Positions 1-36,907 of a DNA stretch of 36,907 nucleotides are shown here, piece after piece. Where the stretch lies: assembly GCA_021820105.1 (NCBI GenBank), contig JAKAED010000020.1, forward strand, positions 1-36,907. Reading direction: 5' to 3'. A model generated the notes under the pieces. It had not been told where the DNA came from. It saw only the letters and a list, made by a program, of their open reading frames with translations, and searched no databases. This DNA comes from Actinomycetes bacterium (lineage in GTDB: Bacteria > Actinomycetota > Thermoleophilia > Solirubrobacterales > Solirubrobacteraceae). Position 1 is the stretch's first letter; each line of letters starts with the position of its first letter. A program made the translations under genes and the position numbers.

Positions 1-280
1 CGAAGCTGTCATCACTGCTCACAAGCAAAGGTTGACAGGTCGCTGGGCGATTCTCGTGAGAAGCCTCTGATTTGCCAGCCGATGCGGTCCGGCACCCGGT
101 TGCTCTCGAGCCGTCGGTCGCCGGTTGAAGCGGCCCCACCTGAGCAGATTCAAGAGCTACCCGTGCGGCGTGGGCCTCTGTTCCTCGTACGATGGAAGCT
201 GTGACAGCACTACAACCAGCGGATCCGGCAACGTGTCCGATGCGGATCGCCCCGCGCGACCAGTCGCTCGTGATCGCGTA

Positions 281-943
281 ATGGGCGACCACCTCATCGT
301 CCTTCACTCATCGGTACGGAGTTGTGCGGGTTACAGCCGCCACGATGCTCCGTCGATCCTGTTGGACGGCTCGTCATTGGCGAGCGACACCGAGCACGGT
401 CGCGCAGTCTCCGCCCAGCTGACCCGCCGCCACGGGACGCTCGAGGAGGCAATCGATGCCGCAATCTTTGCCCTCGCTGCCGCGGGCTTGCCCAAGGGCG
501 TCAACCGCCAGGCTCGCGCGGCGTGCGAGGACTACTTCTATCGCCGGCTCGCCCTGACACCGGAACACAGGTTGGACGGCTCGGCAGAGGTCGTCGAGAC
601 ACTCGAGATGATGCCCGAGCCGATGTTTCGGGCCCTTGAACAGATCGTCGGTTTCGTCGTGGACGGTGAGTACGAGGAGCTCCGGGCCGCATCCGCGAAC
701 CGGCTCAGCGTCGAGGACCTGCGCCGTCGCATCGAGGACGACTGCCCGGAGTCGCTGGTGCTGCCGCCGCGTGAGAGCTACAAGATCGAGGCAATCACCA
801 AATCCGACGATCCTGAGCTGCCCGGCTGGGCGTTCTTCCTTGACCTATGGACCGACAACGGCCCGGCGCGCCTGCACATCGAGGGCGAGCTTGAGGAATC
901 AGGCGCGAACTTCAAAGCAGTTCTGAACGACATACTCCCGTGA
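281..943 (+). CDS. Hypothetical protein with DUF7668-like C-terminus
   Basis: This soluble protein of about 220 aa has no signal peptide or membrane segment. Its C-terminal third (VLPPRESYKIEAI, then WAFFLDLWTDNGPARLHIEG) resembles the DUF7668 pattern, in which a PP-x-x-x-Y element precedes a W-x-x-x-L-D-L-W-T strand and a short charged strand. The function of that family is unknown to me. The preceding part (about residues 55-120) is predicted helical. The frame is open upstream to a TTG at 125 and a GTG at 233. I chose the first ATG because no candidate has a clear Shine-Dalgarno and the extra N-terminus is Ser/Gly-rich and low in complexity. The gene stands alone, with no operon partner within 280 bases. 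The reading frame is well supported; the family name is tentative. Confidence 0.6.
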   Translation: MGDHLIVLHSSVRSCAGYSRHDAPSILLDGSSLASDTEHGRAVSAQLTRRHGTLEEAIDAAIFALAAAGLPKGVNRQARAACEDYFYRRLALTPEHRLDGSAEVVETLEMMPEPMFRALEQIVGFVVDGEYEELRAASANRLSVEDLRRRIEDDCPESLVLPPRESYKIEAITKSDDPELPGWAFFLDLWTDNGPARLHIEGELEESGANFKAVLNDILP

Positions 944-970
944 GTCGGGCTCCTGCTGGGCCCGGCTCAC
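940..970 (+). terminator. Stem-loop overlapping the stop codon of the first gene
   Basis: GTGAG-T-CGGGC pairs with GCCCG-G-CTCAC (11 bp including one T-G wobble) around a 9-nt loop. The TGA stop lies inside the left arm. There is no T-tract, so it is a weak terminator call; it could equally be an mRNA 3'-end structure. Confidence 0.4.
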
Positions 971-1227
971 CAGGCGAGCGCAGCCAAACCGCGCTGACCA
1001 AGCAGCCGACGCTGACCAACGTTTCACGCAGAGCCGCTCGATTGCAAGTCCATTAACGCGGAAAGCCCACCCGTAAGTGGACTCTCGGCCATCAGAAGAT
1101 CAGGCGGCTTTCGCGGGAAGGGGACATTCAGATGAAGGTCTCGCCCTCTGGTTGCCTTCGCTATCTGACCTACCAAGCGTAGCGCACCCGCGTCTAGGTA
1201 GCTGATCTTTCGGCGCTGCTTGAGCGG
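944..1227. other. Intergenic stretch with a 9-bp direct repeat
   Basis: No convincing gene is seen between the first gene and the LysR gene. GCTGACCAA occurs twice in direct orientation (993-1001 and 1011-1019), 18 bp apart start to start. The rest lacks coding bias in any frame and shows no tRNA-like structure. Confidence 0.4.
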
Positions 1228-2154
1228 CTAGAGACCGACGGCCGGTGCCCGTTGTGCGGCTGTCCTCTGGATTGCATCGCTGAGCACGACGGCCGCTGGG
1301 TGTGGTTCGCGGTCGCGCGCCCAGCAGAGTGACAGCGTGCGCGGTGGCACCTCATCGCGCAGAGCCAGACGTCGGAGTCTGGGATCAATCAGCTCTGCGG
1401 CGGACAGCGCACCCAAGCAGGCACAACCGAGCTCATTGGCAACCAGGACCTGAATCATCAGGTTGTCATCCGTCCGGTACACGATGCGCGGGCGGACGCC
1501 ACGTTGCCTCCAAAGCCGCTCCAGGTTGGCCTGAGCGCGCCACCGCTGGTGCCAAGCGATCATGTCCGCACCGTCAAGGGCGGCAAGCGTGATGGAGCTC
1601 GCAGCCGCAATCGGATTGGCCTGATGAGCGATCACAACCCAGGTGTCCTCGAACAGCGGCGTCGTCATCACCCGCTCGTCAGGCTCGACGTTGATGTAGA
1701 GCCCGATGTCAACTTGGCCTTGGTGCAGCTGTTGCGCGAGCGATTCCGAGGTCGCAGCGTTGATCAAAGAGACCTCGATCCCCGGGTTGGTGCGACGGAG
1801 ATAGGCGAGCGGTTCAGCCAACATCGCGCAGGTGCTCTGGGATAGCCCGACTCGAAGCGTCCCGCGCTCACCGGCCAGTGCCGCTCGAATGTCGGCTTCG
1901 AGTGCCTGGTTGGCAGCGATCACTCGCTGCGCATGCTGGTAGACGAGCTCGCCATGCGGGGTCAGACCAATCTTCCCTCGTCCCCCCGGGCGAACGAACA
2001 CCGTCACGCCAAGGCGTCGCTCAATCGCCGCGATCTGATGGGAGACCGCGGACTGTGTGTAGCCCAACGAGCGTGCCGCGGCTCTGAACGAACCAGCGTC
2101 GGCCACCGCCGTAAGCGCCCGCAGTGTGCGCGGGTCGATCAGATCTAAGTTCAC
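1228..2154 (-). CDS. LysR-family transcriptional regulator
   Basis: A 308-aa protein of usual LysR length. The N-terminal winged helix-turn-helix spans about residues 8-65, with the family-typical pattern SFRAAARSLGYTQSAVSHQI followed by IERRLGV and a RVTLTPxG-like wing (IGLTPHGE). The remainder is a periplasmic-binding-like effector domain beginning near GTLRVGLS. The start is GTG. It is transcribed divergently from the MFS transporter gene with only 67 bp between starts, the usual arrangement for a LysR protein controlling its neighbour and itself. The effector is unknown. The gene call is secure; control of the MFS gene is inference from the divergent layout. Confidence 0.93.
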   Translation of the reverse strand: MNLDLIDPRTLRALTAVADAGSFRAAARSLGYTQSAVSHQIAAIERRLGVTVFVRPGGRGKIGLTPHGELVYQHAQRVIAANQALEADIRAALAGERGTLRVGLSQSTCAMLAEPLAYLRRTNPGIEVSLINAATSESLAQQLHQGQVDIGLYINVEPDERVMTTPLFEDTWVVIAHQANPIAAASSITLAALDGADMIAWHQRWRAQANLERLWRQRGVRPRIVYRTDDNLMIQVLVANELGCACLGALSAAELIDPRLRRLALRDEVPPRTLSLCWARDREPHPAAVVLSDAIQRTAAQRAPAVGL

Positions 2155-2186
2155 AGAAATCGATCAAACCTGCCAAAACAGTTCAT

Positions 2187-2215
2187 TTGTGAGAATCATA
2201 ACGTGGCCCTAGATT
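2187..2215 (+). promoter_or_regulatory. Putative sigma70 promoter of the MFS gene, probably leaderless
   Basis: TTGTGA (2187-2192), a 17-bp spacer and TAGATT (2210-2215) lie just before the GTG start at 2222. A start site 7 bp after the -10 box would fall on the GTG itself, so the mRNA may be leaderless. On the other strand TATGAT (2195-2200 complement) could serve lysR, making the two promoters overlap. A TTC-N8-GAA inverted element (2182-2195) sits across the -35 box as a possible LysR site. Confidence 0.45.
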
Positions 2216-2221
2216 GGCGAT

Positions 2222-3760
2222 GTGGCCATTTCCGTCAAGCGAACCTCCGTCGATCACAGGCGGCGTGGGCACGAGTTGCACCTGCGGCGTGTACTGCACC
2301 GTCCCGAGCCATCGCCGGCGATCCGCGGCGACGCTGTAGCGATCCGCAACGCGCTGATCATCGTCGGCCTGGGAGCAACGATGTCGGCAGTGGATGCCAC
2401 TGTCACCAACGTCGCACTCAACACGCTTGAGCACGATCTGCGCGCCTCGGTGGCAAGCGTGCAATGGGTGATCAGCGCGTATCTGCTGGCGGTTGCCGGA
2501 GTCATCCCCGTCAGCGGCTGGGCGTCTCGCCGCTTCGGCGCGCGGCAGGTATACGTGGCCTCGCTGGCGCTTTTCGGGCTGAGCTCAGCGCTGTGCGCGC
2601 TCGCCGGCTCGCTGCAGATGCTCGTCGCCTGCCGGCTGCTTCAGGGCATTGCCGGCGGCATGCTGGTGCCGCTCGGGCAGCTGATCGCCGCGGAAGTTGC
2701 CGGGACGAGCCGCATGGGGAAGATGGTCAGCCGCATCTGGATGTTCAGCTCGATCGGGTCGATGATCGGACCGTCGCTGGGTGGTGCGCTTTTACAAGGA
2801 CTCGGCTGGCGCTGGATCTTCATGATCAACGTGCCGATCAGCCTGATCGCCACTGTCGCGGCGCTGTATCTACTGCCGCAGACACCGAGCCGCCCAGCGG
2901 GGCGGCTCGACATTGGTGGGCTTCTCCGGCTGAGCATCGGCGTCCCCGCGATCGTCTTTGGTCTGACCCAGGCTGAACAGACAGGCAGCCTGATGTCCCC
3001 TAGTGCGCTCCTGCCACTGCTGGCCGGCGTTCTGCTCGGCGCCGACTTCGTTCGCCACGCGCTCCGCTCGGTTCGCCCGCTGCTGAACATACGCCTGTTC
3101 GCCCGACCGACCTTCAGCGCATCCATGTTCGCGATCTTCCTCGTGGACATCGCCTGGTTCGGTGTACTCGTGCTCCTGCCGCTCTGCTTCCAACAGCTCC
3201 GGCACCTTGATCCACTGTCGGCCGGGTTGCTGATGGCACCACAGGGTCTGGGCACAGCGGTCGGGATGTGGCTCTGCGGACGGCTTGGCGATGGTCCCCT
3301 TGCCAGACAGCTCGGCGCGATCGGCGCGTTTGTCCTGGTGGGCACCACGATGCTGCTGGCCGGGTTCGGCGCCAGCTTGTCAACGTTGCTGATCTGCGTC
3401 ACCCTGCTCGTCGCCGGGTTCGGCGCCGGCGTCAGCTGGGTACCCGCCACGGCCGCGAGTTATCTGGGCATGGCGCGTCACGAGATCTCACATGGCTCAC
3501 CGCTGGTTACGGTGACGATGCGGCTGGGCGCCTCGTTCGGTACCGCGCTCGCGGCGGTCATGCTGGAGGCGCAACTACGAGCCCACGCCTTGGTCGCTGA
3601 CCACGTGAGCGCGGCATATCACGCCGTTTTCCAATGGGAAGCGGGTCTCGCACTGGTGGCGGCGCTCGCCTACCTCTACATGTGCCGCGTCGTGACGCGG
3701 ACACCAACCACCGAATCAGCAACGGGCGAACTCAAGCTACCCGTCACTGAGCTCGGTTAG
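2222..3760 (+). CDS. MFS transporter, DHA2 (EmrB/QacA, 14-TM) type
   Basis: A 512-aa inner-membrane proton-coupled transporter. The first membrane segment carries the DHA2-typical LDxTIVNVALP-like sequence as SAVDATVTNVALNTL (about residues 56-70), followed by VQWVISAYLL and the motif-A-like region GWASRRFGARQVY. Motif C-like GSMIGPSLGGALLQ and WRWIFMINVPI follow, all characteristic of 14-TM drug-efflux family members. About 40 basic residues precede the first helix; the GTG start fits a promoter ending 6 bp upstream, but a later start is possible. The divergent LysR gene is its likely regulator. It converges on the dehydratase gene, so it is not in that operon, although export or import of a related sugar or aglycone cannot be excluded. 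Substrate unknown. Confidence 0.9.
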   Translation: MAISVKRTSVDHRRRGHELHLRRVLHRPEPSPAIRGDAVAIRNALIIVGLGATMSAVDATVTNVALNTLEHDLRASVASVQWVISAYLLAVAGVIPVSGWASRRFGARQVYVASLALFGLSSALCALAGSLQMLVACRLLQGIAGGMLVPLGQLIAAEVAGTSRMGKMVSRIWMFSSIGSMIGPSLGGALLQGLGWRWIFMINVPISLIATVAALYLLPQTPSRPAGRLDIGGLLRLSIGVPAIVFGLTQAEQTGSLMSPSALLPLLAGVLLGADFVRHALRSVRPLLNIRLFARPTFSASMFAIFLVDIAWFGVLVLLPLCFQQLRHLDPLSAGLLMAPQGLGTAVGMWLCGRLGDGPLARQLGAIGAFVLVGTTMLLAGFGASLSTLLICVTLLVAGFGAGVSWVPATAASYLGMARHEISHGSPLVTVTMRLGASFGTALAAVMLEAQLRAHALVADHVSAAYHAVFQWEAGLALVAALAYLYMCRVVTRTPTTESATGELKLPVTELG

Positions 3761-3802
3761 CTGCCCTAGAGCCCCGTCATCTAGCTGCCTGAGGAGCACT
3801 GC

Positions 3803-5539
3803 TCAGCCCTCATCGACACGACCGCGGCCGTTGCTGAGCCAGGCTCCGTCAGACGCCGATTCGACCAGCGCGCTGTAGCGCGCCAGCACTCCCCGCGCCG
3901 GCCGCTCGGGAGGCACGTGCGCCGCGAGCCGGGCAGCGAGCTCGGCCGCAGGCACCTCAACGGCCAGTACCCGCCGATCCACGTCGACCGTGATCATCTC
4001 GCCGTCCCGGACAACCGCAAGTGGCCCGCCGCGAGCCGCCTCTGGCGAGACGTGGCCGACCATCAGGCCCCGGGTGGCGCCGGAGAACCGACCGTCGGTG
4101 ACCAGGGTGACCGACTCTCCAAGGCCGGCGCCCACCACGGCGGCGGTGACCGACAGCATCTCGCGCATGCCCGGCCCACCTGCCGGACCCTCGTTGCGGA
4201 TCACCAGCACATTCCCGGGCGCAACCCGCCCGGCGGTGATCGCCGCCACACAACTTGCTTCGTCATCAAACACCTGCGCTGGGCCAACATGCCGACGTCG
4301 CTCAGTTCCAGCCACCTTCGCCACCGCCCCGTCTGGGGCAAGGTTGCCGTGCAGCCCCATCAGACCGCTGCGCGCCTTGAACGGAGCAGCGGCGGCGAAT
4401 GTGATGCGCGCATCTGGAGGCGCCGCGTCGGCCACCGCCGCTGCCAGCGAGGGTCCCTCCACCGTCGGCACGGTCCCGTCGATCAGCTCCGCGGCGATCA
4501 ACTCCCGGATCAGCACGGGCACCCCGCCCGCGTCATCCAGGTCGGTGGCCACAAACTGTCCTGAGGGCGCCATGTTCGCGAGCACCGGGACGCGGTCGCA
4601 GACATCCTCGAGATCCCGCAGGGTCAGAGGCGTGCCCGCCTCACGCGCGATCGCGAGCAGATGTAGGAACCCGTTGGTCGAGCCGCCGCTCGCAGCGATT
4701 CCGGCCATCGCATTACGCAGGCCCCGCGCATCCAGGTAGTCACGCGCGGAGCGCCCACCTCGCAGGCCGGCGGCCAGGACCCCGCAGCGCTCAGCATCGA
4801 CCCGCCGACGATCGAGATCATCTGCCGCCACCAGCGTTGTGCCCAGTGGTGAAAGCCCGAGGAATTCCAGCGCGATTGCCATGGTGGTGGCCGTGAAGTT
4901 GCCAGCACATGCTCCGATCCCGGGGCATGCGGACCGCTCAAGCGCATCGAGCTCGGCCCGCTCCATCATCCCCTGACCGGTCGCACCAACCGCCTCCCAT
5001 ACGTCCTGGATCGTCGCGCGTGTGCCGCGGTGCCGGCCGGCACGCATCGGTCCCCCGTACAGCAGCACCGCCGGCTTGTCGATGCGCGCAAGCGCCATCA
5101 GTGCACCAGGGGTTGTCTTATCGCACCCGACGATGCAAACCATCACGTCAAAGTCGTGAGCGATGTCCATCAGCTCTATGGAATCCGCGATCACCTCGCG
5201 GGACACCAAAGACGCTCGCATGCCGGGAGTCCCCTGACTCTGGTTGTCGGACACCGCGATCGTGTTGAACGGGAGCGGCACGCCGCCCGCAGCAGCGACC
5301 CCGCGCTCGACCGCGGCCGAGAGCTCGCGCTGATTCAGGTTGCAGGGCATGGTCCCGGTCCACGTCGACGCGATACCAACGATCGGGCCGCTCAGCCGGT
5401 CGGGGTCGATCGTCATTGCTCGGAAGTGGGATCGGGCGCCCGCACGCGCGGCGTCGTGGACGAGTCCGGCTCGGGCGGCGGCGCGCTCCAACCGCTCGCG
5501 ATCACCCCGACCAGCGGCGCTCGGAGAGCCACCGGTCAC
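3803..5539 (-). CDS. IlvD/Edd-family dehydratase (dihydroxy-acid or sugar-acid dehydratase-like)
   Basis: Predicted Fe-S hydro-lyase of 578 aa that removes water from a 2,3-dihydroxy acid or an aldonic acid to give a 2-keto acid. Visible family motifs are [11 protein letters not shown] (about 32-42), [12 protein letters not shown] (Cys66), [28 protein letters not shown] (Cys139) and [16 protein letters not shown] (Cys211), which supply the three cluster cysteines expected in the family. The C-terminal swivel domain contains [13 protein letters not shown] and DGRFSG. The [11 protein letters not shown] stretch departs from the DGISMGHEGMR of true branched-chain DHADs, and the neighbours are sugar oxidoreductases, so I favour a sugar-acid substrate. 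The chosen GTG overlaps the preceding short ORF by GTGA; a TTG at 5491 (562 aa) also fits. The frame stays open to 5962, but that extension lacks coding bias. Last gene of the operon. Confidence 0.88.
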
Positions 5540-5670
5540 CGCGACACCATGCACGGTAGCTCGGCGTAGATCAGCCTGTTCAGATCGCCCGCGAACGCCA
5601 ACTTTCGGGCACGGTCGCGCTCGTCCAGGGTCACCGGTTCCCGGCGGGATCGGAGCATGGCCAATCTCAT
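5536..5670 (-). CDS. 44-aa ORF translationally coupled to the dehydratase gene
   Basis: A short ORF ([13 protein letters not shown]... ending LPCMVSR) starts at an ATG 5-6 nt after a perfect AGGAGG. The ribosome site lies directly behind the stop of the dehydrogenase gene. It ends in a TGA that overlaps the dehydratase GTG (GTGA, 5536-5539). Roughly 84 percent of its codons end in G or C, whereas the overlapping upstream extension of the dehydratase frame shows no such bias. This argues that the short frame is really translated. It is basic, has no membrane segment, and I recognise no family. It could be a small subunit, a coupling peptide for dehydratase translation, or the remnant of a larger gene. 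Confidence 0.55.
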
Positions 5671-5681
5671 CTATGTCCTCC

Positions 5682-6737
5682 TCAGTCGCTGAAGCACAGG
5701 GTGGCCTTGACGCCGCCGTATTCGAACGCCTCCGAGAAGCGCTCGGGTGGCACGCGGAGCCCCACCATCGCTTCCAGGGCTTCCGGCCAGCGCTGCCGGA
5801 TCTCGTCGAGTCGCACAACCGCCGTCCGCCAGTCATCGAGGTGCGCGTTGACGCTGCCGAACAGCACCCGGTTCTCAAGCACAGCGTCGATGCCCACCAC
5901 GTGACCCGGCAAAGTGAGCTGCTGTGGTCGCGCATCCAGACCGAGGAGACAGCCAACCCCATTGCGGCGAAGCAGGCCCAGAACCGCGAGCATTATCTGA
6001 GCGTCACCCACCGACTCGATAACCAGATCGAATCCTCCGAGCTGGTCTCTCAGCTCAGCGATGGGTACCTGCGCAGAGCTGACGTAGTGGGCACCTGAGG
6101 CAGCAACGAGCCGCCCCTTGAGACTCTCGGGGGCGCTCCTCGACACTGCCCAGACCTCATGCCCGGCAAGCCGCAGCATGTAAGTTGCGAGCATGCCGAT
6201 CGCGCCTGCTCCAAGCACAAGTGTGCGAGTCGGGATCCACGGCTGCCGGCCGCCGACCGCCAGGGCGTGCCGGATGGCACGGGCACTGACCGAAGCCGGT
6301 TCTGCAAGCACCCCGAGTCGCCCGAGTGACGCGGGTACCCGGATGAGCTGAGCTGGATCCTCGATGAGCAGCTCGCGTGCGAATCCGTCTAGCGCGGTGA
6401 TGCCGCGCTCAACGTAGTCACCGGAGTCGCAGGCATCCGGCGAGCCCTCACCACAGGCGAAGCAGCGGCCACATGACCGACGAACCGTCGCAGTGACGAG
6501 ATCGCCCGCCGAGAAGCCGAAACCATCCCGCTCCACTCGACCCAGGAACTCGTGTCCGATGATCAGATCGTTGGCCCCCGCAGGGGCTACGCCGAAGATC
6601 CCTTCGGCGATCTCCCTATCGGTGCCGCACACACCAACCTCGATGGTACGCAGCAACACGCCTTGCCCTGTGGGCTCCGGCACCTCCTCAATCCTCGTCG
6701 ACTCGCGGCGGCCCGCCGTGGTGATCAGGCCCAGCAT
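5682..6737 (-). CDS. Zinc-dependent MDR dehydrogenase, glucose 1-dehydrogenase-like
   Basis: A 351-aa medium-chain dehydrogenase predicted to oxidise an aldose at C1 to the lactone using NAD(P)+. It contains [16 protein letters not shown] and [10 protein letters not shown] near the N-terminus (catalytic zinc Cys and His-Glu), the structural zinc segment [25 protein letters not shown], a Rossmann motif (LGAGAIGML) and a C-terminal half of the Glu_dehyd_C kind. The CGTDRE and GDYVERGI patterns are typical of archaeal and actinobacterial glucose 1-dehydrogenases rather than of ordinary alcohol dehydrogenases. The ATG at 6737 shares one base with the GlcF-like stop (TGATG); a TTG one codon upstream is the alternative. 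The dehydratase downstream could act on the aldonate made here. Which sugar is used cannot be read from the sequence. Confidence 0.87.
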
Positions 6738-7768
6738 CAACTGAGAACCTCAGCAAGGTGAATGGCACGAGTCCGAAGCCGGCGACGGCGGAGCCCGCTC
6801 TGGAGCTGCCGCAGACAGCCTGGGTTGAGAGTCACCACATAGTCGACATCAGCGGCCCTGATCTCGTCAAGCTTGGCGTCGAGGATGCGGCGGCTATCGC
6901 GGGGCCGCAGCAGCGCGTAGGTGCCTGCAGCGCCGCAGCATGCCGAAGCGGACGGCAGCTCCACCACCTCGGCAACCTCCGCCAGCAGGGTTCTAGCCTC
7001 TCGCCAAATACCCATGCCGTTGCGCAGGTGACACGAATCCTGGACGGCGACCCGGAGCCGAGGCCGCGATGGCGTAACGGCCGGCGGATGCTCACCCAGC
7101 CACTCTGACAGCTCGAACACCCTGTCACCGCCGAGCACAGAACCAAGGTGTGCGGCACAGCCACCTGAGGTGGTCAGAATCGTTCCCGGCAGGTCGTAAC
7201 CGAGCTGCACCGCGAGTCGCCGTCCCCGCTCGCGCTCGCCGTTGTGCGCGTGCAGGGCCCCACAGCACCCCTGGTGCGACGAGATGGATGCACCGGGCAC
7301 GAGCGCAGCAGCGGCTCGGCTCACCGACGGAAACAGCGCGCGCTCGAAGCAACCGAGCATCAGGCTGGGTCCCGTGCCCAACCGGCGGCGCGCGTGGCGC
7401 CGCAGGCCCATCAGACGAACCCGCCACGTCTGCGCAGTCGACCAGAGGAGCAGTCGTAACATCGGGGAGCGTCGGCGGCCCTTCCAGCTGTGGTCGCGCC
7501 AGGTCTCGAGCAGCTCCCCGTACCGAACTCCTGCCGGGCACACTGGCTCGCAGGCCCGACAGCCAAGGCAGAAGGACGATTCCTCAAGAGCGGTCGGGTC
7601 GTCATCCGGCAGCGTTCCCTCCTGCAGCGCGCGCATCAGGTTGATCCGTCCCCTTGGGGATGATGCCTCGACCCCGGTGAGACCGTACGTCGGGCAGGCT
7701 GGAAGGCAAAACCCACAGGAGATGCAGCGGTCGAGCAGCTCCGGCTCAAAGATCGATCGCTCGCTCAC
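6737..7768 (-). CDS. GlcF-like Fe-S subunit (two 4Fe-4S motifs plus CCG domains)
   Basis: A 343-aa electron-transfer protein. Two CxxCxxCxxxC 4Fe-4S motifs are visible (Cys15/18/21/25 and Cys67/70/73/77), followed by two CCG-type repeats (HQGCCGALHAHNG and ASACCGAAGTYAL). This is the layout of the glycolate oxidase iron-sulfur subunit GlcF and of LutA-like proteins. Such subunits take electrons from an FAD dehydrogenase and pass them towards the quinone pool at the membrane. The GTG start overlaps the FAD subunit gene by 4 nt (GTGA), so the two are probably made in equal amounts. A GlcE subunit and the usual glycolate genes are missing, so glycolate as substrate is not supported. Confidence 0.92.
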   Translation of the reverse strand: MSERSIFEPELLDRCISCGFCLPACPTYGLTGVEASSPRGRINLMRALQEGTLPDDDPTALEESSFCLGCRACEPVCPAGVRYGELLETWRDHSWKGRRRSPMLRLLLWSTAQTWRVRLMGLRRHARRRLGTGPSLMLGCFERALFPSVSRAAAALVPGASISSHQGCCGALHAHNGERERGRRLAVQLGYDLPGTILTTSGGCAAHLGSVLGGDRVFELSEWLGEHPPAVTPSRPRLRVAVQDSCHLRNGMGIWREARTLLAEVAEVVELPSASACCGAAGTYALLRPRDSRRILDAKLDEIRAADVDYVVTLNPGCLRQLQSGLRRRRLRTRAIHLAEVLS

Positions 7769-9147
7769 GACGCGAGCTTTCCCGGGTTGAGGATGCCGTC
7801 GGGGTCAAACGCGAGCTTGATGCGCCTGAGCAGCTCGATCTGGGCTCTGCCGAGCTGAGACTCCAGGTGGGCGCGCTTGGCCAGGCCGACGCCGTGCTCG
7901 CCGGTGATGGTCCCACCCAGCTCAAGAGCCGCATCGAAGATCTCGCTAAACGCCGTCTCCACTCGCTCGACGACACCGGGGTGCGCCGGGTCGACGACGC
8001 ACGTCGGATGGAGGTTGCCATCACCGGCGTGCCCGAAGGTTCCGATCAGGAGGCCGTGCCTCACGGCGATCTCTTCGATCCGTTCAACCATCTCGGCAAG
8101 CCGACTGCGAGGCACGGTGGCGTCCTCAAGAATCGTCAGCGGCGCCAGGCGTGACAGGGAGGGCAACGCCGCACGGCGAGCTTCCAGCAGCGCAGTGGCC
8201 TCGGTCTCGTCTCGCGCAACACGCGCCTCGATCGCACCCTCCGCGCGACAGGCCACAGCGATCCGTTCAAGGTCGGCGGCCACCACCTCCGGCGTTCCAT
8301 CCTGACCAAACACGAGCAGCGCGCCGGCATCGGCTCTGAGGCCGATGCCGGCGAACTCCTCGACAGTCCGAAGGCAAGTGGAATCCAGAAACTCGAGTGT
8401 CGCCGGGAGTATCCCACTCGCCAGCACGCGGGAGACCGCGGCACCGGCCTCCTTGAGCCTGCTGAAGTACGCCAGTCCGACTCCGGAGGCGAGCGGTGCC
8501 GGAACGAGCCGGAGCGTCAGCTCGGTCAGGATCGCAAGGGTGCCCTCGCTGCCGCAGAGCAGGCGCGCCAGGTCAAAGCCGGCGACGTTCTTGACGACCT
8601 TCCCTCCATAGCGGAGCACCTCTCCGGTCCCAAGGACGGCCTCGCAACCCAACACATAGTCTCGTGTAACTCCGTACTTCAGGCCGCGCAGGCCACCGGC
8701 ACACGTCCCGACGTTCCCACCGATCGTCGAGGTCGTTCGGCTACCCGGGTCGGGCGGGTACAGCAAACCATGCGCCGCCGCTTCCTCGGCAAGGGTCGCG
8801 GTGACCATGCCCGGCTGCACGACGGCGCTCATGTTGCCGGGGTCAAGCTCAATGAGCCGAGCCATTCGCGTCATCACCAGCACGATGCCGCCCAGTTGCG
8901 GAACGGTGGCCCCACAGAGATTCGTGCCGGCCCCACGCACTACGAGCGGGATCCGCTCAGCCCGGGCAATCTTCACGACCCTCTGCACCTGTGCGGTATC
9001 GGCTGGGAAGCACACCGCATCCGCAGCGCCCCGGTGCAGCGGCGTGGCGTCGCGGGCATAGGCTTCGAGGGTCCCAGGATCATCGCGCACATGCTCGGGC
9101 CCGACGACAGCCGCGAGGCGGTCGCGGAGGCTCGTGGTCAGGGTCAT
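7765..9147 (-). CDS. GlcD-like FAD-linked oxidase (2-hydroxyacid dehydrogenase family)
   Basis: A 460-aa flavoprotein of the VAO/PCMH fold. The FAD-binding domain shows PLVVRGAGTNLCGATVP, PPDPGS followed by TIGGNVGTCAGGLRGLKYG, and a VVKNVAGFDLARLLCGSEGT segment. The C-terminal domain ends in the family signature ITGEHGVGLAKR and AFDPDGILNPGKL. Length and motifs match glycolate/D-lactate dehydrogenase GlcD. The histidines of GTFGHAGDGNLHP are the usual metal-site residues of the family. It overlaps its upstream and downstream neighbours by 4 nt each. In this setting it probably oxidises a hydroxyacid or a sugar-derived alcohol made by the pathway and feeds the Fe-S partner. Substrate is inference only. 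Confidence 0.92.
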   Translation of the reverse strand: MTLTTSLRDRLAAVVGPEHVRDDPGTLEAYARDATPLHRGAADAVCFPADTAQVQRVVKIARAERIPLVVRGAGTNLCGATVPQLGGIVLVMTRMARLIELDPGNMSAVVQPGMVTATLAEEAAAHGLLYPPDPGSRTTSTIGGNVGTCAGGLRGLKYGVTRDYVLGCEAVLGTGEVLRYGGKVVKNVAGFDLARLLCGSEGTLAILTELTLRLVPAPLASGVGLAYFSRLKEAGAAVSRVLASGILPATLEFLDSTCLRTVEEFAGIGLRADAGALLVFGQDGTPEVVAADLERIAVACRAEGAIEARVARDETEATALLEARRAALPSLSRLAPLTILEDATVPRSRLAEMVERIEEIAVRHGLLIGTFGHAGDGNLHPTCVVDPAHPGVVERVETAFSEIFDAALELGGTITGEHGVGLAKRAHLESQLGRAQIELLRRIKLAFDPDGILNPGKLAS

Positions 9148-10118
9148 ATCCCGGAAGTCGGTGACGGCGGCATGATCAGGCCGCTAGCCAGATGCTGCTC
9201 AAACTGAGCCAGGGCGTCCCGGACTCCGTCAGCCACAGGTCGCATGACTGAGCCACCCAGGAGTTCTACGAAGCTCTCCCCGTCAACGGACGCAACCAGC
9301 GGCAGTGGCGTCTCGTCCACCGTGATGAGGCCTGCGGCTTCCGGGAGGGCGCGAAGGATCAGAGCGGGCAGATCCGCGACAGCCGCCACCTCACCGTCGA
9401 GGTTATGGACTGACGCACCCTCATAGCTCAGCAGCGCGGCTCGTGCAAACGCCTCTCCGACGTCGGGCGCGTATTGCATCTGGATGCGGCCTCCAAACGC
9501 GATCCGATATGGGATCCGGGCGGCCGCGGCCAACAGAGCGGCGGTCGGCGCCGACGTGATTCCCTGATCTCGGCCCGGGCCATAGACCGTGTGCGGACGC
9601 AGCCCGATCGAGGAGACACCCAGATCCTCAAAATACCTGTGCGCCGTCGCCTCGTTCGTCCGTTTGAAGACTCCGTAGAGGGTCTGGGGCTGGTCGTCTC
9701 CGCTCAAGCTGTTCGCCGGCCCGTAGACCGCGATCGACGAGGCGTAAACCAAAGGGCCCGGCAGTCCGTGACGACGGACAGCCTCAAAGACGTTCACGGT
9801 CCCGCTGACGTTGACCTGCGCGCCAAGCGGAGGGTTGTCGCGGACGAACGGGACCTGCAGCGCTGCCAGATGGATCACACCGTCGACTGCATGGTCGCGG
9901 ATGGCGCTCTCGACCGATGCCAGGTCCGTGATGTCGCCGTCCACGCGCGTCACCGTGCTCATCTGGTCCCGGTCAAGCGCGAGCGGCATCCGGTGCCCAT
10001 CACCCCCCAGGTCGAAGGCGACCACCCGATGCCCTCGCTCCAGCAGACTCCGCGTTGTCCAGACTCCGACCGCGCCGAGCGCGCCGGTGATCAGGAACGT
10101 GCGGGTCCCGAGGCTCAC
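9144..10118 (-). CDS. Extended SDR: NAD-dependent epimerase/dehydratase family
   Basis: A 324-aa extended short-chain dehydrogenase. The N-terminal NAD motif is GALGAVG (about residues 12-18), with acidic D36 in FDLGG suggesting NAD preference. DGDITD and HLAALQVP are typical extended-SDR strands. The active site shows YASSIAVYG and YGVFK (YxxxK), followed by LRPHTVYGPGRDQG, characteristic of nucleotide-sugar epimerase/dehydratase-like proteins. Without a glycosyltransferase or nucleotide-sugar context, a sugar or uronate dehydrogenase or a keto-sugar reductase is as likely as an epimerase. The GTG start overlaps the alpha-subunit stop by GTGA and its stop overlaps the FAD oxidase start by ATGA. 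It is a candidate for the step that makes or removes the keto group used by the deglycosidase. Confidence 0.88.
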   Translation of the reverse strand: MSLGTRTFLITGALGAVGVWTTRSLLERGHRVVAFDLGGDGHRMPLALDRDQMSTVTRVDGDITDLASVESAIRDHAVDGVIHLAALQVPFVRDNPPLGAQVNVSGTVNVFEAVRRHGLPGPLVYASSIAVYGPANSLSGDDQPQTLYGVFKRTNEATAHRYFEDLGVSSIGLRPHTVYGPGRDQGITSAPTAALLAAAARIPYRIAFGGRIQMQYAPDVGEAFARAALLSYEGASVHNLDGEVAAVADLPALILRALPEAAGLITVDETPLPLVASVDGESFVELLGGSVMRPVADGVRDALAQFEQHLASGLIMPPSPTSGI

Positions 10119-11113
10119 GACGCGAGGATCCGGCTGACCAGGGACTGCTGGCGTTCGACCATCTCAAGAGCGTCAGCGTCAGGCAGGAAGGCCGCGCCTT
10201 CCCACTCGCTGGACAGCACGCCCTGATACCCGCCGTCACGGAACGTGCGTACGAGCTCGTCGTAGGCGATCGAGGGTTCGTTTCCGGCATCGTCGATCTC
10301 GTAGAACTTTGCGTGCACGTGGAATACCAGCGGCATGATCTCCAACCAGTCCGCGGGACGTTGGTGGCCATACAGAGTCATGGCGCTCCATGCAAGGCGA
10401 ACGGTCGTCTGCGCGTTCATCTCGATCGCCTTCTTGAGGACCTGCTCCCGCTCCACAAAGGCGTCCGCCTCTCCACTGTGCGCTCGGCCCCAGGCTCCAA
10501 CGGTGAAGTCGATCAGCTCCGATGGTGCATCGGGCTGCCGGCGCCAGTGATCAAGGAAGCTGCGCGGGATTGCATTCATGCTCGCACCAAAGTCAGGAAC
10601 GAATCCGAGAAATCCGCTTTCCAGCTTCTCGAAACGCTCCCGCAAAGCCAACATGGTCGGATGCCGCACATGATGCGGCGAGTGAACCTCAACCGCGAGT
10701 TTCACATTCGCGCGCTCAGCCTTCGGCAAAGCCGCCTCAAGCGCGTCAGCGGAGGCTCCGAACTGCACCTTGAGCACCGGGTATCCGAGCTTACGGGCGC
10801 TCTCGATCTGCGCCTCTATGACCTCGACAGTCTCATCGTGCGTCATCATGCGGGCGCCAAGACGCGCAGCATCGATGTTTCCGCTCAACGCGGAAGGCCG
10901 GAGTCCGACCTCGTCGAGCAGCCGGCGGAAGCGTCGAGCGGTCTCGTCGCTGACGTTCGGGTAGTCACGCAGACTCTGGAATCCGACTATCTCCAGTGCA
11001 CCGCCGAGGTTCCGCTCGCTCACCTTGCGGATCAGCTCCTCAAACGTGTAGCGATGCTTCCGGTAGTCACGCGTGAAGCTGAAGAGCGTCACCCCGATCG
11101 ACGGCGAACTCAT
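10115..11113 (-). CDS. C-glycoside deglycosidase alpha-like TIM-barrel (sugar isomerase/epimerase family)
   Basis: A 332-aa AP-endonuclease-2-type TIM barrel. Start VTLFSF, metal-ligand candidates Glu142 (VEVHS), Asp174 (PDFG), His267 (HVHAKF) and Glu303 (SSEWEG) match the divalent-metal site of this superfamily. The VTLFS opening, the HAKFYE and SEWEG blocks and the adjacent DUF6379 gene point to the catalytic alpha subunit of C-glycoside deglycosidases (DfgA, DgpC, CarB), which cleave 3-oxo-C-glycosides. The ATG at 11113 overlaps the beta gene by ATGA; an in-frame extension to 11146 is less likely. A dedicated GMC or Gfo/Idh 3-oxidase, usual near such genes, is absent. The substrate may therefore differ: another keto-glycoside or free keto-sugar is possible. 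Confidence 0.82.
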   Translation of the reverse strand: MSSPSIGVTLFSFTRDYRKHRYTFEELIRKVSERNLGGALEIVGFQSLRDYPNVSDETARRFRRLLDEVGLRPSALSGNIDAARLGARMMTHDETVEVIEAQIESARKLGYPVLKVQFGASADALEAALPKAERANVKLAVEVHSPHHVRHPTMLALRERFEKLESGFLGFVPDFGASMNAIPRSFLDHWRRQPDAPSELIDFTVGAWGRAHSGEADAFVEREQVLKKAIEMNAQTTVRLAWSAMTLYGHQRPADWLEIMPLVFHVHAKFYEIDDAGNEPSIAYDELVRTFRDGGYQGVLSSEWEGAAFLPDADALEMVERQQSLVSRILAS

Positions 11114-11493
11114 GCAAGCACCATGGTGGCCCGGGGCCTGCTCCACACCGTTAACACGTTTCCTGTGTCCTCGTTGAACAGGTACGGGATGCGAAGCGCG
11201 ATCTCAACTTCGACGTCATGCGTGCCATCGACAACTGGCTCCTCTGTCCTGATCCGCAGCTTTGCTGCGTCCAGCACGAACCAGAACTCGTCCACCAGAG
11301 CAGCCATTTCATCAAGGGCGTAGTCACGCTCGTTGACGTGAAAGCGTATGGCGTCGTCTGGGACCGGCAGCCCATCAAACCTGACGCTCACCGAGACACA
11401 TGACAGTGGCAGCGATCGGTACCAGTCAAAGCGGATCGGGATCTCGTAACCGTCGCCCGTTCGCCGCAGGGGACCGTCGATCAGTTCATACAC
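11110..11493 (-). CDS. DUF6379 protein, C-glycoside deglycosidase beta-like subunit
   Basis: A 127-aa all-beta protein, the length expected for the small beta subunit of C-glycoside deglycosidases (DfgB, DgpB, CarC). Diagnostic stretches are RFDWYRSLPLSCVSVSV, LVDEFWFVLD and a closing HDVEVEIALRIPYLF. In known complexes this subunit packs on the TIM barrel and completes the active site. The start is GTG behind a strong purine-rich ribosome site (GGAGGAAGG). It is the first gene of the minus-strand operon and overlaps the alpha-like gene by 4 nt, which supports equal synthesis of the two. The family assignment rests on motif memory and has not been searched; the activity is inferred. Confidence 0.85.
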   Translation of the reverse strand: MYELIDGPLRRTGDGYEIPIRFDWYRSLPLSCVSVSVRFDGLPVPDDAIRFHVNERDYALDEMAALVDEFWFVLDAAKLRIRTEEPVVDGTHDVEVEIALRIPYLFNEDTGNVLTVWSRPRATMVLA

Positions 11494-11858
11494 ACTCCCA
11501 CCTTCCTCCCAAGGCTTACCTGTCCCAATCCCTGAGCACTTGATGTTGGGGCTGTCGCCATCGTCACCCTATCGTTGGGCGTCCCGTTAAGCAAGACGCT
11601 GGTCCCGCTCTATGGATGCTGCTGCTTCGGCGCGCACGATGGTCGGGGGCGGTCGCAGGCCGAGCGTTGAACCCTAAGCGTGAGCGCCTGGCCCCTGAGC
11701 CGGAGGCTTCGGCCCTATCCCCCAAACGTGCGTGCTGGTCAGCCTGCGGCTGGTTCTGGTTCAGTCCGCGTGGCACTATCGCGTATCAGCTGCTTGCCCA
11801 TTGGCTGCCGGTGCAGCCGTGGCCTCGCCGCCAAGGAGCCATCGCGTGAGGAGAAGCG
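11494..11858. other. Divergent intergenic region between the two deglycosidase-like units
   Basis: These 365 bases must hold the promoters of both divergent transcription units. No intact gene is seen. The right half carries a decayed transposase-like frame, described separately. I found no strong palindromic operator here. Confidence 0.5.
11566..11594 (-). promoter_or_regulatory. Putative promoter of the deglycosidase operon
   Basis: Read on the minus strand, TTGCTT (11594-11589), a 17-bp spacer and TAGGGT (11571-11566) lie about 70 bp ahead of the GTG at 11493. The -35 and -10 boxes are only moderate matches, so this is a weak prediction. Confidence 0.3.
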
Positions 11859-11869
11859 ATGCCGGATAG
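11699..11869 (+). pseudogene. Possible IS110-family transposase C-terminal remnant
   Basis: One plus-strand frame reads LRLVLVQSAWHYR (codons 11744-11782). It resembles the ARRLLVEAAWHYR block near the C-terminus of IS110/IS116/IS902 transposases, with about 8 of 13 positions identical to the pattern I recall. The frame is closed by TGA codons at 11681 and 11696 and by TAG at 11867, so nothing functional remains. No terminal repeats were recognised, and a short match of this kind may be chance. Confidence 0.3.
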
Positions 11870-11990
11870 GGAAGTGATTCAGAGCAGTGCGTCGCCTGTG
11901 GTTGATGGGGTCACGGACGTCAGCGAGAACGTCCACTGGGCGCAGCCAACTCCTGTGGTGTCGACCAGAAGGATGGTGATGGTGGGATGA
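11859..11990 (+). CDS. 43-aa ORF translationally coupled to the second alpha-like gene
   Basis: A short ORF (MPDREVIQSSASPVV... ending TRRMVMVG) has a good ribosome site, GAGGAG at 11848-11853, five bases before its ATG. Its TGA overlaps the ATG of the downstream TIM-barrel gene (ATGA, 11987-11990), which itself has only a weak site (GGTGGG). This suggests coupled translation. Codon bias is moderate and I recognise no family or membrane segment. It could be a leader or coupling peptide, a small subunit, or debris that supplies a ribosome site. Confidence 0.45.
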   Translation: MPDREVIQSSASPVVDGVTDVSENVHWAQPTPVVSTRRMVMVG

Positions 11991-12898
11991 ACGACATTGA
12001 CCTCTGCGTCACGCTGTTCAGCTACGGCGGAGACTTCATGTTCTCGATGTCTTTGGAGGACTGCCTCGCCGACATCGCTGACATGGGCGCCACCGGTGTC
12101 GAGATCCTCGCCGACACACACATCCCTGGGTATCCAAATCCTTCCGCAGAGTGGATCGACCACTGGTACACCCTGCTCGAGCGATACGACCTCACGCCCA
12201 CGTGCTACCTGAACTGGATCGACACCCGCATGCATCCTGGCCGTGATCTTGATCTTGAGACGGCGGTGAAGATCTTCGACAGGGATCTTGAGCTGGCCCA
12301 TCGGCTCGGGTTCAAGCTCATGAAGCCAAAGTTCGGCGTGGTTGCGCGGGATCTGACTCCTCACCCGATGTGGCGGGGGATCATTGAGCGCTGTCTGCAG
12401 AAGGCGTCCGACTACGACATCCGGATCGTCCCGGAGATTCACGCGCCGACGCGGCTCAACTCGGCGGTCGTCGACTCCTATCTGTCGCTGATCGCCGATA
12501 CCGGAACCAAGCACTTTGGCCTCCTCATCGACACCGGCATCTTCCAGCGTGGGACCCGCCCAGCCGATCACGGCGACTCGATCTATCGGTTCGGCACGCC
12601 GGATCCCGAATCGTGGAAGCGGTCAGACGCGGAGATGCGTGCTCCGTTGGCGGAGGCGCCATCAGATCTCGCCGCGATCATTGACCACGTCTTTTACATC
12701 CACGCGAAGTTCTGGGAGATGACCGACAACTTTGTAGATCCACAGATCCCATATGACGAGATCGTCGAGACCCTTGTCAGATGCGGATACCGTGGCTGGA
12801 TCTGCAGCGAGTACGAAGGCAACCGAGAGCCAGGACTCGGTTCTGAACAGGTCCGGCGTCAGCAACTGATGCTGCGGCGCCTGCTCGCCGGAGCATGA
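11987..12898 (+). CDS. Second C-glycoside deglycosidase alpha-like TIM-barrel
   Basis: A 303-aa TIM barrel, paralogous to the alpha-like protein of the opposite-strand operon. Both begin with VTLFS and share the HAKFxE block, the SExEG block and a closing RRQQ/RQQS helix. Metal-ligand candidates are Glu150 (VPEIHA), Asp182 (LIDTG), His239 (YIHAKF) and Glu275 (CSEYEG). The protein is shorter than its paralog and has a different region around the substrate loops (IFQRGTRPADHGD). No DUF6379 partner lies on this strand, so it either shares the one at 11110-11493, works alone as a sugar isomerase, epimerase or lyase, or handles a later intermediate. It follows the 43-codon ORF with a 4-nt overlap and is divergent from the main operon. 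Confidence 0.8.
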   Translation: MNDIDLCVTLFSYGGDFMFSMSLEDCLADIADMGATGVEILADTHIPGYPNPSAEWIDHWYTLLERYDLTPTCYLNWIDTRMHPGRDLDLETAVKIFDRDLELAHRLGFKLMKPKFGVVARDLTPHPMWRGIIERCLQKASDYDIRIVPEIHAPTRLNSAVVDSYLSLIADTGTKHFGLLIDTGIFQRGTRPADHGDSIYRFGTPDPESWKRSDAEMRAPLAEAPSDLAAIIDHVFYIHAKFWEMTDNFVDPQIPYDEIVETLVRCGYRGWICSEYEGNREPGLGSEQVRRQQLMLRRLLAGA

Positions 12899-13007
12899 CC
12901 TGAGCCTGGGCTACGCGCCGCGTCTGCCTCAGGGCAGCACGCAGCAGCTGGGCGTCGCAGCAGGCAGATCGAGGCCGCTGACCACTGGTGGGCCGGGGCT
13001 ACGCCGC

Positions 13008-13565
13008 CTACTCCAGGTAAGGCGTCACATCATCAAGCGTCACGAGTGACACGGCCTCGCCATTGGGCTGCTCCACATGTACCCAAACGCACTCTCCGGC
13101 CAGGTCGTGAAACGCGATCCAATCGCCGCCGCGTTCGCACCGCAGGAAGGGCAGCGGCACCCCGTCTACTTCGATGGTCGTGGGGGTCCAAGCGTCACGA
13201 CCGGGAACGGAGTCAAGCGCCGTCACGATTGCTTCCTGGTCGCGAGTCGCGTGCTGAAACGAGGGATCGTTTCTGGATCGCTCGGCAAGCAGCAGGAAGT
13301 TCCCGAGTGTGCCGTAGACATCGATGCCCAGGCCTCGCTGATCGAGGTCGGTACCGCCCAGGACACCCACCGTGATCAAGGGAGACGGGCTGGGTCGGGG
13401 ATCGCCGTGTGCAAGCCCAAGATCGTCCGCGCCCTCCCTAGCCAACCAGCGCCGACCGGTGAAGGTACCCGGCAAGCCAAAGAGCGGGCGGCCCTCCCGA
13501 TGACGTCGCGTCAGATGCTCACCAAACTGGACGTCAGCTGGAAAGTCAGAGCGCCTGCGGCTCAC
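13008..13565 (-). CDS. Hypothetical protein, 185 aa
   Basis: I do not recognise a family. The predicted product is soluble, has no signal peptide, and starts at GTG. The central part (LGIDVYGTLGNFLLLAE) looks helical. The C-terminal half reads as beta strands (TTIEVDGVPLPFLRCERGGDWIAFHD, then CVWVHVEQPNGEAVSLVTLDDVTPYLE), with an aromatic- and acidic-rich ending reminiscent of small immunity or SMI1-like stand-alone domains, which is a guess. Codon bias supports translation. It lies on the minus strand between two plus-strand genes and has no operon partner. A perfect stem-loop sits 34 bases ahead of its start. Confidence 0.65.
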   Translation of the reverse strand: MSRRRSDFPADVQFGEHLTRRHREGRPLFGLPGTFTGRRWLAREGADDLGLAHGDPRPSPSPLITVGVLGGTDLDQRGLGIDVYGTLGNFLLLAERSRNDPSFQHATRDQEAIVTALDSVPGRDAWTPTTIEVDGVPLPFLRCERGGDWIAFHDLAGECVWVHVEQPNGEAVSLVTLDDVTPYLE

Positions 13566-13598
13566 ATCTGAAGCCTAGCTGCGCACCTGCACGTGACC

Positions 13599-13620
13599 GT
13601 CAAGCGCAAAGGCGCTTGAC
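13599..13620. other. Perfect 9-bp stem-loop upstream of the 185-aa gene
   Basis: GTCAAGCGC and GCGCTTGAC are separated by four bases (AAAG). It lies just ahead of the minus-strand gene start and has no T-tract on either side, so an operator or 5'-UTR hairpin is as likely as a terminator. Confidence 0.45.
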
Positions 13621-13687
13621 AGTAACCAGTGGCTGACCACCCCAATGCTCGGGGGGCGGTGCCTAACTCGGGCGCTGCGTGCCAGAT

Positions 13688-13785
13688 CCGACAAGTTCGA
13701 CGCTCGGTGGGCAAACTTGGCGCTGGAGGGCCGATTCGCGGGACAAAACCGACAAGTTCGCGCGCGCGCAGCAACATTGTCGGAT
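13688..13785. repeat. Three copies of a CCGACAA motif in a non-coding stretch
   Basis: CCGACAAGTTCG occurs at 13688-13699 and again at 13749-13760 in direct orientation, 61 bp apart. A third, inverted copy of the core (TTGTCGGAT, 13777-13785) follows. The 13566-13865 stretch contains no gene; these sites lie 80-180 bp ahead of the small membrane-protein gene and may bind a regulator. Confidence 0.45.
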
Positions 13786-13865
13786 CATGCTCGCTCGGAG
13801 GGGATGTGGCCGCCGTCCGCCCTGGATCGAGTGACTCCAGCGGCGGCAAGTGGTAGAAGAAGCCC

Positions 13866-14033
13866 ATGGGCAGACAACCAGCGGTTGTGCTTTACGTACT
13901 CGCGCTCATCGCCACCGTCGTGATTGTTGACATCCTGTTCTTCAAGCACCATTTCTGGGAGCGGCTGATGGTCAACGTCGGGATCGTCCTGATCTTTGCG
14001 GCATTTGCGCTGAGGTTCCTCAGGACGTCCTGA
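13866..14033 (+). CDS. Small membrane protein, 55 aa
   Basis: The ORF encodes two predicted membrane helices: one near residues 6-26 (VVLYVLALIATVVIVDILFF) and one near 34-50 (MVNVGIVLIFAAFALRF), joined by KHHFWERL. The D-x-L-F-F-x-x-H-F-W-x-R-L pattern and the size match a widespread class of uncharacterised small bacterial membrane proteins. Third positions are strongly G/C and the ATG follows an AGAAG. It is followed after about 100 bp by the potassium-channel gene on the same strand, but nothing shows a shared transcript. Function unknown. Confidence 0.7.
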   Translation: MGRQPAVVLYVLALIATVVIVDILFFKHHFWERLMVNVGIVLIFAAFALRFLRTS

Positions 14034-14139
14034 CCGCGGCCTCCGAACGCTGCGACATCGGCGGAAGTGGCCGCGTCGCGACCCTGGCGCGTTCCACGCT
14101 GGGAAGGAGCGGATCGCCCCAGGTGGAATTTCGGTCGAT

Positions 14140-14898
14140 GTGGATGAGCGAAGCGTTCGTGTAGCCGATCGACTCGAGCTGCCGCTGCTGCTGGCGGCGC
14201 TCTTGACGGTGCCCGCAACGATCATTGAGGAGTCGCATCTGCGGCAGCCCTGGCATCAGATCGCCACGGATCTGAACTGGGTGATTTGGGTCACCTTCCT
14301 TGCGGAGGTCGTGATCATGCTCTCCGTTGTTCCCTCACGCAGGGCGTGGCTGCGATCACACCCCCTGGAGCTCGCGATTGTGCTGCTCACACCGCCGGCG
14401 TTGCTGACCGCGGTCCAGCCGATTCGGCTGTTGCGATTGCTGCGGGTGCTGCGTGTACTGCGACTCGGGCCGCTCTTCCGACTGCTGCTGTCCAATCAGG
14501 GACTGCAATACACGGCGGCTCTGGCGCTGCTGACCGCGGTTGCCGGCGGTGCCGCGTTTTCCGCTGTGGAGACGCACGTCTCCGTAGGTAACGGGATCTA
14601 CTGGGCGATCGTGACCATGTCGACCGTCGGCTATGGCGACATCACCCCACACACCACGGCCGGCAAGGTCGTGGCGGTGTTCGTCATGCTCATCGGGATT
14701 GGGACGGCAACGCTCCTGATCGGTGCCGTCGCGCAGCGGTTCGTGAAGACAACCGTTGAGGAAGCCATTGAGGAAGTGGAAGAGGGTGCCGAGCAAGACC
14801 TGCTGCTCCTGGTCAAGGACATCAGCGAGCGTCTCGGCAAGCTGGAATCGGCGCTACAACGTCAGCGCACCAACCCGTCTCCACCAGCTGGCAGCTAG
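14140..14898 (+). CDS. Six-TM potassium channel with S4-like segment (ion_trans_2)
   Basis: A 252-aa channel subunit. Four N-terminal hydrophobic segments end with a regularly spaced arginine helix (QPIRLLRLLRVLRVLRLGPL, about 93-112), like an S4 voltage sensor. A pore domain follows, with selectivity filter TVGYGD (162-167) between two helices. After the last helix an acidic coiled coil (about 208-242, VEEAIEEVEEGAEQ then VKDISERLGKLESALQ) could drive tetramer assembly. No RCK/TrkA_N domain is present. The GTG start has only a weak upstream AGGTGG. It converges on the sensor-kinase gene with 12 bases between the stops. K+ selectivity is supported by the filter; voltage gating is inference. 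Confidence 0.92.
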   Translation: MDERSVRVADRLELPLLLAALLTVPATIIEESHLRQPWHQIATDLNWVIWVTFLAEVVIMLSVVPSRRAWLRSHPLELAIVLLTPPALLTAVQPIRLLRLLRVLRVLRLGPLFRLLLSNQGLQYTAALALLTAVAGGAAFSAVETHVSVGNGIYWAIVTMSTVGYGDITPHTTAGKVVAVFVMLIGIGTATLLIGAVAQRFVKTTVEEAIEEVEEGAEQDLLLLVKDISERLGKLESALQRQRTNPSPPAGS

Positions 14899-14910
14899 AT
14901 TCGCCGCAAT

Positions 14911-17637
14911 TCAGGATGGAGCGCCGCCGGCGTCCAGCCGCAGGTGCCTGTGCAGCAGCTCCATGAAGCGGTTCACGTCAAGCGGTTTGGTGATGAAGTC
15001 CGTAGCCCCGAGCCGTGTCAGCGCCTGTGCCTGACCCTTAGTGGAATCGGCCGTAACGACCATCACCGGCGTCCGCTGATCGTGCGTGCGCAGGCGCTCG
15101 AGCACATCTGCGCCGGTGATGTCCGGGAGCTGAAGATCCAGGATGATCAGGTCCGGGTGATGCCGCCGCGCGAGCTCCAGGCCGATCGATCCCTGCATCG
15201 CAGAGATCAGCTCGATCCCCGGCCAGCGAGCGAGGATCCGCTGAACCAGCGCAAGATTTGAGAGGTTGTCCTCTATGTAGAGGACCCGCCGGGCCGGAGC
15301 GGCCACTGAGTGCGTCGTGTCCGCGGATGTCTCCACCGGCACCGCGTCTGGACCGGCGTGCGGCACCTTCACCGCGGCCAGCTCGATCTCAAACGTGCTG
15401 CCCACACCGGGTTCAGTGCTCACGTCAATCGTCCCGCCCATGGCCTCAAGCAGGCCGCGAGAGAGCCCCAGCCCCAACCCCGTGCCCTCAATTGAGGTCC
15501 GCTCGGCGCCGAGCCGCTCAAATGGCTCGAACAGATTCGCAAGGTGCTCAGGCGCGATGCCGAAGCCGGTGTCCTTGACGGAGATCCGGATGCGACCTTC
15601 AGCGGCCGCACACGACACCGATATCCCGCCTGCATCGCGGTTGTACTTGATCGCGTTTGAGAGCAGGTTGAGCAACACCTGCTTGAGCCGGTTGCCGTCG
15701 GCAAGGACGTACCGGTCAGGACGGGCGCAGGTTTCGTCGACTGTGATGCTGATGTCACGCTCCCGCGCAAGCGGTCTGACCAGGGCGACCGCCTCGCGGA
15801 TCAGACCCTCCACGAGCACAGGCTCGGGCGAGAGCATCATGCGACCGCTCTCAATGCGGGCGATGTCCAGCACGTCATTGATCAATGCGAGCAGATGGCG
15901 TCCGCCCTTCAGGATGTAGTCAACGGACTCACGGTGTTCATCGGAGATGTCCCCAAGCTGCAGCAGCTGCCCAAAACCGATGATCGCGTTCAGCGGCGTG
16001 CGCAGCTCATGGCTCATGCGGGCAAGGAACTCGCTCTTGGCGAGGTTGGCGGCCTCCGCGCGGGCGCTGGTCGCGAGCAGCTCCGCTCGGGCGCGCTCCG
16101 CACGGCGTTGCTCGGTGACGTCCTGGACAGTGCCTATGTAGGCGCCGGGGTGGTCCGGATCGGCGCGGCCCAGCCCGTGCAGGACCCGCTCCTGGCCACC
16201 CTCGACGAGGATCCGGTAATCCAGCTCGAACAGCTGACCGCCGCCGAATGCATCGGCGTAACCGGTGGCCACACGGTCGCGATCGTCCGGATGGATGTAG
16301 GTGAACAGGTCGCCGCTCGTGGCCGGACCCAGAGCGGGATCTCGTCTGAAGATCCGGTACATCTCCGCGGACCAGGTCGCGTGATCACTCGCGGGATCCC
16401 ACGTCCAGGAGCCGACCCCGGCCATCCGCTGCGCGTCCTCAAGCTCACGCAACATCCGTTCCCGGTCACGAGCGTGCTGGACGTGCGCCGTGATGTCACG
16501 CACCACCGCGGAGGCACCCACGACGGTTCCGTCCGGATCGGTCAGTGGCGAAACTGTCACAGAGGCGTGGATGGTGCGCCCGTCACGGCGCCGCCGCGTG
16601 GTCTCCAGGTGAGAGACGGCGCGCCCGGCCGCGACCTCTGCATAGACCTCCCGCATCTCCTGTCTGCGGTCCTCCGGAACCAGCACCTCAATGTTGCTTC
16701 CGAGCATCTCGCTTGCGGCATAGCCGTAGATGCGCTCAGCCGCCGGATTCCAGCTGGTGACCTCCCCAGTGAGCGTGCTGGTCCAGATCGCATCGTCGGT
16801 CGACTCAACGACCGCGGCCAGACGGGCGTTGACCCGCTCGGCGCGCCGCCGCTCGGTGACGTCGCGGGCAACGGATCCGATGCCCACCACGCGCCCCGTG
16901 GAGTCTCGGACCGGTGAGACGGTCGTGTACAGATCAACGATCGTGCCGTCCTTGCGTCGCCGGGAGGTGGTGTCAACGTGCACCCGCTCACCGCCTGCGA
17001 CCCGCGCCATGACCTCCCGCGCGCTGCCGGCCTGCACATCGGGAACCAGCAGGAAGACGGACTGACCGATCGCCTCCTGCGGCGTGTATCCGTAGATTTC
17101 CTGCGCACCCTGGTTCCAAGTCGTGATGGTCCCGTCAAGGTCAGCGCCGATGATGGCGGCGTCCGAAGCCTCCACGATCGCGGCGAGCGCGGCGTTCATC
17201 CGCTCGTTCCGTTTCTGCTCGGACACGTCGCGGACCACCGCACCGGTGCCAATCAATCCCCCGCCGGGACTCAGAATCGGGGAGAGTGAGACCGACACAT
17301 GGATCAGCCGTCCGTCGCGATGGCGGCGGACCGTCTCCATGTGCCGAACACTCGTCCCGGCGGCTGTCGCCGCAAGCGCCTCAGCAACCTCGGCCCGGCG
17401 GTCATCCGGAACCAGCAGCGCCAGTGGCCGGCCGATGATCTCCGTGGTGGCATAGCCGAACATGCGCTCAGCGCTGCGGTTCCAGCTGGTGACGCGGCCA
17501 TCCAGGTCGATGCTCATGATGGCGTCATCAGAGCTCTCGACGATCGCTGCGAGCAGGGCGGCGTCGTGCGCGGGCGCCGACGCCCCCGGGTCAGTCATCG
17601 CACCAACCCATCTGACAGCCTCGCCAGTCACGGTCAC
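14911..17637 (-). CDS. Hybrid histidine kinase with four PAS domains and a receiver
   Basis: A 908-aa soluble sensor kinase without membrane segments. Domain order: three closely similar PAS/PAC units (about 28-140, 150-262, 272-384), each containing SWN/TWN-x-x-A-E and a DVxE/DITA linker; a fourth, divergent PAS_3-like domain (about 400-510); HisKA with phospho-acceptor His543 in [10 protein letters not shown]; HATPase_c (N661, [15 protein letters not shown]); and a C-terminal receiver with Asp834 (LDLQLP) and Lys884. The GTG start has GGGAAGG seven bases upstream. The final receiver has no output domain, so a further phosphotransfer partner is expected, but none is encoded nearby. The ligand is unknown; PAS domains may bind haem, flavin or small metabolites. 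Confidence 0.95.
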
Positions 17638-17672
17638 GCATAGCCTTCCCGCTCCACCTCAGGGGCGACTCA

Positions 17673-17719
17673 AGCCGGTCCGCTCTGCTGAGTAGTCTAT
17701 TGGCGAGCGAGGACCGGCT
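17673..17719. promoter_or_regulatory. 9-bp inverted repeat upstream of the sensor kinase
   Basis: AGCCGGTCC (17673-17681) and GGACCGGCT (17711-17719) are inverted copies 29 bp apart. On the minus strand a TAGACT box lies between them. It may be an operator around the kinase promoter; support is structural only. Confidence 0.3.
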
Positions 17720-17813
17720 CGTACGGTCTGCGGTCAACTACGGGACGACCTACAGCTGCAGCCGGCCGCCCGCGTGTAGAGGCGTCCCCGCGAGCTGACC
17801 CGCTTCAGTGCAC

Positions 17814-18974
17814 TCAGGCCCTGATCGCGAGACCGCTCGCGGGGTCAAAGAAGTGCATCAGCTCCGGTCTGACGGCGAGCCGCACACGCTCGCCATGGCC
17901 GATCTGGCCATCCGGCTCGATGCGGGCGACGCCGATTCCAGCAGCCGCCTCACCGACCTCGCGCTCCTCATCAACACCCGAGGCGTGTATGCGGCGGGCA
18001 TCAAGCTTGAAGTGCAGCAACTGCTCGGAGCCGAGCGCCTCCACCAGCTCGGTGTCCACGGCGAGCATCGAGCCCTCCGGAGTGCCGGCAACGGCAACCG
18101 AGAGGTTCTCCGGGCGCATCCCGACCACGACCTTGGCATCGGCGTACGCGCCCAGAGCCGGGCGGGCCGCACGCACGGCCGGGGGCAGCGCCAGCGTCTG
18201 CGAGCCGAGCCGCAGCAAGGTGAGGTCGGCGCTGACGGCAGCTTCATACAGATTCATCGCCGGTGAACCCATGAACCCGGCGACGAACAGGTTGTCCGGG
18301 CTGTCATAGAGCACCTTCGGCCGGTCACACTGCTGCAGCACGCCGGCGTTCAGCACGGCGACGCGGTCACCCATCGTCATCGCCTCCGTCTGGTCGTGGG
18401 TGACATACATGGTCGCGACGCCGAGCCGGCGCTGGATGCGGCTGACCTCCGCACGCATCTGCACGCGCAACTTCGCGTCGAGGTTGGAGAGCGGCTCATC
18501 CATCAGGAAGACGGCCGGCTCACGGACGATCGCGCGCCCCATCGCGACGCGCTGGCGCTGGCCGCCGGAGAGCTGAGCGGGCTTGCGGTCGAGCCATTCC
18601 GTCAGGCTGAGCACGTCAGCGGCCTCCTTCACCCGCCGCTGGATCTCATCCTTGGGCAGCTTGCGGATCGACAGCGCGAAGCCGATGTTCTCGCCAACTG
18701 TCATGTGCGGATACAGGGCGTAGTTCTGGAAGACCATCGCGATGTCCCGCTCACGCGCGGGCAGGGTGGTCACATCCCGCTCGCCGATCCGCAACGTGCC
18801 GGAGGTGATCTCCTCCAGCCCCGCGACCATCCGCAGCGCCGTGGTCTTGCCACAGCCCGATGGGCCCACGAGCACCATGAACTCGCCGTCGGCGACCGAG
18901 ATGTCAAGGTCGTGGACTGCGTGGAAGCCGTTGGGATAGACCTTGTTGATCGCGCCCAGTTCGATTGATGCCAC
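17814..18974 (-). CDS. ABC sugar importer ATPase, MsmK/UgpC/MalK type
   Basis: A 386-aa ATPase of the carbohydrate-uptake (CUT1) class. Walker A is GPSGCGKTT (37-45), the Q-loop is Q83, the signature is LSGGQ (135-139) and Walker B is VFLMDEP (155-161), followed by the D-loop SNLDAKLR and switch histidine in THDQTEAM. The C-terminal third is a TOBE/OB-like regulatory domain (VVGMRPENL), as in MalK, UgpC and the multitask ATPases MsmK and MsiK. It is the last gene after the DeoR regulator. It is the only importer ATPase in the window, although two sets of CUT1 permeases are present, so it may energise both. The start is ATG with AGGAG upstream. Confidence 0.95.
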   Translation of the reverse strand: MASIELGAINKVYPNGFHAVHDLDISVADGEFMVLVGPSGCGKTTALRMVAGLEEITSGTLRIGERDVTTLPARERDIAMVFQNYALYPHMTVGENIGFALSIRKLPKDEIQRRVKEAADVLSLTEWLDRKPAQLSGGQRQRVAMGRAIVREPAVFLMDEPLSNLDAKLRVQMRAEVSRIQRRLGVATMYVTHDQTEAMTMGDRVAVLNAGVLQQCDRPKVLYDSPDNLFVAGFMGSPAMNLYEAAVSADLTLLRLGSQTLALPPAVRAARPALGAYADAKVVVGMRPENLSVAVAGTPEGSMLAVDTELVEALGSEQLLHFKLDARRIHASGVDEEREVGEAAAGIGVARIEPDGQIGHGERVRLAVRPELMHFFDPASGLAIRA

Positions 18975-19001
18975 TGCTACTCCTGCTTTCGGTTCCCGGA
19001 C

Positions 19002-19781
19002 TCAGACACGGATGACGTTGACGCCGGCGGCCGTGAGCTCGGCAACGTGCCCCTCGTTGGCGGCCTCATCTGTGATCAGCGTGTCGATCGCCGTCACGTC
19101 GCAGATGCGGGCGAACCCGGTGCGACCGAGCTTGCTGGAGTCGGCCACGGCGATCGCGCGCGCGGCGCGCTGCACGAGCGTCGCGTTGGTCATCGCCTCG
19201 GCGTGGTCATAGGTGGTCAGCCCGCCGCGCAGGTCAAGCCCGTCCACACCCAGGATCGCGAGGTCAAGGTTGAAGGCCTCGATCGCGGAGACCGAGAGCG
19301 GTCCCGAGAGCTCAAAGGAGGCATTTCGCGCCTCGCCGCCGGAGAGGATCAGCCGGATGTTGCTGCGCGGCGCCAACTGCATGCCGATGCTGAGGCTGTT
19401 AGTGACGACCGTCAGGCGGCGGCGGCCGGCTATCGCGCGCGCCACCGCCAGCGTCGTGGTGCCGCCGGTGAGACCGACCGACGAGCCGTCGCGCACGAAC
19501 TTTGCAGCAGCGTCAGCGATCCGGCGCTTCTCCACCGGATGCTGGGAGGCGCGCTCCGCGATGGGACGCTCGACGAACCCGCCGGGCCGTCCGACCCTGC
19601 CCCATGAGCGCGCGACCGCGCCCTGCTGCTCCAGCACTCTGGTGTCACGCCTGATCGTTGCCGGAGCAACCGACAGTTGCTCAGCGAGCCACTCCACCGT
19701 CACCGGATGCGCGGCCGTCTCGACCAACTCCACGACCGTGCGCAGGCGCTCGTCGCGACCGTTGCCCTCGGGTTCACTCAT
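19002..19781 (-). CDS. DeoR/GlpR-family transcriptional regulator
   Basis: A 259-aa sugar-responsive repressor. The N-terminal winged helix-turn-helix is PVTVEWLAEQLSVAPATIRR with DTRVLEQQGAV. The C-terminal DeoR sensor domain resembles ribose-5-phosphate isomerase, with GLTGGTTTLAVARAI, NSLSIGMQL, GVDGLDLRGGLTTYD and VADSSKLGRTGF. Members usually respond to a phosphorylated sugar. I chose the ATG at 19781; the frame stays open to a TTG at 19832 that lies inside the upstream permease gene. It sits between the permease and ATPase genes of the operon it probably controls. AgaR, repressor of the aga amino-sugar genes, belongs to the same family, which fits the SIS/PfkB/aldolase genes upstream. 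Confidence 0.93.
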   Translation of the reverse strand: MSEPEGNGRDERLRTVVELVETAAHPVTVEWLAEQLSVAPATIRRDTRVLEQQGAVARSWGRVGRPGGFVERPIAERASQHPVEKRRIADAAAKFVRDGSSVGLTGGTTTLAVARAIAGRRRLTVVTNSLSIGMQLAPRSNIRLILSGGEARNASFELSGPLSVSAIEAFNLDLAILGVDGLDLRGGLTTYDHAEAMTNATLVQRAARAIAVADSSKLGRTGFARICDVTAIDTLITDEAANEGHVAELTAAGVNVIRV

Positions 19782-19800
19782 GCGTGGAGCTCGACTCTGA

Positions 19801-20649
19801 TCACTTGACACTCCCGGCAACGATGCCGTCAACGATGAAACGGTTCAGGAAGAAGACGATCAACGCCGGCACGGCGATCGCGACGATCGCGCCCGCGTTG
19901 ATCATCGTGTAGGGAACCACGTGACGGCCCGCAAGCGCGGACAGCGCGACCGTGAGCGGCTGCGTGGCGTTGGTGCTCGACAGCACCAACGGGAAGATGA
20001 ACTGCCCCCAGCCGAACAGGAAGGTGATGATCGCCGCCGCCGCCATCCCGGGACGCACGATCGGGAGCACGATGCGGCGAAAGATCTGCAGCGTGGTCGC
20101 ACCATCAATCGCCGCAGCCTCCTCAATACTCGCGGGGAGAGCCTGAAACATGTTGTACATGATCCACATCGCCAGAGGGAGGAAGCCTGAGGTGTACACG
20201 AAGATGATCCCGATGTAGGTGTTCACCAGGTGTGTGGTGGTGAGGATCTGATAGATCGGGATCAGCGTCGCGTAGACCGGGAGCGTCAGGGTCGCCAGCA
20301 CCAGGTAGAAGAGGGCGCCACGTAGACGGAAACGCAGACGCGCAAAGGCGTAGGCGCCGACCACCGCTATGACCAGTGTCAGGATCGTGGCGCCGAGGCT
20401 CTCGATCGAGGAGTTGAGCAGCGCCTGCCCGACGCCGCCGGCCGTGGAGGCACTGGAAGGTCCGACACCGAAGATCGCCTCGTAGTTGGAGAACTGCAGG
20501 TGTGTCGGAAACCAGGTTGGCGGGTTGCTCTGTGCCTCGGCGTTGGTCTGCAGGCTCGTGTTCAACGCCCAGTAGACGGGGAACAGCGACCAGAGCAGCA
20601 CCACCGCGATGCCGATCGGACGCAGCCAGCGCAGGCGTGAACGCCGCAT
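19801..20649 (-). CDS. ABC sugar importer permease, MalG-like
   Basis: A 282-aa inner-membrane protein with six predicted helices. The cytoplasmic EAA loop that docks the ATPase is EEAAAIDGAT...IVLPIVRPG. The N-terminus (LLWSLFPVYWALNTSLQ) and the ending VDGIVAGSVKx are typical of MalG/MsmG/ThuG-type CUT1 permeases. The ATG shares one base with the stop of the MalF-like gene (TGATG), so the two are translationally coupled. Its likely partners are the MalF-like permease, the binding protein at 21642-22964 and the ATPase at 17814-18974. Confidence 0.94.
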   Translation of the reverse strand: MRRSRLRWLRPIGIAVVLLWSLFPVYWALNTSLQTNAEAQSNPPTWFPTHLQFSNYEAIFGVGPSSASTAGGVGQALLNSSIESLGATILTLVIAVVGAYAFARLRFRLRGALFYLVLATLTLPVYATLIPIYQILTTTHLVNTYIGIIFVYTSGFLPLAMWIMYNMFQALPASIEEAAAIDGATTLQIFRRIVLPIVRPGMAAAAIITFLFGWGQFIFPLVLSSTNATQPLTVALSALAGRHVVPYTMINAGAIVAIAVPALIVFFLNRFIVDGIVAGSVK

Positions 20650-21581
20650 CAGTACTCAACCTTGCGGTAGATGATCTTCACGGCGAGCAATGAGAGGGCG
20701 ATCGTCGTCACCGTGGCCATCAACGAGAGCGCATAGCCGTCGCCGAAGTTGAGGTTGCCGAACGTGATCTGGTAGGTCTCACTCATCAGCGAGGAACCAG
20801 TCGAGGCGCCGGCGTTGAGCACGTACACCTGATCAAAGATGTTCAGGGACATGACCAGGCCCTCCACGACCGCGATCGCGATCCCGGGACGGATCAGCGG
20901 CAGCGTGATGCGCTTGATCGCGTGCCAGCCGTTGGCACCGTCAACGTCGGCTGCCTCGTATAGCTCTGAGGGGATCGACTGCAGGGACGCGAGCACCAGA
21001 ATCGCCGCCAGCGGCGTGATCTGCCAGACCTGCACAAGGGAGATGAAGAAGATCGTCTCCAGCTGATGGGTTCCGAGCCACAGCTGGTAGTTGTGGATCA
21101 CGCCGGCAGTCTTGAGCGTGGCGTTGAGCACACCAAACGTCGGGTCATAGATCCAAGACCAGATCACGCCCTCAACCACGCCCGGCAGCGCCCATGGCAG
21201 CACCATCAGCGCCAGGACGATCCCGCGACCGCGGAACCGGCGCTGCAGCAGCAATCCGAAGAGGATGCCGAGCCCGACCGACAGCACCACTCCAAAAACC
21301 ACGTAGATGCCGGTGTTCAGCAGGCTGGCTCGCACCTGTGCGTTATTGAAAACGTCCTGGAAGTTGCTGAACCCGGCAAAGTGTGTCGGCGGCACCAGAG
21401 CGTTGTCGTGCACAAACGCCGCGTAGGCCGTCTTGATCGTTGGATACAGCGCGAGCGCGCCGATGAAGACGAGCAGGGGCGCGACCATCGCATATGGCAG
21501 CGCGGTCTCGGCCGCGCCGCGGCGGATCGTCTGGCTCCTGTTCTGATTGGTCCGCCCGGGCAGGCGGCTGAGTGCGCTCAT
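20649..21581 (-). CDS. ABC sugar importer permease, MalF-like
   Basis: A 310-aa permease with six predicted helices and an EAA loop (ELYEAADVDGANGW...ITLPLIRPG). The FLAPMLxF-like first helix is present (YAMVAPLLVFIGALALYP), and the first periplasmic stretch contains HFAGFSNFQDVF, typical of UgpA/MalF CUT1 subunits. I prefer the ATG at 21581 over a GTG at 21611, because the latter falls within the stem-loop that separates this gene from the binding-protein gene. It overlaps the next permease by one base. Confidence 0.93.
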   Translation of the reverse strand: MSALSRLPGRTNQNRSQTIRRGAAETALPYAMVAPLLVFIGALALYPTIKTAYAAFVHDNALVPPTHFAGFSNFQDVFNNAQVRASLLNTGIYVVFGVVLSVGLGILFGLLLQRRFRGRGIVLALMVLPWALPGVVEGVIWSWIYDPTFGVLNATLKTAGVIHNYQLWLGTHQLETIFFISLVQVWQITPLAAILVLASLQSIPSELYEAADVDGANGWHAIKRITLPLIRPGIAIAVVEGLVMSLNIFDQVYVLNAGASTGSSLMSETYQITFGNLNFGDGYALSLMATVTTIALSLLAVKIIYRKVEY

Positions 21582-21598
21582 CCTGGTGAGAGGCCGGG

Positions 21599-21629
21599 GC
21601 TGGGGCCGCACAAGCGGTGCGGCCCCAGC
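21599..21629 (-). other. Intra-operon 13-bp stem-loop after the binding-protein gene
   Basis: GCTGGGGCCGCAC and GTGCGGCCCCAGC form a perfect 13-bp stem around five bases. It lies between the binding-protein stop (21642) and the MalF-like start (21581) and has no T-tract. Such hairpins can block 3' degradation or partly terminate transcription, giving more binding protein than permease. The second ABC operon has one of the same design. Confidence 0.7.
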
Positions 21630-21641
21630 ACGGAGGCTGTC

Positions 21642-22964
21642 TTACCCGCCGAGGCTCTTGACCTGCTGGGCGATCGCGCTGATCGCCGCCCCAACGGACT
21701 CACTACCGGATGCAGCCTGGTGGATGTTCGTGTAGACGGCGTTGGAGAACTGCGCATACCACGGCGGGGCGCCGGCCGGGAAGATCGGCTTCGCGTGGTG
21801 TTCGAGCAGCGCCTGCAGGGTCGCGGCACCGGGGACCTTGTGCGACTTGACGAGATCCGCAAGGCCGCCCCGGTTGGACGGCAGCGGGAAGGTGGGGATC
21901 ACGTACTTGGAGCCCTTGGCGCCTGCAAACGCGGCCTGGTTGGCAGGCTGTTCCATCCACTTCATGAACACCAGGGCGGCCGCGACATGCTTGGCCGTCG
22001 TGGGGATGCCGATGCCATCGGGGTTGCCGAGGTTGGCGCCAACACCCTTGGCGCCGGGCGTCGGGATGTAGCTGACCTGGCCGACCACCTTGGACTGCGA
22101 GGGCACGTTGTAGATCGTGCCGACGTCACCCGAGTAGTCGGAGAAGACGCTGGCGGTCACCCCGTGCGCCTGATCGGTCTCAAGCGCCTGATAGTCCTGC
22201 ATGTTGAGGTTCGCCTTGGGGACCAGGCCGGTCTTGTAGGCGTTGATCATCCAGGCCATCGCCTTGTAACCGGGCGAGGAGGGCGAGGTGAACAGCGGCT
22301 TGTAGTTGGCGCTCAACACGTTGCCGCCAAATGCTGCCGTCATCTCATACCAGTAGGTCGAGAGGCCCTCGGCCGCGGCAAATGGGATGTCCAGCGGGTT
22401 CTTCGCCGAGGTCTTGGCGGCAATCGCCTTGAGGTCGGCCTCATACTGAGTGAGTGTCGTCGGATTGCGCTTGACACCGGCTGCGTGCAGGTACTTCTCG
22501 TTCATGGTCGTGACCAGCAAGGAGCCGTCCATCGGCATCCCCAGCAGCTGGCCCTTGCGGATGAAGGCCGGTGCCTGCGGGTACTGGGCACGCACGCTCG
22601 CAAGCGGGAAGTACTTGTTCAACGGCTGGAACCACTTGGTCGCGTAGTACTCACCAACCTTCGACCAGTCGACGTCGGTGACGTCGGCGAAGTAGCTGTG
22701 CGCCTGTGCGGCCGCAGCGATCTTGGTCTGTAGCGAGTCCCACTGGACGTAGTTCCAGTTGACCTTGATGCCCGTCTGCTTGGTGAACTGCGCCAGGTCG
22801 GCCTTTGGCGCCGGATAGGCGATTGCCACGTTGATGGTGGTGCCCTTCAGCGATGACGACGCGGCCGTTGCCTTATGCGCGCTGGCGCTGCTCGCCACGG
22901 CCGCGCTGATCGCCAGCGCTCCCGTCAGTGTTGTTGCGATTCCGAATCGCCGTTTACGTCTCAT
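21642..22964 (-). CDS. ABC sugar importer solute-binding protein (family 1)
   Basis: A 440-aa extracytoplasmic sugar-binding protein. The chosen ATG has GGAGGAGCAGGAAA ahead of it; the longer open frame upstream is not coding-like. An N-terminal export signal is clear: basic MRRKRRF, a hydrophobic stretch to about residue 24 and a small-residue cleavage region near SSASA-HK. There is no lipobox, and I find no cysteine anywhere in the protein, so lipid anchoring is not possible. The mature part has family-1 SBP features such as KQTGIKVNWNYVQWD, MPMDGSLLVTTMNEKYL and FMKWMEQPANQAAF. It follows the aldolase gene by 52 bp. Substrate unknown; the neighbouring catabolic genes suggest an amino sugar or other hexose derivative. 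Confidence 0.93.
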   Translation of the reverse strand: MRRKRRFGIATTLTGALAISAAVASSASAHKATAASSSLKGTTINVAIAYPAPKADLAQFTKQTGIKVNWNYVQWDSLQTKIAAAAQAHSYFADVTDVDWSKVGEYYATKWFQPLNKYFPLASVRAQYPQAPAFIRKGQLLGMPMDGSLLVTTMNEKYLHAAGVKRNPTTLTQYEADLKAIAAKTSAKNPLDIPFAAAEGLSTYWYEMTAAFGGNVLSANYKPLFTSPSSPGYKAMAWMINAYKTGLVPKANLNMQDYQALETDQAHGVTASVFSDYSGDVGTIYNVPSQSKVVGQVSYIPTPGAKGVGANLGNPDGIGIPTTAKHVAAALVFMKWMEQPANQAAFAGAKGSKYVIPTFPLPSNRGGLADLVKSHKVPGAATLQALLEHHAKPIFPAGAPPWYAQFSNAVYTNIHQAASGSESVGAAISAIAQQVKSLGG

Positions 22965-23016
22965 TTTCCTGCTCCTCCCGATGTGCGTCTGACTGTTGCT
23001 AGGGGTCTCTCTCTGT

Positions 23017-23907
23017 TCATGCTCCTGCCACGGCCGCTGCCGCCGCGTGGCGGTAAGCGGTCGCGATGTCGAGGTAGGCGGTGGCGATCCTGTCGACCAC
23101 CTCGTCCTCGTCAATCTCTCGTCTGACAAGTGCGGCATATGGGTCGGTCCAAAGCGTCCGCCCGACCGCAAAGCCGACAAAGCCGCCGGTCGCAGCTGCG
23201 ATCTGAACCCAACGGATCACGCTCGCGCGATCCTGACCGCGGCCAAGCACCAGGCAGCCGGATTCGGCGTTGGCAGCCGCCGCGGCCGCGACTGCCGCTG
23301 CCGCCGCCGCGTCGTTGTTGCCCTCGAGCTTCCACCAGTCCGGGCGCAGGCCGTCCGCGGCGAGCTGCTCAATCGCCGCCACGGTGAGGGCGGGCCGGAG
23401 TTCGTCATCGAAACGCGTCGTGGCGGCGGCCTGTTCGGCCGTGGGTGGAACGAGGACCTCAAGCATGAAGCGATGGCTGGTGGTACGCAGGTACTCCTGG
23501 AGCCGCTTCAACTGCGTGCGCGAGCGCGCGTTGCGCTCGGCATCGCCGGCGACGTTGTAGCGGACGAGCGCCTTGACCGCGTGGGGATCGACGCGCTCGA
23601 TCGCCGCCGCAAAGCCGTCGCCGTGCTCGAAGACGAACTCGGGTTGGCCGCTGCGCTCTGACGGGATCACGACCGGAAGCTGCACCGCCGCTGCGGCGGG
23701 GATCGCGTCAACTCCGTACTCCTCATCCAGCAACAGCATCGGAGTCTCATCGGGCCCCAGTTGCGGACGTGCGCTGTCAAGCGCCCGCACACACAGGACC
23801 TTGAGCCGGCGTGCCGCAACCTCGGTTTCCGCGGCCGGTACGCCGAGCGAGGACAACCACCCGCGTAGAGAGTTGCGGTGGTCAACGGCCATGATGAAGG
23901 TCGTCAC
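23017..23907 (-). CDS. DUF2090-domain sugar-phosphate aldolase
   Basis: A 296-aa TIM-barrel protein of the DUF2090 family, the domain that forms the C-terminal aldolase half of proteobacterial IolC and is related to LacD/YihT aldolases. Family features are MAVDHRNSL at the start, LLLDEEYG, VKALVRYN, the PDWWKLEG block (Lys193, candidate Schiff-base lysine by analogy with KVE in LacD) and GFAVGRTLW. An alanine run (about 199-213) is unusual. The GTG overlaps the kinase stop by GTGA. Together with the PfkB kinase it would phosphorylate and split a ketohexose phosphate (tagatose, fructose or a deoxy-keto-gluconate type). The product assignment is inference. Confidence 0.85.
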   Translation of the reverse strand: MTTFIMAVDHRNSLRGWLSSLGVPAAETEVAARRLKVLCVRALDSARPQLGPDETPMLLLDEEYGVDAIPAAAAVQLPVVIPSERSGQPEFVFEHGDGFAAAIERVDPHAVKALVRYNVAGDAERNARSRTQLKRLQEYLRTTSHRFMLEVLVPPTAEQAAATTRFDDELRPALTVAAIEQLAADGLRPDWWKLEGNNDAAAAAAVAAAAAANAESGCLVLGRGQDRASVIRWVQIAAATGGFVGFAVGRTLWTDPYAALVRREIDEDEVVDRIATAYLDIATAYRHAAAAAVAGA

Positions 23908-24839
23908 CGTTCCACCTCCTGCATCGCGTCGACCTGCACGGCTCCAAGCGCCACCTCGTAATCGGCAGCGTCAAGTGCGCCGGCCGTGGGCGTGCTGATG
24001 CTGGCCAGCGCAGCGGCAGCGCCCTCCCGCAGGAGTTCCGGGAAGGACCTGCCTGAGCCGAGCCCGCGTGCCAGCGCCGCTGAGAAGGCATCGCCCGCCC
24101 CGATCGGGTTGCCGGCCGCCGGCGGATGCGTCACGCGCCAGCAGTCCCCATTGACGCCGATCGCTCCGTGCTCACCGAGCGTGACCACCACCGAGCCCGC
24201 TCCGAGCGCCCGCAACTCCGCGGCACCGGACAGCACATCGCTGTCCGTGGTCACCTGACGATCGAGCGTCTGTGCGAGTTCAGCTCGGTTGAGCTTGACG
24301 ATCAGCGGCCGCTCCTTGAGCGCCATGCGGAGCGCGGCGCCACGCGCGTCGAGAATCACCTGCACCCCGTGGCGGTTCGCCTGCCGGCAGAGGCCCGCGA
24401 GCGCTCGGTCGGGCGCACCGGGCGGAAGGCTGCCCGCGATCACCAAGGTGCTGATGCCGTCCAGCAACTCAGCGGTGTGGGCCTCAAAGGCGTCCCAGTC
24501 GCGTTCGGTGACAGTTGGCCCCGGCTCGTCAAAGGCCGTCGTGCTGCCGTCCTTCGCGGTCACGGTGACGGTCTGGCGCGGCGCGCCGTCAATCGCAAAA
24601 AGCTTGGACTCGATGCCCGACTGCGCCAGGTCGCTGGTGGCGTCCGCAAGCGCCGACCGTCCGATCACGCCCGTGATCAGCGTCTGCGCACCCAGACTCC
24701 GCAGGCAGCGCGAGACATTCACGCCCTTGCCGCCGGTCTGCGCGTGCGCGCGTGTGACCTTGTGCACCGCGCCGACCTCGAGGTGATCGATCACATAGGT
24801 GCGATCGACCGCGACGTTGGCGGTGACCGTGAGAATCAT
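23904..24839 (-). CDS. PfkB-family hexose-phosphate kinase (FruK/LacC type)
   Basis: A 311-aa ribokinase-fold kinase of the 1-phosphofructokinase/tagatose-6-phosphate kinase group. It opens with ILTVTANVAVDRTY, has the substrate-side signature GGKGVNVSR (36-44), the AGSLPPG segment near 135-141 and the ATP-site signature NPIGAGDAFSAA (244-255) with catalytic Asp250. Position between a SIS-domain gene and an aldolase gene, with 4-nt overlaps on both sides of the kinase gene, suggests that it makes a ketohexose bisphosphate that the DUF2090 protein then cleaves. Tagatose 6-phosphate is my preferred substrate because of the AgaS-like SIS protein; fructose phosphates are the alternative. Confidence 0.92.
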   Translation of the reverse strand: MILTVTANVAVDRTYVIDHLEVGAVHKVTRAHAQTGGKGVNVSRCLRSLGAQTLITGVIGRSALADATSDLAQSGIESKLFAIDGAPRQTVTVTAKDGSTTAFDEPGPTVTERDWDAFEAHTAELLDGISTLVIAGSLPPGAPDRALAGLCRQANRHGVQVILDARGAALRMALKERPLIVKLNRAELAQTLDRQVTTDSDVLSGAAELRALGAGSVVVTLGEHGAIGVNGDCWRVTHPPAAGNPIGAGDAFSAALARGLGSGRSFPELLREGAAAALASISTPTAGALDAADYEVALGAVQVDAMQEVER

Positions 24840-25756
24840 GCGACCGCCCCGACCTTTGCAAGCGCGAGCGCGACAGCTCCGCGCAGGGAAGCGTCGGCGC
24901 CGAAGCGGGCTCGCAGGATCTGCGGTGGAAACGGCACCGCCCTGTTGGTGAGCTCGCGGATCGCCTCGAGCACGCCCGATTCGCCGCGCATGTAGCCACC
25001 GCCGAGCGCGACCACGCTCGGGTTCAAGGCGCTGCAGAGGTTCGCCGTCATCACCGCGATCCCGGTCCAGAGTTCGTCGATGAAGCGGCGGGCGCCGGGG
25101 TCGGTCCGGGCGAGCTCGATTGTGTCGGCGACTGAGGCCGGAAGGCCCTCGCCGGCGAGCCGTCGGGCCGCTCCGGTACCGCCGAACCAGGCCTCGAAGG
25201 GGGCGATACCGTCGATCGCCATGTGCTCCTCAGGGCCGCCACGAAGGAGGCTGTAACCAACCTCACCGGCGGCGCCGTTGGCACCCGTGAGCAGCTCCCC
25301 GCGACAGATGATCCCGGCGGAGATTCCCGACCCGAGATTCAGGTAGATCCCGTCGCTGACATCGCGCAGCGACCCCCAGGTCAGCTCCGCCTGCGCGGCC
25401 ACGTGCACGTCGTTGCCGATCGAGAGGGGGAGGTCGGGGAATGCGCGCTCAACCGCTTCGGGGATCCGCAGCGCGGTCCAGCCCGGCACGTTGGTGGCCA
25501 ACTCGACCCGATCGACATGTGTGTAGCCCATGGTTGAAACGCCGATCGCGCGCACTTGCTGACCGGCGGCGAGCGCCTCGTCGTGCACCCGTTGGGCGAG
25601 CGCGAGCGCGCGCACAAGCACGGACTCCGCGCCCTCAGCGGCCAGCGTGGGAGCGTGGCTCACACGCTGGACCTCGCCGTCTGCAGTGCCGATCCCGGCT
25701 GCCAGCTTGGTCGCACCCATGTCGAGCGCCAGCACCGCTGTCGGGTCCACCGTCAA
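24836..25756 (-). CDS. ROK-family sugar kinase lacking the zinc site
   Basis: A 306-aa ROK protein without a DNA-binding domain, so a kinase rather than a repressor. The phosphate-binding motif is LALDMGATKLAAGI, catalytic Asp116 lies in GNDVHVAAQAE, and GSGISAGII follows. Two family hallmarks are missing: the GEIGH histidine is Tyr168 (GEVGY), and the CxCGxxGCxE zinc motif is absent, replaced by a short region HMAIDGIAPFEAWFGG. Some ROK members lack zinc, so activity is not excluded. TTG (25756) or GTG (25750) may be the start. It lies 4 bp after the SIS gene and overlaps the PfkB gene by ATGA. It could supply the first phosphorylation that PTS would provide in classical aga systems. Confidence 0.88.
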   Translation of the reverse strand: MTVDPTAVLALDMGATKLAAGIGTADGEVQRVSHAPTLAAEGAESVLVRALALAQRVHDEALAAGQQVRAIGVSTMGYTHVDRVELATNVPGWTALRIPEAVERAFPDLPLSIGNDVHVAAQAELTWGSLRDVSDGIYLNLGSGISAGIICRGELLTGANGAAGEVGYSLLRGGPEEHMAIDGIAPFEAWFGGTGAARRLAGEGLPASVADTIELARTDPGARRFIDELWTGIAVMTANLCSALNPSVVALGGGYMRGESGVLEAIRELTNRAVPFPPQILRARFGADASLRGAVALALAKVGAVA

Positions 25757-25760
25757 GTGG

Positions 25761-26648
25761 CTACCGATCCCCCGCCAGCACGACGGAGCGCGAGATGTGG
25801 GGCGGCTGGTCGGGATCGATCCCGCGCAGGTTCACGAGTCCCTCGGCGAAGCGATGGATGCGGACAAGCTCCGCCAGCGGATCGCCCTCGCTCCTGATCA
25901 GGCGCGCACCCGTAGCCCGGATCTGAGCGTCGATCGAGGGCTCTTCCGCGTCCAGGATCCATACGAGGCTGCGCTCGTTGATGGCTGAGATCGGCCCATG
26001 GCGATACTCCATGGTCGCGTAGGCCTCACTCCACGTAGCCAGGATCTCACGGAACTTCAGCGCCGCCTCTTGCGCGAGCGCCATGCCAACGCCGCGACCA
26101 AGGAACACGAACTGCTGGATGTCGGGCGCCCAATCGGGCAACGACTCCGTGAGATGGCGCTCGGCCCGCTTGGCCGAGCGCTCGACGTCCCAGCCGTAGG
26201 CGCCGAGCAGCAGGCTCAGCACCGTTGTGGCAAACCGGGTCTGCACGACCGAGCGCTCGTCGGCAAACGGGAGGTCGAGTTCATCGTTCAGGGTCGGACC
26301 CAGCGGCGACCCCTGCCCACCGGTGATGCCCAACACAGGGGTTCCGTGCGGCAGCGCCCTGACGGCGTCAATGATCTCCGTCGTCGTACCGGAGCGGCTG
26401 ATCGCAATCACCTTCTCCCAGGCGCGACCGGCCGGCACCTCCGAGCCCGGGAAGGCGTCGGTCTCCCCCTTACCCTGACGCTCCCTGTAGATGGCCGCCG
26501 CCTGGGCCACGTAGAGGGAGGTCCCGCATCCGAGGATGCCGACCCGCGAGCCGTCCTCCGGAAGCTTGCTCCTGAGGCCGTCCATCAGCGTTTGTGCCTG
26601 CCGCCAGATCGACGGCTGACTGGCGAGTTCTGTCGAAAAATGCGTCAC
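25761..26648 (-). CDS. SIS-domain sugar isomerase/deaminase, AgaS/FrlB-like
   Basis: A 295-aa protein with two SIS domains. Sugar-phosphate binding elements are GILGCGTSLYVAQAAA, AISRSGTTTEIIDAVRA, ITGGQGSPL and, in the second half, FLGRGVGMALAQEAALKFREI and EYRHGPISAI. The N-terminal ELASQPSIWRQ resembles the EIxQQPxLWxxT opening of AgaS, the galactosamine-6-phosphate deaminase/isomerase; FrlB-type fructosamine-6-phosphate deglycases are the main alternative. No glutamine amidotransferase domain is present, so it is not GlmS. The GTG at 26648 is preferred over an upstream start because the operator-like palindrome lies just ahead of it. First gene of the operon, followed by ROK, PfkB and aldolase genes. 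Confidence 0.85.
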   Translation of the reverse strand: MTHFSTELASQPSIWRQAQTLMDGLRSKLPEDGSRVGILGCGTSLYVAQAAAIYRERQGKGETDAFPGSEVPAGRAWEKVIAISRSGTTTEIIDAVRALPHGTPVLGITGGQGSPLGPTLNDELDLPFADERSVVQTRFATTVLSLLLGAYGWDVERSAKRAERHLTESLPDWAPDIQQFVFLGRGVGMALAQEAALKFREILATWSEAYATMEYRHGPISAINERSLVWILDAEEPSIDAQIRATGARLIRSEGDPLAELVRIHRFAEGLVNLRGIDPDQPPHISRSVVLAGDR

Positions 26649-26668
26649 GGCGCGAAATCTAATCACAA

Positions 26669-26698
26669 CTGCGCAAGCTTTGAACAAATTTTGCGCAG
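26669..26698. promoter_or_regulatory. Operator-like 30-bp inverted repeat at the head of the SIS operon
   Basis: CTGCGCAA (26669-26676) and TTGCGCAG (26691-26698) are perfect inverted copies with a 14-bp AT-rich spacer. The site lies 20-50 bp ahead of the SIS start, where the promoter must be, in a GC-rich genome where such an AT-rich island stands out. The DeoR protein of the operon is the likely ligand; this is inference. Confidence 0.6.
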
Positions 26699-26745
26699 AA
26701 CTCGTGCGCCGACGGCACCGCTGAGAGCAGCGACTCGGCGCGATC

Positions 26746-26767
26746 AGGGGCCTCCCCGGAGGCCCCT
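26746..26767 (-). terminator. Stem-loop terminator of the PP2C gene
   Basis: AGGGGCCTCC and GGAGGCCCCT form a perfect 10-bp GC-rich stem with a 2-nt gap, 3 bases after the PP2C stop. There is no long T-tract, as often in high-GC actinobacteria. Confidence 0.7.
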
Positions 26768-26770
26768 GGA

Positions 26771-27652
26771 TCAGCTCTCCCGTTCCAGGAGAATCGCGGT
26801 CACGTCATCCGACTTGGAGAGTCTCGGGTATCGGACGAGGCTGTCAGGCATGTTCTCCTTGCCGCGAAGCCGGCCGAGGAGGTTGGCAAGGCCATGAGCC
26901 TCTGCGGAACGGATCAGCTGTGATGGCGAGTCCGCCAAAGCAAACGGCTCGATCAGTCGTTCAAAGCCGTCGGTGTAGAGCAGAATGGCCTGGATCTCGG
27001 ACAGCGCGACCCGCTGGGAGACTGTCTCGGCAGCAGCTCTCGGATCCCCTGAGACCACCCAATAGGATCCAGGCGTATTGCTCTCGGCGCGATGCTTTCT
27101 GAGCATCGGGAGGACCGCCTTGAAGGCAGCCTCCTGGTCTCCGTGCTTGCCGAGTTCGGCGGCCAGTGCGTTGGTGGCGGCGCGGTCTCTCGCCGCGAGC
27201 CGTCGGTCTGTGACCATGATGTCCGGCTTTCCGGCGCGGCGGATCACGATTGTGCAGTCGCCCAGGACGGTGGCGGCGACCGCACCAGCATCAACGAGAT
27301 ACACCAGACCGACGGTGCAGGAGAGCGCGTCGGCGGGATCGATCGAGGTCCCGCTGCGCGCCATTTGACGGAGGGCCAGATCGAACATCTGCTCTGCGTC
27401 AGGCGACCGATGGTCTTCCAGCGCGCGCAGTGCGTCAGCCGCGAACTCACCGGGTTCTCCAGCGCGCATCGGGCCGAGCGGACTGGCCCCGTCCGCGACT
27501 CCAACGAAATCCACTCCGACGCGCTTGGCGTCCTGCGTCCGCTGGCGGATGCTGTCCTCCACAGTCGTGCAGCGGAACGGTTGGCCGCCGAGCGTGAGCG
27601 AGAACGGGTCCTGCTCAGAGCCCACTTGAACCGCCCCTACAACGTGATCCAT
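26771..27652 (-). CDS. PP2C-family serine/threonine phosphatase
   Basis: A 293-aa cytosolic protein phosphatase of the PPM type. Metal-binding motifs are VGVADGASPLGP (the DGxG-like site), VLGDCTIVI (the GDS/GDC strand) and, near the C-terminus, ILLYTDGFERL and SDDVTAILLE (the DG and DD sites). It has no membrane segment or sensor domain. The ATG has no Shine-Dalgarno; TATGAT lies just upstream, and a GTG nine codons in follows GGGGCGG, so the true start may be 27625. A hairpin terminator follows the stop, so it is a separate unit from the SIS operon. No kinase partner is in the window. Confidence 0.85.
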   Translation of the reverse strand: MDHVVGAVQVGSEQDPFSLTLGGQPFRCTTVEDSIRQRTQDAKRVGVDFVGVADGASPLGPMRAGEPGEFAADALRALEDHRSPDAEQMFDLALRQMARSGTSIDPADALSCTVGLVYLVDAGAVAATVLGDCTIVIRRAGKPDIMVTDRRLAARDRAATNALAAELGKHGDQEAAFKAVLPMLRKHRAESNTPGSYWVVSGDPRAAAETVSQRVALSEIQAILLYTDGFERLIEPFALADSPSQLIRSAEAHGLANLLGRLRGKENMPDSLVRYPRLSKSDDVTAILLERES

Positions 27653-27822
27653 CGATCATAAGCACGCCCCAGCTGATCGGCCGACGAGATTGACGGCGGG
27701 TGAAAATGCCGCACAAGACTAGACGGGAGATGGCGAGTGGCGAATGCGCTCAGGCCAGAGAACAAGGCTCCCGGGCGCTCGGGTTGAAGGATCCCGACCC
27801 TCGGAGATCCGCGCGGCGCCGG

Positions 27823-28473
27823 CTAATCCAGCGCCAACCGCTCACCGCCCTCGATTGCGCTCAAGAGGACGCTCTGAGGCGGAGCAAGCGGGCACAACCA
27901 GGCAGGGTCGTAGCGACAGGACGGGTGGTAGCTGAAGTTGAAGTCCAATACCAGCCGGTCCCCGACGCTCCCCAGGTCAGCCCCCTTGGCGGTGTCGAGC
28001 AGATAGCGGCCCGCACCGTAGGTCGAGTCACCGGCGGTCGCGTCACGGAACGGAACGAAGATGCCGCCCCCGTACTGCTCCAGCAGCCACACCGCCAGGC
28101 GTCCGCCGAGTGGGTCGGGCAGCTGCACCCAGCCGAGCTGACGCAGGCGGGTCGTCTCCTCAACGGCGGTGGCAACCGAATACGTGGTTGGCGTACTGAC
28201 CGGCACGAGCGGCAGCTCGAAACGCAGGCTGCGGTCATAGGGCCAGTAGGGCAGGCCCGTCACACGCAGCGGGTCGCCCGGCGTCAGTGGACTCTGCGGG
28301 TGCTCCCGAAAGAGACGATCACGACGCTCTCGCCACAGGGCGTGTGCGCGCGCTGCATCGTCGCACCGTCTCACCTCGCGGTAGAGCTCCGCAACCTGGC
28401 GACGCCAATCAAGCAGTGACAGAGCGTCCGACCCCACCGCCACGCGGCCCTGTTCCAGCTCCTCTGAGGACAT
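27823..28473 (-). CDS. DUF1684 protein
   Basis: A 216-aa soluble protein of the DUF1684 family. The diagnostic C-terminal block is LDFNFSYHPSCRYDPAWLCPLAPP followed by VLLSAIEGGERLAL. Upstream are the family segments WRERRDRLFREHPQSPL and PYWPYDRSLRFELPL. A conserved DSTYGAGRYLLD is also visible. The biochemical role of this family is not known to me. I chose the ATG at 28473; the frame is open to 28530. It lies 170 bp ahead of the PP2C gene and 93 bp after the LacI gene on the same strand, with no sign of a shared function. Confidence 0.88.
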   Translation of the reverse strand: MSSEELEQGRVAVGSDALSLLDWRRQVAELYREVRRCDDAARAHALWRERRDRLFREHPQSPLTPGDPLRVTGLPYWPYDRSLRFELPLVPVSTPTTYSVATAVEETTRLRQLGWVQLPDPLGGRLAVWLLEQYGGGIFVPFRDATAGDSTYGAGRYLLDTAKGADLGSVGDRLVLDFNFSYHPSCRYDPAWLCPLAPPQSVLLSAIEGGERLALD

Positions 28474-28566
28474 GAAGGGGGATGCTACGGGTCTGACCGC
28501 CGCAGCTGGCTGTCGCCGCCCACAGCCCAATCTGGTTGTCTGACGATAGGTACCGAGCCAGCCCGA

Positions 28567-29601
28567 TCAACGTCCGGATGCGCGATCCGGCCGTGGCCGC
28601 GGTGGACCGGTCGTCCCGCGGATCACGAGTTTTGTGGGGACGGTGACGGCGCGCTTGATCTCATCGCCCCGGAGCGTGCTTAACACTATCTGCCCGGCGA
28701 TCTCCCCCTGCCCAAGGGCAGGCTGATGGACGGTTGTCAGATCGGTCAGCTCCGCCAGCGGGTGGTCGTCGATACCGATCACGGAAATGTCGCCAGGTAC
28801 CGCAAGCCCCGCCCTGCGGAGACTGCGCATGGCCCCGAGCGCGACCTCATCCGAATGGGCATAGACCGCCGTAGGCGGCTCGCGCAGACTCAAGAGCCTG
28901 TCCATGGCCGCAGCACCTTCAGCACCGCCCCAACGGGTGGTCTCCACGAGCTCAGGATCGGCTTCGATGCCGGCATCAGCCAACGCCGCGAAATATGCCT
29001 GCGAGCGACCGGCCGGGGGCACCGGTTGATCAGGGTCGTAGGTTTCGATCATCGCGATTCGTCTGTGACCCAGGAATGTCAGGTGATCCATGGCCTGACG
29101 TCCCGCGGCGAAGTCGTCTATGCACACGTAGGGATATGAAGCATGCTGACCCCCGGCGGCGATGATCGCAACGCCCATCAATGCCAGCCGGCGTTGCTCC
29201 TCCTCATCGACCGGGAACGCGAGCACAACCACAGCGTCGACCTTGCGCCGAGCAGGTAGCCGCTCAAAGAAGTCGCGCCGGTCGTGAAGGTCGCCCACGT
29301 GGTAGAGCAGGACGTCCATGTCAGCTTCTCGCAGGACCGCTTCCAGCCCCTCAAGCAGCGACGCGAAGAACCAGCGTGAGATGTGCGGGACCACCACGGC
29401 AACGCGGCCGGTCGTGCCGGTGGCAAGACGCGAAGCCTCTGGCGAGACGACGTAGGAGAGCTGCTGCGCGGCCGCAAGCACCCGCTGCCGTGTGTCAGGC
29501 GCAACTCCCGGGGCGTTGCTGAGCGCCCGGGAGGCCGTGGCCATCGAAACCCCGGCCAGCGTTGCGACCTCGGCCATCGTCGGATGATTGTCGCTGCCCA
29601 T
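28567..29601 (-). CDS. LacI-family transcriptional repressor
   Basis: A 344-aa regulator. The N-terminal helix-turn-helix and hinge are PTMAEVATLAGVSMATASRAL and SPEASRLATGTTGRVAVVVP. The C-terminal sugar-binding domain shows VCIDDFAAGRQAMDHL, GHRRIAMI and ISVIGIDDHPLAELTDLTTV, all standard for the family. It is divergent from the ABC/alpha-glucosidase operon. Two perfect LacI-type operators lie directly ahead of its ATG and a third covers the -10 box of the divergent operon, so it very probably represses both itself and that operon. TATGAT ends 8 bp before the ATG, so its mRNA may have little or no leader. Confidence 0.96.
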   Translation of the reverse strand: MGSDNHPTMAEVATLAGVSMATASRALSNAPGVAPDTRQRVLAAAQQLSYVVSPEASRLATGTTGRVAVVVPHISRWFFASLLEGLEAVLREADMDVLLYHVGDLHDRRDFFERLPARRKVDAVVVLAFPVDEEEQRRLALMGVAIIAAGGQHASYPYVCIDDFAAGRQAMDHLTFLGHRRIAMIETYDPDQPVPPAGRSQAYFAALADAGIEADPELVETTRWGGAEGAAAMDRLLSLREPPTAVYAHSDEVALGAMRSLRRAGLAVPGDISVIGIDDHPLAELTDLTTVHQPALGQGEIAGQIVLSTLRGDEIKRAVTVPTKLVIRGTTGPPRPRPDRASGR

Positions 29602-29615
29602 CGCGGACGATCATA

Positions 29616-29653
29616 TTGCAAACGCTTCCAAGAAATTTTGCAAGCGTTTCCAA
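29616..29653. promoter_or_regulatory. Tandem LacI-type operators (O1, O2) at the lacI-type promoter
   Basis: TTGCAAACGCTTCCAA (29616-29631) and TTGCAAGCGTTTCCAA (29638-29653) each fit TTGNAANCGNTTNCAA, the LacI/CcpA-like palindrome with central CG. They start 22 bp apart, about two helical turns, on the same face. They cover the promoter region of the repressor gene. Confidence 0.85.
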
Positions 29654-29757
29654 TCACATTCTCAGTGCCCGCACAGGAACTACGTCTCCGCAAACCGGCC
29701 GCTGAGAGCGGCTCGGAAACAGGTCATGAAGAACGAGATATTCACCGTGTTGGGCTC

Positions 29758-29781
29758 CTGTTAGCCGATTTTTACTAACAG
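29758..29781. promoter_or_regulatory. 7-bp inverted repeat in the divergent region
   Basis: CTGTTAG (29758-29764) and CTAACAG (29775-29781) flank 10 AT-rich bases. It does not match the LacI operators and lies between them and the SBP promoter. It could bind a second regulator such as the GntR protein, or form a hairpin ending a short lacI-antisense transcript. Confidence 0.4.
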
Positions 29782-29904
29782 TTGCCTAACCGATGGACCG
29801 GGTTGCAGCTGTTTTGGCCTATCGCCCAGGGCGGCGCCCTCTTGGGCCCACCAAATACACTCGACGGCCACGGGTCGGATGCGACGAGATCCCTAAACAA
29901 CCCC

Positions 29905-29945
29905 TTGACACGCAACTTGTACTCACTTACTGTAAGCGTTTCCAA
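29905..29945 (+). promoter_or_regulatory. Sigma70 promoter of the alpha-glucoside operon with overlapping LacI operator O3
   Basis: TTGACA (29905-29910), a 17-bp spacer and TACTGT (29928-29933) form a near-consensus promoter. CTGTAAGCGTTTCCAA (29930-29945) overlaps the -10 box and start site and matches O2 in its last 12 bases. Bound repressor would block RNA polymerase directly. The leader before the ATG is about 55 bases. Confidence 0.85.
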
Positions 29946-29996
29946 AGGCTTGGGGCAGTTCTCAGAGCCGCAACACAACAGTTAGGAAGGGGAGAG

Positions 29997-31337
29997 ATGA
30001 ACAAAGAGACGCGCTCCGTGTCTCGATCCTCCGTTGGAGGTCGTCGGCGCGTAGCCAGCCGTATGGCTGTGTTGTTGTCAGTTGCCACAGGGGTCGCCGG
30101 ATTTGCAGCAACCGGTGCGTCCGCCTCGTCCGCACCGGTCACGATCAAGATGTTTTCCGGATCGGGCCTTGCCAAGGTCAACCAGGCGCTCGCAACGGCG
30201 TTCAACAAGTCCCAGCACGGCGTCAAGGTTGTGCTGCTGACTGTCCCCGATGCCGACTACAACACTGCGCTTCCGCGAGATCTCCAGTCAAGCGCCGGCC
30301 CTGACGTGGCCGCCCCGGCCGCGCTGGTCCAGGAGGTTGCAGACCATCAGCTGCTCAACCTCAACAGCTACGCAAAGCAGTACGGATGGACCAAGAAGTT
30401 CTCCAAGCAGGCGCTGGCCCCCGGTCGCGTCAACGCCCACGGCGTGATCGGAACCAACGGTTCGCTCTACATGGCGGGTGGCCAGGCAGGGGTTGTGACC
30501 GGCATCTTCTACAACCGGGCGCTGCTGGCCAAGCTGAACCTGACGGTTCCCAAGACCCTGGCTCAGTTCGGTGCTGATCTGAAGGCCGCCAAGGCAGCAG
30601 GCATCACACCGATCGTCGCCTCCAACGCCGACGGCCTGACGGGTCACCTCTTCGACATGCTCCTTGGCGACTACATGGGCGCCCGGAAGATCGACAACGT
30701 GATCAACAACGTCCCGGGCTCAACGGTCAACACGCCGGGGGCTGTGGCAGCCGCGAACCAACTGGCCTCTTGGATGTCCGCCGGATACTTCAACTCGGAC
30801 GCCAACGCGATCCAGCAGACACAGTCCTACCAGGAGTTCGGCGCCGGCAACGGGCTGTTCTTCATCAGCGGCTCCTGGATCGAGAGCGGCGGCAACTTCC
30901 CGGCCTCATTCCAGTACGGGATGATGCCGTTCCCGCCGCTGCACGCCGGTGGCCCGTACTCCGCGATGGAGAGCAACGCCCTGGCATTTGCGATCTCGGC
31001 CAAGTCGAAGCACCAGGCCCAGGCAGCCGAGTTCCTGAACTGGCTCGGCTCACGCAAGGCCGCCAAGGTGTACGTGAAGGTCGGAGGCGGCAACGCACTT
31101 GGACTGGCAAAGATCACAGCGCCGTCCTTGAGCGCCTCACTCACAAAGCAGACGGAGAACATCTACCAGCTCGTGCAGAAGGACAACGGCGTGCTCAACT
31201 GGTTGCAGAACCAGGGCACCACCGTGAACGCCGACTATCCTCCGCAGCTCCAGCTGCTGATGGCCGGTAAGACAACTGGCTCGGCGCTGATTCAGAAGCT
31301 CGAGTCCGACGTTCAGGCTGACCGCCAGGCGGCCTAG
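29997..31337 (+). CDS. ABC sugar importer solute-binding protein (family 1)
   Basis: A 446-aa extracytoplasmic binding protein. The ATG follows AGGAAGGGGAG, and promoter and operator lie upstream, so the longer open frame to 29793 is rejected. The N-terminus is a long basic export signal (RRRVASRMAVLLSVATGVAGF, split here by about 20 basic residues before the hydrophobic core) with a cleavage region near GASASSAP. No lipobox and no cysteine are present. The mature protein shows SBP family-1 features: KMFSGSGLAKVNQALATAFNK, YNRALLAKLNLTVPKTLAQF, AFAISAKSKHQAQAAEFLNWL. First gene of the LacI-controlled operon; with a GH13 glucosidase downstream, the ligand is likely an alpha-glucoside or malto-oligosaccharide. 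Confidence 0.95.
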   Translation: MNKETRSVSRSSVGGRRRVASRMAVLLSVATGVAGFAATGASASSAPVTIKMFSGSGLAKVNQALATAFNKSQHGVKVVLLTVPDADYNTALPRDLQSSAGPDVAAPAALVQEVADHQLLNLNSYAKQYGWTKKFSKQALAPGRVNAHGVIGTNGSLYMAGGQAGVVTGIFYNRALLAKLNLTVPKTLAQFGADLKAAKAAGITPIVASNADGLTGHLFDMLLGDYMGARKIDNVINNVPGSTVNTPGAVAAANQLASWMSAGYFNSDANAIQQTQSYQEFGAGNGLFFISGSWIESGGNFPASFQYGMMPFPPLHAGGPYSAMESNALAFAISAKSKHQAQAAEFLNWLGSRKAAKVYVKVGGGNALGLAKITAPSLSASLTKQTENIYQLVQKDNGVLNWLQNQGTTVNADYPPQLQLLMAGKTTGSALIQKLESDVQADRQAA

Positions 31338-31357
31338 CCTCAAAGCAGCCTGCGACA

Positions 31358-31388
31358 GTGACGGCCCCGCGAACGGCGGGGCCGTCAC
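31358..31388 (+). other. Intra-operon 13-bp stem-loop after the binding-protein gene
   Basis: GTGACGGCCCCGC and GCGGGGCCGTCAC form a perfect 13-bp stem with a 5-nt loop (GAACG), 20 bases after the binding-protein stop and 53 bases before the permease ATG. There is no T-tract. It matches in stem length, loop length and position the hairpin of the other ABC operon. Confidence 0.75.
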
Positions 31389-31441
31389 TCAGCAGCCGAG
31401 CGCAGCGCGGCTTCCTGCAAGACCCCGTCCACTCCGTCTCC

Positions 31442-32365
31442 ATGACCGCGACCGCCGAATCAACCGCAACAGCAAGCCCACGGCGCCGAAGCGTCGTTCT
31501 GCGCAGGTACGCGGGCTGGATCTTTGCGCTGCCGGCACTGCTCTTCTACGGGATCTTTGAGTTCCGGCCGATACTTTCAGCCCTCAGTTACTCGTTCTAT
31601 CAGTGGGACGGCGTGGCTCCCACCAAGAAGTGGGTCGGGCTGGCGAACTATGGCGCGGTGTTCACGCAGCCTCAACAGCTCGCGTCGCTGATCCACGCGT
31701 TTGTATTCATCTTCTTCTTCACGGTGCTCCCGGTCAGCTTCGGCCTGGTCGTGGCATCGATCATGCGCACGGTCAAACCAGGGCCATATGGCACCGTCAC
31801 CCGCACACTGCTGTTCCTGCCGCAGATCATTCCCGGAGCGGCCGCCGGCGTTGCCTGGAACTGGATGTACTCACGGGACGGTTTCGTCAACACGGTGCTG
31901 CAGTGGGTCGGGCTGGGCAGCCTGGCACAGCCGTGGCTCGGCTCGTTTTCCCTCGCACTTCCTGCCGTTGGCTTCGTGGGAACCTGGTTGGCAACCGGTC
32001 TCTGTTCGGTCCTCCTGATGGCCGGCGTGGGTAGCATCGATCCCGGCCTGTACGAGGCCGCCAGCCTTGATGGTGCCGGTGCCTGGTGGCGCTTCCGCGC
32101 TGTCACCCTTCCCGGTCTGCGCCAGCAGATCGGAGTGTGCGTGACCATCACGATCATCGCTGCACTGTCGAGTTTTGACGTGGTTTACCTGATGACCCAG
32201 GGCGGGCCGGGTTACACCACACTCGTTCCCGGGGTTGAGGTTTACAACCTCGCCTTCAATGAGAACCAGATCGGGGCGGCCTGCGCGTTGGCAGTCGTGC
32301 TCGCCCTGATCGTCATGCTGATCGTGGTCCCGCTTCAGCTCTTCTTCCGCAAAGGCGACTCATGA
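31442..32365 (+). CDS. ABC sugar importer permease, MalF-like
   Basis: A 307-aa permease with six predicted helices. The first is WIFALPALLFYGIFEFRPIL, followed by SYSFYQWDG and WVGLANYGAVF, typical of CUT1 MalF/UgpA subunits. The EAA loop is GLYEAASLDGAGAWWRFRAV with TLPGLRQQI, and LMTQGGPGYTT lies before the last periplasmic stretch. The ATG at 31442 is chosen over an upstream frame opening that runs through the hairpin. The stop overlaps the next permease by ATGA. No ATPase gene belongs to this operon. Confidence 0.94.
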   Translation: MTATAESTATASPRRRSVVLRRYAGWIFALPALLFYGIFEFRPILSALSYSFYQWDGVAPTKKWVGLANYGAVFTQPQQLASLIHAFVFIFFFTVLPVSFGLVVASIMRTVKPGPYGTVTRTLLFLPQIIPGAAAGVAWNWMYSRDGFVNTVLQWVGLGSLAQPWLGSFSLALPAVGFVGTWLATGLCSVLLMAGVGSIDPGLYEAASLDGAGAWWRFRAVTLPGLRQQIGVCVTITIIAALSSFDVVYLMTQGGPGYTTLVPGVEVYNLAFNENQIGAACALAVVLALIVMLIVVPLQLFFRKGDS

Positions 32366-33186
32366 GCGATAGCTGGAGCAGCAAGCTACCGCGCTATGCC
32401 CTCCTGGGCGCCGTCGCGCTCTACTCGATCATTCCCGTGCTCAGCATGTTGAGTGCCGCGCTGCTGCCCCAGAACGTGATCCCAACCGGGCTGAACTTCA
32501 CCCTTCATCCACAGTGGCACAACTTTGTTGACGCATGGAGCCTCGCCAACATGAGCACGCTCCTGAAATCCAGCGTCCTGTTGGTCGTGGGCGTCGTTCC
32601 AGCCGCGTTACTGATCTCCACGCTGGCGGCGTACGCGATCGTCATCCTGCGCATTCCTCTGGGTGGGATCTTCTACGCGGTGCTGGTACTCACACTGGTG
32701 CTGCCGTTTGAGATCGTGGTCATACCGCTGTACTTCCAGGATCAGGCGATGGGTCTGCTCAACACCAGGTGGGGTCTGATCCTGCCTCTGATCGGCCTCA
32801 ATATGCCGTTTGCCGTGTTCTGGATGCGCTCCTACTTCCTCAACATGCCGGCCGAACTGTATGAGGCGGCAACGGTCGACGGTGGCTCTGCCTGGGCCAT
32901 CTTCTGGAAGGTTCACCTTCCGCTGGCTCGCCCTGCGGTGGCGTCCCTGGGACTGCTCATGTTCCTGTCAACATGGAATCAGTTCCTGCTGCCACTGGTA
33001 CTCATGGCCAATCCCAACAACTGGACACTCGCGGGAGCGCTCCAGACGTTCCAGAACAAGTACGGCACCAACGAGGTCCTGCTCAACGCGGGCGCCATTG
33101 AGCTCATGGCGCCAACGATCCTCGTGTATCTGATCCTCCAGCGTCACTTCGTCAAGGCGATGATGCAGGGAGCAGTCAAGGGCTGA
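32362..33186 (+). CDS. ABC sugar importer permease, MalG-like
   Basis: A 274-aa permease with six predicted helices and an EAA loop (ELYEAATVDGGSAWAIFWKV then HLPLARPAV). The ending FVKAMMQGAVKG is typical of MalG-type subunits. It overlaps the MalF-like gene by 4 nt, implying coupled synthesis of the heterodimer. It must borrow an ATPase, and the MsmK/UgpC-type protein at 17814-18974 is the only candidate in the window. Confidence 0.94.
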   Translation: MSDSWSSKLPRYALLGAVALYSIIPVLSMLSAALLPQNVIPTGLNFTLHPQWHNFVDAWSLANMSTLLKSSVLLVVGVVPAALLISTLAAYAIVILRIPLGGIFYAVLVLTLVLPFEIVVIPLYFQDQAMGLLNTRWGLILPLIGLNMPFAVFWMRSYFLNMPAELYEAATVDGGSAWAIFWKVHLPLARPAVASLGLLMFLSTWNQFLLPLVLMANPNNWTLAGALQTFQNKYGTNEVLLNAGAIELMAPTILVYLILQRHFVKAMMQGAVKG

Positions 33187-33198
33187 CGGACCATGCAG

Positions 33199-33222
33199 AC
33201 CGACACCGACACCGACACCGAA
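33199..33222 (+). repeat. Hexanucleotide microsatellite (ACCGAC)x4 before the GH13 gene
   Basis: ACCGAC is repeated three times exactly and a fourth time as ACCGAA. It lies in a 19-codon frame (ATG at 33193, MQTDTDTDTDTEHK...) whose TGA overlaps the GH13 GTG as GTGA. Copy-number change in steps of six would not break the frame. The frame may be incidental, since the GH13 gene has its own AGGAG. Confidence 0.6.
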
Positions 33223-33242
33223 CACAAGAGGAGCCTGACGCA

Positions 33243-34949
33243 GTGACCGACATGCAAGTCACAGGGGCCACGGGCTCTGAGCCTGTCCACCGCCGGGCCG
33301 CATGGTGGCGGGACGCGGTCGTCTATCAGGTGTACATCAGGAGCTTCGCCGACGGCAACGGTGACGGCATTGGTGACATCGCGGGCCTGCGCACACGCCT
33401 GCGATACCTGGCTGATTTGGGCGTTGACGCCATCTGGGTGAACCCGTGGTACCGCTCGCCGATGGTCGACGGGGGCTATGACGTCGCTGACTACCGAGCG
33501 ATAGATGAACTGTTCGGTGACCTTGATGACGCAGACGCTCTGATCGCGGACTGTCATGCGCTTGGTATCAGAGTGATCGCGGACATCGTGCCAAACCACA
33601 CATCAGCGATGCACCGCTGGTTCCAGGATGCTCTGCGCGCCGCACCCGGCTCCCCGGAGCGAGCACGCTACTGGTTCCGCCGTGGCCGTGGCCTGGAAGG
33701 CGAACTGCCACCCAATGATTGGCGCTCTCGTTTCGGCGGCAGCGCGTGGACCCGGGTGAACGATCCCGACGGTCGCCCCGGAGAGTGGTATCTACACCTG
33801 TTTGACGCCCAACAGCCGGACCTGAATTGGGAGAACTCCGAGGTGAGACTCGAGTTTGAAGCCATTCTCCGGTTCTGGCTGGATCGAGGCATCGACGGTC
33901 TGCGCATCGATGTTGCGCACGGCCTGATCAAGGATCCGTCCCTCCCTGATCTGGGCGAGCGGGCGGCGAGCGAGGAGCTGCAGGCGCCACCGAACACGAT
34001 CGATCACCCGCACTGGGACCGGGATGAGCTTGCAGGCATCTACAGACGGTGGCGCCAGATCGCCGATGAATACCCGGGTGATCGCATGTTTGTGGCTGAG
34101 GCCTGGGTCACCAGTTCAGATCGGCTTGCAAGGTATCTGGACGACGGCCTCCTGCACACCGCCTTCAACTTCCACTTCCTCACCTGCAAGTGGAGCGCTC
34201 AGGAGTTCCGCGGCGCCATCGATACGACTCTCAACAGCCACTCACTGGTTGGCGCACCACCTACGTGGGTGCTCGCAAACCACGATGAGCCCCGTTACGT
34301 GACCAGGATGGGGCGAAGCGATCGAATCCGGCAGGCTGAGGAGCACGCACAGTCCCCCGGGGTTGATCTCGCACTTGGCACGCGCAGGGCACGCGCGGCG
34401 GCGCTTCTGCTGCTGGCGCTTCCGGGGAGCGCATACGTCTATCAGGGCGAAGAGCTCGGCCTGTGGGACGTAGAACCAGGTGTCGGTCAGATTCAGGATC
34501 CCGCCTTTGCGAGAACCGGGAGAACCCGCGACGGATGTCGCATCCCCCTACCGTGGTCCGGTGATCGAGCGCCGTTCGCCTTCAGTCAGCCACCGGTCGC
34601 GGCGGACGACGTCTGGCTGCCGCAACCTGCTGCGTGGAGTGACCTGACGGTGAGCGCTCAGCTAACCAGCCAGCATTCAATGCTCGCCCTCTACCGCGCG
34701 GCCCTGGAGCTTCGCCGTCAACATCCAGCACTCGGGGACGGCACGCTCGACTGGTGTGAGCCGCACCGTCCGGGCGTCCTCGAGTTCACCCGCGCTCCAG
34801 GATTCCGCTGCGTGGTGAACCTGTCAGGCGATCCCATTGAGTTGCCGGCCGGGGCTAACGTGTTGCTCTCGAGCGTTGCCGTCGCCGGTGGCCTGCTCCC
34901 GCCTGATGCCGCAGCCTGGCTCGAGGCGCAGCGTCAGTCTCCGGTGTGA
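33243..34949 (+). CDS. GH13 alpha-glucosidase / oligo-1,6-glucosidase
   Basis: A 568-aa cytosolic alpha-amylase-family hydrolase without a signal peptide. Region order is VVYQVYIRSFADGNGDGIGD, DAIWVNPWYRSPMVDGGYDVADY, ADIVPNHTS (region I), GLRIDVAHG with nucleophile Asp223 (region II), FVAEAWV with acid/base Glu286 (region III) and LANHDEPR with Asp348 (region IV). The combination with QPDLNWENSEVR fits the oligo-1,6-glucosidase/alpha-glucosidase subfamilies, which split imported short alpha-glucosides to glucose. The GTG has AGGAG nine bases upstream; ATG at 33252 is an alternative. It follows the permeases and is likely co-transcribed with them. Exact linkage specificity cannot be told. Confidence 0.95.
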   Translation: MTDMQVTGATGSEPVHRRAAWWRDAVVYQVYIRSFADGNGDGIGDIAGLRTRLRYLADLGVDAIWVNPWYRSPMVDGGYDVADYRAIDELFGDLDDADALIADCHALGIRVIADIVPNHTSAMHRWFQDALRAAPGSPERARYWFRRGRGLEGELPPNDWRSRFGGSAWTRVNDPDGRPGEWYLHLFDAQQPDLNWENSEVRLEFEAILRFWLDRGIDGLRIDVAHGLIKDPSLPDLGERAASEELQAPPNTIDHPHWDRDELAGIYRRWRQIADEYPGDRMFVAEAWVTSSDRLARYLDDGLLHTAFNFHFLTCKWSAQEFRGAIDTTLNSHSLVGAPPTWVLANHDEPRYVTRMGRSDRIRQAEEHAQSPGVDLALGTRRARAAALLLLALPGSAYVYQGEELGLWDVEPGVGQIQDPAFARTGRTRDGCRIPLPWSGDRAPFAFSQPPVAADDVWLPQPAAWSDLTVSAQLTSQHSMLALYRAALELRRQHPALGDGTLDWCEPHRPGVLEFTRAPGFRCVVNLSGDPIELPAGANVLLSSVAVAGGLLPPDAAAWLEAQRQSPV

Positions 34950-34996
34950 ACGCCCAAAGATGACGGCAGCACCGGGGCTGACGTAAGGTATCGACC

Positions 34997-35764
34997 GTGG
35001 ACGGACCGACACGCGGCTCAGCATCCGACTCCGCCGGCGTGGAAGGCGTGGCTTCAAAGCGGCAGGCGAGCTCGGATTCGGTGCACCGGCTGCTGCGAGA
35101 GCAGATCCTCTCAGGCGAGATCGCGCCGGGGGCGTGGCTCTCACAGACTGAGCTTGCCGATCGTTTCGGTGTCAGTAGGACCCCGCTACGTGAGGCCCTG
35201 CGGATGCTGCAGGAGGAAGGTCTCATTGACACGAGCAGTCGGCGTGCCCGCGTTGCGAGCTTCGATCTGCAGGATCTTGAGGCGATCTCATCCGAGCGGA
35301 TGGTCCTCTCGGCGCTGGCCACCTTCGTGTCGGTGCCGCTGATGACAGCCGCTGAACTCGAAGCGATGCATGCGGCTCTGATGGAACTGGAGCGGGCACG
35401 AGCAGCCGATGACCCGCTCGCCTGGCGCGCTGCCGATGCAGCCTTTCACGCGGCTCACTACGTACACGCGCCGAGCCGGATGTCCACAGAGGTGCGTCGT
35501 CTCGCAGAGCGCAACGCGCTCTACCAGCTCGTGTGGCGCAGGCATGAACCGCATCGGGACCCGGAGAGCGAGCGCGAGCACCTGCTGATCATGGAGGCCT
35601 GCGAGACGCGGAGCGCACTTGAGGCCGCTCGCTGCGTGGCTCGCCACCATGCCCGGATAGCGATCACCGTGCTGACGCACGCCGCCCCGGAACACGACCC
35701 ATCGGTGGTGCGGGGAGCCGTGCAGCTGCTGCTCGGCGCTCCTCAATCAGCCTCGGACGGCTAG
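34997..35764 (+). CDS. GntR-family regulator, FadR/FCD subgroup
   Basis: A 255-aa regulator. The winged helix-turn-helix is about residues 26-90: [35 protein letters not shown] and [14 protein letters not shown]. The C-terminal helical FCD domain carries Asp/His candidates for a metal site in [11 protein letters not shown] and in the [12 protein letters not shown] and ARHHARIA helices. The GTG start is 47 bp after the glucosidase gene, on the same strand, so it may be the last gene of that operon. A second regulator in a LacI-controlled operon is unusual; the acidic ligands bound by FCD proteins suggest sensing of an organic acid rather than the sugar. Confidence 0.93.
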
Positions 35765-35783
35765 GCCCAGACGACCGCCGAGC

Positions 35784-36716
35784 TTACACCGAGCCGAGCA
35801 GCTCCTCAGCCACCAGGTCCAGCTGTTCCAGGTCATTCAGATCCCGCATCTGCAGATACAGCCTGCTGACGCCCAGCTCGGAATACGCCAGGATGCGCTC
35901 GCGGGCCCGTTCGACGCAGCCGACGAGCCCCGGTCCGGCCTCAAGCCGCGCGCGATCGTCACCCAGGCGATCGATCCGGACCTGGGATTCCCGCTTCGTG
36001 GCACCAATGGCGGTGGTGACCGCAATCGAGAGGGTCAGCGTGCCGGGGTCCCGGCCAATCGCCGCGCAGGCGTCGCGGACGCGCTGCAGCTGCACCGCCT
36101 CGCTCTCGAAGTTGTCAAAGGCGATGTTGAACTCATCTGCGTACTTGGCGGCCAGCCTCGGTGTCCGCTTTGGACCCTTCCCGCCGAGGATGATCGGCGG
36201 GCGTGGCATCTGCATAGGTTTGGGCAGCGCCGGGCATCGAGCCAGCTCGTAGTGACGCCCGGCGTAGTTGAACAACTCGCCAGCCGGCGTTGTCCAGATG
36301 CCGAGCAGGATGTCCAACTGTTCAGAGAGTCGTTCAAAGCGCTCCGCCAGCGGCGGGAACGGGATGCCGAACTGCACGTGCTCTGGCTCAAACCATCCGG
36401 CGCCCATTCCAAGCTCGAGCCGGCCACGACTCATCGCGTCGACCTGAGCCGCCTGGATCGCCAGCAGGCCCGGTGGGCGGTAGGTGGCACAGGTCATCAT
36501 GCTCACCAGCCGTATGCTCGTCGTCTCGCGAGCCAGGGCACCGAGCGTCACCCATGAGTCCGTGGCGCCCGGACCGAGGTCGCCGTCGCCGATCCTTGAG
36601 AGATGATCGGAACGGGCAAAGGCCGGGAATCCCAGCTGTTCCGCATGCAGCGCCATCAGGAGCTGGTCCTCGTAGGTCGCACCCTGTTGGGGCTCGATCA
36701 TGATGCGAAGTTCCAT
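35784..36716 (-). CDS. LLM-class F420-dependent oxidoreductase
   Basis: A 310-aa TIM-barrel oxidoreductase of the luciferase-like monooxygenase superfamily. Family features are MELRIMIEPQQGATYEDQ, AEQLGFPAFARSDHL, DSWVTLGALARETTSIRL, RPPGLLAIQAAQVDAMSRGRLELGMGAGW and PPIILGGKGPKRT. The SDH motif and the GMGAGW phosphate-binding loop are typical of F420 users in actinobacteria; FMN use cannot be ruled out. The ATG follows AGGAGCGAC. It converges on the GntR gene and lies 32 bp after the partial esterase on the same strand. Substrate unknown. Confidence 0.93.
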   Translation of the reverse strand: MELRIMIEPQQGATYEDQLLMALHAEQLGFPAFARSDHLSRIGDGDLGPGATDSWVTLGALARETTSIRLVSMMTCATYRPPGLLAIQAAQVDAMSRGRLELGMGAGWFEPEHVQFGIPFPPLAERFERLSEQLDILLGIWTTPAGELFNYAGRHYELARCPALPKPMQMPRPPIILGGKGPKRTPRLAAKYADEFNIAFDNFESEAVQLQRVRDACAAIGRDPGTLTLSIAVTTAIGATKRESQVRIDRLGDDRARLEAGPGLVGCVERARERILAYSELGVSRLYLQMRDLNDLEQLDLVAEELLGSV

Positions 36717-36748
36717 GTCGCTCCTGATTTCGTCCGACAGCCCGCTTC

Positions 36749-36907
36749 TCAGTGTTGCTCTAGCAGAGAGTCCCAGGCCGACCGTCGCCCGGCACCCGGA
36801 TCGTCGACGACACTCGACGGCTCATCAAACAGCATTGTGGGGCGCCGAGTCAGCTCATAAGCCGGCCAGGCGCGCTCGGTCAGCGGCTCACCGGCCGCAA
36901 GCGCGAT
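36749..36907 (-). CDS. Type-B carboxylesterase, C-terminal fragment (cut by window edge)
   Basis: The last 52 codons of a minus-strand gene enter from the right edge. WPAYELTRRPTMLFDEPS with SSVVDDPGAGRR is the usual C-terminus of type-B carboxylesterases (para-nitrobenzyl esterase family), where a WPxY block precedes MxFD and the VVDDP block. The catalytic triad lies outside the window. The stop is TGA at 36749-36751. It precedes the LLM oxidoreductase gene on the same strand by 32 bp, so the two may be co-transcribed. Confidence 0.75.
   Translation of the reverse strand: MALAAGEPLTERAWPAYELTRRPTMLFDEPSSVVDDPGAGRRSAWDSLLEQH

Follow-up and report, generated by a model that had tools for sequence, protein, structure and literature searches.

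A nine-gene actinobacterial operon with a free-standing DUF2090 protein, proposed to import and break down a galacto-configured amino sugar

Organization and Conservation of the Operon

The window, that is, the whole stretch of 36,907 nucleotides that was analysed, carries on its minus strand a unit of nine genes (17814-26648; Table 1). From first to last, they code for an SIS-domain protein, a ROK kinase, a PfkB kinase, a free-standing DUF2090 protein, the binding protein of an ABC transporter, two permeases, a DeoR-family regulator, and an ATPase. The original prediction had placed the operon at 23017-26648; the first four genes are indeed found there, but this interval covers only four of the nine genes of the unit. 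The Pfam matches of the SIS, ROK, PfkB, and DUF2090 proteins all exceed the cut-off. The SIS and ROK genes are separated by 4 nt, and overlaps of 4 nt each link ROK to PfkB and PfkB to DUF2090, the latter as predicted, together with the free-standing state of the DUF2090 gene. The start of the SIS gene was placed at the GTG codon at 26648, rather than at 26687 where a longer ORF would begin, because the ORF of the G254 orthologue begins at the matching codon. ORF calling was simple, and in GC-rich DNA many starts are mis-set, so that the limits of genes in related loci should be read as approximations. The host is a soil bacterium.

Table 1. Genes and candidate operator of the unit (window coordinates)
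Feature	Position	Strand	Match or remark	Proposed role
SIS-domain sugar-phosphate protein	25761..26648	-	PF01380, 44 bits	galactosamine-6-phosphate deaminase/isomerase
ROK kinase	24836..25756	-	PF00480, 111 bits	amino-sugar 6-kinase
PfkB kinase, 1-PFK/LacC subfamily	23904..24839	-	PF00294, 126 bits	tagatose-6-phosphate kinase
Free-standing DUF2090 protein, putative class I aldolase	23017..23907	-	PF09863, 122 bits	tagatose-1,6-bisphosphate aldolase
ABC sugar-binding protein	21642..22964	-	PF01547	
ABC permease 1	20649..21611	-	PF00528	
ABC permease 2	19801..20649	-	PF00528	
DeoR-family regulator	19002..19832	-	PF00455 + PF08220	
ABC ATPase, UgpC/MsmX type	17814..18974	-	NF008653, 450.9 bits (cut-off 432)	
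Candidate DeoR operator, TGCGC-ended repeat	26670..26697	-	just upstream of SIS	

The unit is kept in two further genomes of the genus. In G254 all nine genes occur in the same order, with 57-85% identity (locus L038, on the same contig as L163), and in G163 the order is kept on two contigs that both end inside the unit, one with SIS, ROK, and part of PfkB (L265) and the other with DUF2090 to the ATPase (L054). The arrangement is therefore not due to chance. The ABC binding protein shows 77 and 80% identity to its counterparts in the two orthologous units.

The candidate operator occurs once in the window when up to 3 mismatches are allowed, and not at all in 100 shuffles; its TGCGC arms and TGT/AA core are kept in the three orthologous units. 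A search with one strict pattern did not find it at the loci of the genome's GH114 gene (L274) and NagA gene (L257), giving no sign of a wider regulon, and a scan for promoters and terminators yielded nothing above shuffles. The regulator had been proposed to be an AgaR-family repressor: AgaR is its best NCBIfam match, but at 183 bits it stays below the cut-off of 260.

The SIS Protein and the Two Kinases

The proposed resemblance of the SIS protein to AgaS was not borne out, as it reaches 33 bits with the AgaS model TIGR02815 (cut-off 529) and lies outside AgaS in the tree. Its nearest NCBIfam models are GlmD, the best (74 bits, cut-off 580), GlmS, and NagB-II (52 bits, cut-off 430), the scores being below the cut-offs. 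Its near relatives in NCBIfam and the PDB are mostly named amino-sugar-6-phosphate deaminases or synthases, and those in the PDB also include putative phosphosugar isomerases. Judged from sequence comparison, it belongs to an actinobacterial SIS group without membership in AgaS. Of 396 genomes sampled in the phylum, 29 have this family SIS gene. In the tree, the window protein groups with those of loci L260, L261, and L262 (98/87), of which the first two adjoin NagA and the third GH27.

A fructosamine pathway in which the SIS protein is an FrlB-like deglycase, another option of the original prediction, draws on the common superfamily of FrlB and the window SIS protein. Nevertheless, the FrlB model PRK11382 is absent among the five matches of the latter at E up to 0.001, the lysine of the ALKxxE motif, common to the SIS family and AgaS, is aligned with Thr in FrlB, and in the tree FrlB, whose branch is very long, is not part of the family clade. 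Moreover, after deglycation to glucose-6-phosphate a second kinase and an aldolase would have no role. Together, these points make the route very improbable.

The ROK kinase is below the cut-off for all of its 13 NCBIfam matches, and glucokinases and ManNAc kinases are among its relatives in the PDB. For the PfkB kinase, the predicted likeness to tagatose-6-phosphate kinase holds at the level of the broad 1-PFK/LacC subfamily TIGR03168 (257.7 bits, cut-off 216.4), and LacC (2awd) is the best PDB match, but the score with the LacC equivalog model TIGR01231 is 150.5 bits against a cut-off of 409.55. The protein groups with PfkB proteins of other SIS loci (93/86).

DUF2090 as a Probable Aldolase

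The structural model of the DUF2090 protein (pLDDT 95.9) fits LacD best (3mhg, Z 28.3; 2.5 Å over 272 residues), followed by YihT (26.4) and fructose-1,6-bisphosphate (FBP) aldolase (24.2). In the alignment, the protein shares residues D9, K112, E150, K193, and R250 with LacD and YihT, and the position of K193 is that of the Schiff-base lysine. The protein thereby combines, in the model, a TIM barrel of the LacD type with the active-site Lys/Lys/Glu/Asp set. In LacD, Lys126 and Glu164 are named as catalytic (PMC9007349). The two proteins share this fold and the active-site Asp, two Lys, Glu, and Arg, but only about 20% identity, and PF09863 is the sole Pfam match of the DUF2090 protein at E up to 0.001, with no match to DeoC/LacD (PF01791). 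The predicted aldolase function is thus made probable by the modelled fold, the active-site residues, and the class II aldolase that takes the same slot elsewhere (see below).

DUF2090 fused to IolC has been proposed to be a 2-deoxy-5-keto-gluconate-6-phosphate aldolase (PMC9007349), and an inositol-type role could be imagined for the protein of the operon, which has the Pfam domain and the PDWWKLE motif in common with the IolC fusions. Unlike them, it is free-standing and forms a separate clade, and among 16 columns that separate the DUF2090 types it matches the free-standing type in 11, IolC in two, and neither in three. Furthermore, the PfkB kinase scores 43 bits against 300 for IolC, and IolB was not found in any of the three cluster genomes, whereas it was found in a control genome with the fusion. 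These observations render the inositol reading scarcely credible. The strict AgaS, fructosamine, and inositol readings were set aside on the model scores, the Thr of FrlB, the tree, and the missing IolB.

Exchange and Recruitment of Aldolases

Across 30 SIS loci of the phylum, a class II aldolase is found in 18 and a LacD-like class I aldolase in one (L154), while none was detected in 11 and DUF2090 is found in none. SIS, ROK, PfkB, and class II aldolase genes occur together in four of the 30. In Kitasatospora NBC_00039 and Arthrobacter Rue61a, whose records are annotated by domain names, the first three genes are the same and in the same order as here, with the same 4-nt ROK/PfkB overlap, but a class II aldolase takes the slot of the class I DUF2090 protein, its gene overlapping PfkB by 4 nt in Arthrobacter and 10 nt in Kitasatospora; nagA lies near the Kitasatospora operon. 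The aldolase type is thus exchanged between related loci. The same-order operons support at the sequence level the predicted route, in which a kinase, an SIS protein, a second kinase, and a bisphosphate aldolase would be fed by an ABC importer.

Only three genomes, all from a single genus, showed the cluster form of DUF2090; DUF2090 is likewise part of comparable loci in two further genera of the family. In G184 and G198, the DUF2090 gene and the set GH4-PfkB2-PfkB-DeoR are divergently oriented, and SIS and ABC genes are nearby. The DUF2090 tree separates the cluster clade (100/99) from the G184/G198 pair (95/99) and leaves their mutual order unresolved. When the long rows of LacD and YihT are left out, a reduced 25-row tree places the pair among other free-standing DUF2090 proteins (97/96), apart from the cluster, and a topology that holds cluster and pair together was not rejected (p 0.068). 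Two recruitments of DUF2090 appear likely from these trees.

The operon might instead serve glucosamine, with the SIS protein as a GlmD-like glucosamine-6-phosphate deaminase, PfkB as a phosphofructokinase, and DUF2090 as an FBP aldolase that perhaps serves glycolysis too. GlmD is, as noted, the best model of the SIS protein, and a LacD structure with FBP bound exists (PDB title 5f2g). No class II aldolase was found in G000 and G163, nor in G160, G278, G210, G111, G103, and G118, and none of ten genomes matched the glycolytic class I family (PF00274), a search whose controls were likewise without match and which is therefore uninformative. However, G000 is 88.9% complete, and missing aldolases there prove little. 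Class II aldolases are found in G254, G139, G218, G198, and G047, all of which carry DUF2090 as well; G160 and G278 have neither, and G160 has a DeoC/LacD-family gene. A tentative idea considered here is that free-standing DUF2090 provides the only housekeeping FBP aldolase of this group. Directly beside the family SIS of L263 and L261, and one gene away from it in L264, lies a second SIS protein; its best model is NagB-II (215 bits in L263 and 210 in L264, below the cut-off of 430). Such a neighbor speaks against the family SIS acting in a glucosamine route, where it would be redundant in these genus members. Together with the galacto-type hydrolases described next, this makes glucosamine improbable.

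Hydrolases and Deacetylases near SIS Genes

By Pfam, the window's own operon contains no deacetylase, as the original prediction stated, and no glycosidase. NagA is above cut-off elsewhere in the genomes of the window (G000) and of G163, and gives only weak partial matches in G254; one GH114-family gene also lies elsewhere in the window's genome. The orthologous operon of G254 includes, at L163:11331-12887, a gene of the GH27 alpha-galactosidase family, and in G670 a 44%-identical GH27 gene is found beside SIS-ROK and a binding protein 58% identical to that of the window.

Genes of GH4, GH27, or GH114 occur near eight of 36 related SIS loci and none of 49 control loci, and NagA near seven of 36 against none of 49; the hydrolase families were picked after being seen, the loci are related to one another, and the controls come from the class, whereas the SIS loci come mostly from the phylum. 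Two of the eight hydrolase-bearing loci (L259 and L262) supplied query proteins, and without them the count is six of 34 against none of 49 (Fisher p 0.004). The 49 controls remain from 53 after exclusion of two cluster loci (L038, L054) and two with SIS-pathway genes (L077, L086), which both hold GH4, L077 also having a GH114-like match; L087 is in neither set. The other 28 of the 36 SIS loci lack GH4, GH27, and GH114, and in an open tally of 120 neighbor proteins (out of 137 ORFs, long and some shorter ones having been dropped by hand) GH4, with six, was no commoner than methyltransferases (eight) or MFS transporters (seven). Of the GH114 matches, Pfam confirmed only that in L259, and those in L150 and L077 are based on 26-31% identity with a protein of Deinococcus. 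At the SIS locus of Deinococcus lie a class II aldolase gene, a PfkB gene, and two genes with the annotation polygalactosaminidase; these neighbors count less because the Deinococcus SIS protein is not part of the actinobacterial clade and is placed nearer AgaS in the tree (98/85, long branch).

The recurrence of galacto-type hydrolases points to a galacto-configured sugar; glucosamine, fructosamine, and inositol fit worse. The main rival to galactosamine is plain D-galactose, obtained from alpha-galactosides: ROK would yield galactose-6-phosphate, SIS would convert it as an aldose-ketose isomerase to tagatose-6-phosphate, and PfkB and DUF2090 would follow. In its favor, GH27, with a gene in one orthologous operon, and GH4 are alpha-galactosidase-type families, six of seven scanned GH4 proteins (that of L137 being left out) exceed the NCBIfam alpha-galactosidase cut-off, and the operon has no deacetylase. 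Both GH27 proteins also have Glu in the alignment column where alpha-galactosidases have their C2-hydroxyl Glu. We nonetheless consider galactose rather unlikely, as the near SIS relatives act mostly, by their names, on amino-sugar 6-phosphates, and NagA and GH114 genes are found repeatedly in the vicinity of family SIS genes, GH114 acting on galactosamine polymers (PMC12054363). The non-acetylated amino sugar of the original prediction is retained as a leading candidate.

Proposed Pathway and Comparison with Known Systems

From the gene content, conserved order, modelled aldolase fold, catalytic residues, exchange of aldolase types among related loci, and recurrent nearby hydrolases established by computation, we infer the sugar, each reaction, and the regulation. 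On balance, we favor a self-contained operon that takes up and degrades an amino sugar of galacto configuration, with D-galactosamine released from alpha-linked glycans as the likeliest one. The ABC system would import the sugar, ROK would phosphorylate galactosamine to galactosamine-6-phosphate, and SIS would deaminate and isomerise the latter to tagatose-6-phosphate. PfkB would then form tagatose-1,6-bisphosphate, to be split by DUF2090 into dihydroxyacetone phosphate and glyceraldehyde-3-phosphate, and DeoR would control the unit via the repeat upstream of SIS.

The Aga/Gam pathway (AgaS, LacC, LacD or GatY/KbaY) comprises formation of the 6-phosphate, deamination/isomerisation to tagatose-6-phosphate, a second phosphorylation, and aldol cleavage (PMC12118421). 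The proposed order of steps is the same, and the DeoR regulator is nearest to AgaR. In contrast, a PTS acts there, and here an ABC importer and a ROK kinase; SIS is outside the AgaS family, the aldolase is of the DUF2090 type, and the AgaA/NagA deacetylase that, for the acetylated sugar, goes with the genes of the pathway is absent from the operon. The operon is thus probably a variant of a known pathway, in which the last step would be taken by a family hitherto tied chiefly to the breakdown of inositol.

A broader reading is offered as a tentative possibility, namely that this operon, together with its relatives, makes up an unrecognised bacterial system by which alpha-linked, galactosamine-rich polymers such as fungal galactosaminogalactan and bacterial Pel are scavenged. 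GH114-type endo-galactosaminidases and GH27/GH4 alpha-galactosidases would release galactosamine and galactose for ABC import and modular breakdown by kinase, SIS, PfkB, and aldolase. Two members of the set would be interchangeable, namely the first kinase, of the ROK, BadF, or PfkB type, and the aldolase, which may be class II, LacD-like, or DUF2090, DUF2090 having been recruited, perhaps twice, as tagatose-1,6-bisphosphate aldolase. Of the enzymes that degrade these polymers (GH114, GH191, GH135, GH166), GH114-family genes lie near some SIS genes; all four are polymer hydrolases, whereas the operon would handle the released sugar.

The proposal gives DUF2090 a testable second function, the cleavage of ketohexose bisphosphates. 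If it is correct, a galactosamine-type gene set, traced in the phylum by its SIS gene, gains a function, a way in which galactosamine-rich polymers of biofilms and fungal walls may be consumed can be tested, and free-standing DUF2090 genes carry a wrong name. Two plasmids have such free-standing members, with an annotation as inositol-pathway aldolase domains.

Operon layout, conservation and probable regulation

The window's genome (4.0 Mb, 264 contigs) carries a real and conserved nine-gene operon (see table), whose activity, substrate and regulation are what we infer here. The original prediction, whose pathway logic was good, proposed an aga/tagatose-like operon at 23017-26648, an interval that takes in the four enzyme genes and leaves the rest of the operon outside. 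Overlaps of 4 nt join ROK to PfkB and PfkB to DUF2090. A SIS protein with at least 80% identity is found in 3 of the 28 genus genomes, namely the window's (G000), G254 and G163. All nine genes are present in the same order in G254 (contig PLES01000059.1, locus L163, Solirubrobacterales bog MAG isolate bog_593), and in G163 the set is divided between two contig ends, one with SIS, ROK and part of PfkB (L265), the other with DUF2090 to the ATPase (L054). A weak PP2C-like gene and a DUF1684 gene are found just upstream of the operon, followed by a second sugar uptake set.

Features of the operon and its surroundings in the window
Feature	Position	Strand
ABC ATPase	18974-17814	minus
DeoR	19832-19002	minus
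ABC permease 2	20649-19801	minus
ABC permease 1	21611-20649	minus
ABC binding protein	22964-21642	minus
DUF2090	23907-23017	minus
PfkB	24839-23904	minus
ROK	25756-24836	minus
SIS	26648-25761	minus
Repeat	26697-26670	
PP2C-like gene (weak)	26771-27652	minus
DUF1684 gene	27823-28530	minus
LacI regulator, binding protein, two permeases, alpha-amylase-family enzyme	28567-34949	

Directly before SIS lies the repeat TGCGCAAAATTTGTTCAAAGCTTGCGCA; allowing up to 3 mismatches, it occurs once in the window and in none of 100 shuffles. Its TGCGC arms and core are also present in G254 and G163, and DeoR likely binds this candidate operator.

The DUF2090 protein as a probable class I aldolase

The DUF2090 protein (296 aa) consists of the domain alone. 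Contigs of at least 3,000 bases from 84,980 species, each represented by a single genome, were scanned with the DUF2090 proteins of G000, G254 and G163; among the best 80 loci listed, one reached 67% identity (the G254 contig itself) and the other 79 at most 33% over the best segment, so that this aldolase lineage looks narrow. DUF2090 as such was detected in 50 of 299 class genomes at E 0.001 (47 over the cut-off) and, over the cut-off, in 20 of 28 genus genomes. The remaining class genes mostly encode a second free-standing type, 33-39% identical to the window's protein and mostly not adjoining operon-type genes. This type (loci L034, L045, L063 and others), perhaps an FBP aldolase, is widespread in class and genus, and in the genus often lies beside a 366-aa ORF.

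In the DUF2090 tree, the cluster proteins (those of G000, G254 and G163) make up a clade of their own (100/99), separate from both a free-standing clade of 18 rows (95/91) and the distinct clade of IolC-fused domains (100/99), the fusion having been checked in 10 of 10 database rows. Of 16 columns that tell IolC and free-standing DUF2090 domains apart, 11 in the cluster proteins match the free-standing state, 2 match IolC and 3 neither. An inositol pathway was rejected, as IolB was not detected in G000, G254 or G163 and scored 339.5 bits in a control genome carrying an IolC-DUF2090 fusion.

An AlphaFold model (pLDDT 95.9), built from a 34-row alignment of window and related-locus proteins, matched solved LacD tagatose-1,6-bisphosphate aldolases (Z 27.5-28.3), a sulfohexulose-1-phosphate aldolase (Z 27.9), YihT (Z about 26) and class I FBP aldolases (Z about 24). 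Ranked by Foldseek E-value, YihT was the top match and the sulfohexulose and LacD enzymes followed closely. Because of these matches, and because its D9, K112, E150, K193, E195 and R250 have aligned counterparts in LacD and YihT, the protein is expected to function as a class I aldolase, whose preferred substrate is not settled by the fold. A free-standing DUF2090 gene of Polaromonas plasmid pPNAP02 (L093:11974-12942), annotated as an inositol-pathway aldolase domain, lies within a pentose-phosphate set (transaldolase, transketolase, gnd, phosphoketolase).

The aldolase position in related SIS loci

SIS was searched in 396 phylum genomes (threshold E 1e-25), of which 29 were positive, including the window's own; 30 non-window loci from the other 28 were read. 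Class II aldolases (GatY/KbaY-like) occur in 18 of them, a LacD-like class I aldolase (PF01791) in one (L154) and DUF2090 in none; none of the three was found in 11 loci, some truncated by contig ends. By sequence match, SIS, ROK, PfkB and a class II aldolase co-occur in 4 of the 30. Arthrobacter Rue61a and Kitasatospora NBC_00039 (the latter after nagA and DeoR) have SIS-ROK-PfkB as in the window, but with a class II aldolase instead of DUF2090. Since related loci carry that enzyme in this slot, DUF2090 occupies the ketose-bisphosphate aldolase position.

G184 and G198 belong to two further genera of the family. Their DUF2090 genes (37 and 39% identity to that of the window) are transcribed divergently from a GH4-PfkB-PfkB-DeoR set; SIS and ABC genes are close, and G184 also has a GH114-like match. 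The new point is firm: here and in these two genera, DUF2090 stands in the bisphosphate-aldolase place of a galactosamine-type gene set. The G184 and G198 proteins pair in the tree (95/99). In a reduced tree the pair joins other free-standing DUF2090 (97/96) and not the cluster clade, but a test did not reject a common origin with the cluster (p 0.068), so that two separate recruitments, a claim weakened by these checks, are likely.

The probable sugar

The orthologous operon of G254 has an extra gene between DeoR and ATPase, a GH27 (PF16499 75.5 bits, PF17801 43 bits) whose PDB relatives are alpha-galactosidases, alpha-N-acetylgalactosaminidases and one beta-L-arabinopyranosidase. In another sampled genome, G670, a GH27 44% identical to it is flanked by SIS-ROK on one side and, on the other, by a binding protein with 58% identity to that of the window; GH27 is absent from the window and the retrieved part of G163's unit. 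Both GH27 proteins carry Glu at the alignment position of the C2-hydroxyl Glu of alpha-galactosidases, a feature more compatible with a hydroxyl or a free amine than with an N-acetyl group.

An open tally of 120 neighbour proteins (GH4 6, methyltransferases 8, MFS 7) prompted a hydrolase count. GH4, GH27 or GH114 was present in 8 of 36 SIS loci (30 phylum, 6 genus) vs 0 of 49 loci around DUF2090 genes of the second free-standing type, and in 6 of 34 vs 0 of 49 (p 0.004) without the two positive loci that had supplied query proteins; NagA was present in 7 of 36 vs 0 of 49. The alpha-galactosidase cut-off was passed by 6 of 7 GH4 proteins scanned, a Deinococcus GH4 falling just under (468.8 of 486). 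In the Deinococcus psychrotolerans locus, whose SIS joins AgaS on a long branch outside the actinobacterial clade, two genes bear the annotation endo-alpha-1,4-polygalactosaminidase. The sugar is read as galacto-configured, galactosamine first and galactose second. The window's genome also encodes a GH114-family protein at another site, T. maritima being matched as control in the same search; PF03537 may cover GH191 as well. One source describes a GH191 member of T. maritima and gives galactose, GalNAc and galactosamine as components of galactosaminogalactan, and GalNAc and galactosamine as those of Pel (PMC12054363).

The SIS step

The original prediction likened SIS to AgaS, a resemblance that the tree does not bear out. 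The window SIS falls within an actinobacterial clade of 43 rows (96/96) that excludes AgaS, GlmS, NagB-II-like proteins and FrlB, the other comparison proposed, with AgaS and FrlB on very long branches. NCBIfam models all scored under cut-off (GlmD 74, GlmS 69, NagB-II 52, AgaS 33 bits). The ALKxxE and RHGP motifs are kept, whereas FrlB has Thr at the ALKxxE lysine. The nearest kin are in loci L260, L261 and L262 (98/87), where SIS adjoins ROK together with NagA in the first two and GH27 in the third.

A second SIS protein lies directly beside the family SIS in L263 and L261 (genus members) and one gene away in L264. Those of L263 and L264 have NagB-II as best model (215 and 210 bits, cut-off 430), and that of L261 groups with them. 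If the family SIS acted on glucosamine-6-phosphate, it would be superfluous in these three loci, with such NagB-II-like proteins so close. L260, L261 and L264 also contain NagA, and a second SIS protein sits beside or near family SIS and ROK in L260, L261, L263 and L264. Near the C-terminal tail, a Lys of PDB 1j5x corresponds to Arg in several actinobacterial members of the family (SRSVVL, TRSIVL).
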